Part shown: positions 1-64,000 of the stretch, in pieces
Numbering within the stretch: position 1 is the first letter of the stretch
How the letters are laid out: every line of letters begins with the position of its first letter
Assembly: GCF_900156685.1 (NCBI RefSeq)
Contig: NZ_FTOJ01000008.1
Coordinates: 1 to 64,000, forward strand
Origin: Chryseobacterium piscicola
Lineage (GTDB): Bacteria > Bacteroidota > Bacteroidia > Flavobacteriales > Weeksellaceae
Length of the DNA: 64,000 bases
Direction of reading: 5' to 3'
Translations under genes and position numbers: made by a program
The notes under the pieces: model-generated
Database searches by the model: none
What the model was told of the DNA's origin: nothing
The model's input: only the letters and a program-made list of their open reading frames with translations

Positions 1-87
1 CCCACAGCAAGGGTTGGAGCGCATGGGTTTTGGCGGTGGAGAGTTTTGGAGCGAGGAGTAGAAGCGGATAGCAGGAAATAGCTCCTT
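1..87 (+). other. GC-rich open tail, possible 3' end of a gene or dispersed repeat
   Basis: Frame 1 is open from the first base to a TAG at 85-87 and would encode a Gly/Arg/Trp-rich tail. The segment is far richer in G than the AT-rich DNA after it. It may be the end of an upstream gene, or a dispersed repeat with a fortuitous reading frame. I cannot tell which from this window. Confidence 0.25.
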
Positions 88-773
88 AAAAAGAAATATT
101 CAGGTGTTATTTGTTTAGAATCACTTTTAGAAAAAACTCTACTTGCAATTTTTTTTTAGAATTTTATTTGTCGATTTTTGCACTTCGTAATTTGATTTTT
201 AAATGAATATTGCAGAGCCAAAATTTCATCTATTGGTATTATTTGAATTTATTTCTTGTTTTTTGTAAGTCGTGTACAATTCAGCAATAGAAATCACAAT
301 TTTGTTCAAAGAAAGTTTTTCCGATATGTTTTTTATGAAAAGAATTCAATTTTCGTAATTTGGTTTTGTTTCCATTTTTTTAAATAGCGACCATTTTTTT
401 ATATTCCCTTTTAAATTTTACAATTATGCACACCGTACATTTTGCAATAATTTCACAACGAGTGATTTGTTATCATTAGATTTTATTTACTGGAATGGAA
501 AATCCTTTGTCATTCTAGATGTATTGATTGCGAAATACCAATCGTGTTGTAGGTTGAATTGATATTGTGTATTACTTCTAGATTTATAATATTTTTATTT
601 CCAAAACTAACAATGCAGTACAATATTTTTAAGTTTAATCTTTTTGATGAGAATTATTATATACAATTAAATTTAGAAATTTATGTTATCTATTTAGAAA
701 TCAAAAAAATATATGTGTTTTTAGTTATCTTGTTAAAATAAGACAAAAAAATAAAAATTAACAATAATATTCA
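88..773. other. long AT-rich intergenic region ahead of the polysaccharide locus
   Basis: About 690 bases with no gene I can support. A 60-codon frame at 559-741 is only Ile/Phe/Tyr/Leu-rich AT sequence. The region is long for this genome and may hold regulatory sites for the polysaccharide locus, but I see no clear operator, riboswitch or terminator. Confidence 0.4.
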
Positions 774-781
774 TACATTTG
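774..781 (+). promoter_or_regulatory. Bacteroidetes -7 box (TACATTTG) of the polysaccharide locus
   Basis: TACATTTG matches the TAnnTTTG box and lies 32 bases before the ATG at 814. I see no good TTTG at the expected -33 position, so this is a partial match. It is the best candidate for the first promoter of the locus. Confidence 0.45.
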
Positions 782-813
782 CGTGTAACTAAAAACAAAT
801 TTAAATACTTTTG

Positions 814-2757
814 ATGAATAAACTATATGATGGTTTCAGAGCTTTATACGCTGGTGATAATATATTGAAAATCACACGTGTAAGATACATTCCAAGGTGG
901 ATGGTTTTGTTCTTTGACATTGGTTTAGTTTTCTTTTCCCTACTCATTTCATACTATTTTCTATTTAAATTACATGTAAGGGATAATTTTGAAAATCTGA
1001 TTGCAATAAAAATAGCTCTAGTACTTGTTGTTAATCTTATATTTATGTTTGTTTTCAGAACTTACGCTGGAATTATCAGGCATTCTACATTTTTTGATTT
1101 CTTTAAAATACTATTGTCTTCTGGAAGTAGTTTAGTTACTTTAAACATTTTTAATTACATAATTTATCTTATAAAGGGTAAACCACTATTTCTATATCCT
1201 AATATCTTTCTTTTTTTCTTTGTTTCTGTTTCTATTCTTTTTTTCTTTAGAATGGCTACAAAGCGATTTTTTAATGTTTTAATAGATTTTCGAAGAGCTC
1301 CTTCTACGATGAATATTGCTGTAGTAGGAGTTGAAGATGTTTCAGTAGCATTAGCCAGAGCAATTATGCACAATCCAAGTTATCCATACAGATTAGGTGC
1401 ATTTGTTACGAACCGTACAGATTCTAAAAGAGCAGTTTTGTTGGGGCATAATATATATAATAAAAAAGTTTTTTTCAGCAATCCAAAAATTCTAAGAAAT
1501 TTTGATGCAGTTCTAATTATTAAAGAAATTATGAGTAAGAAAGAGCTTGAAGAATGGATGAATCTGTCTTTGGATAGTGGTCTTAAAGTACTTAAAGCTC
1601 CTTCAATAGGTAAGATGCGAGATCAAGATTTGGTAGGAGGGATTAGAAATTTGCAAATAGAAGATCTACTTAATAGAAGGCCTATTAAAATAGAAAATGA
1701 AGGTGTTAAAAAAAGGCATTTTGAAAAAAATGTTCTTATAACGGGAGGTGCAGGTTCTATTGGTAGTGAGATTGTGAGACAAGTTGCAGAATTTAATCCT
1801 TCTCTGATTGTAGTACTTGATCAAGCAGAATCTCCACTCTATGATTTGGAACTTGAACTCTTGGAGAAGTATCCCAATCAAAAGTTTAAATTTATTTTAG
1901 CTGATATTTCAAACCGTTATAGGCTAGAGAAAATTTTTGAGGAATATAATTTCTCTATGGTTTATCATGCTGCGGCGTACAAACACGTTCCATTGATAGA
2001 AGATAACCCACACGAAGCTGTTTTTGTAAATATTTTGGGAACAAAGAATGTAGCATTGCTTTCAAAAAAGTACAAAGTGAATAGATTTGTTATGATTTCT
2101 ACAGATAAAGCAGTAAATCCCACAAATGTGATGGGAGCTTCAAAAAGAGCTGCAGAACTTTTTGTACAATCGCTGCAGAATACAGAAGGAAATATTACAA
2201 AATTTATTACCACAAGATTTGGCAATGTATTGGGTTCTAACGGATCTGTAATTCCACATTTTAAAAGACAGATTCAAAAAGGTGGACCTGTAACAATAAC
2301 TCATCCAGATATTATAAGATATTTTATGACTATTCCCGAGGCATGTGAACTTGTGTTGCAGGCTGGAACAATGGGTGATGGTGGTGAAATATATGTCTTC
2401 GATATGGGAGAGCCGGTAAAGATTCTTGATCTGGCAAAAAGAATGATTAAATTGTCAGGATATATACCTGATGAAGATATTAAAATAACTTTTATTGGTC
2501 TAAGACCAGGTGAGAAGTTGTACGAAGAACTTTTGAGTGAAAATAGTATCAATATTCCTACACATAATCAGAAAATAATGATTAGTAAAGATGTTTGTGA
2601 AGATTTTGATACCGTAAATCGTTTTTTTGCTAAGATTGTGAGATCTGCAGTACGAAGAGATAAAAACGAGGTTGTGTCTCTTCTTAAATTTTTAGTACCA
2701 GAATTTATAAGTAATAATTCTGAATTTGAATCTCTTGATAAGAAAACAATTAGTTAA
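814..2757 (+). CDS. membrane-bound UDP-HexNAc 4,6-dehydratase (WbpM/PglF/FlaA1-like)
   Basis: This 647-residue protein has the large WbpM/PglF layout. About four membrane helices (roughly residues 31-52, 65-84, 98-120, 130-148) precede a nucleotide-binding middle part and a C-terminal extended SDR domain. The NAD-binding motif TGGAGSIG is at 310-317. The usual Tyr of the SDR triad is Met (MGASK, M440 and K444, with T430), as known for PglF/WbpM enzymes. The family converts UDP-GlcNAc to UDP-4-keto-6-deoxy-GlcNAc at the inner membrane. The PglE-like aminotransferase at 34962 and PglD-like enzyme at 30000 would use that product. A TTG at 811 also opens the frame, but ATG at 814 is the natural start. 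It is the first gene of the locus; a 147-base gap with its own promoter follows. Confidence 0.9.
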   Translation: MNKLYDGFRALYAGDNILKITRVRYIPRWMVLFFDIGLVFFSLLISYYFLFKLHVRDNFENLIAIKIALVLVVNLIFMFVFRTYAGIIRHSTFFDFFKILLSSGSSLVTLNIFNYIIYLIKGKPLFLYPNIFLFFFVSVSILFFFRMATKRFFNVLIDFRRAPSTMNIAVVGVEDVSVALARAIMHNPSYPYRLGAFVTNRTDSKRAVLLGHNIYNKKVFFSNPKILRNFDAVLIIKEIMSKKELEEWMNLSLDSGLKVLKAPSIGKMRDQDLVGGIRNLQIEDLLNRRPIKIENEGVKKRHFEKNVLITGGAGSIGSEIVRQVAEFNPSLIVVLDQAESPLYDLELELLEKYPNQKFKFILADISNRYRLEKIFEEYNFSMVYHAAAYKHVPLIEDNPHEAVFVNILGTKNVALLSKKYKVNRFVMISTDKAVNPTNVMGASKRAAELFVQSLQNTEGNITKFITTRFGNVLGSNGSVIPHFKRQIQKGGPVTITHPDIIRYFMTIPEACELVLQAGTMGDGGEIYVFDMGEPVKILDLAKRMIKLSGYIPDEDIKITFIGLRPGEKLYEELLSENSINIPTHNQKIMISKDVCEDFDTVNRFFAKIVRSAVRRDKNEVVSLLKFLVPEFISNNSEFESLDKKTIS

Positions 2758-2860
2758 GCTATTGTATTTATATTAACTTTTTATTTTGAAAAATTATCTA
2801 ATTTGCTTTTTTTTTAAGTACTTTATTAATTATTATTAATAGTTTAATTTTTAGACAAAT

Positions 2861-2890
2861 TTTGTTTAAAAAATAATAATCTTATTTTTG
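2861..2890 (+). promoter_or_regulatory. strong Bacteroidetes promoter TTTG-N18-TATTTTTG
   Basis: TTTG at 2861-2864, an 18-base spacer and TATTTTTG at 2883-2890 fit the flavobacterial consensus. Transcription would begin near 2896, after the GTG at 2890. This excludes that GTG as the start of the next gene and supports ATG 2905. The export genes therefore probably have their own promoter. Confidence 0.7.
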
Positions 2891-2904
2891 TGAAAATATT
2901 AGAC

Positions 2905-3714
2905 ATGAATTTTAGAAAAAAATTTATTTTTGGTGCTACTATAGTAATCTTAGCATCTTGTACTCCTAGACAGGAAATTAATTATATGACGGATATAGAC
3001 AATATTGTTTTGGATAATTCTATCAAGAATAGCAGAAGCAATTTGCAACCTGGTGATCAAATAATTATTACAGTATCCGCACGAGATATGGATGTAGTGA
3101 AGCCATTTAACCAAAACTACTCTTCTACAAACACTATTTCACAATATTCTTCTCCTAGTTCAAACAATATACAACAACAGCTTCCTGTAAGCGGTCCTAA
3201 TTATTTGGTAGATAGTGATTACAATATTATTTTTTCTCAGATTGGGCAAATAAGCGTACAAGGAGAAAATATTGAATCTTTTAGAAGAAAAATGACGGAG
3301 CTTATATCAAAATATGTGAAAGATCCTATAGTTGATGTAAAATTGATAAATTTTAGAGTTTCGGTTGTGGGTGAGGTTGCAAGACCAGGAACATATGTTG
3401 TTCCAGATGGTAATGCAACACTTATTAGTGCTCTGGGCCTTGCTGGAGATCTCACGGCATATGGAATACGAAAAAACATATTGGTACTTAGAAATGTAGA
3501 TGGGAAATTTACAAAAGAAAGAGTGGATCTTACAAGTGCAAAGTTTATTAATTCTCCTTACTACTACTTAAAGCAGAATGACATTATCTACGTAGAACCT
3601 AATTCTAATAGAGAAAAAGCAGCACGTACAGATCCCAATACAGGTCTGTACATATCTATAGCATCGCTTGCGGGCACTTTGGTACTTGGTATTCTAGCCT
3701 TAGTAAGAAGATAA
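2905..3714 (+). CDS. wza: polysaccharide export lipoprotein, Wza-like
   Basis: From ATG 2905 the protein has a short basic and hydrophobic signal ending in the lipobox LASC, so the mature protein starts with a lipidated Cys near residue 19. The body has the Poly_export signature (LQPGDQIIITVSARD near residues 50-65) and a SLBB-like part (VVGEVARPGTYVVPDG, near 155-170), then a hydrophobic C-terminal segment. Wza-type proteins form the outer-membrane channel for capsule or exopolysaccharide. At 269 residues it is shorter than enterobacterial Wza (about 380), which is usual in Bacteroidetes. The Wzc-like partner starts 21 bases downstream. The frame also opens at GTG 2890, but the promoter overlaps that codon. 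Confidence 0.9.
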   Translation: MNFRKKFIFGATIVILASCTPRQEINYMTDIDNIVLDNSIKNSRSNLQPGDQIIITVSARDMDVVKPFNQNYSSTNTISQYSSPSSNNIQQQLPVSGPNYLVDSDYNIIFSQIGQISVQGENIESFRRKMTELISKYVKDPIVDVKLINFRVSVVGEVARPGTYVVPDGNATLISALGLAGDLTAYGIRKNILVLRNVDGKFTKERVDLTSAKFINSPYYYLKQNDIIYVEPNSNREKAARTDPNTGLYISIASLAGTLVLGILALVRR

Positions 3715-3735
3715 TTACGAAATATAATATACACA

Positions 3736-6108
3736 ATGAGTCAAAATTATTTAGAAGAGGAATCTCAAAAAGAAACTTTTAGCTTAAGACAAATTATCAA
3801 TCCATATATTTTTAGATGGTATTGGTTTATAATTGGTGTTTTTTTATCTGTTATTGTAGCCTGGTTCTTTTTGAGGTATTCAATAACGGTTTATAATACA
3901 GAATCTACTCTTTTAATAAAAGAAGTAAATAAATCTACGGCAGGACAGCCTGAAATGTCTATGATGCCAGAAATAGGAGGAATTGGGAGTATGGGAACCA
4001 ATTCTGTAGATAATGAGATAGAAATCTTAAAATCTAAAAAATTGATGACATCTGTTGTAAAAGAATTGGGATTAGAGACTAATATTTATTCTAAAGGTAA
4101 AATAAAAGAAACAGAGCTTTATAAAGAAAAGGCACCTTTCATAGTTAGAATAATAAGCGAAAAAATAAAAGGCAGATATCCTTCACAATCAGTTTATGCA
4201 ACAATAAAGGGAGGTAAAATTGTGTTAGAATCTGAGGATTTCCCAAAACCAATAACTACAGATTTTAATAAAGCTTTTACAATGCCTTTTGGCGTTGTAA
4301 TGTTTCAGAAAAACCCTCAATATGTTATCTCTACAAAAGAGTCGCCTAAATTTCGTTTAGCATTTTCATCAGCAATAGATCGTACAAGAGATTTGTTGGG
4401 CAAATTGGTTACAGAATTGGTAAAAGAAGAAGCAACCGTTCTTAAACTTTCAATGAATTACCCAATTCCTGAGAAATCTGAAGATATTTTAAATAGACTT
4501 GCAATAAATTACAACAGAGAAGCCATTATTGATAAAAATTCTGAAGCACAAAAAACTGCGGAATTTATCGATGGCAGAGTTACTTTGATTGGCAAAGAGC
4601 TTGGTCGCGTAGAAAATCAAAAAGAAGATTTTAAATTAAAAAATAATATTGCTGATATTAAAACAGAAGCTGAGCTTTCTTTACAATCTTCTTTAGCAAC
4701 AAGACAAACACAAGTTCAAAATGAGTCTCAGCTAGAGTTGGTAAACAGCCTTTTAGGATATTTGAATAAGCAAGGTAGTTATCAAATATTACCTTTAAAT
4801 GTAGGCCTACAAGATTCTAATACATCTGCTGATATTGCAGTTTATAACCAATTGATATCTGAAAGAAACAGATTGTTAGAAAGTTCTACTACACTAAACC
4901 CATTAGTGCAAGATATTAGTAAACAAATTGGCAATATGCGTACCGCAATTTCTGGTAGTCTTAACAAAAGCAGATCAGCTTTAGAAATCAATAGAAATGC
5001 GATTGAATCTGAACAAAATAGATTGTCTGGAAGAATTTCTAAAGTTCCTATACAAGAAAAGTTATTTAGAAGTATAGAAAGACAACAAACAATCAAAGAA
5101 GAGCTGTATCTTTTACTACTTCAGAAAAGAGAAGAAGCTGCAATATCATTAGCTATAGCAGCACCGAAAGCAAGAATAGTAGATGATGCTCTCACTTCAC
5201 CACAGCCAGTGTCACCAAAGAAAGAGATGATATATCTTGGAGCATTAGCAATTGGTTTACTTCTTCCTCTTGCAGCTATTTATCTTATTGAGCTTTTCAA
5301 TAATAAAATAAAGTCTAAACAAGATCTAGAAAAACTTTCTGGAGGAAAACCAGTTATTGGTGAGCTCCCTAGTTTGTTAAAAGGAGATTCTGAATTAGTA
5401 CAATTAAATGATATGTCCCCACTTGCTGAAGCATTTAGGATTTTGATCACCAATATCAATTTTATGCTACCTAAAAATACAAAAGGTAACGTAATCTTTG
5501 TTACTTCCACCGTAAAAGGAGAAGGGAAAACTTTTGCCTCAGTAAATTTAGCACTTACTTTGGCTACGCCGAGGAAGAAGGTTATTATTATAGGTTCTGA
5601 TATTAGAAACCCTCAGTTACAGAGATATAATGATAAAAGAAAAGGTCTTGTAGGACTTTCAGAATTTATGTATGATGATACTTTAGTAAAAGAAGAAATC
5701 ATTCATCAAACCACATTCAATCCCTATTGCGACGTAATATATTCTGGAGCTATCACTCCAAATCCTACGGAGTTGCTTTCTAATGGTCGTTATGAAGAGT
5801 TGGTGGAATCACTGAAGCCAGATTATGACTATATTATTTTAGACACTGCACCGCTTATGCTAGTTACAGATTCTTTCCTTATTGCAGATGTTGCAGATGT
5901 TACAATGTATGTAACGAGATCAAATTATACTGAAAAAGAACTAATCAGTTTTGCAAATTCGCAAATAGAGCAGAAGAAAATTAAAAATGTAGCTTTTGTG
6001 TTGAATGATGTAAGTAAGAAAAATAGAGGTTACGGATATGGCTATAAATACGGCTACGGATACGGAACCAAACAAGATAAAAAATGGAGAGAATGGCTTA
6101 AATTTTAA
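3736..6108 (+). CDS. wzc: polysaccharide co-polymerase and tyrosine autokinase, Wzc-like
   Basis: The protein has an N-terminal Wzz domain with a first membrane helix (about 27-48), a long coiled periplasmic part and a second helix (about 497-520). A cytoplasmic BY-kinase domain follows. Walker A is VKGEGKT (593-599), Walker A' is [11 protein letters not shown] and Walker B is YIILDTAPL. The C-terminus carries a Tyr/Gly-rich tail ([13 protein letters not shown]), the expected autophosphorylation cluster. In the family, cycling of this phosphorylation controls chain length and export through Wza. At 790 residues it has the usual full, unsplit length. No Wzb-type phosphatase gene is visible in the window. 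Confidence 0.93.
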
Positions 6109-6167
6109 AAATTAAATCATTTACAGATTTTCTAATTTTATAAAAACTAAAGTCATTTACAAAAAAT

Positions 6168-7466
6168 ATGAAAGCAAATCATAAAATTACAGTAATAGGT
6201 CTTGGATACGTAGGTTTACCTCTTGCCAGGCTTCTTGCTACAAAATATCCGGTAGTAGGTTTTGATATTAATCAGAGAAGAATTGATGAACTTAATGCAG
6301 GAAAAGATTCTACTTTAGAAATTGATGATAAGCTTTTGAAATCTGTCTTGACAAGTATAAACCCTTTTACCGAAAATAGAAATGGACTATACTGCTCATC
6401 TGAAATAGATGAAATTAAAGACGCCAATATTTATATCATTACGGTTCCTACACCTGTAGATAAGTATAACAGACCAGATCTCACGCCACTATACAAATCT
6501 TCCGAAACGGTAGGTAAAGTATTAAAGAAAGGAGATATTGTGATATATGAATCTACGGTTTACCCAGGAGTTACTGAAGAAGAGTGTGTACCGGTACTAG
6601 AAAAAAATTCTGGTTTAAAATTCAATCAAGATTTCTTTGCAGGATATTCTCCTGAAAGAATTAATCCGGGAGATAAAGAGCATACTGTAGATAAAATTCT
6701 TAAAGTAACTGCCGGCTCTACACCTGAAATAGGAAAAATTGTTGATGATCTGTATAAATCTGTCATCACTGCAGGAACTCATCTAGCGCCAACCATTAAA
6801 GTAGCTGAAGCATCAAAAGTAATAGAAAACTCACAACGTGATGTGAATATTGCATTTATGAATGAGTTGGCAAAAATATTTTCTTTGATGAATATTGATA
6901 CCCATGATGTTTTAGAAGCAGCAGGAACAAAATGGAATTTCTTAAAATTTAAACCAGGTCTTGTAGGAGGGCATTGTATTGGTGTTGATCCTTTTTACTT
7001 AGCTCAAAAAGCGCAAGAAATTGGGTATTATTCTGAATTGATTTTGAGTGCCAGAAGATTAAACGATTCTATGGGAGCTTTCGTGGCTGCACAAGTCATA
7101 AAATTAATGATTAAAAAGAATATCTCTGTAAAAGGAGCGAAAATTCTTAATCTAGGAGTTACATTCAAAGAAAACTGCCCAGATATCAGAAATTCAAAAG
7201 TAGTAGATGTGATTGCTAATCTTGAGGAATATGGAGTAAAAGTAGACACTTATGATCCTTGGGCAAACCCCAAAGAAGTGCTAGAAGAATATAACATTCA
7301 GCTTTTGAATGAAATATCTGAAACTGAAAAATATGACGCAATCATTCTCACCGTTTCACATCAAGAATTTTTAGATTTAAATCTTAAAAACTATCTTATA
7401 ACTGATGGTATTATATACGATGTGAAGGGTTGTTTAAGCAAAGAATTGGCAGATAGGAGATTGTAA
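6168..7466 (+). CDS. UDP-N-acetylhexosamine 6-dehydrogenase (WbpA/TviB/WecC family)
   Basis: This is a full-length (432 aa) nucleotide-sugar dehydrogenase. The Rossmann motif GLGYVGLP is at 11-18, and the central domain carries the catalytic Cys270 in GGHCIGVDPFY. The C-terminal UDP-binding domain includes GVTFKENCPDIRNSK. The family oxidises C6 of a UDP-HexNAc in two NAD-dependent steps to the uronic acid. The DLTPLY and YPGVTEEECVP stretches resemble enzymes acting on UDP-GlcNAc or UDP-GalNAc (WbpA/VipA/TviB) more than on UDP-glucose. I cannot fix the epimer. It likely supplies an acidic sugar to the repeat unit. Confidence 0.88.
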   Translation: MKANHKITVIGLGYVGLPLARLLATKYPVVGFDINQRRIDELNAGKDSTLEIDDKLLKSVLTSINPFTENRNGLYCSSEIDEIKDANIYIITVPTPVDKYNRPDLTPLYKSSETVGKVLKKGDIVIYESTVYPGVTEEECVPVLEKNSGLKFNQDFFAGYSPERINPGDKEHTVDKILKVTAGSTPEIGKIVDDLYKSVITAGTHLAPTIKVAEASKVIENSQRDVNIAFMNELAKIFSLMNIDTHDVLEAAGTKWNFLKFKPGLVGGHCIGVDPFYLAQKAQEIGYYSELILSARRLNDSMGAFVAAQVIKLMIKKNISVKGAKILNLGVTFKENCPDIRNSKVVDVIANLEEYGVKVDTYDPWANPKEVLEEYNIQLLNEISETEKYDAIILTVSHQEFLDLNLKNYLITDGIIYDVKGCLSKELADRRL

Positions 7467-7510
7467 TTTAATATATTACATTTTTTTTAAATTTTTATAA
7501 AAAATAGCAA

Positions 7511-7855
7511 ATGTTAGAACATGATAGTAGACCTTGGGGAGAATATTGGGTTTTGGAGGATTCTGAAACTCACAAGGTAAAAAGAATTTTGGTAAATCCC
7601 GGTGGAAGACTCTCTCTTCAGTATCATCATCATCGTGCTGAAGTATGGACTATTGTCTCGGGTGTAGGCACCATTACAATTGATGATACCATCAAAGATT
7701 TTACAGTGGGAGAAGTAGCACAAATTCCTTTAGGTGCACATCATAGAATAGAAAATAAAACTAATGAACCAGTAGTTTTCATTGAAGTACAGTATGGATC
7801 TTACTTTGGCGAAGATGATATTGTGAGAGTAGAAGATGATTATAACCGAGCATGA
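7511..7855 (+). CDS. stand-alone mannose-6-phosphate isomerase type II cupin domain
   Basis: This 114-residue single-domain cupin matches the C-terminal domain of fused ManC/AlgA enzymes. It opens with RPWGEYWVLED and has the metal-site stretch QYHHHRAEVW (about 37-46), then GEVAQIPLGAHHRIEN. In the family this domain isomerises fructose-6-P and mannose-6-P. It overlaps the guanylyltransferase gene by 4 bases (ATGA), implying translational coupling. Here the domain is a separate gene placed before its partner, the reverse of the order in the fused enzyme. Confidence 0.85.
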   Translation: MLEHDSRPWGEYWVLEDSETHKVKRILVNPGGRLSLQYHHHRAEVWTIVSGVGTITIDDTIKDFTVGEVAQIPLGAHHRIENKTNEPVVFIEVQYGSYFGEDDIVRVEDDYNRA

Positions 7856-8844
7856 AAATATACAATGTAATTTTATCCGGAGGTGTGGGAAGTAGGCTTT
7901 GGCCACTTTCAAGAAAAAACCATCCAAAACAATTCCTCAAAATTTTTGAAGGGAAATCTCTCTTCGAGCTTACAGCACAAAGAAACAAATCTGTGGTAGA
8001 TGAGCTAATGGTTGTAGGGAATTCAGATCATATTGAATGGAGTAGAGATTTACTTAAAGATATAGATTTACCCAAAATATTTGTAACAGAAACAATTGCA
8101 AGAAATACCGCAGCGGCAATTGCTTTTGCTGCTCTTGCAGTAGAGGCTGATGATATTTTGATTATTACACCCTCAGATCACCTAATTCAGAATCAAGAAG
8201 CTTACGAAAAATCTTTACTAGATGCCGTAGAACTTGCAAAGAAAGATTTTGTGGTAACCTTTGGGGTTGTACCATCGAAACCAGAAACAGGGTATGGTTA
8301 TATAGAATATGAAGGGAAAGACGTTCTTTCATTCCGAGAAAAACCCAATACAGAAACTGCCCAAGAATTTTTAGATAAAGGAACCTTTCTTTGGAATTCG
8401 GGGATGTTTTGCTTTAAAGCGGGGGTTATGCTTCAGGAACTGAGAAAATATCAGCCAGAAGTTTTTGAAAAATCATCCGAAGCTTGGGAAAAATCTCAAG
8501 ATAATCTTTTAGATGAAGAATCTTGCAGACAAATACCTTCCATAAGCATTGATTATGCTGTAATGGAACGCTCCAAGCAGATAAAAGTTGTTCCAGCTAA
8601 TTTCAGATGGAATGATTTAGGATCTTTTGAATCTTTATACGATTATCTTCGCTCAATTGGCCATCCTGCAGACGAAAATGGTAATATGGTTATCGGAACT
8701 GAAATCTTCACTGCTTTTGTTGGGATGAAGAATTGTATTTTTGTTCATACACCAGATGCAATTTTGGTTTTACAAAAAGAAAAATCTCAGGATGTGAAGA
8801 AAATCTATAGCCAACTAGAGAAGTATCAATCTACATTGAGATAA
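7852..8844 (+). CDS. manC: mannose-1-phosphate guanylyltransferase
   Basis: The N-terminus carries the nucleotidyltransferase signature NVILSGGVGSRLWPLSR (5-21) followed by the HPKQFL lysine motif. ITPSDHLI, FREKP and WNSGMF motifs are typical of GDP-mannose pyrophosphorylases. The reaction is GTP + mannose-1-P to GDP-mannose. At 330 residues it lacks the C-terminal cupin of the roughly 480-residue bifunctional form; the overlapping upstream gene supplies that part. No phosphomannomutase is in the window. GDP-mannose, or a sugar made from it elsewhere, probably enters the polymer. Confidence 0.92.
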   Translation: MKIYNVILSGGVGSRLWPLSRKNHPKQFLKIFEGKSLFELTAQRNKSVVDELMVVGNSDHIEWSRDLLKDIDLPKIFVTETIARNTAAAIAFAALAVEADDILIITPSDHLIQNQEAYEKSLLDAVELAKKDFVVTFGVVPSKPETGYGYIEYEGKDVLSFREKPNTETAQEFLDKGTFLWNSGMFCFKAGVMLQELRKYQPEVFEKSSEAWEKSQDNLLDEESCRQIPSISIDYAVMERSKQIKVVPANFRWNDLGSFESLYDYLRSIGHPADENGNMVIGTEIFTAFVGMKNCIFVHTPDAILVLQKEKSQDVKKIYSQLEKYQSTLR

Positions 8845-9286
8845 AAAGTTACTTATTATCTAAAAGCACAATATTAGGAATACCTAGAATAGAATAATAG
8901 AGTTGAATTGTAATATATAAACTAAAGTGAAAAGTATAAAATTATGAGTTTAAAAATAGATTTGATAATCTCTTTATTTTACTTGCAGAAATAATAGTTT
9001 TGATCAAATTTTATATCAAAAAATATTTTTTTGGAGATACTCATTTTTAAGCAAGATATTTTTAGCTTGCTGAAATCCAGAGATAATGCTTGTTTTTGTT
9101 TTAGCATAATATAGATGGTCGGATTTTTCTTCATAAACCAGATTATATTTTGATTCATTTTCCTTCATGGAAATTTGAAAAAAATGTGAGAACAAAACCT
9201 AAAAACTACTCTTTGGTAAAAAAAAATCATTTGAAGGATATGAAATGTACTAAAGAAAAGTATAAATCATAAAACATATTTTTATT
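8845..9286. other. intergenic region with a small minus-strand frame
   Basis: With the promoter that follows, this is a 517-base gap in an otherwise tight locus. On the minus strand, 9168 down to 9016 is an ATG-started 50-codon frame beginning MKENESKYNLVYEEK, with protein-like composition. On the plus strand only a 16-codon frame (from 8944) is seen. It may be a decayed gene or a small protein; I recognise neither. Confidence 0.3.
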
Positions 9287-9317
9287 TTTTGTTAAAACAA
9301 AAAATAACTGATATTTG
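9287..9317 (+). promoter_or_regulatory. promoter TTTTG-N18-GATATTTG before the dideoxysugar genes
   Basis: TTTTG at 9287-9291, an 18-base spacer and GATATTTG at 9310-9317 match the Bacteroidetes promoter with one change (GA for TA). It precedes the gene at 9362 and follows a 440-base gap, so the CDP-dideoxyhexose genes can probably be transcribed independently. Confidence 0.5.
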
Positions 9318-9361
9318 CTGAATAAACAATTATTAATAAAATATTTATTTTTATAAAAAAG

Positions 9362-10402
9362 ATGACGAGTACATTTACTTTAAAAGTTGTTGAGATAAGA
9401 AGAGAAACAGAAGATACCGTTACTCTTTGCTTCAAACAACCTGCATTAAAGAAAATTAAATATTTTGCAGGTCAGTATATCACCTTAATTATGAGAATAA
9501 ACGGGAGAAGATATTTCAGACCTTATTCTTTTTCTTCGGCTCCTGGTATAGATCAGCATCTGGAAGTTACTGTGAAAAGAGTTCCATACGGAATTGTTTC
9601 AAATCATATCAATGATGTAGTGCAGGTAGGTGATACTATTGAGGTGCTTTCACCAATGGGAGATTTTACTGTGACTGAAGATTTCTCAGGAAAGAATATT
9701 TTCCTCTGGGGTACTGGAAGCGGAATAACCCCATTGATATCAATAGCAAAGTTTGCATTGAATAAATTATCGGATACGAAAGTTCATCTCATTTATGGAA
9801 ATAGAAATTTTGAAACAACTATATTTCTTGATCAAATTGATTTTCTAAAAAAAACATTTCATTCAAGATTCGAAGCAATTCATTTTCATACCTTACTTAC
9901 CGTAGAAGAAAACTTTCCGCATATAGTGCAGGGTAGAATTGATGAAGTAAAAGCTTTGAAAATACTTTCAGAACATCCAAATTTTAATGAACAGATTCAT
10001 TATATATGCGGTCCTTTCGGTTTGAAAGAATCAGTGAAAAAAGCACTTTTCTCGTGCGGATTATCTGAAGAAGCTGTTTATACCGAAGATTTTGAAATGA
10101 TAAAAAATGAAGAAGACTTTAAAGATATTCAAACTACGGTAATTGGGATTGAATATGAAGGAAATAGAACAGATATTGAAATAATAAAAGGAAAAAGCAT
10201 TCTTGAAGCAGCTTTAGATGCAGGATTAGATTTGCCTTATTCTTGCCAGACAGGAAACTGCAGTATCTGTAAAGGAAACTTAATAGATGGTAATGCCAAA
10301 ATGATTGGCCTTAAAGAATCACATAGTAGTAGTCTTTCTGATGACGAATTACTTTTATGCTGTGCTTATCCTTTAAATAATAAAGTTTTAATTAGAATAT
10401 AA
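9362..10402 (+). CDS. CDP-6-deoxy-glucoseen reductase-like flavo-iron-sulfur protein (E3)
   Basis: The order is an FAD domain (RPYSFSSAP near 58-66), an NAD(P) domain (GTGSGITPLISIAK) and a C-terminal plant-type [2Fe-2S] domain with Cys295, Cys300, Cys303 and Cys333 or 334. Its position directly before rfbF, rfbG and rfbH homologues points to E3, which passes electrons from NAD(P)H to E1 in C3 deoxygenation of CDP-4-keto-6-deoxyglucose. As I recall, classical AscD/RfbI carries its ferredoxin domain at the N-terminus. Here it is C-terminal, as in PaaE-type reductases, so this seems to be another architecture in the same role. A second PaaE-like reductase lies at 33805-34869. Confidence 0.75.
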   Translation: MTSTFTLKVVEIRRETEDTVTLCFKQPALKKIKYFAGQYITLIMRINGRRYFRPYSFSSAPGIDQHLEVTVKRVPYGIVSNHINDVVQVGDTIEVLSPMGDFTVTEDFSGKNIFLWGTGSGITPLISIAKFALNKLSDTKVHLIYGNRNFETTIFLDQIDFLKKTFHSRFEAIHFHTLLTVEENFPHIVQGRIDEVKALKILSEHPNFNEQIHYICGPFGLKESVKKALFSCGLSEEAVYTEDFEMIKNEEDFKDIQTTVIGIEYEGNRTDIEIIKGKSILEAALDAGLDLPYSCQTGNCSICKGNLIDGNAKMIGLKESHSSSLSDDELLLCCAYPLNNKVLIRI

Positions 10403-10411
10403 CATCATTAT

Positions 10412-11188
10412 ATGAAAGTAGTTATTTTAGCAGGGGGTTTAGGAACTAGGCTTATGGAAGAAACAGAAGCACGTCCCAAGCCAATGGTAGAAATTGGAGG
10501 AAAACCAATTCTATGGCATATTATGAAAATCTATGAGACCTATGGGTACAACGATTTTGTTTTATGTCTTGGTTATAAAGCACAATCAATTAAAGAATAT
10601 TTTCTTAATTATTATCTTTATAATTCAGACGTTACCATAGAACTAGAAAAAAATAAAGTTGATGTGCACTTTTCAAATTCTGAATCTTTTAAAGTAACTC
10701 TTGTTGATACAGGTTTGATGACAAACACAGCGGGTAGAATAAAAAAAATTCAAAAATACGTCAAAGATGAAACTTTCATGCTTACCTACGGTGACGGAGT
10801 ATCAGACGTGAATATTACAAACTTGGTAGAGTTTCATAAAACTCATGGCAAACTAGCTACATTGACGAGTATACAGACTCCTGGAAGATTTGGTAATATT
10901 GAGATGGATGATGAAGGTAATGTAGATTATTTTGTAGAAAAACCTCAAGGAGACGGAATGTGGATTAATGGAGGTTTTTTTGTTCTGGAACCAGGTATAT
11001 TTAATTATCTTGAAGGGGATATGGATGATATACAATGGGAAAAAAAACCTTTGATAGAGATTGCTAATGATGGGCAATTGTCTGCATATAAGCATCATGG
11101 TTTTTGGAAGCCAATGGATGCTTTGCGAGATAGAATTGAACTAGAGCAACTTTGGAGTTCTGGTAATGCTAAATGGAAAATTTGGTAA
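10412..11188 (+). CDS. rfbF: glucose-1-phosphate cytidylyltransferase
   Basis: The start has the pyrophosphorylase motif VVILAGGLGTRL (3-14) followed by RPKPMVEIGGKPILWHIMK, characteristic of RfbF/DdhA. TYGDGVSDVN and the 258-residue length agree. It makes CDP-glucose from CTP and glucose-1-P, the first step of the CDP-3,6-dideoxyhexose pathway. It lies 9 bases after the E3-like gene and 1 base before the likely start of the dehydratase. Confidence 0.93.
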   Translation: MKVVILAGGLGTRLMEETEARPKPMVEIGGKPILWHIMKIYETYGYNDFVLCLGYKAQSIKEYFLNYYLYNSDVTIELEKNKVDVHFSNSESFKVTLVDTGLMTNTAGRIKKIQKYVKDETFMLTYGDGVSDVNITNLVEFHKTHGKLATLTSIQTPGRFGNIEMDDEGNVDYFVEKPQGDGMWINGGFFVLEPGIFNYLEGDMDDIQWEKKPLIEIANDGQLSAYKHHGFWKPMDALRDRIELEQLWSSGNAKWKIW

Positions 11189-11189
11189 T

Positions 11190-12272
11190 ATGACTGAGGA
11201 ACTGAAGAATATATATTCTGGGAAAAAAGTTTTCCTTACAGGGCATACTGGCTTCAAAGGAGCTTGGATGCTTAAACTGCTTTCGATGCTGGGCGCTGAA
11301 GTGAAAGGATACGCATTGGAACCTAAAACAAGCGAAGATTTATTTTACCTTATTAAAGGTAACGAGATTTGTCATTCTGTAATAGCTGATTTAAGAAATA
11401 AAGAAGTTTTAGAAAAGCAAATTGTAGATTTTCAGCCAGATTTTATTTTTCATTTGGCGGCACAGCCTTTAGTAAGAGTGTCTTACGAAATACCAGCTGA
11501 AACTTTCGATGTAAACGTAATCGGTACTGCTAATGTACTGGATGGTGCTAGACAATTAAAAAAATCTTGCACGATAGTCCTCATTACTACAGACAAAGTT
11601 TATCATAATAATGAATGGGAATATCCTTATAGAGAAAATGACCGCTTAGGTGGCTACGATCCTTATAGTGCAAGCAAAGCCTGCTGTGAAATTCTTATCA
11701 GCTCATACAGAAATTCATTCTTTAATCCTAAAGATTATAATTCTCATAAAAAATCTTTAGTTGTAGCAAGAGCAGGAAATGTAATAGGTGGAGGAGACTG
11801 GTCTGAAGATAGATTGATTCCAGATTTTGTAAAAGCTTTAATGAATAATAAGCCTGTAATACTAAGAAATCCAAATGCTGTAAGACCTTGGCAACACGTT
11901 TTAGAACCCATCACAGGGTATCTTTTGTTAGGTGCAAAGTTATACAATACTCCTTTAGGATATTCAGAGGCTTACAACTTAGGTCCAAATACTTCTGATA
12001 CTTTTCCTGTCGTAGACATGGTAAAATATGCTATAGAATCTTTTGGAAGCGGTACTTACGAAATTTTTAGTACAGATAATCAACCCCACGAAGCAGGCCT
12101 CCTGAAGCTGGATATCAGCAAAATTATTGCGGAAACAAGGTGGATGCCTAAACTAAATGCTGAAAATGCCGTAAAACTTACAATAGATTGGTATAAAGCT
12201 TTTATAAATAAAGGTGAGATGAATCTCTTTACAGAAGAACAAATAAAAAGTTTTTTAGTATATGGCCAGTAA
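11190..12272 (+). CDS. rfbG: CDP-glucose 4,6-dehydratase
   Basis: An extended SDR enzyme with the family-specific NAD motif FLTGHTGFKGAW near residue 15 and the active-site YSASK. ITTDKVYHN and VRPWQHVLEP are also typical of RfbG/DdhB. It converts CDP-glucose to CDP-4-keto-6-deoxyglucose. The frame opens at 11166 inside rfbF, but ATG 11190 starts right after the rfbF stop and gives a normal 360-residue enzyme. Its 3' end overlaps the next gene by 11 bases. Confidence 0.93.
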   Translation: MTEELKNIYSGKKVFLTGHTGFKGAWMLKLLSMLGAEVKGYALEPKTSEDLFYLIKGNEICHSVIADLRNKEVLEKQIVDFQPDFIFHLAAQPLVRVSYEIPAETFDVNVIGTANVLDGARQLKKSCTIVLITTDKVYHNNEWEYPYRENDRLGGYDPYSASKACCEILISSYRNSFFNPKDYNSHKKSLVVARAGNVIGGGDWSEDRLIPDFVKALMNNKPVILRNPNAVRPWQHVLEPITGYLLLGAKLYNTPLGYSEAYNLGPNTSDTFPVVDMVKYAIESFGSGTYEIFSTDNQPHEAGLLKLDISKIIAETRWMPKLNAENAVKLTIDWYKAFINKGEMNLFTEEQIKSFLVYGQ

Positions 12273-13137
12273 CATTCTGCTCACAGGAGCTAGTGGTTTT
12301 CTGGGAAGTCATATTCTTAAAGAACTGTTACAAAAAAAATATAATGTTGTTATTTTAAAAAGAGAAGAATCTAATCTTTATAGAATAGAAAATCTTAAAA
12401 ATTTCTCTGTTTTTACTTTAAAAAAAGACTATTCGAATTTTAATGAGTTGTTTACTCACTTTAAAATAGATACAATTATCCATTTGGCTACAGAGTACGG
12501 AAGAAATTTATCTTTTTCAAAAGTACTTGAGGCCAATGTTTTGTTACCGATAAAACTTTTGGAAGCATCTAATAAGACTCATCTTAAATTGTTTGTAAAC
12601 ACAGATAGTTTTTTCAGTAAATTCTCAGATTATCAATATTTACAACCTTACATAAAAACCAAAAAAATATTTCTTGACTATCTGAAAGATATTGAAGATG
12701 TGAAAGTAATTAATCTCCAGCTAGAGCATATATATGGAGAATTTGATTCAGATAGTAAATTTATTACCTCTGTAATGAAACAGATGATTAATAATGTAGA
12801 AAATATAGAATTGAGTGCGGGAGAGCAAAAAAGAGATTTTGTATATGTAGCCGATGTAGTAAGCGCATACATGAAAATTCTTGAGAAAGAGAATGAGTTA
12901 CCTTTTTTTGAAACATTTGAAGTAGGGACTGGTCACTCTCTATCTGTAAGAGAATTTGTAGAAAAAATGTATAGCACTACAAAATCTGAATCTAATTTGT
13001 TATTCGGAAAATTAACGACTAGAATAAATGAAATTCAAGATTCAAAAGCAAATAACTTATCCCTTAAAAACTTAGGTTGGAATCCTATTTATACCCATAA
13101 AGCTGCATTAGAAAGAATATTAAAATTAGAAAATTAG
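12262..13137 (+). CDS. NAD(P)-dependent sugar epimerase/reductase, CDP-abequose or paratose synthase-like
   Basis: An extended SDR protein of 291 residues with TGASGFLGSH at about 8-17, a Ser/Asp stretch NTDSFF and active-site YIKTK. QKRDFVYVADVVSAY is the substrate-side motif of the epimerase family. Between rfbG and rfbH homologues it most likely does the final 4-keto reduction to CDP-abequose or CDP-paratose. Which isomer forms cannot be read from sequence by eye. It overlaps rfbG by 11 bases. Confidence 0.7.
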   Translation: MASNILLTGASGFLGSHILKELLQKKYNVVILKREESNLYRIENLKNFSVFTLKKDYSNFNELFTHFKIDTIIHLATEYGRNLSFSKVLEANVLLPIKLLEASNKTHLKLFVNTDSFFSKFSDYQYLQPYIKTKKIFLDYLKDIEDVKVINLQLEHIYGEFDSDSKFITSVMKQMINNVENIELSAGEQKRDFVYVADVVSAYMKILEKENELPFFETFEVGTGHSLSVREFVEKMYSTTKSESNLLFGKLTTRINEIQDSKANNLSLKNLGWNPIYTHKAALERILKLEN

Positions 13138-13143
13138 AAAATA

Positions 13144-14445
13144 ATGAAAAATATTGAAGATAAAAATATCATAGAAAGTCTTAGGAGTATTGCACAAAAC
13201 AAAACAACACAGAATATAGTTGCAGGAGAAAACTATATACCCGTAACAGGTAAAGTTTTGGATGCCGATGATATATTAATGGGAGTAGACGCAGCACTAG
13301 ACGGTTGGCTTACTGCAGGAAGGTTTGCCAATAAATTTGAAGCTGATTTTGCAGCGTATTTTGGCGCTCATAGATCTTTGCTAGTCAACTCAGGATCATC
13401 TGCAAATCTTGTTGCATTCTATGCACTTACATCTCCTAAATTGGGAGACCGTGCTATAAAACCCGGAGATGAAGTAATCACCGTTGCTGCCGGTTTTCCT
13501 ACTACAGTCAATCCAATTATTCAGTTTGGAGCAATTCCTGTTTTTATAGATGTAGATATTGCAACGCATAATGTAAAAGCAGATATGATTGAGGCAGCAG
13601 TAAGTCCAAAAACAAAGGCAATAATGATTGCACATTCTTTAGGAAACCCTTTTGATTTGGATGAAGTAATGCGTGTTGCAAAAAAATATAACCTTTGGGT
13701 TGTAGAAGACGACTGCGACTCACTCGGTGCTACCTATAAAGGTAAAAAAACAGGAACCTTTGGTGATTTATCTACCTTTTCTTTTTACCCTGCACATCAT
13801 ATTACCATGGGTGAAGGAGGAGCTGTTTTAATAAATAATCCCATTTTATCAAAAATTGCAGAGAGCTTCCGAGATTGGGGTAGAGACTGCTACTGTGAAC
13901 CAGGAAAAGACGATACTTGCGGTTGTAGATTCGGACAGCAATTGGGCACACTACCTTACGGATACGATCATAAATATACCTATTCTCACATAGGATTCAA
14001 CCTGAAGGTTACTGATATGCAAGCTGCCTTTGGTCTGTCTCAAATCAATAAAATTGATGCTTTTGTTCAAAAACGTAAAGAAAATTATGCAGCATTGTAT
14101 GAAAGAATGAAAGAATTTGAGGAAATTTTTATTTTACCAGAACCCACTCCCAACACAGAACCATCATGGTTTGGTTTTTTATTGACATTGCGTGAAGGAG
14201 ATTCTAATGATAGACACATGCTGGTGCAGCATTTAGAGAAAAACAAAATTGGTACACGTCTTCTCTTTGGTGGTAACCTACTGAGACAGCCGGCTTACGC
14301 GGATATCAATCACAGAGTTGTAGGTACATTAGAAAATACAGATACAATTATGAATCAATCTTTTTGGCTAGGAGTATGGCCAGGATTGAATGAATCTCAC
14401 TATGATTACATAGCCAAAGTAATAAGGGAATACCTGAACTCATAA
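13144..14445 (+). CDS. rfbH: CDP-4-keto-6-deoxyglucose 3-dehydratase (E1)
   Basis: This is a DegT-fold PLP/PMP enzyme in which the usual catalytic Lys is His: the motif is [13 protein letters not shown] with His218 at the Lys position, the hallmark of E1/RfbH. A [2Fe-2S] site is visible as DCYC...CGC (Cys249, Cys251, Cys259, Cys261). E1 removes the C3 hydroxyl using PMP and electrons from E3. The length (433 aa) is normal. Its TAA overlaps the ATG of the flippase gene (TAATG), so the pathway genes and flippase are coupled. Confidence 0.95.
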
Positions 14446-15797
14446 TGATTGTACAAGCAAAAAATCTTATTTCCAAAATAGGAATAGATGGTGCTGTGTT
14501 TTTCACAGTGATGTCTAAAGTTTTGCAGGCAGGTGGAGGTGTTATTTCTATAGTGTTTATTGCCAGATATTTATCGAAGGTAGAACAAGGATATTATTAC
14601 ACTTTTGGAAGCATACTAGCAATTCAAATTTTTTTTGAGTTGGGATTTACTGGTATAATAACTCAATATGTAGCTCATGAGAAGGCACTATTAACCTGGA
14701 AGGATGAAATCTATTTAATTGGCGACCAAAAAGCTTTATCGCGAATGTCTTCTCTTTTAAGATTTTGTCTTAAATGGTTTGGTGTACTCTCAGTAGCTCT
14801 GTTTTTGGGATTACTGCTTGCTGGCTATTCTTTTTTTGAAAATTACGGTGATGGTAATTCTTCGGTAGAATGGAGGATGCCTTGGTTTATAATGTCATTT
14901 TATACAGCAATAACTTTGGTAATGTCACCCATCTTTGCATTTTTAGAAGGATTAGGGAAAGTGAAGCAAATAGCACAAATTAGATTAATTCAGCAGTGTG
15001 TACAGTTGCTCATCATGTTTGCACTGTTAATATTTGGAGCCAAACTTTTTGCAAGCCCCATCTCAGTCTTAATTTCACTTATTGTACCAATATTTCTATT
15101 ATTTTTCAGATCCGAAAAAAAAATATTGAAAAACCTGTGGGTCTCTATTGGAGAATGGAAAGTAGATTACAGAAAAGAAATATTTCCTTTTCAATGGAGA
15201 ATAGCTTTAAGTTGGATAAGTGGATATTTTATGTTTCAGCTTTTTAATCCAGTTATTTTTGCAACTGAAGGGGCTAAAGTTGCTGGGCAAATGGGAATGA
15301 CTTTATCTGTACTTGGGGGAGTTTTATCGGTAGCACTAAGCTGGGTAAGTACAAAAGTTCCTTTGTTTTCAGGATTAATTGCTCAAAAGAATTATGTTAC
15401 TCTAGATCGTGTTTTTTACAAAACATTAATTCAGGCTTCCACAGTTTGTCTTTTTTGTATATTAATTTTCATAGGAGGGGTTTATGTGTTAAAATATTAC
15501 AATACCCCATCTGGAGATAGATTTTTACCACTATATCTTGTGATACTTTTAGCGCTCTGTACATTTACCACACAGTTAATTAATGCTTTAGCAACCTATC
15601 TCAGATGTCATAAAAAGGAGCCGTTTTTAGTTTATTCTATTGTAATGGGATTGCTTACTGCGGGATCTATTTTTCTATTTGGGCATCTTTACGGAATCGA
15701 TGGTATTGTAGGAGGATATGCTTTTTTAACAGTAATTGTAAGCTTTATGTGGGCCCTGTACATTTTTAAAACAAAAAAGAATAATTGGCATGGATAA
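14445..15797 (+). CDS. wzx: lipid-linked repeat-unit flippase, Wzx-like
   Basis: A 450-residue very hydrophobic protein with about 12 predicted membrane segments and the polysaccharide-transport layout of the MOP superfamily. An early KVLQAGGGVISIVFIARYL stretch is typical of Wzx N-termini. In the family it moves undecaprenyl-PP-linked repeat units across the inner membrane. It starts on the rfbH stop codon and overlaps the next glycosyltransferase by 8 bases. A second flippase-like gene is at 44521-45996. Confidence 0.85.
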   Translation: MIVQAKNLISKIGIDGAVFFTVMSKVLQAGGGVISIVFIARYLSKVEQGYYYTFGSILAIQIFFELGFTGIITQYVAHEKALLTWKDEIYLIGDQKALSRMSSLLRFCLKWFGVLSVALFLGLLLAGYSFFENYGDGNSSVEWRMPWFIMSFYTAITLVMSPIFAFLEGLGKVKQIAQIRLIQQCVQLLIMFALLIFGAKLFASPISVLISLIVPIFLLFFRSEKKILKNLWVSIGEWKVDYRKEIFPFQWRIALSWISGYFMFQLFNPVIFATEGAKVAGQMGMTLSVLGGVLSVALSWVSTKVPLFSGLIAQKNYVTLDRVFYKTLIQASTVCLFCILIFIGGVYVLKYYNTPSGDRFLPLYLVILLALCTFTTQLINALATYLRCHKKEPFLVYSIVMGLLTAGSIFLFGHLYGIDGIVGGYAFLTVIVSFMWALYIFKTKKNNWHG

Positions 15798-16695
15798 ACA
15801 AAAACTACTATCCATTTGTATTCCTACTTATAATCGGGCTGATATATTAAATCGTACGCTACGAAGTCTAACAACTAATCCTGATTATAATCCAGATTTA
15901 ATAGAAATAGTTATTTCTGATAACTGTTCAACGGATAATACAAAAGAAGTTGTTGCAATGTATCCTGATATAAAATATTATTGTAATGATGAAAATATAA
16001 AGGATTATAACTTTACAAAGGCAATAGAATATGGTACAGCAAAATATGTAAGATTATTTAATGATACTTTGCTTTTTAATTTTGGTGAGTTAGAGTGTAT
16101 GCTTCGTACTATCAAAAAATACGAAAAAGCTAATGTAAATTTATTTTTCTACAAAAACACATGGTTGCACTCAGATTCAAATATTACTATATCTACGCTA
16201 AAAGAATATTTTAAGGAAGTAAGCTTCTATAGTACATGGATTGCAAATACCGGATTTTGGTTGGAAGACTTTAAAAAAATTGAGAATAAAAATCTTTATA
16301 GTTATTTGCAGTTTCCTCAGTTAGAATGGAATTATAGAATTGTAGAAAATGGTAAAAAAACAGTCATATATTTTTCAAATATCTTCGAGACATTACAACC
16401 ACCTAATAAAGGTGGATATAACTTTTTTAATACTTTCATAAATAAGTATTTATACATTGTAAAAAAACAAAGAATCGGTATTTTGAATTATGAACTTGAA
16501 AAGTTCAGATTGTTTCGGCATTTCATCTATAATTATCTTGTAGTATTTTTTATAGTTAATAAAGGTGAATATAGTTTTGAAACTAAGGGAGTTGCCAAAA
16601 TCATTTTTTCAAAATATTGGTATAATTTATATATTTATCCAATTTTAGTTATGTTTATTATAAAAAAAATCACAAATAAATGCAAGCAAGAGTAA
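15790..16695 (+). CDS. family 2 glycosyltransferase
   Basis: A GT-A fold start is clear: LLSICIPTYNRADIL (5-19), then EIVISDNCSTDNT. RLFNDT stands where a DxD-like metal site is expected. The C-terminal part is basic with one or two hydrophobic stretches near the end, suggesting inner-membrane association. Its place next to the dideoxyhexose genes and flippase resembles RfbV-type abequosyltransferases, so it may add the dideoxyhexose; that is inference from position. It overlaps neighbours by 8 and 16 bases. Confidence 0.75.
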   Translation: MDKQKLLSICIPTYNRADILNRTLRSLTTNPDYNPDLIEIVISDNCSTDNTKEVVAMYPDIKYYCNDENIKDYNFTKAIEYGTAKYVRLFNDTLLFNFGELECMLRTIKKYEKANVNLFFYKNTWLHSDSNITISTLKEYFKEVSFYSTWIANTGFWLEDFKKIENKNLYSYLQFPQLEWNYRIVENGKKTVIYFSNIFETLQPPNKGGYNFFNTFINKYLYIVKKQRIGILNYELEKFRLFRHFIYNYLVVFFIVNKGEYSFETKGVAKIIFSKYWYNLYIYPILVMFIIKKITNKCKQE

Positions 16696-17771
16696 TAGCA
16701 CTATATCTACCACAATATCACCCTATTCCAGAAAACGATCAATGGTGGGGAAAAGGATTTACCGAGTGGACGAATGTAGGAAAAGCAAAACCATTATTTA
16801 AAAATCACTATCAGCCTAGAGTACCTAAAGATTTAGGTTACTATGATTTGCGTGTTCCGGAAACCAGAAAAGCGCAGGCAGATATGGCTAGAGAATATGG
16901 TGTAGAAGGATTTTGTTATTGGCATTATTGGTTTGGTAATGGCAAAAGACTTATAGAAAGACCTTTTAATGAAGTAGTCAACTCAGGAGAGCCAGATTTC
17001 CCATTTTGTTTAGCCTGGGCTAATGAATCTTGGAAAGGTTTTGACCATGGCTTGAAAAATAGAAATATGCTTATTGAGCAGCTTTATCCTGGTGAAGAAG
17101 ATTACACAAATCATTTTTATGAATTACTGCCAGCATTTAAAGATAAAAGGTATATTCAAGTTCAGGGTAAGCCACTTTTTATGATTTATAAACCTTTGGC
17201 AAGTGAAGAAATTAAAACCTTCATTAAAGTATGGAGAAAACTAGCGAAAGAAAATGGTCTTGAAGATTTTTATTTCATTGGGCATAGTAATAATTCAACA
17301 GTATCTGTGGAAGATGTACTTAAAACCGGTGTAGATGCAGTAAATACAGTAAGATTAGATTATTATCAAATTAAAGAGAGAGGACAATTTGAACGTTTAG
17401 TACAAAATCTACGTAAGCAGTTTTTAAGTACAGCCCAAAGATACAGTTACAAAAAAGTTTCTAAGTCTTTTGTAGCACCAGAAATAGATACAAAAGACAA
17501 TGTTTATCCGTCTATTGTTTCAGGATGGGATCATACACCGAGAAGTCATAAAGAAGGTTTGGTTTTAACAGATTTTACGCCCGAAAACTTTGATACACAC
17601 GTACAGGATGTACTTAAAATTGTGGAAAATAAGCCAGATGAACACAAAATAGTTTTCATTAAATCTTGGAATGAGTGGGCAGAAGGAAATTACATGGAGC
17701 CGGATATAAAATGGGGACTAAAATTTTTAGAAGTTTTGAAAAAGAACCTACACAATAATTTGAAGAAATAA
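16680..17771 (+). CDS. WbsX-like protein (GH99-like fold)
   Basis: The N-terminus RVIALYLPQYHPIPEND and the motifs GKGFTEWTNV, CYWHYWFGNGK, FCLAWANESW and KSWNEWAEGNYMEPD are the full signature of the WbsX family in O-antigen loci. These proteins have a GH99-like barrel and are usually annotated as glycosyltransferases, but their reaction is uncertain. At 363 residues it is complete. It overlaps the upstream gene by 16 bases. Confidence 0.85.
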   Translation: MQARVIALYLPQYHPIPENDQWWGKGFTEWTNVGKAKPLFKNHYQPRVPKDLGYYDLRVPETRKAQADMAREYGVEGFCYWHYWFGNGKRLIERPFNEVVNSGEPDFPFCLAWANESWKGFDHGLKNRNMLIEQLYPGEEDYTNHFYELLPAFKDKRYIQVQGKPLFMIYKPLASEEIKTFIKVWRKLAKENGLEDFYFIGHSNNSTVSVEDVLKTGVDAVNTVRLDYYQIKERGQFERLVQNLRKQFLSTAQRYSYKKVSKSFVAPEIDTKDNVYPSIVSGWDHTPRSHKEGLVLTDFTPENFDTHVQDVLKIVENKPDEHKIVFIKSWNEWAEGNYMEPDIKWGLKFLEVLKKNLHNNLKK

Positions 17772-17810
17772 AGAATACTTGAAAAGAATTTTTAATTCAT
17801 ATTTTTCTTA

Positions 17811-18941
17811 ATGAAAAAAGTAGCATTTATAGATACTCAGTCTGTAGGAAATTTCCATGAAATCTTCAACCTTTCTCTTTTATATATCATGTCGCAATCA
17901 TTTGAGAGGGTTGAATATTTTGCCAGCAAATCTTCAATTGAAAATCTGAAGTCTAAAATTTCATCAAACCCAACACCGGAAAACATTATTTTTAAACAGA
18001 TTTATGTTCCAGAAGGTAGCACATCATGGCAGATTATGCTAAGAAATCTTTATGGAGCAATCAAGACATTTTTTCTTATTATAAGATTCAGAAAAAACAA
18101 AATATTTCTAGGATCACTTAATTCATTTTCTACACCGTATCTAAATCTAGTTTCACGAGTGTTAAAAACGGAGATCAATATAGTTTGCCACGGTGAGCTA
18201 GAATATGTAATAAAAAAAGATATTCCGTTGTTTAAACCATTAAGAATATACAAGAAACTTATTTTTTCATTTCTTCAGAAAAAGATTCATCCAGGTATTA
18301 CGCTGCTGCTGCTGGGAGATTCTATCCGGACCAATCTTGTTGCCTTATTTCCTCAAAATAGCAACCGATATTCTGTAATGAACCATCCTTATTTTTTTAA
18401 GAAAAACAACACAAAGCCTAAAGAAAAAAGCAAAATTCTTAATTTGGGCGTAGTAGGGTTTGTATCAAAAGAAAAAGGGATAGACGATTTTTTTCTTCTT
18501 GCAGAATATCTTCGGGAAGATATTGAGAAGAAAAATCTTAAATTGAATATAATCGGCTCACACAATTATAATATAGCAGATTATCCTTTAGTAAATTTTA
18601 TTGCTAATAAGTCTGAAAAGTTAACCATAGATCGTTTTAATAATGAGATTGAAAAACTAGATGCTGTACTATTTTTTTATAACAGTACTATGTATAAATT
18701 AACTGCCAGCGGAGCAATCTTTGATGCAATAAACAATAAAAAGAAAATTATAAGCTTAGATAATGACTACTTTAGATCTGTTTTAGGCGATAGTAATATT
18801 GGGATAGTTTGCAATAATATAGGTGAAATGAAAAAAGTAATTGAGGAAATAATATCTGGTAAAAATAGTTTTTATTCTACAGATGCTGAGTTTGAAGAGA
18901 TTCAATCCAGATACGATTACAAAAATATTCTTTTACCCTGA
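17811..18941 (+). CDS. putative glycosyltransferase, GT4-like
   Basis: I recognise no strict signature, but the 376-residue protein has a two-lobed layout. An N-terminal half with VCHGELEYV is followed by a second Rossmann-like half starting ILNLGVVGFVSKEKGIDDF and containing a central LNIIGSH strand. KLTASGAIFDAINNKKKIISLD resembles the C-terminal donor-binding part of GT-B enzymes. Its position among transferases supports the call. Donor and acceptor are unknown. Confidence 0.6.
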   Translation: MKKVAFIDTQSVGNFHEIFNLSLLYIMSQSFERVEYFASKSSIENLKSKISSNPTPENIIFKQIYVPEGSTSWQIMLRNLYGAIKTFFLIIRFRKNKIFLGSLNSFSTPYLNLVSRVLKTEINIVCHGELEYVIKKDIPLFKPLRIYKKLIFSFLQKKIHPGITLLLLGDSIRTNLVALFPQNSNRYSVMNHPYFFKKNNTKPKEKSKILNLGVVGFVSKEKGIDDFFLLAEYLREDIEKKNLKLNIIGSHNYNIADYPLVNFIANKSEKLTIDRFNNEIEKLDAVLFFYNSTMYKLTASGAIFDAINNKKKIISLDNDYFRSVLGDSNIGIVCNNIGEMKKVIEEIISGKNSFYSTDAEFEEIQSRYDYKNILLP

Positions 18942-19124
18942 ATGCTGTCCATTAATACTTGAAAGACGATATTATGAAGTATAGAGAAATATTGAGCAAA
19001 CTATATTCTTAAAACTGAATATAATCTAAAGATTAAATTATCTTTGTTTATATTTAAAATCCAACTTTAAAGTGATTATAAATCAGGTAATCGCGGATTA
19101 CTATAAAACTGTTTTTAAACATAA
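18942..19124. other. intergenic spacer with a -7-like box and a small palindrome
   Basis: This 183-base spacer holds TATCTTTG at 19039-19046, a match to the Bacteroidetes -7 box without a clear -33 element. GTAATC-GCG-GATTAC at 19087-19101 is a perfect 6-base inverted repeat about 24 bases before the polymerase start. They could be a promoter and an operator or small hairpin controlling the polymerase gene. Confidence 0.35.
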
Positions 19125-20216
19125 ATGTATTTATATATAATATTTTTTATTCTGGCTTTACTCTGTATTGTTGAACTGAATTTTGGAAGAAAATATTCCA
19201 AAAAGATTCTTATAATTCCCATAGTTGTTTTTTTTACTCTTTCTTTTTTAAGATGGGAAAGAGGTACAGATTGGAAGGCGTATCATGATATGTTTATTGA
19301 TATATTTAAAGTAAAGTATTATCAGGATAATTATGAATTTTTATTTGTAAGTCTCAATAAAATACTCCGCTTTTTTACAGACAGTTATTCCGTATTTCTT
19401 TTCTCGGCAGCCTGTATAATCTTTGCATGTACCTATAATATCATAAAAAAATATTCAATAGGTCCAATATTATCAATATTTGTACTATTCTGTACTTCAT
19501 TAGGATTTATTTTCTTCGTAAGACAAAGTGTAGCTATTTCTTTATGTTTATTTGCACTACATTTTATAATCCAAAGAAAATTTCTGTACTTTTTTGTAAC
19601 GGTATTGGCAGCTTTCATGTTTCACAGATCTGCAATTGTGTTTTTACCTGCCTATTTTGTATATAATCTCACCTTTTCCAGAAAACAGATTATTCTTATA
19701 GTTGTATGCTCATTTGGGCTTACTTTCGTTGCAAAAGCATTATTCGGCTATTTGTCACTCGCAAACATAGCAAGTATTTCTGAGAGAAGTGATATGTATC
19801 TAAAAGAAGGGAAAAATTCATTTGGCTCAGCTTTCTCTCCAATGGAGACTATGGTGAGGGGGATAGGATATAGATTGGTTGTCATTATTATTGGATTATC
19901 TTTTTACGATCTTTACGTAAAAGACAAAATGTACAGAGGATTCTTTAATATTTATTTGGTAGGAGTATTACTTTTTATTATAATGGTGCCCATATCTGTA
20001 GCTCTTATACGTTTTGCTGCGTATTATGAGATTGCACAGCTATTTTTATACCCCTACATTATACTATTTTTTAAAAACAAAGAGATCAAAAATGTTGTAC
20101 TTTTCATTATGATTGCATTTTTCTTTATAAGGCTCAATAGTATGATTAGTGGATATTATGATCTCTACATTCCCTACAAATCTATATTTAACAAAAGTTT
20201 GCCAGTAAAGTTTTAA
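19125..20216 (+). CDS. polysaccharide polymerase, EpsG/Wzy family
   Basis: A 363-residue membrane protein with about ten hydrophobic segments. The motif RWERGTDWKAYHDMF near residues 42-56 is typical of the EpsG family (R..GTDW..Y). FVRQSVAISLCLFALHFI and FMFHRSAIVFLPAYF also match that family. It is the only polymerase candidate in the locus, so it probably joins repeat units in the periplasm. Wzy proteins vary greatly, so specificity cannot be read. Confidence 0.8.
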   Translation: MYLYIIFFILALLCIVELNFGRKYSKKILIIPIVVFFTLSFLRWERGTDWKAYHDMFIDIFKVKYYQDNYEFLFVSLNKILRFFTDSYSVFLFSAACIIFACTYNIIKKYSIGPILSIFVLFCTSLGFIFFVRQSVAISLCLFALHFIIQRKFLYFFVTVLAAFMFHRSAIVFLPAYFVYNLTFSRKQIILIVVCSFGLTFVAKALFGYLSLANIASISERSDMYLKEGKNSFGSAFSPMETMVRGIGYRLVVIIIGLSFYDLYVKDKMYRGFFNIYLVGVLLFIIMVPISVALIRFAAYYEIAQLFLYPYIILFFKNKEIKNVVLFIMIAFFFIRLNSMISGYYDLYIPYKSIFNKSLPVKF

Positions 20217-20226
20217 ATATTTTGAA

Positions 20227-21237
20227 ATGATTCTATTAGACGCAATTTATATCAACAATAGTGGAGGTAAGATATTATTAGATTATCTTATTCAAAATCT
20301 TTTAGCTACAGATAAGAAAGTCTTTTATCTCCTTGATAAAAGAGTTGAAGATTCTACACCATATCTTCCGGTTAGCGATAATGTTTTATTCTTACAAGCA
20401 TCCTTTATAAATAGACATAAATTTTACAAAGAAAATAGAGATAAATTCTCAACAGTTTTTTGTTTCGGGGATCTTCCTCCCAGTATAAAATTAAAAAATG
20501 CAACAGTCTACACTTATTTCCATCAGCAACTGTATATAAAGGTTCCCAAAACAGTTCCTTTTAAACAAAGAATGATGTTGCTACTGAAAAGACGCGTTTT
20601 GAAGTCGATATTTAATAATACTGATTATTGGGCATTGCAGACACAGCAAATTAAAAATGATTTTCTTAAAAAGTTTAAATTTAAAGAGTCTAATGTATTA
20701 ATATTACCCTTTTATCCTTCATTACAATCTAATGTGAAGACGCAGAAAATAAAAAACTCTTTTGTATATATAAGCAATGCACCACCTCATAAAAATCATT
20801 TAAGATTAATAAAAGCTTTTTGCCTTTTTTATGATAAAAATAAAACAGGTAGCCTTACTCTTTCAATAAGTGATAACTTTACAGAGCTCATTACTTTGAT
20901 TAAGAATAAGCAGTTGTCTGGGTATCCTATTCATAACTTAGGATTTATTGACAGAGACCAATTAACCAACGTATATCAAAAATCAGAATATCTTGTTTTT
21001 CCCTCATTAGCAGAAAGTTTTGGTCTTGGTATTGTAGAAGCCATTCAAAATGATTGTAAAGTTATTGGTTCAGACTTACCTTATTTATACTCCGTATGCG
21101 AGCCAAGTTTAGTATTCAATCCTTTGGATGAAGATTCTATAGAAAAAGCTCTTACCAAGGCGGTTAATCAAAAATTAAATGATTCAATAGCTAAAGTTTA
21201 TGATGAAATAGATGATGTATTGAAGATTTTAACATAA
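20227..21237 (+). CDS. family 4 glycosyltransferase (GT-B fold)
   Basis: The C-terminal half has the GT4 pattern: FVYISNAPPHKNHLRLIKAF, HNLGFIDRDQL and FPSLAESFGLGIVEAI, where the two Glu of the EX7E motif are visible. The N-terminal half is short (336 residues in total) but keeps ISGG-like NNSGGKILLDYL. It should be a retaining enzyme using a nucleotide sugar at the cytoplasmic face. The donor is unknown. It follows the polymerase gene by 10 bases. Confidence 0.82.
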   Translation: MILLDAIYINNSGGKILLDYLIQNLLATDKKVFYLLDKRVEDSTPYLPVSDNVLFLQASFINRHKFYKENRDKFSTVFCFGDLPPSIKLKNATVYTYFHQQLYIKVPKTVPFKQRMMLLLKRRVLKSIFNNTDYWALQTQQIKNDFLKKFKFKESNVLILPFYPSLQSNVKTQKIKNSFVYISNAPPHKNHLRLIKAFCLFYDKNKTGSLTLSISDNFTELITLIKNKQLSGYPIHNLGFIDRDQLTNVYQKSEYLVFPSLAESFGLGIVEAIQNDCKVIGSDLPYLYSVCEPSLVFNPLDEDSIEKALTKAVNQKLNDSIAKVYDEIDDVLKILT

Positions 21238-21282
21238 AAATAAATATTGAACAATAACACAAACGATAAAAAAGATTCTAAA

Positions 21283-22419
21283 ATGGGTCTCGAATATAAA
21301 ATTTGTACAAAGACTATTATGGATACCTCAGACTCTGGAATCAGCTTTAATGAATTCGGAGAAAGTGACTATTATACAAATTTTGTAACCCATATTTTAC
21401 CATCTTGGGATAATACCAAAAAAATTACAGATGACCTTTTCAAAATAGCTGAAAAGATTAAATACGAAGGAAAAAAAAGAGATTTTGATTGTATAATAGG
21501 GGTTAGCGGAGGATTAGATAGCTCGTATCTTTTATATGTTGCTAAAGAAATAATGGGACTAAGACCCCTGGCATTTCATGTAGATGCAGGATGGAATTCT
21601 GAAAAAGCAGTCAGCAATATAGAAAAGTTAATTCATCATTTAAAAGTTGATCTCTATACAGATGTTATCAACTGGGAGGAAATGAAAGATCTACAACTCG
21701 CTTTTTTTAACGCACAAATTCCTGATCAAGATTGCCAAGATATTGCTTTCTTTTCGGCCTTATATAGATTTGCAAAAAATAACAAAATAAAATATGTTCT
21801 TACTGGTGCCAATTATTCTACAGAATGCTGTAGAGAACCAGAAGAATGGGGTGCATATCCTGGGATTGACAAAACATTAATTCTTGATATTCACAAAAAA
21901 TTTGGAAAAAAGGAACTCAAAACATTTCCTCTTATCGATATATTAAACTATAAAATATATTACAAATATTTTTTAGGAATGCAGGTCGTGAAACCTTTAA
22001 ATTACATTCAATACAAAAAAGAAGATGCCGAAAACTTGCTTCACGAAAAATTTGGGTGGCAAAAATTTAATCATAAACACCAAGAATCAATTTTTACAAG
22101 ATTTTTAGAAGATTTTTGGTTCCCGAAAAAATTTGGTTTTGATAGAAGAAGAGCCCATTTCTCTAGTCTCATACTTACAGAACAAATGACAAGAGATGAA
22201 GCCATCAAAAGAATAGAAAAACCAGAGTATTCCGAAGAGTTTTTATTGAGTGAATTCGAGTTTGTTGCACAAAAACTAGATATTTCTGTAGAAGATTTCA
22301 AAAAAATATTTAATGGTAAAAACAAAACGTACCACAATTATAAAAATAAAAAGAGAATTATAGATTTTGGTGCAAGAACTATGAGAAGTATAGGATTTGA
22401 AAAAAGACTCTTCAGATGA
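21283..22419 (+). CDS. N-acetyl-sugar amidotransferase (WbpG/LfnA/PseA-like)
   Basis: The protein has the ATP pyrophosphatase P-loop SGGLDSS (75-81) after a family start of the type YKICTKTIMDTSDSGISF. FHVDAGWNS and LTGANYSTECCREPEEWG are also typical. With HisH and HisF homologues directly downstream, it should turn an acetamido group into an acetamidino group, as shown genetically for WbpG and LfnA in Pseudomonas. The frame opens at TTG 21247, but ATG 21283 matches the usual family start. Its stop overlaps the HisH-like gene. The sugar genes that follow suggest the substrate is a 2-acetamido-2,6-dideoxy-L-hexose. Confidence 0.85.
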   Translation: MGLEYKICTKTIMDTSDSGISFNEFGESDYYTNFVTHILPSWDNTKKITDDLFKIAEKIKYEGKKRDFDCIIGVSGGLDSSYLLYVAKEIMGLRPLAFHVDAGWNSEKAVSNIEKLIHHLKVDLYTDVINWEEMKDLQLAFFNAQIPDQDCQDIAFFSALYRFAKNNKIKYVLTGANYSTECCREPEEWGAYPGIDKTLILDIHKKFGKKELKTFPLIDILNYKIYYKYFLGMQVVKPLNYIQYKKEDAENLLHEKFGWQKFNHKHQESIFTRFLEDFWFPKKFGFDRRRAHFSSLILTEQMTRDEAIKRIEKPEYSEEFLLSEFEFVAQKLDISVEDFKKIFNGKNKTYHNYKNKKRIIDFGARTMRSIGFEKRLFR

Positions 22420-23030
22420 TTACAATAGTAGATTACGGTGTAGGAAATTTAAGGGCTTTTGTAAATCTTTACAAAAGGCTAAATATCCCTACGAAAATTG
22501 CACAAAATAAAAGTGATCTTGAAAACGCCCAGAAGCTCCTGCTTCCAGGAGTAGGCCATTATGATTTTGCGATGAAACAACTCAATGAATCTGGAATGAA
22601 AGATACACTTGATGAACTGGTGTTAAGAAAGAAAATTCCAGTTTTAGGCGTTTGTGTAGGAATGCAGATGATGGCCAAATCAAGCGAAGAAGGAAAACTG
22701 GAAGGATTGGGATGGCTGGATGCTGTTGTGAAAAAAATTGATGAAACAAAAATTAATCAGATCACAAAATTACCTCACATGGGGTGGAATTGTGTTGAAG
22801 TGAATCAAAAAACAAAACTTTTTGAAAGTCTTGAAAATAATCCAGAATTTTACTTTCTACACTCGTATTATTTTAGCTGTAATGATTTTTCAAATAGTAT
22901 TGGCACTACAGAATATGGTGGCAATTTTACTTCAGCAGTGAATCATAACAATATCTATGGAATACAGTTCCATCCAGAAAAAAGTCATCGTAATGGAGAA
23001 GTATTATTGTGTAACTTTGCAAAAATTTAG
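22416..23030 (+). CDS. HisH-like glutaminase subunit for sugar amidotransfer
   Basis: A class I glutamine amidotransferase with nucleophile Cys80 in LGVCVGMQMM and the His186/Glu188 pair in QFHPEKS, so the glutaminase triad is intact. LLPGVGHYDFAM is typical of HisH. No other histidine gene is nearby, and it is coupled to the WbpG-like gene by a 4-base overlap. It most likely supplies ammonia for the amidino sugar rather than for histidine synthesis. Confidence 0.87.
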   Translation: MITIVDYGVGNLRAFVNLYKRLNIPTKIAQNKSDLENAQKLLLPGVGHYDFAMKQLNESGMKDTLDELVLRKKIPVLGVCVGMQMMAKSSEEGKLEGLGWLDAVVKKIDETKINQITKLPHMGWNCVEVNQKTKLFESLENNPEFYFLHSYYFSCNDFSNSIGTTEYGGNFTSAVNHNNIYGIQFHPEKSHRNGEVLLCNFAKI

Positions 23031-23033
23031 GTA

Positions 23034-23789
23034 ATGCTAAGACCTAGAATTATACCAAGCCTGCTTATTCAGAATAATGGTCTTGTAAAAACAGTTAATT
23101 TTAGAAACCCTGTCTACATTGGTGATCCTATCAATACGGTTAGAATTTTCAATGAAAAAGAAGTTGATGAATTATCAGTTTTTGATATTGATGCTTCAGT
23201 TAAAGGAACTGAACCCAATTATCAGCTGATTGAGAAAATAGCTAAGCAAGCAAGAATGCCAATCTGCTACGGTGGAGGTGTAAAAACTATAGAACAGGCT
23301 TACAGGATATCTGAATTAGGAGTAGAAAAAATAGCATTGTCTTCAGGAGCTTTTGAAAAACCAGAGCTACTGCAACAAATAGCTTTTAAAATTGGAAATC
23401 AAAGTGTAGTATTGGTTTTAGATCTTAAAAAAAATATATCCGGAAAATATAATATTATGATTCATAACGGATTAAAAAGCATTGATGCAGATCCCTTTGA
23501 AATCATTACACAAGCAAAACAAATGGGAGTTGGTGAAATTATACTCAATTCCATAGATCAAGACGGAAAAATGAATGGTTTTGATTATGATATTATTGAC
23601 CAAGCAAGAAACGCAACCTCCTTACCACTTACCGTTTTGGGTGGCGCAGGAAGTTTAGAAGATATAAAAAAAGTCATTAACAAATATGGGATAATTGGTG
23701 TAGCTGCAGGAAGTTTATTTGTTTTTAAAGGCAAATACAAAGCAGTTTTAATTAATTACCCATCAAAAGAAGATAAGAAAAACTTATAA
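23034..23789 (+). CDS. HisF-like synthase subunit for sugar amidotransfer
   Basis: A (beta-alpha)8 protein of 251 residues starting LRPRIIPSLL, with the HisF-like phosphate-binding stretches CYGGGVKTIEQ and LTVLGGAGSLEDI. FDIDAS and NSIDQDGKMNGFD carry the Asp residues at the barrel top. With HisH it probably channels ammonia to the WbpG-like enzyme. It starts 3 bases after the HisH-like gene. Confidence 0.87.
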   Translation: MLRPRIIPSLLIQNNGLVKTVNFRNPVYIGDPINTVRIFNEKEVDELSVFDIDASVKGTEPNYQLIEKIAKQARMPICYGGGVKTIEQAYRISELGVEKIALSSGAFEKPELLQQIAFKIGNQSVVLVLDLKKNISGKYNIMIHNGLKSIDADPFEIITQAKQMGVGEIILNSIDQDGKMNGFDYDIIDQARNATSLPLTVLGGAGSLEDIKKVINKYGIIGVAAGSLFVFKGKYKAVLINYPSKEDKKNL

Positions 23790-23798
23790 AACATATTT

Positions 23799-24791
23799 AT
23801 GGAAATTAAAGATAGCATTCTGCTAATTACTGGAGGAACAGGATCTTTTGGTACAGCAGTTCTCAATAGATTTTTACATACAGATCATTTTAAAGAAATT
23901 AGAATCTTTTCGAGAGACGAGAAGAAGCAAGATGATATGCGTAATTTTTATAAAAATGATAAAATAAAATATTTTATTGGGGATGTGCGCGATTTTAATA
24001 GCGTAGACTACGCCATGAAAAATGTAGACTATGTCTTCCATGCAGCAGCATTAAAACAAGTGCCTTCTTGCGAATTTTTTCCTATGCAGGCAGTGAAAAC
24101 AAATGTAGAAGGAACTCAAAACGTCATTCGTGCAGCAGCGGCCAATAAAGTAAAAAAAGTAATTTGCTTATCAACAGATAAAGCGGCCTATCCAATCAAT
24201 GCAATGGGGATTTCCAAAGCAATGATGGAGAAAGTAGCTGTAGCAGAAGCCAGAAATCTTGTAGATACTGTTGTTTGCCTTACCCGATACGGAAACGTAA
24301 TGGCTTCCAGAGGTTCGGTAATCCCATTATTCTTGAATCAAATACAAAATAATGAAGATATAACCATTACTGATCCTAATATGACTCGTTTTCTAATGTC
24401 ATTAGACGAAGCAGTAGAATTGGTTCTTTTTGCTTTTGAACATGGCAACCCGGGAGATTTATTTGTAAACAAAGCTCCTGCAGCCACAATCGGCGATTTG
24501 GCAAAGGCTGTGCTTGAACTGAAAAATGCAAATAGCAAAATAAAAATTATAGGAACCAGACACGGTGAAAAATTATATGAAACTCTCTGCACACGAGAAG
24601 AGATGATGAATGCTGAAGATATGGGAGATTTTTATAGAATCCCTGCAGATAACAGAGACTTGAATTATGCTAAATATTTTTCCCAAGGAAGCCATATAGA
24701 AAAAACTATCGAAGACTACAATTCACATAATACAAAAAGAGAAGATGTGGAAGGAGTTAAAAAATTACTTGAAAAATTAGATTTATTTTAG
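23799..24791 (+). CDS. UDP-GlcNAc 4,6-dehydratase/5-epimerase, CapE/WbjB/FnlA-like
   Basis: A soluble 330-residue extended SDR enzyme with TGGTGSFG at 11-18 and the Met-type active site MGISK (M136, K140, with T126), as in CapE/FnlA. HAAALKQVPSCEFFP and RYGNVMASRGSVIPLF are conserved in this family. It starts the UDP-L-FucNAc or UDP-L-QuiNAc branch by dehydration and C5 epimerisation of UDP-GlcNAc. It differs from the large membrane dehydratase at 814. It heads a tight block with the cupin, 2-epimerase and reductase genes. Confidence 0.9.
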   Translation: MEIKDSILLITGGTGSFGTAVLNRFLHTDHFKEIRIFSRDEKKQDDMRNFYKNDKIKYFIGDVRDFNSVDYAMKNVDYVFHAAALKQVPSCEFFPMQAVKTNVEGTQNVIRAAAANKVKKVICLSTDKAAYPINAMGISKAMMEKVAVAEARNLVDTVVCLTRYGNVMASRGSVIPLFLNQIQNNEDITITDPNMTRFLMSLDEAVELVLFAFEHGNPGDLFVNKAPAATIGDLAKAVLELKNANSKIKIIGTRHGEKLYETLCTREEMMNAEDMGDFYRIPADNRDLNYAKYFSQGSHIEKTIEDYNSHNTKREDVEGVKKLLEKLDLF

Positions 24792-24800
24792 AATTAGAAT

Positions 24801-25208
24801 ATGGATTTTTTACAAGGCCAATGTTTTGAGGATAATAGAGGAAAGCTCTACTGTAGTAATGATTTAGACCTAAGCCTTGTAAAAAGAATGTATGTAATAG
24901 AGAATATTAATACCGATATTTGTAGAGCTTGGCAAGCACATAAAATTGAAAAAAGATGGTTTGTAGCCACAAAAGGTTCTTTTAGGATTAAGCTAATTAA
25001 AATAGACGATTTTGAAAATCCTTCTAAAAATTTAATCATAGAAAACTTTGTATTAGACTCAAAATCAATGGATTCTATGTTTGTGGATTCTGGTTTTGCT
25101 ACTTCTATACAAGCATTGGAAAATGATGCAAAATTAGTTGTTTTTTCAGATTACCATTTCGGAGAACTGTCTGATTATTATAAGTTTGATTCACAAAATT
25201 GGAAGTAA
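24801..25208 (+). CDS. RmlC-like cupin sugar isomerase/epimerase
   Basis: A single-domain cupin of 135 residues with RAWQAHKIEKRWFVATKGSF near 40-60, resembling small sugar 3- or 3,5-epimerase-like proteins of polysaccharide loci. In S. aureus CapF a C-terminal cupin performs C3 epimerisation of the 4-keto-L-sugar. Here the cupin is free-standing between the dehydratase and 2-epimerase genes. If active, it would favour an L-FucNAc-type product. Confidence 0.65.
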   Translation: MDFLQGQCFEDNRGKLYCSNDLDLSLVKRMYVIENINTDICRAWQAHKIEKRWFVATKGSFRIKLIKIDDFENPSKNLIIENFVLDSKSMDSMFVDSGFATSIQALENDAKLVVFSDYHFGELSDYYKFDSQNWK

Positions 25209-25217
25209 AATAAAATT

Positions 25218-26339
25218 ATGAAAAAATTAAAAGTTGTTACTATACTAGGAACCAGACCGGAAATTATCCGATTAACAGAATGTATAAAAAAATGCGATCA
25301 ATATTTTGATCATATTTTGATACATACAGGGCAAAATTACGATTATGAACTAAACGAGATTTTTTTCGAAGATTTAGAATTACGTAAACCTGATTATTTT
25401 TTGAATGTTGCGGGAAATCATCTCGGTGAAACGATAGGTAATGTAATTTCTAAATCATTTGAAATCCTGTCACAAGAAAAACCAGATGCACTTTTAGTAT
25501 TAGGCGATACAAATAGTGTATTGAGTACCATTGCAGCCAAACGACTGAAAATTCCTATTTTTCATATGGAAGCAGGTAACAGATGTTATGATCAAAATGT
25601 ACCCGAAGAAATTAATAGAAAAATATCAGATCATATTAGTGATATCAACCTCACTTATACCGAAAATAGTAGAAGATATTTACTGAGTGAAGGCTTTCGT
25701 AAAGATCATGTTTTTGTAACAGGTTCTCCTCTACAAGAAGTACTTAATAAATATAAAACAAAAATTGAAAACAGTGATGTAGTTGAACGTTTATCATTAG
25801 AGAAAAATAATTTTATTGTTGTAAGCGCACATCGGGAAGAAAATATAGATCTTGATAACCATTTTGAAATATTGGTAGAATCAATTAATGCAGTAGCCGA
25901 AAAGTATCAGATGCCAATCATTTTCTCAACACATCCAAGGACAAAAAATAGAATCGAAAAAAATAAAATTCAATTTCATCATTTAATCAAAAATGTTGCA
26001 CCTCTTGGCTTTTTTGATTACGTTAAACTGCAGAGTCAATCGTTCATAGTTCTTTCAGATAGCGGAACCATAAGCGAAGAATCTGCAATGATGAGTTTTC
26101 CTGCTGTAAGCATTCGTACAAGTACTGAAAGACCAGAGGCAATAGATGCAGGAACAATTGTTCTAGGAGGGATTTCAAAAGATCAAATGCTTAATGCTAT
26201 TGAGATTTCAAAAGGATTGTTTAATGCTGAAATTAAATTACCTTTTGAGTACGAAGTAACTAATACTTCAGACAGGGTTATTAAAGCTATTCAAAGTTAT
26301 ACAGCAATTGTAAATAAAGTAATTTGGGACAAAAAATGA
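25218..26339 (+). CDS. UDP-N-acetyl-L-sugar 2-epimerase (CapG/FnlC/WecB family)
   Basis: A non-hydrolysing UDP-GlcNAc 2-epimerase fold: ILGTRPEIIRL at the start, HTGQNYDYELNEIFFEDL, LVLGDTNSV, HMEAGNRCYDQNVPEEINR and VLSDSGTISEES. The CYDQNVPEEINRK stretch is typical of the CapG/FnlC subgroup that acts on 2,6-dideoxy-L-hexosamines. It is full length (373 aa). Its TGA overlaps the ATG of the next gene. Confidence 0.87.
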   Translation: MKKLKVVTILGTRPEIIRLTECIKKCDQYFDHILIHTGQNYDYELNEIFFEDLELRKPDYFLNVAGNHLGETIGNVISKSFEILSQEKPDALLVLGDTNSVLSTIAAKRLKIPIFHMEAGNRCYDQNVPEEINRKISDHISDINLTYTENSRRYLLSEGFRKDHVFVTGSPLQEVLNKYKTKIENSDVVERLSLEKNNFIVVSAHREENIDLDNHFEILVESINAVAEKYQMPIIFSTHPRTKNRIEKNKIQFHHLIKNVAPLGFFDYVKLQSQSFIVLSDSGTISEESAMMSFPAVSIRTSTERPEAIDAGTIVLGGISKDQMLNAIEISKGLFNAEIKLPFEYEVTNTSDRVIKAIQSYTAIVNKVIWDKK

Positions 26340-27184
26340 AAAAAATACTTGTTTTAGGAATTAAGGGAATGGCTGGGCATGTTATCTACAAAAATCTTAA
26401 AGATAAAAACCAACATGAGGTGTGGGGAATTGCCAGAAATATTAATGCAAATGGAAATGAGATTTCTTTAGATGTTTCCGAAACTGAGAAACTTAAAGAG
26501 ATTATTACTCAGTATAGCTTTGATTCAATCATCAATTGCATTGGAATATTAAATAAAGATGCAGAAGATAATCCTGCAAAAGCAATATGGTTTAATAGCT
26601 ATTTTCCACACTTATTAGAAGAGATTACTAAACATACCAAAACAAAAGTAATCCACATTAGTACAGATTGCGTATTCAATGGTAAGAAAGGAAATTATAG
26701 TGAAAAAGATGTGAAAGATGGTGAAGGTTTCTATGCACAATCTAAAGCATTGGGGGAGATTGATAATACAAAAGATCTTACTATTAGAACATCTATTATC
26801 GGGCCCGAACTAAACAATAACGGGATTGGTCTTTTTCACTGGTTTATGAATCAAAACGGTAAAGTAAATGGGTATACATCTGCGTATTGGAGCGGTGTAA
26901 CCACATTAGAGCTCGCAAAAGCGGTAGAGCATGTTCTTGAAAATTCATATCAAGGAATATTGCATCTTACAAATGGAAATCCTATAAATAAATTTGATTT
27001 AATTACTCTTTTTAAAAATATTTGGCATAAAAACAATGTTGAAATAATACCTTATGATGGTAAAAATGTAGATAAATCTTTACAGAAGTCAACAATATTA
27101 GCTCATCAAGTTCCAGATTATCAAAAAATGCTTCAAGAGCAGAAATTGTGGATGAAAGAATTCTCTAATCTCTATACCTACTAA
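26336..27184 (+). CDS. 4-keto-sugar reductase, RmlD-like (WbvR type)
   Basis: An SDR reductase with ILVLGIKGMAGHV at the N-terminus and ISTDCVFNGKKGNYSE and YAQSKALGE (YxxxK) in the middle, as in RmlD. In this context it would reduce the 4-keto-L-sugar made by the CapE-like enzyme, the role of WbvR in UDP-L-QuiNAc synthesis. The frame opens at TTG 26324, but ATG 26336 overlaps the previous stop and gives a normal N-terminus. Whether the product is L-FucNAc, L-RhaNAc or L-QuiNAc is open. Confidence 0.8.
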   Translation: MKKILVLGIKGMAGHVIYKNLKDKNQHEVWGIARNINANGNEISLDVSETEKLKEIITQYSFDSIINCIGILNKDAEDNPAKAIWFNSYFPHLLEEITKHTKTKVIHISTDCVFNGKKGNYSEKDVKDGEGFYAQSKALGEIDNTKDLTIRTSIIGPELNNNGIGLFHWFMNQNGKVNGYTSAYWSGVTTLELAKAVEHVLENSYQGILHLTNGNPINKFDLITLFKNIWHKNNVEIIPYDGKNVDKSLQKSTILAHQVPDYQKMLQEQKLWMKEFSNLYTY

Positions 27185-27185
27185 A

Positions 27186-28379
27186 TTGAATATTTTATTT
27201 GTTTTTTTTACAATGTCTCATCTGTCGCAATCTTCTATGTATAGCGATATGGTAAACGTTTTTCGAGAAAATGGGCATCAAGTTTTTCCAATAGCTCCCA
27301 TCAATGAAGTGGGGAAAAAAACATCTTTTATTTCAAAAGAAAATGAAATTGAAGTTTTAAGAGTTAAAACTTTAGATGTTTTTAGTAAAAATAAATTTAA
27401 AAAAGGCTTTGCAAACCTTTTGCTTTCTCATCAATTTAAAAATAGTTACAACAAGTTTTGGAAAGATAAGAAAATAGATTTAATTGTAGTTGCAACACCT
27501 TCCGTAATGTTTGCAGATTTTGTAGCATTTCTTAAAAAGAAACATAAAGCAAAGACACTGCTTATGCAAAAAGATATTTTTCCTCAAAATGCGGTAGATT
27601 TAGGATACATGAAAAAAAATGGCATTACCTATAATTTTTTTAAAAAGCACGAATTAAAGCTGCTGAAAACTGCCGATTTTATTGGATGTACTTCTCCTGG
27701 AAACATAGAATATTTGCTACAAAATAATGATTTTCTTATTAAAGAGAACATGAGATTACTTTATAATAGTACAAAATTATTAGAATTTTCTCAAGATGAT
27801 AATATCAAAATAAAATACAACTTACAAGATAAATATGTTGTAGTTTTCGGAGGAAATATGGGAAAACCTCAGCAATTAGAAAATGTACTTTTACTGGCAA
27901 AAAAATGTGAAATATTTATTGATGTTGTTTTTCTAATCATAGGTTCGGGTACTGAAGTAGATGCCTTGAAAGTAGATGCATCTCAGCAAGGTTTGAAAAA
28001 TATCAATTTTGTGGAAAAAGTTCCCAGAAAAGAATATTTTCAGTTACTATCAAATTGTAATGTAGGTCTTATAAGTTTACATAAAAATTTTACAGTTCCA
28101 AATACACCGATGAAGCTTAACGATTATCTTAATGCAGGAATACCAGTACTGGCTTCAATAGATAGAAGTAATGATTTAGGATTTCTCCTAGAAAAAAACC
28201 AAATGGGTGAATTTGCTTATGCAGATACTCCAGAAGATTTGTTTGATGCATTTAAAAAACTTTATCAGGATAAAGAAAGACGTAAAAAGCTAGGCCAAAA
28301 TGGAAAAGAATTTTGTAAAGAAAATTTATCTGCCTACAAATCTTATCAAACTATTATCAAACTTGTGGAAAATGTATAA
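27186..28379 (+). CDS. WbuB-like glycosyltransferase (family 4)
   Basis: A GT-B enzyme with the WbuB-type N-terminus [20 protein letters not shown] and the inner motif [13 protein letters not shown]. The C-terminal donor site is [13 protein letters not shown] and [19 protein letters not shown]. WbuB relatives transfer L-FucNAc-type sugars, in line with the genes just upstream. The start is TTG at 27186, one base after the preceding stop; the next ATG would remove the first strand. It overlaps the initiating transferase gene by 8 bases. Confidence 0.85.
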
Positions 28380-28977
28380 AAACACCCTCAAAAGGATTTT
28401 CGATTTCACTATTGCTTTTGTTGGGCTAATGGTATTATCGCCTATCTTTATTGTCGTTATTATAGGTCTATATATAGCGAATCAAGGTAAACCGTTTTTT
28501 TTTCAGTCACGGCCTGGTCTTAACGAGAGAATTTTTAGGATTATAAAATTCAAAACCATGAATGACAAAAAAGATGCTAATGGAAATCTTTTACCAGATT
28601 CAGAACGCTTAACGCTGGTGGGTGCATTTGTGCGGAAAACATCATTAGACGAGTTGCCACAATTAATAAATGTTTTAAAAGGAGATATGTCTTTAATTGG
28701 GCCAAGACCTCTTTTACCACAATACCTATCTTTGTATAGTACAGAACAAAAGCGAAGGCACCTCGTCCGTCCAGGGATTACTGGCTGGGCACAAGTAAAC
28801 GGCAGAAACGCTATTTCTTGGAATAAAAAGTTTCAATTAGATGTTTGGTATGTGGATAATATATCATTAAATTTGGACACGAAAATTTTCTTTAAAACGA
28901 TAAAAAAAGTATTTGTAAGAGAAGGGATTGCGGCAGAAGGGCAGGCTACAACCGAAGCTTTTAATGGAAGTAATTAA
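28372..28977 (+). CDS. initiating sugar-phosphate transferase, PglC/WcaJ C-terminal type
   Basis: A 201-residue protein with one N-terminal hydrophobic helix (about 12-36) and the phosphoglycosyl transferase domain: [21 protein letters not shown], catalytic Asp93-Glu94 in TSLDELPQL, and [10 protein letters not shown]. Its small size is that of PglC. It would transfer a sugar phosphate, perhaps a bacillosamine-like sugar, to undecaprenyl phosphate. The frame is open from 28300, but ATG 28372 overlaps the end of the previous gene in the usual way and starts right before the helix. Confidence 0.9.
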
Positions 28978-28983
28978 AAATTA

Positions 28984-30000
28984 ATGGGAGCAGTATTAAA
29001 ACACGTCGAGTATATCTTTCCGGATAGAGCATATACAAATGATGATTTATCCAAAAAATTTCCAGATTATGATTTTAGTAAATTTGATACTAAAGTTGGA
29101 ATTAAAAAAAGATATTGGGTTAACGAAAACGAAACAGCATTAGATTTGGCTGAAAAGGCATGTTTAAAACTTTTTCAGTACTTTGATAAAAATGATGTAG
29201 ATTTTATCATTTACTGTACCCAAAGCCCAGAATATATTTTACCTACTACTGCCTGCATTCTTCAGCAGAGACTTGGATTAAACACTTCAGTTGGCGCCTT
29301 TGATTTTAATTTAGGATGTAGTGGCTATATCTATGGACTGAGCATGGCGAAAGGTTTGGTAGAGACCAAACAAGCAAAAAATGTACTGTTGGTAACTGCA
29401 GAAACATATTCAAAGTATCTTCATTCAGACGATAAATCAAATAGAGGGATTTTTGGTGATGCAGCAACAGCTACCCTGGTTTCTTTTGATGATGAGAAGA
29501 ATAATATTCAAAACTTTTTGTTTGGAACAGACGGTTTGGGGTATGATAAACTGATTATTAAAAACGGGGCAGCTAAAAATAAAATAGAAACCAACTCTGA
29601 AGTGAAAGAGTATGGTTCCGGAAACAAATATACAGACAATGAACTGTATATGGATGGTCCTGAGATATTTAACTTTACAAGTGCAGTAATTCCAAAATTT
29701 ACCTTAAACTTGCTGGAAAAAAATAATCTCGAAATGGAGGATTGCAACTTGTTTATCTTTCATCAGGCAAATCAATTTATGCTAGATTTTTTAAGAAAAA
29801 AAATTAAAGCGCCAAAAGAAAGATTCTATATCGATCTAGAAGATGGAGGAAATACAGTCTCTTGTACAATCCCAATTGCTTTGAAAAGATGGAGTGATGC
29901 ATATTCTGGCGAATTTCCCGTGAAAAATATTACCTTAGTGGGATTTGGTGTAGGATTGTCTTGGGGAGGAACCGTAATTAGTGTTGATAGAAAATTGTAA
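28984..30000 (+). CDS. ketoacyl-ACP synthase III-like enzyme (first copy)
   Basis: A 338-residue FabH-fold protein with a complete triad: Cys112 in NLGCSGYIYG, His260 in FHQANQF and Asn290 in DGGNTVS. FabH-type enzymes condense an acyl-CoA starter with malonyl-ACP. It lies in a polysaccharide locus beside an acyl carrier protein, a ketoreductase and a second KAS III, not with fatty-acid genes. It probably belongs to a dedicated acyl pathway for sugar decoration. Its TAA overlaps the next ATG. Confidence 0.85.
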   Translation: MGAVLKHVEYIFPDRAYTNDDLSKKFPDYDFSKFDTKVGIKKRYWVNENETALDLAEKACLKLFQYFDKNDVDFIIYCTQSPEYILPTTACILQQRLGLNTSVGAFDFNLGCSGYIYGLSMAKGLVETKQAKNVLLVTAETYSKYLHSDDKSNRGIFGDAATATLVSFDDEKNNIQNFLFGTDGLGYDKLIIKNGAAKNKIETNSEVKEYGSGNKYTDNELYMDGPEIFNFTSAVIPKFTLNLLEKNNLEMEDCNLFIFHQANQFMLDFLRKKIKAPKERFYIDLEDGGNTVSCTIPIALKRWSDAYSGEFPVKNITLVGFGVGLSWGGTVISVDRKL

Positions 30001-30644
30001 TGAAAGATTTATACTTAATTGGAGCTGGCGGCTTTTCTACAGAGATTTTACATTTGGTAGAAATGATTCAGAAAGAAAAAAAACAATGGAACCAAGTGTT
30101 TTTTATTGACGATAATCCCAAGATTCATAATACCGAACTTCGCACTGTGAAAATTCTTGCAGGATTAGAGTTTTTCGAAACAGTTGATTTTGAAGTAGAT
30201 GTTGTTATTACTATAAATAATGTTAAAACAAGAGAGGTTATAATTAATAAATTAAAAGCTAATCAGAAAATAAACTTTCCCAATTTATTTTCACCTTTTG
30301 CTATTGTAGATTATGATTATCTTAAAATAGGAGAAGGTAATATTATTATGCATTATGTAATTCTTTCTACTCAGCTGGAAATAGGCAATTTCAATATTTT
30401 TAATTCTTACACAGGGATTGGTCATGATTGTAAAATTGAAGACATCAATAGCTTTGGTCCCAGAGTAGCAATTTCTGGAGCCGTATCAATTGGAAGCATG
30501 AATGATTTTGGCGTCAATTCCACTGTTTTACAAAACAAAAATATAGGGAATAATAATAATATCTGGATGAATACAAGCATTATGCGAAACCTGAAAGACG
30601 GTAATACCTATTTCGGAATTCCTGCAAAAAAGATAAACTTATGA
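30000..30644 (+). CDS. sugar O/N-acyltransferase, NeuD/PglD-like
   Basis: An N-terminal Rossmann-like part (LYLIGAGGFSTEI) is followed by a left-handed beta-helix of hexapeptide repeats. His142 in GIGHDC is at the position of the catalytic base in PglD-type enzymes. The length (214 aa) is normal. PglD acylates the 4-amino group of UDP-4-amino-sugars with acetyl-CoA. Set between a KAS III and a Rieske oxygenase gene, this copy might instead use the acyl group made by this module; that is inference. It overlaps both neighbours (TAATG and ATGA). Confidence 0.83.
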   Translation: MKDLYLIGAGGFSTEILHLVEMIQKEKKQWNQVFFIDDNPKIHNTELRTVKILAGLEFFETVDFEVDVVITINNVKTREVIINKLKANQKINFPNLFSPFAIVDYDYLKIGEGNIIMHYVILSTQLEIGNFNIFNSYTGIGHDCKIEDINSFGPRVAISGAVSIGSMNDFGVNSTVLQNKNIGNNNNIWMNTSIMRNLKDGNTYFGIPAKKINL

Positions 30645-31732
30645 TTAAGAATATTAATTATACCAATGAAAATGTACTTCAAGAAGAGCTTGAGCAAATT
30701 TTTCATAAAAGCTGGTTTTTTGTAGGGCTTTCAGATAAACTCCAAAATAATAACGACTATATCACCTACAGATGTGGTTCAGTTTCAATATTTGTTCAGA
30801 ACTTTGGAGCTGAACTGAAATGTTTTTCAAATGTTTGTTTGCATAGATTTAATAATATTCATAACGGAAATGAAGGTAACGGGCACGTAATTTGTTCTTA
30901 TCACAACTGGGTTTATGATGACAAAGGAAGTCCTATGGTGAGGTCTGAATGTTTAAAAGAAGAATTGTCATTGTGCAACAGACCAAAATTAGAACAATAT
31001 GAAGTAGAAACTTGTGGGAAATTTGTTTTTGCTAAAGTAAATAAAGAAGATTCTGTTTCTCTGAATGAACATTTGGGGTCTTTTTATGATAAATTAATTG
31101 AAATTTCTTCATTCTTTGATAAAATTATTAATGACGAAACAGTAGTTCTTGATCATAAAGCAAATTGGAAATTATTAGTTGAAAATGTTTTAGAATGTTA
31201 TCACTGCAGCAGTGTACACAAAGAAACATTAGTTCCCATCGGAATTGGAGGAAAGAAACCGGAAAATCATTTCTGGGAAAGTGGTCATGATAAAGTTGAT
31301 TATCCGATAAGAACTACAGCAATGCAAGCAGAAAGAGAAAGTAAACTTACTTTTCTTACTAAAACTCAATACCCACATAAATCATTACAGCATTGGCACA
31401 TCTTCCCCAATCTGTTTATTACAAGTACCGTCGGAAATCTGTTTTATATCGGGAGATTAACCCCAGATAAGCCAGATTTTACACAATTACACGCTCAGTT
31501 TGTAAAACCTACATATACAGAACTTACAAAAAGAGAAGGAATGCTACTTAATGCTTATGCGCAAACCTCTTTAGAATCATCAACCAAAGTTATTTATGAA
31601 GATAGAGCGATTTTGGAGGAAATTCAGAAAAATTTAAGTATTATCCCGGAGCAAAAACAAATATTCGGTGAAGAAGAATTTAGAATTAAATCTTTTCACC
31701 AAAATATAAATAATATTATTAACTATAAATAA
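30641..31732 (+). CDS. Rieske non-heme iron oxygenase alpha subunit-like
   Basis: The Rieske site is complete: Cys66-x-His68 and Cys85-x-x-His88. The mononuclear iron site also looks intact, with the bridging motif NVLECYH (His188) and His193, and a late Asp in YEDRAILEEIQ. This is the alpha-subunit layout of ring-hydroxylating and related oxygenases (363 aa). Such enzymes need a reductase; the PaaE-like gene at 33805-34869 is the obvious candidate. The substrate is unknown. Position suggests hydroxylation of an acyl chain or an activated sugar. It starts within the stop of the acyltransferase gene. Confidence 0.87.
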   Translation: MIKNINYTNENVLQEELEQIFHKSWFFVGLSDKLQNNNDYITYRCGSVSIFVQNFGAELKCFSNVCLHRFNNIHNGNEGNGHVICSYHNWVYDDKGSPMVRSECLKEELSLCNRPKLEQYEVETCGKFVFAKVNKEDSVSLNEHLGSFYDKLIEISSFFDKIINDETVVLDHKANWKLLVENVLECYHCSSVHKETLVPIGIGGKKPENHFWESGHDKVDYPIRTTAMQAERESKLTFLTKTQYPHKSLQHWHIFPNLFITSTVGNLFYIGRLTPDKPDFTQLHAQFVKPTYTELTKREGMLLNAYAQTSLESSTKVIYEDRAILEEIQKNLSIIPEQKQIFGEEEFRIKSFHQNINNIINYK

Positions 31733-31739
31733 AAATACA

Positions 31740-31958
31740 ATGGAACAGTTTTTAGAAAACTTTTACGAATTATTAGAAGAAACGGATAGAGACGCAATTA
31801 CTCCAGATACAGAATTCAAAAATCTTGATGAGTGGAACTCTATGACAGCTCTTATGCTTATCGCAATGTTTGACGAACAGTATGAGGCTAAATTAAATGG
31901 AGACAGCATAAATAAAGCTACTACTCTTACAGATTTGTATCAATTAACTCAAAAATAG
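31740..31958 (+). CDS. small acyl carrier protein
   Basis: An acidic 72-residue four-helix-type protein. The phosphopantetheine Ser34 lies in EWNSMTAL, in place of the common DSL. Size, acidity and the downstream KAS III/reductase genes support the call. Family members carry acyl intermediates on a 4'-phosphopantetheine arm. It lies 7 bases after the Rieske gene and 3 before the second KAS III, so it should be made with them. It is distinct from housekeeping AcpP, which has DSLD. Confidence 0.8.
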   Translation: MEQFLENFYELLEETDRDAITPDTEFKNLDEWNSMTALMLIAMFDEQYEAKLNGDSINKATTLTDLYQLTQK

Positions 31959-31961
31959 AAT

Positions 31962-33008
31962 ATGGCATTGTTCTCTATTGAAAATGTACGTATAGCCGGA
32001 GTTGTATCCGCAGTCCCTCCCCATATTGTAAATAATCTGGAGAACGACTTGTTTTCAACAAGAGAGGAAGCAGAAAAATTTATTTCTGTAACCGGAATTG
32101 CTGAGAAAAGACATGTGGACAGTAAGACATGTACTTCAGATTTATGCATAAAAGCCGCAAATGACCTTTTAGAAAAACTAAACTGGCAAAAAGAGGATAT
32201 AGATATAGTGGTCATGGTTACTCAAACACCTGATTATCCAGTACCCAACACATCAATTATCATTCAAGATAAATTAGGACTGCCAAAAAGCACCGTTTGT
32301 TTTGATGTCCCTCTTGGATGTAGTGGGTACATTTACGGATTATCTATTCTGTCAAATTTTCTTCAGAACGGACAGCTCAAGAAAGGTCTTCTATTGGTAG
32401 GTGATACGCTCAGTAAGCAGTGCTCACCATTAGACAAAGCTACTTACCCTTTATTTGGAGATGCAGGAACTGCTACTGCATTACAATATTCTGTAGGTGG
32501 AAAAATGGATTTTAATTTATGGTCAGACGGAAGCGGGTTTGAGGATATTATAGTTCCAGAAGGTGGTTACAGAAAACCTTTCACTGAAGAATCTTTGGTT
32601 TTAAAAGAAGATAAAGATGGAAATAAACGTTCAGGTATCAACACTTACATGAACGGAACTAATGTTTTTTCTTTCGGAATCGGAACGGTGACTCAAGAAC
32701 TGAAAAAATTTATTGAGCACTTTCAAATTGATAAGGAGCAAATAAAATATTTTTATTTCCACCAAGCAAACCGTTTTATGAATGATATGATTAGAAAAAA
32801 ATTAAAACTAACAACAGAGCAAGTTCCTTATTCTTTAGATAAATATGGCAATACAAGCTCTGCAACAATTCCTGTGACAATGACGAAACAAGATACAAAT
32901 CTTGAAAATACAGAAGTTGTAATGTGCGGTTTTGGCGTTGGATTAAGCATTGGTATCGTACGAATGAAGTTTGAGGAAGGAATTATAAACGATTTAATTG
33001 AATATTAA
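31962..33008 (+). CDS. ketoacyl-ACP synthase III-like enzyme (second copy)
   Basis: A 348-residue FabH-fold protein with Cys120 (PLGCSGYIYG), His267 (FHQANRF) and Asn297 (KYGNTSS), so the triad is intact. It shares the GCSGYIYGLS active-site stretch with the copy at 28984 but differs over most of its length. This suggests an old paralogue pair, not a recent duplication. Two synthases may set two condensations, or one may act as an acyltransferase. Its last base is the first of the next ATG. Confidence 0.85.
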   Translation: MALFSIENVRIAGVVSAVPPHIVNNLENDLFSTREEAEKFISVTGIAEKRHVDSKTCTSDLCIKAANDLLEKLNWQKEDIDIVVMVTQTPDYPVPNTSIIIQDKLGLPKSTVCFDVPLGCSGYIYGLSILSNFLQNGQLKKGLLLVGDTLSKQCSPLDKATYPLFGDAGTATALQYSVGGKMDFNLWSDGSGFEDIIVPEGGYRKPFTEESLVLKEDKDGNKRSGINTYMNGTNVFSFGIGTVTQELKKFIEHFQIDKEQIKYFYFHQANRFMNDMIRKKLKLTTEQVPYSLDKYGNTSSATIPVTMTKQDTNLENTEVVMCGFGVGLSIGIVRMKFEEGIINDLIEY

Positions 33009-33757
33009 TGAATGCTTTTTCACTTGAAAATAAAACAATCCTGGTTACTGGTGCTACATCAGGAATAGGATTTGAAGTTTGTAAACAAATCATTAATGCT
33101 GGAGGGAACTTTATTGGTTTAGGACGAAACACAGAGCAGCTGGATAAATTTATTTCAGAAAATAATCTCACAGGCTCATCTGCAAGGTTTTTAGATGTTA
33201 TACAACTAGAAAGCATTCCTGAGTTAGTAGATTCTCTTGAAGTGAAAATAGATGGGTTTGTGCACTCTGCAGGAATTGTAGAAAATAATCCTATTCAGTT
33301 TTTTAATGAAGAATTGTATAATAAAATTCGGACAGTAAATCTTGATTCGGCTTTGGTTTTTATATCTCATCTGCTTAAAAAGAAAAAATTTAACAAACCA
33401 GCATCTATCGTATTTGTTAGTTCAATCTCCGGATTGTACGGAATGAAAGGCAATGGTTTGTACGGTATTACAAAAGCCGCATTGGGTATAATGGCAAAAA
33501 CCTATGCTAATGAATTGGCATTCAAGAAAATAAGGGTAAATACTGTTGCTCCAGGTATGGTAAATACGCAAATTACGCTAGACGCAGGTAATTTTTTATC
33601 TGAAGAAGTTATTAATGAGGACAAAAAAAAATATCCTTTAGGTTATGGAGAACCCGAAGATGTTGCATTGCCAATCGTGTTTCTTTTATCAGAAGCAAGC
33701 AAGTGGATAACAGGTCAAGATCTAATCCTCGACGGTGGCAGAACAGCAATTATATAA
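33008..33757 (+). CDS. short-chain dehydrogenase, FabG-like 3-ketoacyl reductase
   Basis: A classical SDR of 249 residues: TGATSGIG at 14-21, the Asn-Ser-Tyr-Lys tetrad with Asn111, Ser139, Tyr152 and Lys156 (GLYGITKAAL), and a C-terminal GQDLILDGG. FabG-type enzymes reduce 3-ketoacyl-ACP to 3-hydroxyacyl-ACP. In this block it would produce a 3-hydroxyacyl group after condensation by the KAS III enzymes. A hydroxysugar dehydrogenase cannot be excluded. It is followed by a bidirectional terminator. Confidence 0.82.
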   Translation: MNAFSLENKTILVTGATSGIGFEVCKQIINAGGNFIGLGRNTEQLDKFISENNLTGSSARFLDVIQLESIPELVDSLEVKIDGFVHSAGIVENNPIQFFNEELYNKIRTVNLDSALVFISHLLKKKKFNKPASIVFVSSISGLYGMKGNGLYGITKAALGIMAKTYANELAFKKIRVNTVAPGMVNTQITLDAGNFLSEEVINEDKKKYPLGYGEPEDVALPIVFLLSEASKWITGQDLILDGGRTAII

Positions 33758-33762
33758 TCAAA

Positions 33763-33798
33763 AAAAAACCTTACAATTTAAATAATGTAAGGTTTTTT
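33763..33798. terminator. bidirectional Rho-independent terminator
   Basis: A 13-base perfect stem (33763-33775 with 33786-33798, core ACCTTACA/TGTAAGGT) around a 10-base loop, A-rich on one side and T-rich on the other. It separates convergent genes and should stop transcription from both sides, ending the 28-33 kb transcription unit. Confidence 0.85.
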
Positions 33799-33804
33799 TC
33801 TTTA

Positions 33805-34869
33805 TTAAATTTTATCATAATTCAATTCAATTTCATCGGAAACAGGATAAGATTGGCAAACTACAATTTTCCCATCCCGAATCTCTTCCTCAGAAAGAAC
33901 TTCATTTTTTACCATATTAACCTGCCCTTTCGTTAGCATACAAAGACAAGCGCTACAGATTGCATTTTGGCAGGAGTAAGGTATGTCGAATCCTGCATCT
34001 AAAATTGAGTCCAGAAGCAATACATTTTTATTTACCTTAATCATGCTTTCATCTCCATCTAAAATAAGCTTTACAACAGTCTCTCCTGCGATTATAGAAG
34101 ATGAATTGATGATTTGTTCGGGCGACTGCTGAGAATAGAAAAGCTCATGTAGAATATTTTCTTTCTTAATGTTTTGTGATAAAAAACTGCTCGTTGTACT
34201 GCTAATAAGGTCTTCGGGACCACAAACATAAAATTTTTCAATATTTGAAAGATCAATATGATTCTTTAAAAGAGTATCAAGAATAACTTTTTGATTTATT
34301 CTGCCAAAATGATGCCCATCAATATTTTCCTCAGTGTAAAATCTAATTATTTTAAACCTATTACCAAAATTCTCAGATAATTCTAAAATCTCGTTATGAA
34401 ATATGGTTTGCTCTACACTCTTGTTTCCATAAAACAAAACAATATTATCATTACTGTGAGTTAAAATCGATTGAATGATAGAGAAAATAGGTGTTATTCC
34501 GCTTCCCGCTGCCACTGCAACAAAGTTTTTTGAACTACCTGCTGTTTCTTCATAATAAAAATTGCCTTCAGGTTCAGCTATTTCTAATGTATCTCCAATT
34601 TTTAATTTTTGCTCAACATATTGTGAGAAAACACCACCTTGTACACATTTCACTATAATTTCAAAAGTGTCAGTTTTTGAAGGAACTGATGAGATTGAGT
34701 AGCATCTCCTGATTTCTTTATCATCTATACTATGTTTTATAGTTATATACTGACCAGATTTAAAAACAAAAGATTTTCTCATTTCTGATGGAATGTAAAA
34801 TACTAATGAATAAGCTTTGGGTGTTGCTTTAGAAATTTCTTTTATAACTAAAGAGTGGAATTTCTGCAT
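33805..34869 (-). CDS. PaaE-like ferredoxin-NAD(P)H reductase, possible Rieske oxygenase partner
   Basis: FAD domain (RRCYSISSVP), NAD(P) domain (AAGSGITPIFSII, YVCGPEDLI) and a C-terminal [2Fe-2S] domain with Cys300, Cys305, Cys308 and Cys338. It is the only minus-strand gene in the locus, with its own promoter and a shared terminator. It likely passes electrons to the Rieske oxygenase at 30641, although a genome-wide role is possible. The frame extends to 34899, but the -7 box at 34897-34904 overlaps that start, so ATG 34869 (MQKFHSLV) is chosen. It is a paralogue of the E3-like protein at 9362. Confidence 0.85.
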   Translation of the reverse strand: MQKFHSLVIKEISKATPKAYSLVFYIPSEMRKSFVFKSGQYITIKHSIDDKEIRRCYSISSVPSKTDTFEIIVKCVQGGVFSQYVEQKLKIGDTLEIAEPEGNFYYEETAGSSKNFVAVAAGSGITPIFSIIQSILTHSNDNIVLFYGNKSVEQTIFHNEILELSENFGNRFKIIRFYTEENIDGHHFGRINQKVILDTLLKNHIDLSNIEKFYVCGPEDLISSTTSSFLSQNIKKENILHELFYSQQSPEQIINSSSIIAGETVVKLILDGDESMIKVNKNVLLLDSILDAGFDIPYSCQNAICSACLCMLTKGQVNMVKNEVLSEEEIRDGKIVVCQSYPVSDEIELNYDKI

Positions 34870-34896
34870 GTTGGAATAGATGTAAATAATTGCCCA

Positions 34897-34904
34897 CAAA
34901 TTTA
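34897..34904 (-). promoter_or_regulatory. minus-strand -7 box (TAAATTTG) of the reductase gene
   Basis: Read on the minus strand this is TAAATTTG, a full match to TAnnTTTG, about 28 bases before the ATG at 34869. Together with the box at 34937 it forms a divergent promoter pair. Confidence 0.5.
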
Positions 34905-34936
34905 CAAAAAACCTTACTACTTTATATGATATGTAC

Positions 34937-34944
34937 TAAATTTG
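34937..34944 (+). promoter_or_regulatory. plus-strand -7 box (TAAATTTG) of the aminotransferase gene
   Basis: TAAATTTG is a full match to TAnnTTTG and lies 17 bases before ATG 34962, giving a very short leader. The -33 element is weak (TTAC at 34914-34917). It would uncouple the aminotransferase from the upstream locus. Confidence 0.5.
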
Positions 34945-34961
34945 CGAAATAAACAATTAAA

Positions 34962-36095
34962 ATGAACACAAAAATCTGGCTTTCATCACCACACATGGGC
35001 GGAACCGAATTAAAATACATACACGAAGCTTTTGATGCCAATTGGGTAGCTCCTTTAGGACCAAACGTAGATGGATTCGAAACAGATATAGAAAAATTTT
35101 TAAATGCTGATGTGAAAGTGGCCGTACTTTCTGCGGGAACAGCAGCACTTCATTTAGCATTAATAGAATGCGATGTAAAACATAACGATGAGGTTATTTG
35201 TCAGTCTATGACGTTCTCTGCGTCTGCCAATCCTATTGCTTACTGCGGTGCAAAACCCATCTTTATCGATAGCGAACCAGAAACCTGGAATATGTGTCCA
35301 AAAGCTTTGCGTGAAGCCATAGAAAACAGAATTTCAAAAGGAATACTGCCTAAAGCAATCATCGTGGTGCATTTGTATGGAATGCCGGCAAAAATGGATC
35401 AAATCATGGCAATTGCCAATGAATTCAATATCCCTGTTATAGAAGATGCAGCAGAAGCTTTGGGCTCAAAATACAAAAACGAAAATTGTGGAACTTTCGG
35501 GAAGTTTGGAATTTTATCTTTCAACGGAAATAAAATTATTACAACTTCTGGCGGTGGCGCTTTAGTTTGCCATACCCAAGAAGATAAAGATAAAGCTGTT
35601 TTCTTATCTACACAAGCCAGAGACAATGCCCCGCATTATCAGCATTCAAAAATTGGTTATAATTATAGAATGAGTAATATCGTAGCAGGAATCGGACGTG
35701 GCCAGATGGAAGTTTTAAATAACAGGGTAGAAGCACGCAGAAAAATGCACGATTTTTATGTTCAAACATTCAAAGATATAGACGGTGTGGAAGTTTTCTC
35801 TGAGCCTTCAGAAGATTTTTATTCTAATCATTGGCTGTCTGCAATTATTGTTGATGAAACAATAACTGGTAAAAATAGAGAAGAACTCAGGTTGGCCTTT
35901 TTAGAAGATAATATAGAATCTAGACCACTTTGGAAACCAATGCATTTACAACCAGTGTTTTCAGACGCATTATACTTCGGTACAGATGTTTCAGAAAAAC
36001 TTTTTGATAACGGACTTTGCTTGCCTTCAGGATCCAACCTTACCGATGAAGACAGAAAGCGTATTGAAATCGTTATTAGAAATTTCTTTGCTTAA
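34962..36095 (+). CDS. UDP-4-keto-sugar aminotransferase, PglE/DegT family
   Basis: A DegT/DnrJ/EryC1 PLP enzyme of 377 residues. The start MNTKIWLSSPHMGGTE, the GTAALHLAL phosphate-site stretch, EDAAEALGS and the PLP Lys191 in SFNGNKIITTSGGG fit the PglE/PerA-like branch. It would aminate C4 of UDP-4-keto-6-deoxy-GlcNAc made by the enzyme at 814, giving the substrate for the PglD-like acyltransferase. It lies at the far end of the locus under its own promoter and before a strong terminator. Confidence 0.88.
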   Translation: MNTKIWLSSPHMGGTELKYIHEAFDANWVAPLGPNVDGFETDIEKFLNADVKVAVLSAGTAALHLALIECDVKHNDEVICQSMTFSASANPIAYCGAKPIFIDSEPETWNMCPKALREAIENRISKGILPKAIIVVHLYGMPAKMDQIMAIANEFNIPVIEDAAEALGSKYKNENCGTFGKFGILSFNGNKIITTSGGGALVCHTQEDKDKAVFLSTQARDNAPHYQHSKIGYNYRMSNIVAGIGRGQMEVLNNRVEARRKMHDFYVQTFKDIDGVEVFSEPSEDFYSNHWLSAIIVDETITGKNREELRLAFLEDNIESRPLWKPMHLQPVFSDALYFGTDVSEKLFDNGLCLPSGSNLTDEDRKRIEIVIRNFFA

Positions 36096-36116
36096 TTTTT
36101 AAACTTAATATAAATG

Positions 36117-36148
36117 AGCTCGCAAAACAAATGTTCTGCGAGCTTTTT
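36117..36148 (+). terminator. terminator at the end of the polysaccharide locus
   Basis: AGCTCGCA (36117-36124) pairs with TGCGAGCT (36137-36144) around a 12-base loop and is followed by TTTT. It lies 21 bases after the aminotransferase stop. Confidence 0.8.
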
Positions 36149-36199
36149 ATTGCTATGGTGTGTATTTTGTATCTTTCATTTTTTTTTAAATAAATTTTA

Positions 36200-36862
36200 A
36201 TGACATATTCCCCCACCATCAGAGAAAAGGGTTTTTATACTTCGCCTAAAATTAAAATTATTTCATTTTTTATGATCTTAATTTTTAGTATTTGCCATTC
36301 GCAAAATGAAGTAAAGGGTAATACTGTTTTTGCTCCCATCGGAATTATTAATTTCGCGGCAGAAAAACAAATTTCCAATCATTTATCATTGCAAATAGAA
36401 GCATTTGTTTCGCCTTGGAAATCATTCACAGGACGTCATCTGCAAATTTATTTAGGTACAGCAGAAACACGTTATTATTTCACAAAAAAACAAAATAAAT
36501 GGTTTCTGGGAGCTTATATCTCGGGAGGTGTATTTGATATACAAAAATACAATTATTGGAATGACAAGCATATTACAAATGAAGAAGGCGTTTCTTTGTA
36601 TAACGATGATGGGACGCCAAGAATTACCAGTCTATACCAACGTGGTTTTGTATATATACTTGGCGTAGATGCTGGTTATAAATTGAAAATGTCTGAACAT
36701 TTTAATCTTGAGGCATTTATTGGTGTAGGTACGGTACAGGGTTTCTATCATGGTTTTTTTGCAGATACCAATTTACGGTACGATAAGGCTGAAAAATGGA
36801 ATAAAAGCGGCGAAATTTTACCTACAAGAGGAGGTGTGATGATCTCCTATGTTTTTAAATAA
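36200..36862 (+). CDS. DUF3575-like outer-membrane beta-barrel protein
   Basis: A basic and hydrophobic N-terminus with FFMILIFSICHSQ suggests a signal peptide ending near residue 35. Alternating aromatic and polar strands follow (LQIEAFVSPWKSFTGRHLQIYLG, ETRYYF, WFLGAYISGGVF). The protein ends in SYVFK, a C-terminal aromatic residue pattern common in outer-membrane barrels. The length (220 aa) and pattern resemble DUF3575 proteins of Bacteroidetes. Function is unknown. Confidence 0.65.
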   Translation: MTYSPTIREKGFYTSPKIKIISFFMILIFSICHSQNEVKGNTVFAPIGIINFAAEKQISNHLSLQIEAFVSPWKSFTGRHLQIYLGTAETRYYFTKKQNKWFLGAYISGGVFDIQKYNYWNDKHITNEEGVSLYNDDGTPRITSLYQRGFVYILGVDAGYKLKMSEHFNLEAFIGVGTVQGFYHGFFADTNLRYDKAEKWNKSGEILPTRGGVMISYVFK

Positions 36863-36880
36863 ATTAGCTGCTTTAGTAAC

Positions 36881-36910
36881 AAAAAAAACTCACAATAAAA
36901 ATTGTGAGTT
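36881..36910 (-). terminator. tRNA operon terminator, copy A
   Basis: ACTCACAAT (36888-36896) pairs with ATTGTGAGT (36901-36909). On the minus strand the hairpin follows tRNA-Arg and is followed by a run of T. Confidence 0.85.
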
Positions 36911-36915
36911 AAAAG

Positions 36916-36989
36916 TGAGCGCGTCAGGATTCGAACCTGAGACCGTCTGCTTAGAAGGCAGATGCTCTATCCAGCTGAGCTACGCACCC
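36916..36989 (-). tRNA. tRNA-Arg (TCT), copy A
   Basis: The minus strand folds into a full cloverleaf. The 7-base acceptor stem begins GGGTGCG, the D-arm contains AGCTCAGCTGG, the anticodon loop is CTTCTAA (anticodon TCT) and the T-loop is TTCGAAT. CCA is not encoded. It is identical to the copy at 40969-41042. Confidence 0.95.
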
Positions 36990-37021
36990 ATTTGTAATTT
37001 TGTGAAAATTATCTAAAACTG

Positions 37022-37096
37022 TCGGGGCGGCAGGATTCGAACCTGCGACCTCCTGGTCCCAAACCAGGCGCGATGACCGGACTACGCTACGCCCCG
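37022..37096 (-). tRNA. tRNA-Pro (TGG), copy A
   Basis: The minus strand gives an acceptor stem CGGGGCG/CGCCCCG, the anticodon loop TTTGGGA (anticodon TGG) and a T-arm GCAGG-TTCGAAT-CCTGC. CCA is not encoded. It lies 32 bases upstream of tRNA-Arg in transcription order and is identical to the copy at 41075-41149. Confidence 0.95.
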
Positions 37097-37141
37097 ATGA
37101 TGATCATCTCAAAACAAGAATTATCTTCTTTTTTGTGGGTG

Positions 37142-37149
37142 CAAAGATA
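37142..37149 (-). promoter_or_regulatory. minus-strand -7 box (TATCTTTG) of tRNA copy A
   Basis: On the minus strand this is TATCTTTG, 45 bases before the tRNA-Pro 5' end and outside the repeat. Copy A therefore appears to have its own promoter, differing from that of copy B. No clear -33 element is seen. Confidence 0.45.
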
Positions 37150-37489
37150 GGATATTTTTTTGAATTTAAAAATAAAATGACAATTAATTTCAAATTTATT
37201 TTTAAAAAGCTTTTTTGATTCCTCTGGTACTATCAAGTAATCAAAATTGCTATTCGGGTTCAATTAAATTTTATTCTAAAAAAAATTCATTTATATCCGG
37301 TTGTATTTTAAAACATATTTGTATTTTTTTTTCAAACTCATTTTCTTTCAAAACCTTTCTTATGAAGTGTTTTCTTTAGTTTTTAGTATTTAAAAAAAAT
37401 AAAACCTGGGGAAAATACGTAATCAGAATAGTTATTTTACGGATGATATATAGCGGGAAATGAGTAACTTTACTTCATAAACCAACACC
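37150..37489. other. AT-rich spacer between tRNA copy A and the eCIS-like genes
   Basis: About 340 bases with no reading frame I can support. TAACTTTA at 37465-37472 is a one-mismatch -7 box 18 bases before the next ATG. I see no integrase remnant or att core here. Confidence 0.4.
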
Positions 37490-38032
37490 ATGAATCTCCG
37501 AAAATTGATAGAATCCCTATGCGAATTAGTAGATCCCGACGGCTCTATGATTGAAGCTCTAAATATTGCAACATTGAACGATGGTGATGAGTTTTTTGAG
37601 ACCTCTTCTCCAATTATTCTCTCCATTGTCAACGTTGAAGAAGACCGAATGATGAAAAATCAACCGGAATATTTTAAAAAATCAGAAAATAAAATTTCAA
37701 AATATAAAAATCCAAATCAATATTTAGTCCTTTCATTATTGTTTGCATCTTACAATAAAGAAACATACAAGTATCTCGACGGAATTGATAATCTCAATAC
37801 TATTTTAGTGTTTTTTCAGCAGCACAACTCTTTTTTTTATAAAGACGATGATAGAGAACTCATTACTTTAGAAAATTTTTATCAAAAAAAAGAATCTGAA
37901 AAAGAACTTTACCAAAAAGTGACAATGGAAATTGTGAGCCTCAGTACAGAACAACTCTACCAAATGTGGTCTTGTCTCGGCTCCAAATACATGCCGTCTA
38001 TGCTCTTTAAAATGAGGCTTTGCATGATCTGA
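37490..38032 (+). CDS. Pvc16/DUF4255-like contractile injection system protein
   Basis: The 180-residue protein follows the DUF4255 (Pvc16 N-terminal) pattern. A start of the type LRKLIESLCELV is followed by SSPIILSIVNVEEDRMMKNQ, then YLVLSLLFASYNKETYKYLDG, NLNTILVFFQQ, and near the end SLSTEQLYQMWSCLGSKYMP followed by MLFKMRL. In eCIS particles (PVC, Afp, MAC) the Pvc16 protein caps the end of the sheath and tube. Only this domain is present. It is the first of four genes between the duplicated tRNAs. The assignment rests on recalled family patterns, not on a search. Confidence 0.75.
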   Translation: MNLRKLIESLCELVDPDGSMIEALNIATLNDGDEFFETSSPIILSIVNVEEDRMMKNQPEYFKKSENKISKYKNPNQYLVLSLLFASYNKETYKYLDGIDNLNTILVFFQQHNSFFYKDDDRELITLENFYQKKESEKELYQKVTMEIVSLSTEQLYQMWSCLGSKYMPSMLFKMRLCMI

Positions 38033-38244
38033 GAATCTACAGTTTCACAAGACAATAGGATTGCTAAAGCTAAAATATTTTTTTCTTGAATATGATAAAA
38101 TAAGCATGCAGACAGACAATTATGGTTTTATTTCAAAGTTTTTAAATTCTATACAAAATTTAAACAAACAAAGATTGAATTTTATCTAAAAAGGAAAAAA
38201 TCTTGATTCTGATAAAAAAATAATGAAATTATAAAAATAAAACG
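38033..38244. other. spacer inside the eCIS-like gene group
   Basis: About 210 AT-rich bases between the Pvc16-like and tape-measure-like genes. I see no frame matching the missing N-terminal part of the tape-measure protein. The gap is larger than the other gaps of this group and may hold a promoter, though no TAnnTTTG box is clear. Confidence 0.35.
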
Positions 38245-38757
38245 GTGAAAGAAGAATTTATATATATCGAAAATGCAGGCCTTATCATTCTTCAGCCTTT
38301 TTTCACTACGCTTTTTGAGCAACTTAATTTAATTGAAAAAAATGACTGGAAATTTCAAAACCATGATCATAAAGCTGTTTTACTGATGCACTTTTTGGTC
38401 TATGGAGATGAGTTTTTCCAAGAAGATAAAATGATTTTAAATAAAATTCTTTGCGGATTCTCTTCAGATGAAGTTATCAATACAAATATTCTTTTGAGTT
38501 CTGATGAAAAAGAGGCTTGTGAAGATCTATTAAAAGCCGTTATCAAGCATTGGAGTGTAATTGGAAATTCTTCAATTGACTCGCTTAGAGCAATGTTTTT
38601 GCAGAGAAATGGAAAAATTGAACTAAAAAATGAAAACCATGAACTCTGGATAGAAGGAAAAGTTTTTGACATTCTTCTGAATCAAATCCCGTGGGGAATT
38701 TCTATCACGAAAACACCCTGGATGGAAGGTCTTTTATTCTGTCATTTCAATCACTAA
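38245..38757 (+). CDS. stand-alone C-terminal domain of an eCIS tape-measure protein
   Basis: The 170 residues follow the C-terminal pattern of contractile injection system tape-measure proteins: FIYIENAGLIILQPFFTTLF, KAVLLMHFLVYG, LNKILCGFSSDEV, ACEDLLKAVIKHW, SLRAMFLQRNGKIE, and finally WGISITKTPWMEGLLF. Known members have several hundred residues before this domain. Here translation begins with GTG 38245, a few codons before the conserved IENAGL, with a TGA in frame just upstream. Either the gene lost its N-terminal part or it is a domain-only regulator or adaptor. It is followed closely by the CHAP gene. Confidence 0.75.
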   Translation: MKEEFIYIENAGLIILQPFFTTLFEQLNLIEKNDWKFQNHDHKAVLLMHFLVYGDEFFQEDKMILNKILCGFSSDEVINTNILLSSDEKEACEDLLKAVIKHWSVIGNSSIDSLRAMFLQRNGKIELKNENHELWIEGKVFDILLNQIPWGISITKTPWMEGLLFCHFNH

Positions 38758-38784
38758 AATAAACATTATACAAAGAAAATTATC

Positions 38785-39606
38785 ATGAAAAAAACGAATT
38801 ATTTAAAAGAACTAAGCCTCTCAGCTGAGGTTGTAAAGAGGGGTTTGGCCAATAAAAAGGCAGATGTAGAAAAAATTCAGTCGTGGCTTTGTCTGCAAGA
38901 AAGACAACACCGCGGAATTGGCACAATGACAGGAATTGATGGCGATTTTGGTACGGCAACCGAACTTGCAGTGAAAAATTATCAAAGATTTTTGGGTTTA
39001 CCGGCGGATGGTGTGGTAACGACTTCGCTATTTTCTAAATTAACATTAAACCTTAAAAAGTCATTCGAATCTGTTGAGAAAAAAACAAATTTAAGAGATA
39101 CAATCTCAGAAGTTGCTCATAATCATCTTAAAGGATTTCCGTTTGAGTTGGTTATCAAACAACAAACCAATTGCGGCCCTTGGGTAAGAAGTTACATGGG
39201 TGGAAATGAGGGGGCAAACTGGCTTTGGTGTATGGGGTTTGTGCAAGCAGTTCTTGATCAGGCAACATCATTACACGGAAAAAAAATTACAGATATGATG
39301 CCAATCAGTTACAGCTGTGATACCGTTGGTACCTACGGAGTTCAAAAAAATGTACTGATCCGAAACGAAAAAATTAGAAACAATCCCGCTTTGGTAAAAA
39401 AGGGAGATGTTCTTTTGGTAAGGAAATCTCAAAATGATTGGATTCACACCGCAATTATTGTGGATGTAGTAGGAGACGCATTTGTTACTATCGAAGGAAA
39501 TACCAATAATGATGGGTCTAGCAATGGTGACGGTGTTTACAAAAGAGTTAGAAACTTCAGAAAATCTATTTTGGATGTTTTTAGTATGGATAATTGGCTG
39601 GTTTAA
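38785..39606 (+). CDS. peptidoglycan-binding plus CHAP-domain hydrolase
   Basis: An N-terminal PG_binding_1 domain (about 24-92: VEKIQSWL, GIDGDFGTATELAVKNYQRF, LPADGVVTT) precedes a CHAP/NlpC-like domain. Candidate catalytic residues are Cys149 in WLWCMGFV, His221 in DWIHTAIIVD and the Glu237/Asn239 stretch IEGNTN. The family cuts amide bonds in peptidoglycan. There is no signal peptide, so export would need another route, such as loading into a contractile particle or lysis. It lies 27 bases after the tape-measure-like gene and 9 before the GH46-like gene. Confidence 0.8.
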   Translation: MKKTNYLKELSLSAEVVKRGLANKKADVEKIQSWLCLQERQHRGIGTMTGIDGDFGTATELAVKNYQRFLGLPADGVVTTSLFSKLTLNLKKSFESVEKKTNLRDTISEVAHNHLKGFPFELVIKQQTNCGPWVRSYMGGNEGANWLWCMGFVQAVLDQATSLHGKKITDMMPISYSCDTVGTYGVQKNVLIRNEKIRNNPALVKKGDVLLVRKSQNDWIHTAIIVDVVGDAFVTIEGNTNNDGSSNGDGVYKRVRNFRKSILDVFSMDNWLV

Positions 39607-39615
39607 TTTAAATAT

Positions 39616-40293
39616 ATGATTATGATTACAACTGCACAAAAAAACAAAATAATACAGATTATTAATGTATTTGAAACCGGTACAAGAGAAGGGAAATATG
39701 ATCTTATTGCCACATATCCGGATGGTGTAAGTGGTTCTAGACAAATTACTTACGGAAGAAGCCAAACTACCGAACAAGGCAATCTGAAAGCACTTATTGA
39801 AAAATACATCACCAACAAAGGCATATTTGGAGGAGAATTTAAAATGTACCTTCCAAAAATAGGAAAAACACCTTTGGTAGATGATGCTGTGTTTAAAAGT
39901 CTGCTCAAAAAAGCGGCAAAGCAAGATCCTATTATGAGAAAATCTCAGGACGATTTTTTTGAAGTACTTTATTATCAGCCTGCTTTTCATTTTTTTGAAA
40001 AAAATAAATTTACACAAGCTCTCAGTATGCTTGTCATTTATGATAGCTACATACATTCAGGAAGTGTCCCTGCGTTTATCAGAGAGAAATTTGCTGAGAA
40101 TGTTCCTTTGAATGGAGGGGATGAAAAAAAATGGATTAAAAAATATACCGAGGCAAGACATTCTTGGCTTACAAACCATTCTAAACAGCTTTTGCGAAAA
40201 ACAAATTATAGAACAAAATGTTTTTTAGAGCAAATTGTTAATAATAATTGGGATTTGGCAAAATCTGTCAATGCCAACGGAATTGCTGTGTGA
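39616..40293 (+). CDS. GH46-like (chitosanase/lysozyme-fold) hydrolase
   Basis: The 225-residue protein resembles GH46. The pattern is IIQIINVFETGT with candidate acid Glu20, followed by YPDGVSGSRQITYGRSQT with candidate Asp36. The later AFIREKF and HSWLTNH stretches fit the same fold. GH46 enzymes cut chitosan and are lysozyme-like. With the CHAP gene upstream, a peptidoglycan target is plausible. It has no signal peptide. The start may be ATG 39616 or 39622. It is the last intact gene of the group. Confidence 0.7.
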   Translation: MIMITTAQKNKIIQIINVFETGTREGKYDLIATYPDGVSGSRQITYGRSQTTEQGNLKALIEKYITNKGIFGGEFKMYLPKIGKTPLVDDAVFKSLLKKAAKQDPIMRKSQDDFFEVLYYQPAFHFFEKNKFTQALSMLVIYDSYIHSGSVPAFIREKFAENVPLNGGDEKKWIKKYTEARHSWLTNHSKQLLRKTNYRTKCFLEQIVNNNWDLAKSVNANGIAV

Positions 40294-40931
40294 TTTAATA
40301 TGATTTATTTTAAAATTAGAAATTATACTTCAGGCTCAAAAATATAACTGAACATTGTGCAAAGAATGAGGTGGGAAGAAAATAGAAACCATTATTCTGC
40401 CTGTAATTCAAGAAAAACTGAATATTGCCTTCTCATGATATTTTTGAGACAGAAGCATGTGTGGCTGGCGAAAAAGGATTGATCAATCTCCGGTTTCTAT
40501 ACACAAATCTTCTGTTTTATAGTCTGTAGAAGATTTAGTTTAAAATAAATAGTTACACACCAATTGCTTTGCAGTAAAAGGGAAGCATTGTGAAGAGGTA
40601 GAAATTGTAAAAAAAAATTTCATAATCAAAAGAAAATATTTATTATCATTAAATAAGGAATTAGAGAAAAAGGAGAAGGTATTGGATAAAATTTGAAATT
40701 ATTTCTACGGCTTGTTCTTTTTCTGCGAAAGAATTGCTAAAAATGGATGTTGATAAAATTAAAAATAAATTTTTATGATTATCGGCATGGTGTAATAATT
40801 GAGAAAACTTTGTATTTCTTTGTTAAGTTTACGCCTTTTATACCTTAAAAGATGGTCTAGATTTGAAATTCTTTGTTTTTCTTTAAATTAAACATTATTA
40901 AAAATAAAGGATATACAGGTAAACTTTAAAA
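40294..40931. other. non-coding stretch with decayed reading frames
   Basis: No intact gene. Frame 40553-40696 encodes 47 residues of normal composition (starting LHTNCFAVKGK, ending EKKEKVLDKI). It runs into a +1 frame, 40692-40778, encoding FEIISTACSFSAKELL and a further Lys-rich tail. This looks like a frameshifted gene remnant. An earlier frame near 40430-40530 also has coding-like composition. I do not recognise the family. Confidence 0.35.
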
Positions 40932-40932
40932 C

Positions 40933-40963
40933 AAAAAAAAACTCACAATAAAAATTGTGAGTT
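40933..40963 (-). terminator. tRNA operon terminator, copy B
   Basis: The same hairpin as in copy A (ACTCACAAT/ATTGTGAGT) followed on the minus strand by a run of nine T. Confidence 0.85.
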
Positions 40964-40968
40964 GAAAG

Positions 40969-41042
40969 TGAGCGCGTCAGGATTCGAACCTGAGACCGTC
41001 TGCTTAGAAGGCAGATGCTCTATCCAGCTGAGCTACGCACCC
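40969..41042 (-). tRNA. tRNA-Arg (TCT), copy B
   Basis: Cloverleaf identical to 36916-36989, with anticodon TCT in the loop CTTCTAA and no encoded CCA. It is the last gene of the three-tRNA operon. Confidence 0.95.
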
Positions 41043-41074
41043 ATTTGTAATTTTGTGAAAATTATCTAAAACTG

Positions 41075-41149
41075 TCGGGGCGGCAGGATTCGAACCTGCG
41101 ACCTCCTGGTCCCAAACCAGGCGCGATGACCGGACTACGCTACGCCCCG
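41075..41149 (-). tRNA. tRNA-Pro (TGG), copy B
   Basis: Cloverleaf identical to 37022-37096, with anticodon TGG in the loop TTTGGGA. It lies 14 bases after tRNA-Ser in transcription order. Confidence 0.95.
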
Positions 41150-41163
41150 AGAAAGATAAAAAG

Positions 41164-41250
41164 CGGAGAGTAAGGGATTCGAACCCTTGGTACCGTTTCC
41201 AGTACGCATGTTTAGCAAACATGTCCTTTCGGCCTCTCAGGCAACTCTCC
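41164..41250 (-). tRNA. tRNA-Ser (GCT)
   Basis: The minus strand gives the acceptor GGAGAGT/ACTCTCC, the anticodon loop TTGCTAA (anticodon GCT) and a long variable arm typical of class II tRNA. Length is 87. It occurs once in the window. Confidence 0.94.
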
Positions 41251-41294
41251 TTTATCTTATATTTTTGAAGATCTTTGTTCTGTTATTGCGAGTG

Positions 41295-41326
41295 CAAATA
41301 TAGAGTAGTTTTCATTACCAAGCAAA
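41295..41326 (-). promoter_or_regulatory. minus-strand promoter of the tRNA operon (TTTG-N20-TATATTTG)
   Basis: On the minus strand TTTG (41323-41326) is followed after 20 bases by TATATTTG (41295-41302), 45 bases before the tRNA-Ser 5' end. It fits the Bacteroidetes consensus well. Confidence 0.65.
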
Positions 41327-41385
41327 TATTTTTCACAAAAAAAATGTGTATTTTTACCATGATAATTCACTATAAACACCCACGG

Positions 41386-42411
41386 ATGCGTAAAACATTA
41401 TATATCATTGGATTAAGTACTTTGATTTTTTCATGTGCTGCAAAGAAAAAAACAGTTGCTGCTACCTATAGACCCAAAATTGCTTCTACTACAACTAAAA
41501 CGGCAGACAGTAAAGATAATGAAACAGCTAAAAAACCTCACGTTAAAACAGAAAATGGAGTAGAATTTTTTAGGGAAAACATTGCCAACATTACAAATAA
41601 TGACAATACAACTAGTTATGGTTCTATTGTTTCTGCAAAACCTCAGGGTTATAAAGTTGTGAAGACTTATTTTCCTTCTGTAGGGCAAAATTTCAGACAA
41701 CGGTACTTAATTTTACATTACACAGCTTTGAATGACGACAGGTCACTCATTGCGCTCACGCAAAAATCTGTAAGCGCCCATTATCTTGTTAATAATCTTG
41801 GTGATAACGAAATTTACCAGTTGGTAGACGAAAATAAAAGAGCCTATCACGCCGGAATAAGTACCTGGAGATCAGATAAAAATCTTAACGACAATTCTGT
41901 AGGAATCGAAATCGTTAATATTGGGTATACTGCCGATGCTAATGGTAAAAAAACTTTTGTTCCTTACAATGAAGAGCAAGTAAAAAAAGTAGCCGCTTTA
42001 GCAAAAGATATTGTGAATAGATACCAAATTCCGGCAACCAATGTTTTAGCTCATTCTGATGTTGCACCAACCAGAAAGCAGGATCCGGGACCATTGTTTC
42101 CTTGGAAAAAATTGTACGAAGAATATCAGATAGGGATGTGGTACGATGAAGCGACAAAACAAAATTTCTATAATTTGGCAGTAACAGATTTTACCACAAA
42201 ATATAATGAGCCAGGATTTGTTTTTTTAGTGAAAACCAGTCTACAGAAATTTGGTTACGGGATTGAACTTTCTGATAAATGGGATGATGCTACAAAAAGA
42301 ACCATTGAAGCATTTCAATATCATTTCAGACCTCAGAATTATGACGGGGTAATGGATGTTGAAACATGGGCAATTTTGCAAGCTTTAATTCTGAAGTATC
42401 CCACTAAGTAA
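41386..42411 (+). CDS. N-acetylmuramoyl-L-alanine amidase lipoprotein, AmiD-like
   Basis: From ATG 41386 the protein has a signal ending in the lipobox LIFSC (Cys17), so it is a lipoprotein. The amidase_2 domain follows, with zinc ligands likely in ILHYTA and VLAHSD (His) and QDPGPLFPW (Asp), plus AHYLVNN. A C-terminal PG_binding_1 domain (AIEAFQYHF-like, WDDATKR) completes it. It cuts the lactyl-peptide bond in murein at the periplasm or outer membrane. The frame opens at 41275, but that start would bury the signal peptide. Confidence 0.9.
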   Translation: MRKTLYIIGLSTLIFSCAAKKKTVAATYRPKIASTTTKTADSKDNETAKKPHVKTENGVEFFRENIANITNNDNTTSYGSIVSAKPQGYKVVKTYFPSVGQNFRQRYLILHYTALNDDRSLIALTQKSVSAHYLVNNLGDNEIYQLVDENKRAYHAGISTWRSDKNLNDNSVGIEIVNIGYTADANGKKTFVPYNEEQVKKVAALAKDIVNRYQIPATNVLAHSDVAPTRKQDPGPLFPWKKLYEEYQIGMWYDEATKQNFYNLAVTDFTTKYNEPGFVFLVKTSLQKFGYGIELSDKWDDATKRTIEAFQYHFRPQNYDGVMDVETWAILQALILKYPTK

Positions 42412-42458
42412 TCTCGTTATTAAAGGATACATATTCTACTAAAAGTAAAAAAAATAAG

Positions 42459-42498
42459 CCTTCTTTCCATTCTTTTACTGATGAAGAGAAGGTTTTTT
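42459..42498 (+). terminator. terminator after the amidase gene
   Basis: CCTTCT (42459-42464) pairs with AGAAGG (42487-42492), followed by six T. The loop is long (22 bases), so the hairpin is modest. Confidence 0.55.
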
Positions 42499-42511
42499 AT
42501 TGGATTTAAAC

Positions 42512-42519
42512 TAAATTTG
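42512..42519 (+). promoter_or_regulatory. -7 box (TAAATTTG) before the glycosyltransferase at 42537
   Basis: A full TAnnTTTG match 17 bases before the TTG start, without a well-spaced -33 element. The short leader agrees with TTG 42537 as the start. Confidence 0.45.
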
Positions 42520-42536
42520 AAAACTAAATTTTTACC

Positions 42537-43391
42537 TTGAAATTTCTAATCATCATTCCTGCACATAACGAGGAAAAAAATTTGCCTTTTACTTTAGATT
42601 CTTTATTACAACAAAGTTTTAAAGATTTTAAAGTTATAGTAGTTAATGACGGGTCTACGGATAGAACTTCAGAGGTCATCAAAAAATACACAGATCTGGA
42701 TTCTCGTATTCAAACCATTAATCTTCAGAAATCAGCTCATCAACCAGGCTCTAAAGTAGTGGCTGCATTCAAAGAAGCTTTGCATACTCAGGATGTAGAT
42801 GGTTTTGACATTATTTGTAAGTTTGATTCTGATATTATTTTAACTAAAGATTATCTTCAAATGATTGCAGATTCTTTTGCTAAAAATGCAGATTACGGCT
42901 TAATTGGCGGGCTTCTATATGTAGAAAAAAATGGCGAATGGGTGTACGAAGGTAATTCAAATAAAAAACACGTGCGTGGTCCTATGAAAGCATATAGAAA
43001 AGAATGTTTTCTTCAAATTGGAGGTTTGCGTGAAACTTTAGGTTGGGACAATATAGATGCTATTTTGCTTCAGAATTTGGGATGGAAAGAAATTGTTCTT
43101 CCCGAATTGCAAGTGAAATTAATTAAAGTAAAAGGCGCAGATTACACGATAAAACCAGCAGATTACTACGGTCGATATTTTTATTTTTTAGGTTTAAACC
43201 GATTTCTCACGTACGTTGCAGCCGCAAAAGAAGCTATGAAAATAAAGTCAGCTTTCTTTCTGTTCGAAATTATCAGTTGTTATGAAAAATGTAAATCTCT
43301 AAATCTTGAGTTGAAAATATCCAAAGAAGAACAAAAAATTATCAATCAACACCGTTGGGATCAATTTAAAAATAAATGGTTTAAAATGTGA
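42537..43391 (+). CDS. family 2 glycosyltransferase
   Basis: A GT-A enzyme of 284 residues: KFLIIIPAHNEEKNLPFTL at the start, VIVVNDGSTDRT, the DxD motif in CKFDSDIIL, and a late GWDNIDAILLQNLGW region where the acceptor-side acid is expected. Translation starts with TTG 42537, since no ATG precedes the first beta strand. It opens a second small glycan cluster, outside the main locus and beyond the tRNAs. Donor and acceptor are unknown. Confidence 0.85.
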   Translation: MKFLIIIPAHNEEKNLPFTLDSLLQQSFKDFKVIVVNDGSTDRTSEVIKKYTDLDSRIQTINLQKSAHQPGSKVVAAFKEALHTQDVDGFDIICKFDSDIILTKDYLQMIADSFAKNADYGLIGGLLYVEKNGEWVYEGNSNKKHVRGPMKAYRKECFLQIGGLRETLGWDNIDAILLQNLGWKEIVLPELQVKLIKVKGADYTIKPADYYGRYFYFLGLNRFLTYVAAAKEAMKIKSAFFLFEIISCYEKCKSLNLELKISKEEQKIINQHRWDQFKNKWFKM

Positions 43392-43481
43392 TTTTAAAAC
43401 CAATAGGAATGGTCTTTTGCTTATTTGTTTAAAAAAAGTGATCATACAATTGACTTTAGCTAAAACGTACAAAATAATTTA

Positions 43482-44528
43482 TTGAAAAATATCGCCTACA
43501 TAGAAATTGATACCCACGCAGAAATTGCTCAGGATTTTATGGATGTCATGCATGATTCAAAAGCATTTTCTGTGGATTATTATTTTTCCGTAAAGATTAA
43601 AAATCAAATCAAAGAAAGTGATGAATTTGTTCATGTGTCAGATTCTTCCATGATTTTAGATCAGTTGTCGAGAAAAAAATATGATTTGGTTATCATCGGA
43701 ACGATTCACCGTTATTTCAATACTTTTTTAGCAATAAATCAGAAATACAAAACATCGGTTATTGTTCATAATCTGAATTTCTCGAAGATTTCAAAGAAAA
43801 ATTTACTTAAAAATGTTTTCAAAAGTGATTTGATTTATCGCTTAAAGTTATGGTGGAAAGAAGGTCTTTTTAACGTAAATAAAACGTACGAAAAGGCAAG
43901 TGCTCATTTGGTTCTAGATAAACAATTATCGTCTGAAAAATATCGATTTTTGCCTTTATTTTATACTAAAACTTTCGAGGAAATAGAAAATGAAGAATTA
44001 ACAATCGTTATTCCTGGTGGGGTTTCTCAGAAGAGGAGAGATTATCAACATGTTTTTGAAATCATTAAAAATTCTACAATAAAAGAAAATTTAACCTTTG
44101 TTTTTTTAGGAAAAGCCAAAGGGAAAGAGCTGAAAGATTTGGAAATAGTATCTAAAAATATTCCTAAAAACATTAAGATCACCTATTTTCCAGAAAGGGT
44201 TTCTTCGGAAGTTTTTGATGATTGGATGAAGAAAGCTGATGTTCTTTGGTGCCCCATTCAGCAGGAAACCGAGTTTTTCAGCAATAAAGAAATGTACGGG
44301 AAAACAAAAATGACGGGGAATTTAGGAGATGCCATTAAGTATGGGAAGTTTGCTGTATTTCCTAAGAATTATTTGTCTAAGCTAGAGTTTATCATAGCTG
44401 AAGAAGAAAATATTATTGAACAATTTCAAAATCTCAAAAATTCGACTTTTGATTTTCAAAAAGATTTTAGCCGTGAAAAAATTCAAAAAGATGCAGAAAC
44501 GCTTTTAAATAAATTGATTTCTATTTAA
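43482..44528 (+). CDS. putative GT-B glycosyltransferase
   Basis: A 348-residue protein with two Rossmann-like halves. The second starts LTIVIPGGVSQKRRDYQHVF and contains LTFVFLGKAKGKE, ITYFPERVS and a DVLWCPIQ stretch, the usual path of a GT4-like donor domain. I see no clean EX7E motif, so the call is from layout and neighbours. The start is TTG 43482. Its 3' end overlaps the convergent flippase gene by 8 bases. Confidence 0.6.
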   Translation: MKNIAYIEIDTHAEIAQDFMDVMHDSKAFSVDYYFSVKIKNQIKESDEFVHVSDSSMILDQLSRKKYDLVIIGTIHRYFNTFLAINQKYKTSVIVHNLNFSKISKKNLLKNVFKSDLIYRLKLWWKEGLFNVNKTYEKASAHLVLDKQLSSEKYRFLPLFYTKTFEEIENEELTIVIPGGVSQKRRDYQHVFEIIKNSTIKENLTFVFLGKAKGKELKDLEIVSKNIPKNIKITYFPERVSSEVFDDWMKKADVLWCPIQQETEFFSNKEMYGKTKMTGNLGDAIKYGKFAVFPKNYLSKLEFIIAEEENIIEQFQNLKNSTFDFQKDFSREKIQKDAETLLNKLISI

Positions 44529-45996
44529 ATTTCAAAATACTCTTAATGAATTTCATGTTGATGTAATCTTCAATAGGGAAGATTTTGGTGAAATGATTTC
44601 CTATAAAAATAAGCAATAAAACAACTGCAGGTTTATAAACTAAATTGATGAAATTGTTCTCGAAAACAGGCAAAACAATCGCCACGGTGATCGCTAAAGT
44701 GCATATAATAGAAACAAAAATCATTTCAATTGAAAAAGGCGAAACTTTAAATACGAAATAATTGAAGATCACCTTTATCATATTATAAAGCGTCACTGAA
44801 ATCGCCGTAGATAAAGCAATCCCTATCAAAGAAAGATCGGTGTGGTTGATGAAATACCAATTTAAGCTTATCGTTAAACCCGCCAGTAAAAGCATGACGA
44901 TGATATTGAATTTGTAATATTTTGAAAGCGAAATAATGTTTCCGTTGAAACCGGTCGCCAAATCCAATAAAACGGCAGAGCCCCAAATCCAGATGACAGG
45001 TTCGTACATCCTCAGCAAATCGCCTTTTTTTGGCATAAAATGCGTTAAGTAAGGAAATCCTACCATGATGCAACCAAATAAAACAGCCCCCAGAAAGTAA
45101 ATGGTAAGCGATGTTTTTTTATGAAATCTGTCGAGTTCTTCCATATCTCCATCGGCCAAGTTTTTTCTGATAATAGGTGCGGAAATATTAAATAAACCCA
45201 ACTGCGGAATTGAAATCAACGAAATCAGCGCAAGTAAAATACTGTAAACAGCGATTTCTTCTTCTCCGATAAATTCACCAATCATGTAATTGTTAATGGC
45301 CATGTGATTGCCGAAAGTTCCTAGAAATCCGAAGAAACTATAGGCCGCAAATTCTCTGTAGAAATTGTCTTTCTTAAAATAATCTGTACTGAAATCGAGC
45401 TCTACTTTTTCAAGTTTGTTGGTGTAATAAATGTATCCAGAAAGCATCAAAGCAAATATTCCGAAGAAAAATGCCAATGCAATCTGCTCGGAAAACTGAA
45501 AATAAAAAAACAGACAAAACGAACCCAAATTGGCTAATTTTGGTAAAAGATTATCAAAAATATTAGAAACTACAATTCTTTTGTAATTGGAAATGTATCT
45601 GTTGAAAACTGCGCACAAAGACAGCGTAAAAACGAGTGGAAGAATATATTTTTTGCTTTCCCAGATTTTCATTTTTGTAAAGTCTAGAAAAAATGTGGGA
45701 ATGAGAAAAAAGACAATCAGAAAAATGAGAAAATTTATGCAAATCAAAGCCAGAGAGAGCGATAGCATATTCTGATTTTTGCCGTCTTCATGAGCTTTAC
45801 CGAAGAACTTCACATTGGAGTAGGAAATCCCCAAAACCACGAAAGGAACCAGCATCTCTGCCGCAGACATGATGTATCGTAATTTTCCGTAAAAAATAAG
45901 ATTGTTGGTAAAAATAAAAATAGAAAACATCCCGATTAACGTCGCGACGTACCCAATCACCGAATATTTAAAACCCTGCCTTGCCACTACACTCAT
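44521..45996 (-). CDS. second polysaccharide flippase-like protein (MOP superfamily)
   Basis: A 491-residue protein with 12 to 14 hydrophobic segments and the Wzx/RfbX layout: GFKYSVIGYVATLIGMFSIF near the start, FLGTFGNHMAINNYMIGEFI in the middle and a hydrophobic pair of C-terminal helices. It should move a lipid-linked sugar across the inner membrane. It follows the FkbM gene by 9 bases on the same strand and converges with the transferase gene. It is a separate type from the flippase at 14445. Confidence 0.85.
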   Translation of the reverse strand: MSVVARQGFKYSVIGYVATLIGMFSIFIFTNNLIFYGKLRYIMSAAEMLVPFVVLGISYSNVKFFGKAHEDGKNQNMLSLSLALICINFLIFLIVFFLIPTFFLDFTKMKIWESKKYILPLVFTLSLCAVFNRYISNYKRIVVSNIFDNLLPKLANLGSFCLFFYFQFSEQIALAFFFGIFALMLSGYIYYTNKLEKVELDFSTDYFKKDNFYREFAAYSFFGFLGTFGNHMAINNYMIGEFIGEEEIAVYSILLALISLISIPQLGLFNISAPIIRKNLADGDMEELDRFHKKTSLTIYFLGAVLFGCIMVGFPYLTHFMPKKGDLLRMYEPVIWIWGSAVLLDLATGFNGNIISLSKYYKFNIIVMLLLAGLTISLNWYFINHTDLSLIGIALSTAISVTLYNMIKVIFNYFVFKVSPFSIEMIFVSIICTLAITVAIVLPVFENNFINLVYKPAVVLLLIFIGNHFTKIFPIEDYINMKFIKSILKFK

Positions 45997-46005
45997 ACTC
46001 AGTTT

Positions 46006-46800
46006 TTAAACATTTTTAGGAAAGAAAATAATATTGTTGATGTATTCTGTTTTGTTTTTTTCGTCGCTGATGTTTTTGATTAAGATTTCTTCGGTCAGTT
46101 TTTCTAGTGTAAAGGTTTTTCGGTTGAGATAATTGGCGTCAAATCCCCAACTTTCAACTTCCGAAATCTCTTTCCAGATGGGTGTTTCGTGGTGTCTTTG
46201 TTCCATTTCAACCATTAGAGTAGGGTTAAATTTCTGTATCGTCTGTTTTGCGCCGAAAAGGGTCTTCATTTCATTTCCTTCCACGTCGATTTTGATGAAA
46301 TCTATTTTTTTAATGTTTTTAGATTTTGCCCAATCGTCTAGTTTTATCACTTCTACGGTCTCCGTGTAACTGTTTTCTTCGTCTTTTTCTTTGTAAGAAG
46401 TATTCAAAGTTCCTCTTGAGGCAACCATTTTTCCTTTAATAATCGGAACTTTAAACTGAGCTGTTGTGTTTTCGTCAGACAGCGCCACAGAAGAAATATT
46501 CATCGAGGGAAACAACCTTTTTAGTCTGATATTCAGTTTTTTATTGGGTTCGAAAGCGAAAATGTTTTGATGATTCAGTTTATTTTCAAACTGATAGAGA
46601 AAAGTTCCAACATTAGCGCCGATGTCAAAAATAACAGCATCATTTTTTAGATAATCTTTAATCCAAACCAGTTCTGGCTCTACATTTCTCGCCGAAAAGT
46701 TTTCTTTGGTGAGGTTTTTTAGATTCTTAAAATACCTCTGTTTGTAAAATCCTGGACTTATAAACTGCAGATTTTCTGCGAGTTGCTGGTATAAAGACAT
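46006..46800 (-). CDS. FkbM-family methyltransferase
   Basis: SAM-binding motif I is VIFDIGANVGTFLYQF (about 54-69), followed by IFAFEPNKKLNIRL, and the FkbM motif IDFIKIDVEGNEMKTL is near residue 165. The length (264 aa) is normal. FkbM relatives O-methylate sugars or polyketides. With flippase and transferases beside it, methylation of a glycan is likely. Confidence 0.87.
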   Translation of the reverse strand: MSLYQQLAENLQFISPGFYKQRYFKNLKNLTKENFSARNVEPELVWIKDYLKNDAVIFDIGANVGTFLYQFENKLNHQNIFAFEPNKKLNIRLKRLFPSMNISSVALSDENTTAQFKVPIIKGKMVASRGTLNTSYKEKDEENSYTETVEVIKLDDWAKSKNIKKIDFIKIDVEGNEMKTLFGAKQTIQKFNPTLMVEMEQRHHETPIWKEISEVESWGFDANYLNRKTFTLEKLTEEILIKNISDEKNKTEYINNIIFFPKNV

Positions 46801-46822
46801 TAGTTTTTCTTTTTATGACCTG

Positions 46823-46830
46823 CAAAGATA
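46823..46830 (-). promoter_or_regulatory. minus-strand -7 box (TATCTTTG) of the FkbM/flippase unit
   Basis: Read on the minus strand this is TATCTTTG, 22 bases before the ATG at 46800. No convincing -33 element is seen. Confidence 0.45.
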
Positions 46831-46940
46831 GTGAAATTGTGAAGGAATAAAAGAGTGTATTTTTTTCGAAATTATTTTTTGACGGACGTGGTTTGGGTGG
46901 TAGAGATTTTAAATTTGTAAGAAATAAATTTTTAAAAAAA

Positions 46941-47141
46941 ATGGCAAATTATTTATGGAAAGTTACCGCCAAAAGGAACAGTTTCGCGATTTTAAAAGGG
47001 ATGTATGTAGAAATTCTCGTGAAAAATGCGTCAAGAAAACCGAATCAGAAGGAAGTGATTGAAGCAATTAATCTGAAGTATGGTGATAAAACAGCTTCTA
47101 ACGGAACGAGTTTGTCGATTTTTGAGATTGTTGAAATATAA
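46941..47141 (+). CDS. small conserved-type protein of unknown function
   Basis: A basic 66-residue protein starting MANYLWKVTAKRNSFAILKG, with an internal LKYGDKTASNGTSLSIFEIVE. Its pattern resembles small DUF6140-like proteins of Bacteroidetes, but I am not sure. The frame opens earlier (46893), but ATG 46941 removes a low-quality leader. TAAATTTG at 46910-46917 is a possible -7 box. No function can be given. Confidence 0.5.
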   Translation: MANYLWKVTAKRNSFAILKGMYVEILVKNASRKPNQKEVIEAINLKYGDKTASNGTSLSIFEIVEI

Positions 47142-47250
47142 TTTATTTTCCCTAAATACGGGAAGCCGCAAATGTGTTATTGAGAGAAGTTTTAATTTTG
47201 AAGGAAAAATAAATATGAATTTAGATGTATTGGATGTGGAGTGAAAGAAA

Positions 47251-47764
47251 TTATCACAAAGATTGAGGAAAGACTTTTTGAAAACCAGTGAGGATTTTAA
47301 TCTAATTTATCTTTTAAGGAAGGAAAATAGTGATAGATAAACTCATTCCGCAATTATTGAAGATTTACTAACTCCTCATGGTAAAGATAGGTTTAGAGAT
47401 GAATTTCTTTCCATTTTTTTAAAATACTAAAAATTAAAGATTAAAGATTTCCACAAAAAAAATGTTTTAGTTTTAACTGATGGGTATAAATATTCCCAAT
47501 TAGGTGAAATTTCTGAATTTGAAAAAAGTGTTTTTAAGCAATTTTTAAAAGATGAAACTGTATTTAAAGTTAAAATTGAAGATGCGTCCAGTACATTTTA
47601 TAATGATTTTATAATTGATAATTTAAAAACTACTCCAACAACAAAATTTGATTCTTTTGTAGAAGAAACACATCTTGAGTTTGAGAAATTCATGAAGTCA
47701 AAATCATTATCAAAACTTAGAATAGTTTTGAAATTCCTTACTCAACAAAATTCTATTAATTAAA
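47251..47764 (+). pseudogene. dead PD-(D/E)XK-like nuclease gene (PDDEXK_4 type)
   Basis: One reading frame runs from 47251 to the TAA at 47762-47764 but is broken by two in-frame stops, TAA at 47338 and TAA at 47428. Between them lies THSAIIEDLLTPHGKDRFRD and then EFLSIFLKY, which matches the N-terminal signature of PDDEXK_4 proteins (HS..LA.LL.P.G.HG....F). The last 100 codons (from NVLVLTDGYKYSQLGE) have normal composition. At about 170 codons it also appears shortened. It ends 2 bases before the WYL regulator gene, suggesting a former two-gene unit. Confidence 0.65.
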
Positions 47765-47766
47765 AC

Positions 47767-48693
47767 ATGGCCCAACGCGAACAAATCTACCGTCTCATGC
47801 TTCTTGCAGAACTCCTCAAGAGAAAACAAAAAGGAGTTACTTATGATGAAGCCTACGATTATCTCGACCAGAAATTCAGAGATAAAGGCTTTGATTTGAA
47901 ATTTAGTGAAAAGACTCTTAAGCGTGATCGGGAACAGATTGCTGATATTCTGGGTATTGAAAGTTCATACTCTAGAACAGAAAAAAACTTTAAAATCACA
48001 GAAATGGAAATAGAGGAAGGAACCGAAACCGTTTTCGACAATATTCTCCTCATCGACGCGTACCGACAAACAAAAGGAAATTCAGATATTATGCTCTTCG
48101 AGAAAAGAAAAGCCAGAGGTTTAGAACATCTCAACGGAATTCTTCACGCTATTCAAAACAAAAAAATAATCACTTTCAATTATACCAAATATTGGGATGA
48201 AATTCCCCAGAAAAGAGTTTTAGAACCCTATGCATTAAAGGAATTCAATTATCGTTGGTATCTTTTGGCAAACGAAAAAAATAAAGACGATTTTAAACTC
48301 AAAACTTTTGGTCTAGACAGAGTTTCGTCGTTGGAAATTACCCATTCTACATTTACCAAAAAGACAATTGATGTAGAGTTGCTTTTTAAATATTCTTTCG
48401 GTATTATTTCCAGTTTAGATGAAGATCCTATAGAGATTGTTCTCTCTTTTGATGCGGTGCAGGGAAAATACATTAAATCTCTACCACTTCATCATACGCA
48501 GGAAATTATGAGCGAAAACGCAGAAAATCTGGTGATAAAATTGTTTTTAGTTCCCAGTTTTGATTTTATTCAGCAAATTTTGTCGCATGGTGATTTTGTA
48601 GAAGTGATTTCTCCAAAAAACTTTAAAAACCAAGTTGTAGATAAAATTGATAACATGAAAAAAAGATATAAAAAACAAAAACCTATGATGTAG
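47767..48693 (+). CDS. WYL-domain transcriptional regulator
   Basis: The N-terminal part (AQREQIYRLMLLAELLKRKQ, then KTLKRDREQIADILGIE) is a winged-helix DNA-binding region. The WYL domain holds KIITFNYTKYW, RVLEPYALKEFNYRWYLLA (the WYL motif as WYL) and LKTFGLDRVSSLEI. A WCX-like C-terminal part follows (308 aa in total). WYL proteins sense ligands such as nucleic acids and often control defence genes. Here the gene is coupled to a dead nuclease gene. Confidence 0.88.
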   Translation: MAQREQIYRLMLLAELLKRKQKGVTYDEAYDYLDQKFRDKGFDLKFSEKTLKRDREQIADILGIESSYSRTEKNFKITEMEIEEGTETVFDNILLIDAYRQTKGNSDIMLFEKRKARGLEHLNGILHAIQNKKIITFNYTKYWDEIPQKRVLEPYALKEFNYRWYLLANEKNKDDFKLKTFGLDRVSSLEITHSTFTKKTIDVELLFKYSFGIISSLDEDPIEIVLSFDAVQGKYIKSLPLHHTQEIMSENAENLVIKLFLVPSFDFIQQILSHGDFVEVISPKNFKNQVVDKIDNMKKRYKKQKPMM

Positions 48694-48763
48694 AAGTGAG
48701 AACATAGTGCACTTTGAGTGAAATTCTAAAGAGATGTATAAGGGAAATAGGTTTTGAAAATGA

Positions 48764-49432
48764 TTATTTTTCCAAAGCGGTATCCAAAAAATCATTCAAA
48801 GGTTTGGCAGCTTCAAATATTTTTGAAATGTTTTTTACTGCATTTTTATCCGAAAGATCTTTGTTTGTGACTTTGTGAACGCCGATGAAACTTTTCAATT
48901 TTAAATATTCAGCCATGGGATCGTCTTTTTCAAAACCTTGAGGAACGTTTTTTAATCTGTGTTCAGGATCCAATTCAGCATAATATTTTTTGAAATCTTT
49001 ATCTTCAATAGCTTTTAGAAAATCGTCTTTAAATAAAGAAATTTCTTTTCTGATGTCTTTTAAAATAGGTGAGTCTGGCAGATAAATTCCGCTTCCTAAA
49101 AAAGATTTCCCCGATTCTATATGGAGATAAAAACCAGCTTTAGAATTCATTTTTCCCATTCCCAATGATGCACCAAAATAAGTTTTGTATGGCGTTTTAT
49201 CTTTTGAGAATCTAGTATCACGATAAATTCTTAATAAAGATTTTTTAGCATCCAATTTCAATATATTTTCATCAAATTTTCCCATTTCTCCTATTAATTC
49301 TTCAGTGAAATCTTTAAAATCCGATTGTGCTTCTAGGAAAAAGTCTTTATTGTCATTAAACCATTCCCGCGTATTGTTTTTCTCAATAAGTTTCAAAAAA
49401 TCGAATACTTTTGTTGAGATTTGTGATGCCAT
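48764..49432 (-). CDS. DUF2461 family protein
   Basis: The pattern matches DUF2461/TIGR02453 closely: VFDFLKLIEKNNTREWFNDN near residues 9-28, then KSLLRIYRDTRFSKDKTPYK, GFYLHIE and SFLGSGIYLPDSPILKDIR. The length (222 aa) is typical. The biochemical role of the family is unknown. TAAATTTG at 49448-49455 on the minus strand is a likely -7 box just before the start. Confidence 0.88.
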   Translation of the reverse strand: MASQISTKVFDFLKLIEKNNTREWFNDNKDFFLEAQSDFKDFTEELIGEMGKFDENILKLDAKKSLLRIYRDTRFSKDKTPYKTYFGASLGMGKMNSKAGFYLHIESGKSFLGSGIYLPDSPILKDIRKEISLFKDDFLKAIEDKDFKKYYAELDPEHRLKNVPQGFEKDDPMAEYLKLKSFIGVHKVTNKDLSDKNAVKNISKIFEAAKPLNDFLDTALEK

Positions 49433-49655
49433 ACTTTAATTTTTAATCAAATTTAAATAATATTATTGAAATTGAATGAGAAGAATCTTTTCATAAATTC
49501 ATAATTATTAATATGTAAAACGTATTTTGTCGTATTTGTAATTATTGTTGAAAGATTTTTAAAGTAAAAATAAAAAAAGTATAGTTTTTTTTGTATAAAT
49601 ATAAAAAGGTTACATTTTTCTAAATCAAAATTATCAATTCTTTAATAATTTATAA

Positions 49656-49685
49656 TTTGATATTGAAATAAAAGTTGTATATTTG
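49656..49685 (+). promoter_or_regulatory. promoter TTTG-N18-TATATTTG of the DEAD-box gene
   Basis: TTTG (49656-49659), 18 bases, TATATTTG (49678-49685): a full match to the Bacteroidetes consensus, 20 bases before the ATG. The leader is only about 15 bases. The rest of the 273-base divergent spacer is AT-rich and shows nothing else. Confidence 0.75.
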
Positions 49686-49705
49686 CAAAAATTTTATATT
49701 AATTA

Positions 49706-51442
49706 ATGAATTTATTTACGGAGTCCAATTTAAGTCCTGATATCTTGAAGGCAGTTGGCGAACTGGGTTTTGAAAGCCCGACAGAAATCCAAAAACAGAC
49801 TATCCCTTTCATTCTTTCAGATATTCGCGATTTGATCGCACTTGCGCAGACAGGGACAGGCAAAACAGCAGCGTTTTCGCTTCCGATTTTGGATATGATT
49901 GACGATACGAGTCGCAAAATCCAATTTTTGGTGCTTTGTCCGACACGGGAACTATGTCTTCAGATTGCTAAAGACATAAGCAATTACTCGAAATACATGC
50001 CGAACATAAAATCGACGGCAGTTTACGGGGGAAGTAGTATTATGGATCAGATCAGATCTTTAAAGGATAAACCACAAATCATTGTGGGAACTCCTGGAAG
50101 GGTGATCGACTTGATTAACAGAAAAGCATTAGACTTTTCTGCAATTCATTGGTTGGTTTTAGACGAAGCCGATGAAATGCTTTCAATGGGTTTCAAAGAC
50201 GAATTGGAAACGATTCTTAGAGAAACTCCTGAAACTAAGCAAACTTTCTTGTTCTCGGCAACGATGAGCAAAGAAGTAGAGAAAATTTCAAAAAATTATT
50301 TGACCTCACCACACAGAATTTCTGTAGGTTCTATTAACGAAGTTAAAAAGAACATCAAGCATGAATATTATGTAGCTGGTTACCGTCAGAAAAAAGAGGC
50401 TTTGAAGAGATTAATCGATTCAAATCCTAATCAATATTCAATTATCTTCTGTAGAACAAGAATGGAAACTCAGGAAGTAGCTGATTTCTTGATGCAAAAC
50501 GGCTATGCAGCTGATGCTCTTCATGGGGACCTTTCTCAGGCGCAGAGAGATACAGTAATGAAGAAATTCAGACTGAAAAATATCGATATCTTGGTAGCTA
50601 CAGATGTTGCAGCGAGAGGTTTGGATGTAGATTCTTTAACGCACGTTGTACACTATTCTTTACCAGATGATCCTGAAGTATTTGTTCACAGAAGTGGTAG
50701 AACAGGTAGAGCAGGAAAAGACGGTATTTCTATTTCTTTGATTAAACCTGAAGAAAGCAGAAAACTGAAGCAGATAAAATCTGTTACTAAGATTGATATT
50801 GCTGAAGCTAGAATTCCTACTGGTGAAGATATTGTAAAAGCTCAGGTTGCCGGTGTTTTTGAAAATTTATTAGAAGTACACGAAGATTTCTTTGAATTTG
50901 ATGATGCCTTGATTCCCGATCTTTCTGAATTCACAAAAGAAGAATTGGTTCATAAACTGCTTCAGTTTCAACTAAAAGATCTTGCTTTGTACTACAAAGA
51001 TAAACAAGACATCTTGGAACAGAAAATGAGCAATAGAGATGATGACAGAGGTGGAAGAAATGATAGGAGAGACCGAGACAGAGGACCAAGAGACAGAGAT
51101 AGAGACAGAGGACCAAGAGGAGATCGTGACGGAAGAAGCGACAGAGGTGGTGATAGAAGAGGAGCTGACCGTGGTGGAAAACCAAGACAGAGAGACGAAA
51201 ATATGACTAGATTTTTCTTTAACCTGGGTAAAAAAGACCAGTTGAAAAAGTTAGACGTATTAGAAATCATCAACAAGGCTACTACCAGCAAAGGAAACAA
51301 AAGAGCTGAAATTGGAAACATTGAAATTCTTGAAAAATTCTCATTCTTTGAGATTGAAAAATCTTATAAAAATGAACTTTTAGGAAATATTCAATCTATG
51401 AAGTTTAAAGGAAAAGATATGAGAGCTGAAGAAGCGAACTGA
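49706..51442 (+). CDS. DEAD-box RNA helicase with DbpA-type RNA-binding domain
   Basis: The helicase core is complete: Q motif, AQTGTGKTAAF (motif I), PTRELCLQ (Ia), VLDEADEML (II), FSATMS (III), DVAARGLDVD (V) and HRSGRTGRAG (VI). A linker and an Arg/Asp/Gly-rich stretch (about residues 448-492) follow. The C-terminal domain beginning MTRFFFNLGKKDQ and ending KFKGKDMRAE resembles the DbpA RNA-binding fold. At 578 residues it is of the DeaD/CsdA class, acting in ribosome assembly and RNA turnover. It is monocistronic, with its own promoter and terminator. Confidence 0.93.
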   Translation: MNLFTESNLSPDILKAVGELGFESPTEIQKQTIPFILSDIRDLIALAQTGTGKTAAFSLPILDMIDDTSRKIQFLVLCPTRELCLQIAKDISNYSKYMPNIKSTAVYGGSSIMDQIRSLKDKPQIIVGTPGRVIDLINRKALDFSAIHWLVLDEADEMLSMGFKDELETILRETPETKQTFLFSATMSKEVEKISKNYLTSPHRISVGSINEVKKNIKHEYYVAGYRQKKEALKRLIDSNPNQYSIIFCRTRMETQEVADFLMQNGYAADALHGDLSQAQRDTVMKKFRLKNIDILVATDVAARGLDVDSLTHVVHYSLPDDPEVFVHRSGRTGRAGKDGISISLIKPEESRKLKQIKSVTKIDIAEARIPTGEDIVKAQVAGVFENLLEVHEDFFEFDDALIPDLSEFTKEELVHKLLQFQLKDLALYYKDKQDILEQKMSNRDDDRGGRNDRRDRDRGPRDRDRDRGPRGDRDGRSDRGGDRRGADRGGKPRQRDENMTRFFFNLGKKDQLKKLDVLEIINKATTSKGNKRAEIGNIEILEKFSFFEIEKSYKNELLGNIQSMKFKGKDMRAEEAN

Positions 51443-51464
51443 TCTTATTTCTAAAATATATTTG

Positions 51465-51490
51465 AAGCCGACATTTTTGTCGGCTTTTTT
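51465..51490 (+). terminator. strong terminator after the DEAD-box gene
   Basis: AAGCCGACA (51465-51473) pairs with TGTCGGCTT (51478-51486) around a 4-base loop, then a T-run. Confidence 0.9.
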
Positions 51491-51617
51491 TATTTAAAAT
51501 TCTGAAAGTCAGTATTTTGTAGGGGTTGTATTGAAGTTGATAAATTCATTTTAAATTGCAAATTTTGATGTGAACAAATATTATCTCAATGTGAACAAAA
51601 ATTAACGCGGGATGCTT

Positions 51618-51646
51618 TTTGATAAGAAGCTTTTTTAGGAAATTTG
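51618..51646 (+). promoter_or_regulatory. promoter TTTG-N17-GAAATTTG of the DUF47/PiT operon
   Basis: TTTG (51618-51621), 17 bases, GAAATTTG (51639-51646), with one change from consensus (GA for TA). It overlaps the upstream TTG that opens the frame at 51619, supporting ATG 51676 as the start. Confidence 0.5.
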
Positions 51647-51675
51647 CACACGAATTAAAATATAAATACTTTACA

Positions 51676-52314
51676 ATGGGAATTGGTAATATTTTCCACG
51701 CTTTTCAACCGAAAGATAAAATCTTCTTCGTACTTTTTGAAAAAGTAACTGACAACCTTGTGGCTATGTCTGAAGAGTTTAATAATGGTATCAAAGATTT
51801 TGATGTGAATGATGACACCATGTTGAAGAAAATGAGTGACTACGAGCACAAAAACGACGAGTTGACTCACGAGATTTTTATAGAGTTGGGGAAAAACTTT
51901 ATTACGCCTTTCGATAGAGAAGATATCCACACCTTGGCAACTGGGCTTGATGATATTGCAGATTATATCTACGCTTCTACGAAATATATTTTCTTATATA
52001 AGTCTCCAGAAATGAAGGCTTACTCAGATTTTTCTTTATTGATTCACAAAGCATGTATTGAAATTCAAAATGCAATGAAAAATCTTAAAGGTTTCAAAAA
52101 CATGGAGCAGGTGAAAGAAGCTTGCATCAAAGTAAATTCTATTGAAAATATTGCTGATGATTTGCTCTCAAACTCTATGGTAGATTTATTTGAAACCAAT
52201 GATGCCATTAATATCATCAAAGTTTCTTCTGTATTGAATTATCTGGAAATTGTTACCGATAAAGCTGAAGATGTAGCCAATACAATCGAAAATATCATGA
52301 TTAAATACGCTTAA
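51676..52314 (+). CDS. DUF47 PhoU-like phosphate transport accessory protein
   Basis: A 212-residue all-helical protein starting MGIGNIFHAFQPKDKIFF, with KMSDYEHKNDELTHEIFIEL and DDIADYIYASTKY, and a repeat of ENIADDLLSNSM type near the end. This is the DUF47 (TIGR00153) pattern. Such proteins are encoded directly before PiT transporters, as here (15 bases), and are thought to regulate them. The frame extends upstream to TTG 51619, but the promoter lies there. Confidence 0.9.
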   Translation: MGIGNIFHAFQPKDKIFFVLFEKVTDNLVAMSEEFNNGIKDFDVNDDTMLKKMSDYEHKNDELTHEIFIELGKNFITPFDREDIHTLATGLDDIADYIYASTKYIFLYKSPEMKAYSDFSLLIHKACIEIQNAMKNLKGFKNMEQVKEACIKVNSIENIADDLLSNSMVDLFETNDAINIIKVSSVLNYLEIVTDKAEDVANTIENIMIKYA

Positions 52315-52329
52315 ACAAGAGATCTAAAA

Positions 52330-53472
52330 ATGGAATTTCCTATTTTACTTATAGTGATCATTGCTTTGGCGCTTATATTCGATTACATTAATGGTTTTCA
52401 TGACGCAGCCAACTCGATTGCTACTATTGTTTCTACAAAAGTTTTAACTCCTTTTCAGGCTGTACTTTGGGCAGCACTTTGGAATTTTGCGGCTTTCTTT
52501 ATCGCGGCATATATTATTAAGGATTTTAAAATTGGTAATACAATTGCAAAAACAGTTAACGAAAACTTTATTACGCTCGAAGTAATTTTCTCTGGTCTTA
52601 TGGCCGCAATTGCTTGGAATCTTCTTACCTGGTGGTTTGGGATTCCTTCTTCTTCTTCTCATACCTTGATTGGTGGTTTTCTAGGTGCCGCATTAATGCA
52701 CGCATTTATGATGGATTACAGAGAGGTGGTAGCTGCACATCCAGACTTTGGTACTTTTGAAACCTTAAAACAAGCTTTTTTAAAAGTAACTACACAAGAT
52801 ATTGTGAAATTTGAGAAAGTAATTCCCATATTTCTATTTATTTTCATGGCACCAATAGTAGGGATGATTATTTCAATTATTATTACTTTTATTATTGTAC
52901 ATCTTTACAAAAATTCAAATCCTTACAAAGCGGATAAGTCTTTCAAAAGATTGCAGTTGGTATCTTCTGCCTTGTTCAGTTTAGGACATGGTCTTAATGA
53001 TGCCCAGAAAGTAATGGGAATTATTGGTGCAGCTGTTATTTATTATCATGTTCAGATGCTTGTAGATCCAGCTTATATTAAAATTGCTTCTGCTGACCGT
53101 TTTGATCACTTTGCTAACGATTATCTTTGGGTGCCATTGGTGTCTTTCGTAGCCATCGCATTGGGAACAATGAGCGGAGGTTGGAAGATCATTAAAACAA
53201 TGGGAACAAAAATTACAAAAGTAACTTCTTTGGAAGGTGTAAGTGCTGAAACTGCTGGTGCTATCACATTGTTCTTAACAGACCATTTCGGTATTCCTGT
53301 TTCTACTACACACACCATTACCGGTTCTATTATCGGGGTAGGTTTAACGAAAAGAATCTCAGCGGTACGTTGGGGAATCACGGTAAGTCTTCTTTGGGCT
53401 TGGGTTTTAACCATTCCTATTTCAGCTATCGTTGCAGGACTTACTTATCTTTTAGTTACTGCTCTTACTTAA
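52330..53472 (+). CDS. inorganic phosphate transporter, PiT family
   Basis: A membrane protein of 380 residues with about ten helices and both copies of the PiT signature: DYINGFHDAANSIATIVSTK (residues 19-38) and LGHGLNDAQKVMGIIG in the second half. PSSSSHTLIGG and PVSTTHTITG are the matching helix-turn segments. PiT proteins co-transport phosphate, often as a metal-phosphate complex, at the inner membrane. It forms an operon with DUF47. Confidence 0.95.
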   Translation: MEFPILLIVIIALALIFDYINGFHDAANSIATIVSTKVLTPFQAVLWAALWNFAAFFIAAYIIKDFKIGNTIAKTVNENFITLEVIFSGLMAAIAWNLLTWWFGIPSSSSHTLIGGFLGAALMHAFMMDYREVVAAHPDFGTFETLKQAFLKVTTQDIVKFEKVIPIFLFIFMAPIVGMIISIIITFIIVHLYKNSNPYKADKSFKRLQLVSSALFSLGHGLNDAQKVMGIIGAAVIYYHVQMLVDPAYIKIASADRFDHFANDYLWVPLVSFVAIALGTMSGGWKIIKTMGTKITKVTSLEGVSAETAGAITLFLTDHFGIPVSTTHTITGSIIGVGLTKRISAVRWGITVSLLWAWVLTIPISAIVAGLTYLLVTALT

Positions 53473-53496
53473 AAGAAAATTTTACTTCAAAATATC

Positions 53497-53527
53497 AAAA
53501 CTTTGCTCATTCGGGCAAAGTTTTTTG
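53497..53527 (+). terminator. terminator after the phosphate transporter gene
   Basis: AAAACTTTGC (53497-53506) pairs with GCAAAGTTTT (53515-53524), followed by further T. Confidence 0.85.
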
Positions 53528-53558
53528 TTTCAAAACCCCTCAGAAAATTGTATTTTTG
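53524..53558 (+). promoter_or_regulatory. promoter TTTG-N23-TATTTTTG of the polyprenyl synthetase gene
   Basis: TTTG (53524-53527) and TATTTTTG (53551-53558) are spaced by 23 bases, at the long end of the accepted range. It overlaps the preceding terminator and supports ATG 53577 as the start. Confidence 0.5.
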
Positions 53559-53576
53559 TTCAAATTAAAATCTTCT

Positions 53577-54548
53577 ATGGAATTCTTAGACACCTATCAA
53601 CAGATTGTTGCTGATGCCATTACCAAATATACTTTCAAAGACAAGCCAGCAGAGCTTTACGACCCCATGAATTACATCATTTCTCACGGCGGAAAGCGTC
53701 TTCGCCCAATAATGGTACTCATGGCTTGTGACCTTTTTGGTGGCGATATGAAAGAAGCGATAAAGCCAGCATTGGCAATAGAGTTTTTCCATAATTTTAC
53801 GCTGATTCATGATGATATTATGGATGAAGCGCCTTTAAGAAGAAATAAACCTACCATCCATACCCTTCACGGCATCAATACAGGGATTCTTTCCGGAGAC
53901 GGATTAATGCTTAAAGCCTATAAGTTTTTCGAAGACTTAGAGCCCGAAATTTTTAAAGCATGTGTAAGAATTTTTACGCATACAGGTTTGCTTTTATGCG
54001 AAGGTCAGCAGTACGATATAAATTTTGAAACCAAAGAGGATGTTACTTTTGATGATTACATCAGAATGATTACCTACAAAACAGGTGTTTTGAGTGCTTC
54101 CTCTTTCGAGATTGGGGCAATGATTGCCAAAGCCAATTTCAAAGACGCCAAAGCCATTTTCAACTTTGGAAAACACATCGGAATAGCATTCCAGATTATG
54201 GACGATTATCTTGATGTATTCGGAGACCAGGCTCAGTTTGGTAAAAAGCATGCAGGCGATATTTATGAAAATAAAAAAACCGTTCTCTACCTTCTTGCAA
54301 AAGAACATGCTACCGAAGACGAACTAAAAGAACTGGATTTCTGGTATTCTAAAAAAACCGATAATATCGATAAAGTGTACGGTGTAGAAAAGATTTTCAG
54401 AAGAACGGGTGTCGACGAAAAAGCATTAAGACTCATCGAAAAACACAACGAAATAGGGCAAAGCTACCTTGAAAAAATTGATATAGACGAAGAGAAGAAA
54501 AAACCTTTCGCAGAATTGGCAAATTACCTTTTAAGAAGAGAAAGTTAA
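53577..54548 (+). CDS. polyprenyl (geranylgeranyl/octaprenyl-type) diphosphate synthase
   Basis: A trans-isoprenyl synthase of 323 residues. The first Asp-rich motif is in LIHDDIMDEAPLRRNKPTIH, the second in IAFQIMDDYLDVFGD. HGGKRLRPIMVLM is the isopentenyl-PP binding Lys/Arg region. It extends allylic diphosphates; chain length cannot be read safely. Quinone or undecaprenol-related precursors are likely. The frame opens upstream at 53370 within the PiT gene, but that leader is not protein-like and contains the terminator. Confidence 0.9.
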   Translation: MEFLDTYQQIVADAITKYTFKDKPAELYDPMNYIISHGGKRLRPIMVLMACDLFGGDMKEAIKPALAIEFFHNFTLIHDDIMDEAPLRRNKPTIHTLHGINTGILSGDGLMLKAYKFFEDLEPEIFKACVRIFTHTGLLLCEGQQYDINFETKEDVTFDDYIRMITYKTGVLSASSFEIGAMIAKANFKDAKAIFNFGKHIGIAFQIMDDYLDVFGDQAQFGKKHAGDIYENKKTVLYLLAKEHATEDELKELDFWYSKKTDNIDKVYGVEKIFRRTGVDEKALRLIEKHNEIGQSYLEKIDIDEEKKKPFAELANYLLRRES

Positions 54549-54641
54549 TTTGAAAATTTGATAATGTACCAATTTGAAAATTATCAGCAATTTAATTCTT
54601 ATTTTTAAATTATCAAATTAACTTATTTTCAAATTGTTAAA

Positions 54642-55598
54642 ATGAAATTCCGTACAGAAGTAAACATTGCAGAATCTGAAAACAAGATTGAAGTTGAAGA
54701 TAAAATATTTTCAATAGGATCTTGTTTTGCATCAGAGATGTCAGATTTGTTACAGAAAGGTCAGCTTCAAACGGTTAATAATCCTTTTGGAACAATTTTT
54801 AATCCTTTTTCGATTAATAATTCTGTAAAAAGGCTGCATGATTCAGAATTTTATCATGAAGATGAACTCATAGCGTATCAAGATGAGTTTATATCTCTCG
54901 ATCATCACACCCATTTTGATACAAGGTACGTTCACCAGACTTTGGATAAAATAAATACGAAATTAGTTGAGGGCAACCAATTTCTACAAGAATCTAGGTG
55001 GGTCATTATCACGTACGGTACTTCGTTTATTTACGAATTTGAACCGAAGAAAAAAAAGATTGCCAATTGCCACAAAATCCCGCAAAAATTCTTTCACAAA
55101 AGACTTTTAACAAATCAGGAACTTACAGATTCTATTTATGATACAATTATTAATTTAAAAGACATTTGTCCTGTAAATCTTCAGATTTTGTTCACAATTT
55201 CGCCAGTGCGCCACACCAAAGACGGCATGGCCGAAAATCAATTGAGTAAATCAAAGCTCATTACGGCTGTTCATGATGTGATTTCTCAATTTGAAAACTG
55301 CCATTATCTGCCCGTTTATGAGATTATGATGGATGATTTGCGAGATTATCGATTTTACAAAGACGATTTTATTCATCCCAACTCACAAGCTATTAATTAT
55401 ATTTTTGAGAAATTTGGAGTTGCTTTTTTTTCAAAGGAAACTGAAGATTTTATTAAAGAGAATTTTAAAATTAATAAAGCTCTAGAACATAAGACGGAGG
55501 ACGAAAAAGATCCGAAATATATAGAATTTAAAGAAAAACTACATCAGAGAATTGAAGCTCAAAAACTAAAAGTAAAACATCAGATATTCAAGATTTAA
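54642..55598 (+). CDS. GSCFA-domain protein
   Basis: The defining motif is in IFSIGSCFASEMSDLL (GSCFA near residues 27-31), followed by NNPFGTIFNPFSI and later ITYGTSFIYE, TISPVRHTKDGMAENQLSKS and FIHPNSQAINYIF. This is the full GSCFA family pattern, thought to be an SGNH-hydrolase relative with unknown substrate. The length (318 aa) is normal. The 93-base gap before it has AT-rich inverted words (AATTTGATAAT/ATTATCAAATT) that could form a hairpin. Confidence 0.87.
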   Translation: MKFRTEVNIAESENKIEVEDKIFSIGSCFASEMSDLLQKGQLQTVNNPFGTIFNPFSINNSVKRLHDSEFYHEDELIAYQDEFISLDHHTHFDTRYVHQTLDKINTKLVEGNQFLQESRWVIITYGTSFIYEFEPKKKKIANCHKIPQKFFHKRLLTNQELTDSIYDTIINLKDICPVNLQILFTISPVRHTKDGMAENQLSKSKLITAVHDVISQFENCHYLPVYEIMMDDLRDYRFYKDDFIHPNSQAINYIFEKFGVAFFSKETEDFIKENFKINKALEHKTEDEKDPKYIEFKEKLHQRIEAQKLKVKHQIFKI

Positions 55599-55619
55599 AA
55601 TTCAAAGGTTATTTTTGAA

Positions 55620-56138
55620 ATGAACACGATTGATTTTACCAGAATTGATTATTTGAAACAAGGTAATTCGCAGCAGAAAAAGGCATTTGATGTGGTAAAC
55701 AAATATAAAATCTTTGAAAAACTTCAGAACTATTCGCCGGTTTTAGCAGGTACAATCCCAATAGAAATTGATATTGAAGGAAGTGATTTGGATATCATTT
55801 GTGAGATTCAAGATAATTTTGAGTTTGAGATGTTTTTAAATCAAACATTTCCAGATTGTGATTTAAAAATCCAAACGCTTACAATAAACGAAATCGAATC
55901 AACGATTTGTAATTTAGAATTGGAGGGTTTTCCTATCGAAATATTCGGACAAAATAAGCCAGTAGCTCAACAGAATGCTTATCTGCACATGATGGCAGAA
56001 TACAAAATAATACAGAAAAAAGGAGAAGATTTTAAACAGAAAATAATAGATCTCAAGAAAAAAGGAATCAAAACCGAACCAGCTTTCGGAATGCTTTTGA
56101 ACTTGGAAAATCCTTATCAAGATCTTTTAAATTTTTAA
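55620..56138 (+). CDS. DUF4269 nucleotidyltransferase-like protein
   Basis: A 172-residue protein with LAGTIPIEIDIEGSDLDIIC (about 42-61), in which spaced Asp residues resemble the metal site of nucleotidyltransferases, and NAYLHMMAEYKII near residue 120. This is the DUF4269 pattern. The role is unknown. It lies 21 bases after the GSCFA gene and 6 before TatD, so the three are probably one operon. Confidence 0.75.
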   Translation: MNTIDFTRIDYLKQGNSQQKKAFDVVNKYKIFEKLQNYSPVLAGTIPIEIDIEGSDLDIICEIQDNFEFEMFLNQTFPDCDLKIQTLTINEIESTICNLELEGFPIEIFGQNKPVAQQNAYLHMMAEYKIIQKKGEDFKQKIIDLKKKGIKTEPAFGMLLNLENPYQDLLNF

Positions 56139-56144
56139 AAAACA

Positions 56145-56912
56145 ATGATCGATACACATACTCATTTATACGCAGAAGAATTTGATGATGACAGAAAAGA
56201 AACAATTCAAAGAGCTTTAGACAAAGGAATCACAGAGTTTTACCTTCCAGCCATCGACTCAGAATCACACAAGAAAATGCTTCAGCTAGAAAGCGAATAT
56301 CCTAACCAGATTTTTTCAATGATGGGATTGCATCCTTGTTATGTAAAACCGGAATCTTGGGAAAAAGAATTGGAAATCATAAAAAATTATCTAGATCAAA
56401 GGCATTTCCCAGCCATCGGTGAAATAGGAATTGATTTATACTGGGACAAATCGACTTTGGATATTCAGGTGAAAGCTTTTGAACAACAGATTGATTGGGC
56501 TATTGAAAAAGATTTACCAATTGTGATTCACACGAGAGAAAGCTTTGATGAAACTTTTGAAGTTTTAGAAAGAAAAAAACACCCGAAACTGCGTGGGATT
56601 TTCCATTGTTTTTCTGGCAATCTTGAGCAAGCAAAACAGGCTTTAAATTTAAATTTCATATTAGGAATCGGTGGTGTAGTTACCTTCAAAAATGGGAAAA
56701 TAGATCAGTTTTTAAACGAAATTCCTTTAGATAAAATCGTTCTGGAAACAGATTCTCCATACCTTGCCCCCGTTCCATACAGAGGTAAAAGAAATGAAAG
56801 TTCATATCTTGGCTTGGTTGCCGGTAAACTGGTTAATATTTATGGGGTAGATTTTACTGAAATTGATAGAGTGACGAGTGAGAATGCCAAGAGATTGTTT
56901 AAAAATAATTAA
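56145..56912 (+). CDS. TatD-family metal-dependent hydrolase (DNase)
   Basis: A TIM-barrel metallohydrolase of 255 residues: MIDTHTHLYAEEFDDDR (metal-binding HxH), FSMMGLHPCYV, AIGEIGIDLYWDKS, IVIHTRESFDE, IFHCFSGN and ETDSPYLAPVPYRGKRNE. All metal ligands expected for TatD appear to be present. The family has 3'-5' exonuclease activity on DNA in vitro. Confidence 0.93.
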   Translation: MIDTHTHLYAEEFDDDRKETIQRALDKGITEFYLPAIDSESHKKMLQLESEYPNQIFSMMGLHPCYVKPESWEKELEIIKNYLDQRHFPAIGEIGIDLYWDKSTLDIQVKAFEQQIDWAIEKDLPIVIHTRESFDETFEVLERKKHPKLRGIFHCFSGNLEQAKQALNLNFILGIGGVVTFKNGKIDQFLNEIPLDKIVLETDSPYLAPVPYRGKRNESSYLGLVAGKLVNIYGVDFTEIDRVTSENAKRLFKNN

Positions 56913-57285
56913 CATGAAAGCCAGCTTATCAAAATTTTTATGAGACGCAAAACTTATTTACCTTGCGGATAAATTAAGATTTTTTATTACAAAAAGTAAA
57001 AACAAGATAAAAATAGACATTTTCAGTATAAACATAAGGATTTTCTATTTCCACCAGATTATTTGATGTATGAATCATTTAGTATTAGCTATGAATCTTA
57101 TTATTTTAGCGAAAAAGCTGCTGTAGATTTTTTGTTTAAAACATTTTCTACAACTCTTACATTTAAAATGATAACTGAAAGAATCATGAGATGTGCGAAA
57201 TCTACCTTCCGGAGTTTACATTATAGATATTAAAACTTCCAAAGTAAATTCAAGTCAAAAATTTATTAAAAAATAACAAAAAAAT
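56913..57285. other. intergenic region holding a gene remnant
   Basis: About 370 bases between TatD and a terminator. A short ATG frame right after TatD stops after nine codons. A coding-like frame lies at 57027-57233 (listed separately). Nothing else is recognised. Confidence 0.4.
57027..57233 (+). pseudogene. remnant of a class I SAM-dependent methyltransferase gene
   Basis: This frame encodes KHKDFLFPPDYLMYESFSIS followed by YESYYFSEKAAVDFL, matching the start of methyltransferases in which [FP]PP.YL.YE.F is followed by the G.GxG SAM motif. After about 40 codons the match fades, and IMRCAKS stands where a DxGCG-type SAM motif is expected. There is no start codon and the C-terminal part is absent, so the gene is dead. 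Confidence 0.45.
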
Positions 57286-57307
57286 AAGCCTTCCCATCGG
57301 AAGGCTT
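57286..57307. terminator. bidirectional terminator
   Basis: AAGCCTTCC (57286-57294) and GGAAGGCTT (57299-57307) form a 9-base stem with loop CATC, with A-rich DNA before and T-rich DNA after. On the minus strand it ends the helicase gene at 57314. Confidence 0.88.
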
Positions 57308-57313
57308 TATTAT

Positions 57314-58582
57314 TTATTTTTTTCTAGAAAAATTGCTCTTATTTTTCGGCTTTTTAGTGTGATCCGATTTTTGTTGCTGACCACCACCTGCAGGTTTTGG
57401 TCTTGGTGTAAATGGTTTGTTGTTAGAATCTCTCTTTTCAACCACCAGATTATCTGTGTGGAAAGGATGATCTTTCACAACAGGAATTTTCATTCCAATC
57501 AATTTTTCTGTATCCTTTAAATTGAGCAAATCTAAACCATCAACGAAAGAAATAGAGCTTCCTTCGGCTCCGGCACGACCTGTTCTTCCGATTCTGTGAA
57601 CGTAAGTTTCTGCAACATCAGAAAGTTCAAAATTGATTACATATTTCAGTTCATCAATATCAATACCTCTTGCTGCAATATCTGTTGCCACCAAAACACG
57701 AGTTTTTCCTGTCTTAAAATTACTTAAAGCATTTTGTCTCGCATTTTGTGATTTATTGCCGTGAATTGCTTCTGCAGTAATGTTTGCAGACTGTAATTTT
57801 CTCGAAATTTTATCCGCTCCGTGTTTAGTTCTGGAAAATACTAAAACAGATTCTTTGATGTTGTTCTGAAGAATATGAGAAAGTAAATCTAGTTTTTTAT
57901 CTTTATCTACAAAATAAACAGATTGCTTAATGGTTTCGGCAGTGGAAGAAATAGGTGTTACAGAAACCTTTATTGGTGTATTCAGAATAGAATCTGCCAG
58001 TTTCTGAATTTCTGTAGGCATGGTTGCAGAGAAAAATAATGTCTGTCTTCTTTGAGGTAAAAGTTTAATGATTCTTTTCACATCGTGTACAAAACCCATG
58101 TCCAGCATTCTGTCGGCTTCATCCAAAACGAAGATTTCAAGATTTTTAAGAGAAATAATTCCCTGTGCGATAAAATCTAATAATCTCCCCGGTGTAGCTA
58201 CTAAGATGTCTACCCCTTTTCTCAAGGCATTTTCTTGGCTTCCTTGTTTTACACCGCCAAAAATCACCAATTTCTTTAATGGTAAATTTCTTCCGTATGC
58301 ATTGAAGCTTTCCTCAATCTGAATAGCGAGTTCTCTTGTTGGTGTAAGGATTAGTGCTTTTATGTGATTGCTTTTAGGGCCTTTTCTTTCTGTAAGATTT
58401 TGTAGAATAGGGATGGCAAAAGCTGCTGTTTTTCCTGTCCCCGTCTGTGCGGTACCTAGAACGTCTCTGTGTTCTAAAATTGAAGGAATTGCTTGTTCCT
58501 GGATGGGTGTTGGTTTTTCGTACCCTTCATTTTGAAGCGCATCCAAGATGGGCTTAATGAGTTTTAAGTCTGTGAATAACAA
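57314..58582 (-). CDS. rhlE: DEAD-box RNA helicase, RhlE-like
   Basis: All helicase motifs are present: TPIQEQAIPSIL (Q motif), GTAQTGTGKTAAF (I), PTRELAIQIE (Ia), VLDEADRMLDMGF (II), FSATMP (III), ATDIAARGIDIDEL (V) and HRIGRTGRAG (VI). The tail of about 50 residues is basic and Lys/Pro/Gly-rich, as in RhlE. At 422 residues it lacks the DbpA domain of the other helicase at 49706. It follows a long leader (over 100 bases if the box at 58720 is used) that contains an 18-base palindrome. Confidence 0.92.
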   Translation of the reverse strand: MLFTDLKLIKPILDALQNEGYEKPTPIQEQAIPSILEHRDVLGTAQTGTGKTAAFAIPILQNLTERKGPKSNHIKALILTPTRELAIQIEESFNAYGRNLPLKKLVIFGGVKQGSQENALRKGVDILVATPGRLLDFIAQGIISLKNLEIFVLDEADRMLDMGFVHDVKRIIKLLPQRRQTLFFSATMPTEIQKLADSILNTPIKVSVTPISSTAETIKQSVYFVDKDKKLDLLSHILQNNIKESVLVFSRTKHGADKISRKLQSANITAEAIHGNKSQNARQNALSNFKTGKTRVLVATDIAARGIDIDELKYVINFELSDVAETYVHRIGRTGRAGAEGSSISFVDGLDLLNLKDTEKLIGMKIPVVKDHPFHTDNLVVEKRDSNNKPFTPRPKPAGGGQQQKSDHTKKPKNKSNFSRKK

Positions 58583-58635
58583 AATATTTATTGCGTATTA
58601 AAATAATGCGGTCGAAGCAGTATACTTCATCATTT

Positions 58636-58653
58636 TTTAGCAGATCTGCTAAA
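58636..58653. repeat. 18-base perfect palindrome in the rhlE leader
   Basis: TTTAGCAGATCTGCTAAA is fully self-complementary. It lies 54 bases before the rhlE start and would be inside the transcript if the box at 58720 is the promoter. It could be an operator or, with no loop, a weak RNA hairpin or dimer site. Confidence 0.7.
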
Positions 58654-58719
58654 GTTTTTTAACAGAGTTTTTAAGTAAAATTATTTACTATTTGGCTGAG
58701 AATGCCGCGAAATATACTG

Positions 58720-58727
58720 CAAAGATA
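58720..58727 (-). promoter_or_regulatory. minus-strand -7 box (TATCTTTG) of rhlE
   Basis: TATCTTTG on the minus strand, giving a leader of about 130 bases. No clear -33 element is seen. Confidence 0.4.
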
Positions 58728-58748
58728 AGTTAAATTATTTTAAACTCA

Positions 58749-59237
58749 CTAATCCACTTTTTTCCAGTCTTGATTGGTTCTCAGATCCTCAAAAAATTTG
58801 TAAACTTCTACCAATTTCGGGCTTCCGTTTTTACCATAATCTTCCACTTCTTTTGATGATCCGTCAGCAAATTTTATTCTTACATAAGAAGTCGCCATAT
58901 CGGTGATGTTTCTGCGGCCGTATTTGTCGTTCATTGTTTTAATATCTAAACCATCAATCAATGCAATGAGTTTTTTGTAGTCTTTTTCTTTGATGTTTCC
59001 TCTAAAAGTTCCTTCTCTTGGCTTATTAAAATCGCTTTTATTAAATCCTTTAGAAAAATTAAAGTGCTCAGCTTCAAAAACAGCAGTTTTGTCTGGATGG
59101 ATTGTGATTTTAAAAATAGGACAAGATCCAAAACAAGCTCCTGCTTCGTATTCTATGGTTGAATATTTTGATTCCATTTTCTGGGTCTGGCAACAGAATA
59201 AAACTACGATTGCAATAAGGCTAAATAAATATTTCAT
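58749..59237 (-). CDS. DUF6438-like lipoprotein
   Basis: The N-terminus MKYLFSLIAIVVLFCCQTQ is a lipoprotein signal with a Cys pair at its end. IEYEAGACFGSCPIFKITIH is the DUF6438 signature, with two conserved Cys that may form a disulfide. The rest is mixed alpha/beta, 162 residues in all. The function is not known. It probably sits in the periplasm or at the outer membrane. Confidence 0.75.
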   Translation of the reverse strand: MKYLFSLIAIVVLFCCQTQKMESKYSTIEYEAGACFGSCPIFKITIHPDKTAVFEAEHFNFSKGFNKSDFNKPREGTFRGNIKEKDYKKLIALIDGLDIKTMNDKYGRRNITDMATSYVRIKFADGSSKEVEDYGKNGSPKLVEVYKFFEDLRTNQDWKKVD

Positions 59238-59277
59238 TGTTTTAATTTGAATCTATTCTCTCAATAAGTATTCCAAT

Positions 59278-59310
59278 AAACAAGAGAAACCATGTGAGTT
59301 TCTCTTGTTT
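59278..59310. terminator. terminator hairpin between DUF6438 and the beta-barrel gene
   Basis: AAACAAGAGAAAC (59278-59290) pairs with GTTTCTCTTGTTT (59298-59310). It follows the minus-strand beta-barrel gene by 2 bases and should end its transcript. Confidence 0.85.
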
Positions 59311-59312
59311 TT

Positions 59313-59948
59313 TTAGTTAAATCTGTAACCCACACCAGCCTGTAAAAAACCGACTTTTGTAGGCAGGCCTCCTTTCTGTATCTCTATAAAATTGAAATTG
59401 TATTTAGCGTCTACAAAAAACCTATTGCTGATTTGGTATTGTGCACCGAGGAAAGGGAAGAGGTTTAGACTCTTGATTCCTTCATAATTTCTGGATGTCT
59501 CTCTGTTGACTTCCATTTGGGTTTTTACTTTTTCAGAAACATTGAAGGCTGCATTCATGCCCACAGAAGCAGAAAGATCAGGTATAAAATAATACTTTAC
59601 AGAAACCGGAATTTGAATTTGTGTCAATTGATAATCAAACTGAATACTGCTGATCTGCACATCGCTGTTATTAATCTGCATCAACGGGAAATCCTGCTTT
59701 CCGCCTAGCTGGGTGTACAAAACCTCAGCTTGGATACCCACTTTTGAAGAAACGGGTTGCTCACCTACCAAACCAACGTAGAAATAAGATTTTGAATCGA
59801 GTTTGTCATCAAAAAACTTCATCGTCGACAGATTGTAACCAGCTTTTACACCAAATTTAAATTGGGAATCCGAACCTGAGTCTACAGTTTGAGCACTCAT
59901 AAATCCCGAAATTGTGACCGAAAGGGTCAAAAAAAAATTCTTTGTCAT
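59313..59948 (-). CDS. outer-membrane beta-barrel (porin family) protein
   Basis: A signal peptide ends in FMSAQ (about residue 20). Beta strands typical of OMP_b-brl_2 follow: FKFGVKAGYNLSTM, SYFYVGLVGEQ, VGIQAEVLYTQLGGKQ, IPVSVKYYFIPDLSASVGMN, and a C-terminal VGFLQAGVGYRFN ending close to an aromatic residue. At 211 residues it should form an eight-stranded barrel. The role is unknown. Confidence 0.82.
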   Translation of the reverse strand: MTKNFFLTLSVTISGFMSAQTVDSGSDSQFKFGVKAGYNLSTMKFFDDKLDSKSYFYVGLVGEQPVSSKVGIQAEVLYTQLGGKQDFPLMQINNSDVQISSIQFDYQLTQIQIPVSVKYYFIPDLSASVGMNAAFNVSEKVKTQMEVNRETSRNYEGIKSLNLFPFLGAQYQISNRFFVDAKYNFNFIEIQKGGLPTKVGFLQAGVGYRFN

Positions 59949-59990
59949 TTTTTTAGTTTAATTTTAAATGTAACGCAGAATTTATAAAGA

Positions 59991-60022
59991 AATTGTGCTG
60001 CAAAAAGTTTCGCAGCACAATT
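59991..60022. terminator. terminator hairpin after obg
   Basis: AATTGTGCTGC (59991-60001) pairs with GCAGCACAATT (60012-60022), 8 bases beyond the obg stop on the minus strand and followed there by a T-rich stretch. Confidence 0.8.
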
Positions 60023-60030
60023 AATATTTT

Positions 60031-61014
60031 TTATCCGTGAAGTTGTTTCCAGATGGCGTCTTTCAGTTCCATCAAACCTTCGCCGGTAACTCCTGAGAAG
60101 AATAGGGGTTTTTTGTTTTCAGGGAATTCTGCAGCAATCTCTTTTTTCAATTCATCATCCAAAAGATCGGCTTTAGAGATAGAAATAATGAAATCTTTAT
60201 CTAAAAGTTCAGGATTGTATTCTTTCAATTCATTTTCAAGAATTTTAAACTCCTGAAAGTGCTGTTCAGAATCTGCAGGAATTAGAAATAATAAGATTGA
60301 ATTTCTTTCAATATGTCTCAAGAAACGGTGTCCTAAACCTTTACCTTCCGCGGCGCCTTCAATAATTCCGGGAATATCTGCCATTACAAAAGATTTGTAA
60401 TTTCTGTATTCTACGATTCCTAAATTGGGCGTTAATGTGGTAAATGCATAGTTGGCAATTTTAGGTTTAGCAGCCGAAACTGAAGCCAAGAGAGTAGATT
60501 TTCCGGCATTTGGGAAACCTACTAAGCCAACATCAGCCAAGATTTTAAGCTCGAAAACAATATATCCTTCCTGACCTTCCATTCCGGGTTGCGCAAAACG
60601 AGGGGTTTGGTTGGTAGATGACTTGAAAAATTCATTTCCTCTACCGCCTTTACCACCTTCCATTAAGATGATTTCTTGCCCGTCTTCTAGGATTTCTCCT
60701 ACAATTTCTCCTTCTTCATTCTTAGCAATTGTACCAATTGGAACGTTGATGTAAACGTCTTCTCCAAAAGCACCCGTTAATTGGTTTTTTGCTCCGTTTT
60801 GACCTCTTTCGGCTTTTACGTGACGGGTATAACGAAGCGGAAGTAAAGTCCATTCGTGGGCATTTCCTTTCATAATCACGTGACCGCCTCGACCTCCGTC
60901 TCCACCATCAGGACCACCTTTAGGGATATATTTTTCACGGCGAAGATGGGCAGATCCTCCACCACCATGACCACTTTTACAATGGATCTTTACGTAATCT
61001 ACAAAATTTGACAT
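60031..61014 (-). CDS. obgE: Obg/CgtA GTPase
   Basis: The Gly-rich Obg fold is at the N-terminus ([32 protein letters not shown]). A G domain follows: GFPNAGKST (G1), DIPGIIEGA (G3) and SKAD (G4). At 327 residues it lacks the extra C-terminal domain of some Obg proteins. It is an essential ribosome-associated GTPase. It lies 79 bases after adk on the same strand, separated by AT-rich short repeats. Confidence 0.96.
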
Positions 61015-61016
61015 AA

Positions 61017-61090
61017 TTCTTTTAGTTGTTAGTTTTCAGTTGTCGGTTGTTGGTTAATGGTATTGTACTTTTCTATCAACCATCAACCAT
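61017..61090. repeat. short tandem-like repeat words between adk and obg
   Basis: The spacer is made of related words (AGTTGTTAGTTTTCAGTTG, GGTTGTTGGTTAATGG, then ATCAACCATCAACCATTAAC). The two halves are partly inverted (GGTTAATGG-type and CCATTAACT-type), so the RNA can form a hairpin. Such variable spacers are common in this group of genomes. Confidence 0.5.
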
Positions 61091-61093
61091 TAA

Positions 61094-61675
61094 CTATAAA
61101 CTAATTTTTTCTACTTCAGCAAAAAGCTTTTCCGAAATCTCATTGATTTCTCCTACACCGTTGATCTCAACGTACTTACCTTGCTGCTTATATAATTCTG
61201 CAACTTCTGCAGTTTTTGTGTAATATTCTTTGATTCTGTTTTCGATGATTTCTACATTGCTATCATCAGATCTTCCACTTATTTCTCCTCTTTTTAGCAA
61301 TCTTTCTACCAAAATAGAATCCTCAACGATTAATGAGAGACAAATATCAATGCTGTCATTAAGTTCTTTCTTTACAATTACTTCTAAAGCTTCTGTCTGC
61401 ACTGCGGTTCTAGGATAACCGTCGAAGATAAATCCTGCAGTATCGCTTGGTTTTCTGATCTCCTCAATCAGCATATCTGTTGTTACCTGATCCGGAACCA
61501 ATTCTCCTTTATCGATGTACGATTTAGCCAATTTTCCCAGTTCGGTATCATTTTTCATATTGTATCTGAAAAGGTCACCTGTTGAGATTTGCTTTAAATT
61601 AAATTTTTCGATCAGATTTTGAGCTTGAGTTCCTTTTCCACTTCCTGGAGGACCGAACAAAACAATGTTTATCAT
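61094..61675 (-). CDS. adk: adenylate kinase
   Basis: NIVLFGPPGSGKGTQAQNL (P-loop), ISTGDLFRYNM, GFIFDGYPRTAVQTEAL and RSDDSNVEIIENRI are all standard. The LID is the short form (193 aa), usual in Bacteroidetes. It catalyses ATP + AMP to 2 ADP in the cytoplasm. It is followed by obg. Confidence 0.97.
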   Translation of the reverse strand: MINIVLFGPPGSGKGTQAQNLIEKFNLKQISTGDLFRYNMKNDTELGKLAKSYIDKGELVPDQVTTDMLIEEIRKPSDTAGFIFDGYPRTAVQTEALEVIVKKELNDSIDICLSLIVEDSILVERLLKRGEISGRSDDSNVEIIENRIKEYYTKTAEVAELYKQQGKYVEINGVGEINEISEKLFAEVEKISL

Positions 61676-61683
61676 AATTGTTT

Positions 61684-61802
61684 TTCTGCTTTAGGTTTTA
61701 GGCAATATGCTTTAAGCCTTTAGCTTTTTTAGTTAATATTTACTTTTTATTTAGATATATTTTAAAAGCTAATAGCCAAAAGCTAAAAGCTTGTAGCAAT
61801 CG
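61684..61802. repeat. AT-rich inverted repeat spacer between hpt and adk
   Basis: TTTAGCTTTT-type words in the first half are mirrored by AAAAGCTAAA-type words in the second (around 61780-61795), giving a hairpin with a long loop. It resembles the variable short-word spacer at 61017-61090. Confidence 0.45.
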
Positions 61803-62357
61803 TTAATGGTTGATGGTTCCTTCTTCCAATTGGTATAAATTCGGAAGGTTTCTTCCCAACTCATCATAGTCTAGGCCGTAACCCAAAACAAATTTGTTTG
61901 GAATTTCTTTTCCTATATAATCCAATTTAAAATCTTTCTTATAAACTTCGGGTTTTAATAGGAATGATGCAATTTTTACCGACTTTGGACGCTGCGTTTC
62001 ATTGAAATATTTAAATAAACTTTCAACTGTATTTCCAGTATCCACAATATCTTCTACCAAGATAATGTGACGGTCTTTTACGTCTTTCGTAAGTTCCATT
62101 TTCTGGTAAACAATCCCGGTAGATTCTGTTCCTGCGTAAGAACTCATTTGGATAAATGCGATTTCGCAAGGTCCCGGATAATGTTTTAAAAGGTCTGAAA
62201 AAAACATGATTACTCCGTTTAAAACACCAATGAAAACAGGAACTTCGTCCTTGTAATCTTCATAAATTTTCAGAGCTGTAGCTTTTACGATCTCCTGAAT
62301 TTCGGCATCCTCTAAATAAGGAACAAAAGTTTTGTCGTGAACTTGTATACTTTCCAT
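61803..62357 (-). CDS. hpt: hypoxanthine phosphoribosyltransferase
   Basis: A type I PRTase of 184 residues: VFIGVLNGVIMFFSDLL, the PRPP motif HIILVEDIVDTGNTVESL (acidic pair ED) and FVLGYGLDYDELGRNLP. It salvages hypoxanthine or guanine with PRPP. The frame opens at 62441, but the -7 box at 62376-62383 lies inside that extension; ATG 62357 (MESIQVHDKTF) is the likely start. Confidence 0.93.
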   Translation of the reverse strand: MESIQVHDKTFVPYLEDAEIQEIVKATALKIYEDYKDEVPVFIGVLNGVIMFFSDLLKHYPGPCEIAFIQMSSYAGTESTGIVYQKMELTKDVKDRHIILVEDIVDTGNTVESLFKYFNETQRPKSVKIASFLLKPEVYKKDFKLDYIGKEIPNKFVLGYGLDYDELGRNLPNLYQLEEGTINH

Positions 62358-62375
62358 AAAATTTTTAGTAGTCGG

Positions 62376-62383
62376 CAAAGTTA
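62376..62383 (-). promoter_or_regulatory. minus-strand -7 box (TAACTTTG) of hpt
   Basis: TAACTTTG on the minus strand, 18 bases before ATG 62357. It fixes the start by excluding the longer frame. The -33 element is weak. Confidence 0.5.
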
Positions 62384-62464
62384 CGGAATTTTGATGAAAG
62401 TTTTTTGTGAGGTCGCTCAGGTTTATAAAAACTTGTTTCACAAAAGAAATTGATGAAAATATTT

Positions 62465-62532
62465 ACCCATCAAAAATTCCCCTCCAATCGAGGGATGGCG
62501 AAAATTTCAAAGAAATTTTTGACGGGGTGGTT
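62465..62532. repeat. dispersed palindromic (REP-like) element
   Basis: Nested inverted repeats: an outer ACCcaTCAAAAATT and AATTTTTGAcggGGTGGT pair, and an inner CCCTCC-AATC-GAGGG hairpin. Elements of this look recur in Chryseobacterium and related genomes, as far as I recall. It lies between hpt and the Imm35-like gene. Confidence 0.6.
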
Positions 62533-62607
62533 TCCACAGTATGAATTTTTTGTCAATTTATAGCAAGTTGTGAGTTTTGATAAAGTAAGAAATATCAATA
62601 ATGTTTG

Positions 62608-62652
62608 TCATTCCGCAGGAATCTAAGCTGTTGAAAGGTTTCTGTGGAATGA
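62608..62652. repeat. second dispersed palindromic element
   Basis: TCATTCCGCAGGAA (62608-62621) and TTTCTGTGGAATGA (62639-62652) are near-perfect inverted copies around a 17-base loop. It lies right at the end of the Imm35-like gene and may also serve as its terminator. Confidence 0.6.
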
Positions 62653-62655
62653 TAT

Positions 62656-63252
62656 TTACTTAATTTCTGAAAGTGTCCATCTTAAATAAATATTAGTATT
62701 GATGAGATCAATAAGAACATCTTCTAAATATTCATCAAAGTTGTGACCTAAATTCGCAGGTGTTTGTTGTAAAACTTCTTTAAGTTTTTCTTTTGTGTAA
62801 TAGTGCCTTTTCACTTCATTGTTTTCATCACGTAAAAGATAATAGATTTTGTTTCTTAGCAAAACAGTTGTTAACTCGTCAAGTTCTTTATAATCTTCAT
62901 ATTCTTCATCTTCGTGAATGTCATTGATTATTAAATCATAATTATTGTTTTGAATATTATAATCTTCTTGAAAAATTCTTATTAATCTTTCCTTATTTAA
63001 TTTTTTGATTACTTCAAGTAAAGCTTGTTTGTGACCTGTAGCACTTCCAAACTCAAATATTCTTCCATCTTTTTTTACAAGAAGTATTGGACCTTGACCG
63101 ATTAACATTACTTTTTTATCCTTTGCTTGGTAACCGAAAACGAAAAGATCATCATAATCTTCTGTGTAACTGACTTCAACATGATCTCCTTCATTGTTTA
63201 GGACGTATTCTCTGGCTATTTTTAAATATTCATCTTTTGAGTTTTCTTGCAT
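62656..63252 (-). CDS. Imm35-like putative immunity protein
   Basis: A very acidic 198-residue protein. The first 90 residues (YLKIAREYVLNNEG, LFVFGYQAKDKK, LIGQGPILLVKKDGRIFEFG) resemble the Imm35/YrhB pattern, in which a strand with G.GP.LV...G is conserved. The C-terminal half is unrelated and helical. Imm35-like proteins are predicted toxin immunity factors, but no toxin gene is visible beside it. The call is tentative. Confidence 0.45.
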   Translation of the reverse strand: MQENSKDEYLKIAREYVLNNEGDHVEVSYTEDYDDLFVFGYQAKDKKVMLIGQGPILLVKKDGRIFEFGSATGHKQALLEVIKKLNKERLIRIFQEDYNIQNNNYDLIINDIHEDEEYEDYKELDELTTVLLRNKIYYLLRDENNEVKRHYYTKEKLKEVLQQTPANLGHNFDEYLEDVLIDLINTNIYLRWTLSEIK

Positions 63253-63390
63253 TTTATTTTAAGTGTTTTTTGTGAAGATTGTTTAAAAAGTTTTTGCGAT
63301 TGAAGTTTTTTATGAAACCAAATGTTTCTCCCTTTATTAAAACATTTTTTAAAATTACTAAAGTATTCTCTTTCTTTATAATATTGTTGT

Positions 63391-64000
63391 TTACTTTTCT
63401 AATAGATTTCTAACATTTTTTTCAATTTCTTTTTTTATTGGAAGTAATTTTTCAGGCACTTTTTTGTAAGCGGAAAATGCTTTCATTCTTATTTCACGAT
63501 CAGGTTGAGTATCCATTTTTCTCAAAAAATGATTTTGAAAATAATCATTGTAAATTTCTCCTATTTCAGATATATAATTTTCTATTAAAGCTTCTAATTC
63601 TTGATTGAAATATATTCTATTGTCAACAAAATGATTTGTAAAATTATAATGAGCTTCGAGAAATTCTTTTTGGTGATTATCTTCATTCTCTGTAGCAGTA
63701 ATGTTTTCAGGGATAAACTTTGCAGGAGAAATATACTGATTAATTTTACTTACAGTTTTATTAAGTAATTTATAACTTTCTTCAAGAACTGAAAATCGCT
63801 TTTCATGTAACTTAGTGAATTTAAAATTCTCTTTAGATTTTAAGGAATTTATTTCTGCTTGAAAATTTGCAATTTCAAATGAATGTTGTTTTTTTAAGGC
63901 TTCAAGTTTTTCGTCAAATGTACTTTTTACATTTCCTTTAATTTTCTCAGTAATATATAATGTGATTAGTGTGCCTAAAGTTGTGGGTAGTATAGAATAT
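63391..64000 (-). CDS. partial membrane-anchored coiled-coil protein, cut by the window edge
   Basis: On the minus strand one frame is open from the window end to a TAA at 63391-63393, about 203 codons, with no stop and no start inside the window. It begins in a hydrophobic segment (ILPTTLGTLITLYI), followed by a Lys/Glu-rich coiled coil (EKLEALKKQHSFEIANFQAE) and a helical C-terminal part ending KNVRNLLEK. It looks like an N-terminally anchored protein with a cytoplasmic coiled coil. I do not recognise the family. Confidence 0.7.
   Translation of the reverse strand, partial: YSILPTTLGTLITLYITEKIKGNVKSTFDEKLEALKKQHSFEIANFQAEINSLKSKENFKFTKLHEKRFSVLEESYKLLNKTVSKINQYISPAKFIPENITATENEDNHQKEFLEAHYNFTNHFVDNRIYFNQELEALIENYISEIGEIYNDYFQNHFLRKMDTQPDREIRMKAFSAYKKVPEKLLPIKKEIEKNVRNLLEK

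Follow-up and report, generated by a model that had tools for sequence, protein, structure and literature searches.

The closest described system to the locus analysed here is the R1 gene set wfpC-wfpG of the Flavobacterium psychrophilum O-antigen, which Cisar et al. assigned to the (3S,5S)-3,5-dihydroxyhexanoyl group on C4-N of QuiNAc4N; this is a gene assignment (PMC6519341). In F. psychrophilum, LPS antigenicity varies between strains whose acyl (R-group) genes are different (PMC6519341). In Pseudomonas syringae, the vioS, acp, vioR and vioB genes produce 3-hydroxybutyryl-viosamine, as determined with mutants and MS (PMC3927599). In the open-licence literature, searched by titles, abstracts and term counts, we found no paper that describes a Rieske gene for the synthesis of O-antigens or flagellin glycans.

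The acyl cassette of Chryseobacterium piscicola

We analysed a 64,000-nt stretch of C. piscicola DNA (NZ_FTOJ01000008.1), referred to as the window, and found an R1-type layout in it: two ketosynthase (KAS) genes, an acyl carrier protein (ACP) gene, a ketoreductase (KR) gene and a PglD-like gene beside PglC- and PglE-like genes. The acyl module of seven genes occupies 5.9 kb within a Wzx/Wzy-type polysaccharide locus, which also contains Wza, Wzc, an EpsG-like polymerase and glycosyltransferases. The initial annotation had listed two KAS III-like enzymes with intact triads, a 72-aa ACP, a FabG-like reductase, a PglD/NeuD-like acyltransferase, a Rieske oxygenase and a PaaE-type reductase within less than 6 kb, and all seven were found in place. 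The relevant features are as follows.

811..2757, plus strand, PglF/WbpM-like nucleotide-sugar 4,6-dehydratase (PF02719, 397 bits)
23799..27184, plus strand, FnlA, small cupin-like ORF, FnlC and FnlB of the UDP-L-FucNAc pathway (TIGR04130 FnlA, 528 bits, below the cut-off of 730; TIGR00236, 256.5 bits, above the cut-off of 210; gene order)
27186..28379, plus strand, WbuB-like glycosyltransferase, group 1 family (PF00534)
28372..28977, plus strand, PglC-like initiating sugar phosphotransferase, WfpB-like (PF02397, 214 bits)
28984..30000, plus strand, KAS1, KAS III-like ketosynthase (PF08545/PF08541; Cys112-His260-Asn290)
30000..30644, plus strand, PglD/NeuD-like hexapeptide N-acyltransferase (PF17836; TIGR03570)
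30641..31732, plus strand, Rieske non-heme iron oxygenase (PF00355 and PF00848, both above cut-off)
31740..31958, plus strand, ACP, 72 aa, Ser34 (PF00550, 21.6 bits, just above the cut-off of 20.8)
31962..33008, plus strand, KAS2, second KAS III-like ketosynthase (PF08545/PF08541; Cys120-His267-Asn297)
33008..33757, plus strand, KR, FabG-like 3-ketoacyl-ACP reductase of the SDR type (PF13561, 148 bits; Ser139/Tyr152/Lys156 motif)
33805..34869, minus strand, PaaE-type FAD/2Fe-2S NAD(P)H reductase (PF00970/PF00175/PF00111)
34962..36095, plus strand, LegC/PglE-like DegT aminotransferase for a sugar 4-amino group (PF01041, 308 bits; TIGR04181, 393.5 bits, below the cut-off of 420)

The six plus-strand genes of the module are contiguous or overlap by at most 4 bases, so they are arranged as in one transcription unit, while the reductase gene has the opposite orientation. 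The GC content of the module (32.6%) and of the window (32.3%) gave no sign of recent transfer. PglC-like copies with 58-82% identity adjoin the cassette in many relatives. From its family, the PglF/WbpM-like dehydratase probably catalyses the first step toward UDP-QuiNAc4N. The window further contains CDP-3,6-dideoxyhexose genes and WbpG/HisH/HisF, and the locus probably encodes FucNAm and CDP-3,6-dideoxyhexose.

The catalytic residues of the acyl-chain enzymes were conserved. The Cys-His-Asn triad was invariant in a 7-row alignment of KAS1 and likewise among the aligned relatives of KAS2; both proteins have ACP_syn_III and ACP_syn_III_C domains, and neither reaches the cut-offs of the NCBIfam FabH subfamilies. 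Ser34 of the ACP was invariant among relatives. The PglD-like protein matched PglD_N (PF17836) at 38.8 bits, above cut-off, and fell slightly below the cut-offs for the hexapeptide repeat (26.2 bits against 27) and for TIGR03570 (152.7 bits against 160.8). Chance grouping or broken genes were rejected as explanations, since the residues are intact and the gene set is conserved.

The Rieske oxygenase is the sole PF00355 protein of the genome. Its cluster ligands C66/H68/C85/H88 (CxH...CxxH), its iron site H188/H193/D321 and the bridging E185 were present in all 25 aligned sequences. The AlphaFold2 model (pLDDT 88.8) matched CntA and other Rieske oxygenases over the full length; CntA was the closest solved sequence, at 22% identity, and was among the closest folds (VIA-align Z about 32, a value shared by terephthalate and salicylate oxygenases). 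CntA is a Rieske carnitine monooxygenase paired with the CntB reductase (PMC7948474, PMC10952381), in which Y203 binds the quaternary amine, and an aromatic residue here is described as distinguishing Group V, comprising CntA and Stc2 (PMC7948474). At the equivalent position, 13 of the 25 sequences have Val and the other 12 have Thr, with no aromatic residue in any. Of the Cys-x-x-Cys pair found beside the iron site in some Group V members, the first Cys was present in 12/25 and the second in 13/25 sequences, the window included, and a second Rieske clade has Ser and Val instead. Several NCBIfam aromatic and betaine models matched the protein weakly, far below cut-off.

The reductase contains FAD-binding, NAD-binding and C-terminal plant-type 2Fe-2S domains in a PaaE/CntB-type layout. 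It scored 278.7 bits against TIGR02160 (cut-off 420.8), indicating a relative of PaaE rather than PaaE itself, and it is probably the electron donor of the Rieske oxygenase.

Distribution of the Rieske gene and its partners

Rieske queries were run over 320, 396 and 380 genomes and matched 15 different Bacteroidota genomes. The results showed that ACP, KR and both KAS types accompanied the Rieske gene in all 15. A Rieske gene kept without ACP and KAS genes, the case that would have spoken against a shared pathway, was looked for and seen in 0/15. The view of the Rieske gene as a stray member of the polysaccharide locus was rejected, as it co-located with the cassette every time. In the genus of the window, 10 genomes had both Rieske and KAS2, two had KAS2 only, none had Rieske only and 161 had neither. 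Among 57 loci, which are not phylogenetically independent, the Rieske gene was present in 30 of the 35 with at least two KAS genes and in none of the 22 with one KAS. Two sister loci (L112 and L114) keep KAS1-ACP-KAS2-KR-PglD and lack only the Rieske gene, which therefore looks like an added tailoring step.

In the window's genus, the cassette has PglD-, PglC- and PglE-like genes around it, with the exception of locus L017, which keeps the acyl genes and Rieske alongside different (Wbp-type) sugar genes and an acyltransferase of the AAC(3) type. Flavobacterium loci such as L060-L063 have no close PglE beside the cassette. Outside Bacteroidota, plasmid pBGF3 of Burkholderia glumae BGR1 (NZ_DQ996271.1; L171) carries VioA followed by KAS1/ACP/KAS2/KR/PglD-like/Rieske in a flagellin island. 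These six components are of the same kinds as those of the window, whereas the neighbourhood is that of flagellin, VioA replaces the PglE-like gene, the KAS2 frame is broken in this record and no PaaE-like gene was seen adjoining. On Azospirillum plasmids, the Rieske gene occurs in glycan loci along with KAS III and SDR genes, and in A. brasilense with pseudaminic acid genes as well; these loci apparently encode a single KAS III, and the pairing of Rieske with two KAS genes is thus not universal. Taken together, L017, pBGF3 and the Azospirillum plasmids indicate that Rieske follows the acyl genes across differing sugars and acyltransferases. Related Rieske genes also adjoin KAS III genes on phage-like contigs; in phage GenBank records, the Rieske matches are weak (24-30%) and are annotated as catabolic dioxygenase or oxidoreductase or are unannotated.

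Within the window's genus, the PaaE-type gene adjoined the cassette in 10/10 Rieske-positive genomes, but it did so in 0/20 Flavobacterium-type loci and was rejected as a constant partner for this reason. A PaaE-like gene with 32-41% identity was found elsewhere in the genome in 7/7 Rieske-positive Flavobacterium genomes tested, and also in 10/11 Flavobacterium genomes without Rieske; such a gene may serve as the reductase of the Flavobacterium cassettes.

One Flavobacterium locus type has two versions of the Rieske protein, 30-34% identical, which are exchanged jointly with the KR (41-43%), whereas the neighbours of the swapped pair remain 88-97% (ACP and KAS1), 75-81% (KAS2) and 70-75% (PglD) identical. 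Distances between the Rieske proteins correlated most strongly with those of the KR (r 0.83, or 0.76 after KAS1 was partialled out).

Proposed pathway and alternatives

From gene content and residues, we consider it reasonably likely that the Rieske protein is a monooxygenase hydroxylating the ACP-built C6 chain in a glycan acyl cassette, whose acyl group is moved to QuiNAc4N. In this pathway, PglF- and PglE-like enzymes would make UDP-QuiNAc4N, as their families suggest. Two condensations and two ketoreductions on the dedicated ACP, carried out by KAS1, KAS2 and the KR, would give a 3,5-dihydroxyhexanoyl-type chain, by analogy with the described systems that have one or two KAS genes. The Rieske oxygenase, receiving electrons via the PaaE-type reductase, would then hydroxylate one further carbon of the chain or of an intermediate. 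The simplest product would be a trihydroxyhexanoyl group, perhaps as an amide on QuiNAc4N; the literature searched yielded no sugar with a trihydroxyhexanoyl group. Finally, the PglD-like enzyme would acylate the sugar at its 4-amino position, with the PglC-like transferase using the acylated sugar to begin the repeat unit.

The initial annotation had proposed that a short hydroxylated acyl chain is assembled on the ACP and then transferred to a 4-amino sugar. Assembly and transfer have good support from the gene content and from the P. syringae and F. psychrophilum systems, whereas we infer the hydroxylation and the transfer target. The two KAS genes point to C6 and not to a shorter chain. 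The initial annotation had also named a 3-hydroxyacyl or dihydroxyacyl amide as the group to look for, but the hydroxyls of a 3-hydroxy or 3,5-dihydroxy chain are produced by the KR, and an additional modification is therefore to be expected of the Rieske enzyme.

Other activities and acceptors were considered. Mono-oxygenation is the commonest outcome for Rieske enzymes of this type, and it seems unlikely that the enzyme acts in the acyl pathway by desaturation, conversion of a hydroxyl to a ketone, or ring formation. Its link to the acyl genes and KR is compatible with any chain oxidation, and Rieske oxygenases are reported to perform desaturation, C-C bond formation and other oxidations besides hydroxylation (PMC12445004). 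No sequence feature, however, singles out these outcomes. Oxidation of the sugar or the N-acetyl group, and not of the variable acyl chain, appears somewhat less probable still. CMP-Neu5Ac hydroxylase, a Rieske enzyme acting on the N-acetyl group of a sugar nucleotide, is a precedent for it, and the Rieske gene lies near sugar-nucleotide genes; but Rieske stays with KAS/ACP/KR when the sugar genes or acyltransferase change (VioA in B. glumae, pseudaminic acid in A. brasilense, Wbp-type with AAC(3)-like in L017), and it is absent from the one-KAS loci, though these likewise make sugars.

The chain may instead go to another acceptor, either a different amino sugar within the repeat unit or a small molecule that is secreted, which we regard as improbable to a slightly greater degree: the other unusual sugars of the locus and the Flavobacterium loci without a close PglE would allow it, while the PglD-, PglC- and PglE-like genes around the cassette in the window and, L017 excepted, in the genus argue for QuiNAc4N. 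It is extremely improbable that Rieske and PaaE form a catabolic oxygenase for aromatic rings or quaternary amines that has no relation to the locus and is present by chance. The relationship to CntA and the weak aromatic and betaine matches would fit such an enzyme, and a carnitine or betaine oxygenase was nevertheless rejected because of the co-location with the acyl cassette in 15/15 genomes and the missing cation-binding Tyr, replaced by Val or Thr in 25/25.

Beyond this locus, we tentatively suggest, at a little under even chances, that two KAS III, ACP, KR, acyltransferase and Rieske form a mobile cassette by which Bacteroidota and Proteobacteria make polyhydroxylated C6 amides on 4-amino sugars in their O-antigens, capsules and flagellins, that some phages carry it, and that the Rieske-KR pair, with Rieske as an aliphatic acyl hydroxylase, is exchanged as a unit, changing antigenic chemistry. 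The recurrence in other bacteria and phage-like contigs suggests a general route to surface-sugar diversification. If the hydroxylation of the chain is true, the cassette oxygenase would perform a chemical step undescribed for O-antigen or flagellin glycan synthesis in the literature searched, and Rieske enzymes would gain a role on small aliphatic ACP-bound chains. To our knowledge, no polymer structure is available from any Rieske-positive strain; pairs of loci with and without Rieske, and with either Rieske-KR pair, make its function directly testable through polymer structures.

Comparison with described systems

CntA and the Rieske protein of the window have in common the cluster ligands, the bridging Glu, the 2-His-1-Asp site and a reductase of related type; of the two clades, the window's has the Cys-x-x-Cys pair and the second is without it. 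In contrast to CntA, the Rieske genes here lie in glycan cassettes, not with carnitine genes, and the aromatic residue at Y203 is absent.

The viosamine island of P. syringae (vioA/vioS/acp/vioR/vioB/vioM/vioT) and its counterparts in P. aeruginosa PAK resemble the cassette in KAS III, ACP, ketoacyl reductase and an acyltransferase that acylates a 4-amino-4,6-dideoxy sugar (PMC3927599). The P. syringae island differs in having one KAS, a C4 product and dTDP-viosamine on flagellin, and Rieske is not among its seven listed genes. The PAK flagellin island had been put forward as the precedent; F. psychrophilum is closer. Its R1 set likewise encodes a pair of 3-ketoacyl-ACP synthases together with an ACP, a PglD-like acyltransferase and a 3-ketoacyl-ACP reductase, next to PglC- (wfpB), WbuB- (wfpA), Fnl- and PglE-like genes, with pglF also present, and the WbuB-like gene of the window adjoins pglC in the position of the WbuB homologue WfpA (PMC6519341). 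The window adds CDP-3,6-dideoxyhexose and WbpG/HisH/HisF genes, and its Rieske and reductase genes have no described equivalent in R1, as compared by description only with the text of PMC6519341, in which some ORFs are unnamed. Relative to the F. psychrophilum gene set, the Rieske gene is the new part.

The cassette and its polysaccharide locus

Re-examination of the sequence bore out the seven genes where the initial annotation had placed them, and their key residues are intact:

28984-30000, + strand, KAS1, KAS III-like ketosynthase
30000-30644, + strand, PglD-like acyltransferase
30641-31732, + strand, Rieske oxygenase
31740-31958, + strand, ACP
31962-33008, + strand, KAS2, KAS III-like ketosynthase
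33008-33757, + strand, KR, FabG-like reductase
33805-34869, - strand, PaaE-type reductase

Each of the six forward genes abuts or overlaps its neighbour. PglC-like, WbuB-like and Fnl genes lie 5' of the cassette and a LegC/PglE-like aminotransferase gene lies 3', and the locus also holds a PglF-like dehydratase, an EpsG-like polymerase, a CDP-3,6-dideoxyhexose set (9362-14445: AscD-like reductase, glucose-1-phosphate cytidylyltransferase, CDP-glucose 4,6-dehydratase, SDR and RfbH-like dehydrase) and Wza, Wzc and WbpG/HisH/HisF-like genes, named by eye. As far as the genes show, the polymer may equally be an O-antigen or a capsule. Because the WbpG/HisH/HisF-like genes directly precede FnlA/C/B (21247-27184), an acetamidino-L-fucosamine (FucNAm) residue is suggested. 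The gene after that of the aminotransferase codes for a DUF3575 protein (36200-36862), with similar proteins near the equivalent place in loci L002 and L016; in L016 (genome G156), a 305-aa ORF, transposase-like by eye, separates KR from the PaaE-type gene (6211-7128). The nearest named locus was that of Chryseobacterium edaphi (Rieske 85% identical), whose genome fell within the window's genus in the genome search.

Association of the Rieske gene with acyl-synthesis genes

Neighbour-independent Rieske queries matched 10 of 320 family genomes, 9 of 396 order genomes and 4 of 380 phylum genomes, giving 15 different genomes from these overlapping samples. The gene occurred together with ACP, KR, KAS1 and KAS2 in all 15, and never without ACP/KAS genes, in agreement with the single module proposed in the initial annotation. 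In the window's genus, KAS2 was found in 12 of 173 genomes, and all 10 Rieske genomes fell within those 12 (Fisher p about 1e-14); among 57 loci, Rieske was present in 30 of 35 with at least two KAS genes versus 0 of 22 with one (p about 2e-11), both p-values being descriptive because shared ancestry is ignored and genes were labelled by best BLAST hits within 6 kb. Gene order varied between Rieske-bearing loci, and the association is therefore not merely inherited order. Judged from gene content, Rieske is a genuine part of the cassette.

Several variants were observed. The Rieske locus L133 (3767-11969) has an acyl-CoA ligase-like gene as well as a pair of KAS2-like genes and a pair of KRs, and its chain may be longer or of another kind. 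In the KAS2 loci L149, L150 and L125, an FkbH-domain protein, a methylmalonyl-CoA-epimerase-like protein and a second ACP-like ORF replace Rieske and KAS1, which suggests a different starter or extender unit. The KAS2 match in L146/L153 (G023) spans only positions 21-348, with two in-frame stops flagged by the genome search. A contig classed as viral (L162, IMGVR_UViG_3300016464_000711, 3007-7665; also L169) has the order ACP-KAS2-KR-Rieske-KAS1-PglD-like, its Rieske being 51-52% identical to the L017/L018 copies. Among the IMGVR contigs, a phage-like group (L164/L175/L176 and L163/L177) has Rieske genes whose neighbours code for a phage DNA-repair exonuclease, a dNMP kinase and a virion structural protein. 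PglD- and KAS-like ORFs are present in L164, ACP- and KR-like ORFs in L163. The acyl cassette may also be phage-borne.

The Rieske enzyme and its probable substrate

In 25 of 25 aligned Rieske sequences, the residues that bind the cluster and the iron are kept, as is the bridging Glu. The predicted structure (pLDDT 88.8) matched Rieske oxygenases over its full length, with carnitine monooxygenase CntA and terephthalate dioxygenase tied (Z about 32) among the closest folds, and CntA was the best sequence match. CntA binds its quaternary amine through Y203 (PMC7948474). This position is Val or Thr in all 25 sequences, and a CntA-type quaternary-amine oxygenase was therefore ruled out; the same chemistry may nevertheless be at work. 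Carnitine, which CntA oxidises, is a 3-hydroxybutyrate derivative, a suggestive but weak analogy.

Rieske relatives were compared in other glycan loci, including 7 of 16 matching plasmid records. L017, from the window's genus, retains KAS1, ACP, KAS2, KR, Rieske and reductase; PglD and PglE are replaced by Wbp-type sugar genes and an acyltransferase resembling AAC(3). Burkholderia glumae plasmid pBGF3 has the order VioA, KAS1, ACP, KAS2, KR, PglD-like, Rieske, adjoined by flagellin genes; its KAS2-like gene is spread over two frames (L171, 17432-18533) and unannotated in NZ_DQ996271.1. In Azospirillum, the relative lies near KAS III, two SDRs, GNAT, pseG, pseI and ACP-like genes (A. brasilense Sp7), with KAS III, SDR and GNAT genes inside about 8 kb (A. 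ramasamyi, strain B510, A. lipoferum), about 11 kb from that trio (A. thermophilum), or with KR-like and ACP-like ORFs (unannotated strain MTCC4039). These gene contents indicate that Rieske follows the acyl-synthesis genes despite changed sugar, acyltransferase and polymer, and we infer that its substrate is the acyl chain rather than the sugar.

Probable tailoring role, electron supply and comparison with known cassettes

Rieske is missing from the Flavobacterium loci L112 and L114, which do carry KAS1-ACP-KAS2-KR-PglD and PglE, and these genes are 50-71% identical to those of Rieske-bearing L110 and L111; by this comparison, Rieske looks like a tailoring rather than a core step. Within one Flavobacterium locus type (pairs L115/L116, L119/L118, L062/L061, L063/L060 and L124/L121), two Rieske versions (30-34% identical) are paired with two KR versions (41-43%), and ACP and KAS1 are 88-97%, KAS2 75-81% and PglD 70-75% identical. 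Rieske distances across loci tracked KR best (r 0.83, partial 0.76), ahead of PglD (0.70, 0.61) and KAS2 (0.63, 0.42). Both patterns suggest that there are two different oxidation chemistries and that each is matched to a KR of its own.

In the window's genus, all 10 genomes with Rieske have the PaaE-type gene next to the cassette, and copies elsewhere in genomes of the genus are more distant (30-34%). It adjoins the cassette in 0 of 20 Flavobacterium-type loci. All seven Rieske-positive Flavobacterium genomes tested carry a PaaE-like gene elsewhere (39-41% identity to the window's protein); among those without Rieske, it was found at 36-40% in nine genomes, at 32% in one, and not in one incomplete genome. 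In Flavobacterium, a reductase encoded outside the cassette probably serves the Rieske enzyme.

In F. psychrophilum, wfpC and wfpE (ketoacyl-ACP synthases), wfpD (ACP), wfpF (reductase) and wfpG (PglD-like) were assigned to a 3,5-dihydroxyhexanoyl group on QuiNAc4N (Cisar et al., PMC6519341), and in P. syringae mutants and MS support the formation of 3-hydroxybutyryl-viosamine by a single KAS with an ACP, a reductase and an acyltransferase (PMC3927599). From these precedents we infer that one KAS would give C4 and two KAS C6, with hydroxyls from the ketoreductase, the two-KAS half being correlational. The most likely product predicted from the genes is a further hydroxylated C6 amide. The open-licence literature searched contained no description of a Rieske enzyme in this role. 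The wfp cluster also holds PglC-, WbuB-, Fnl-, PglE- and PglF-like genes (PMC6519341), all five types being present in the window's locus. The module is real and conserved: the acyl cassette for surface amino sugars is already known, and the Rieske monooxygenase is an addition to it.
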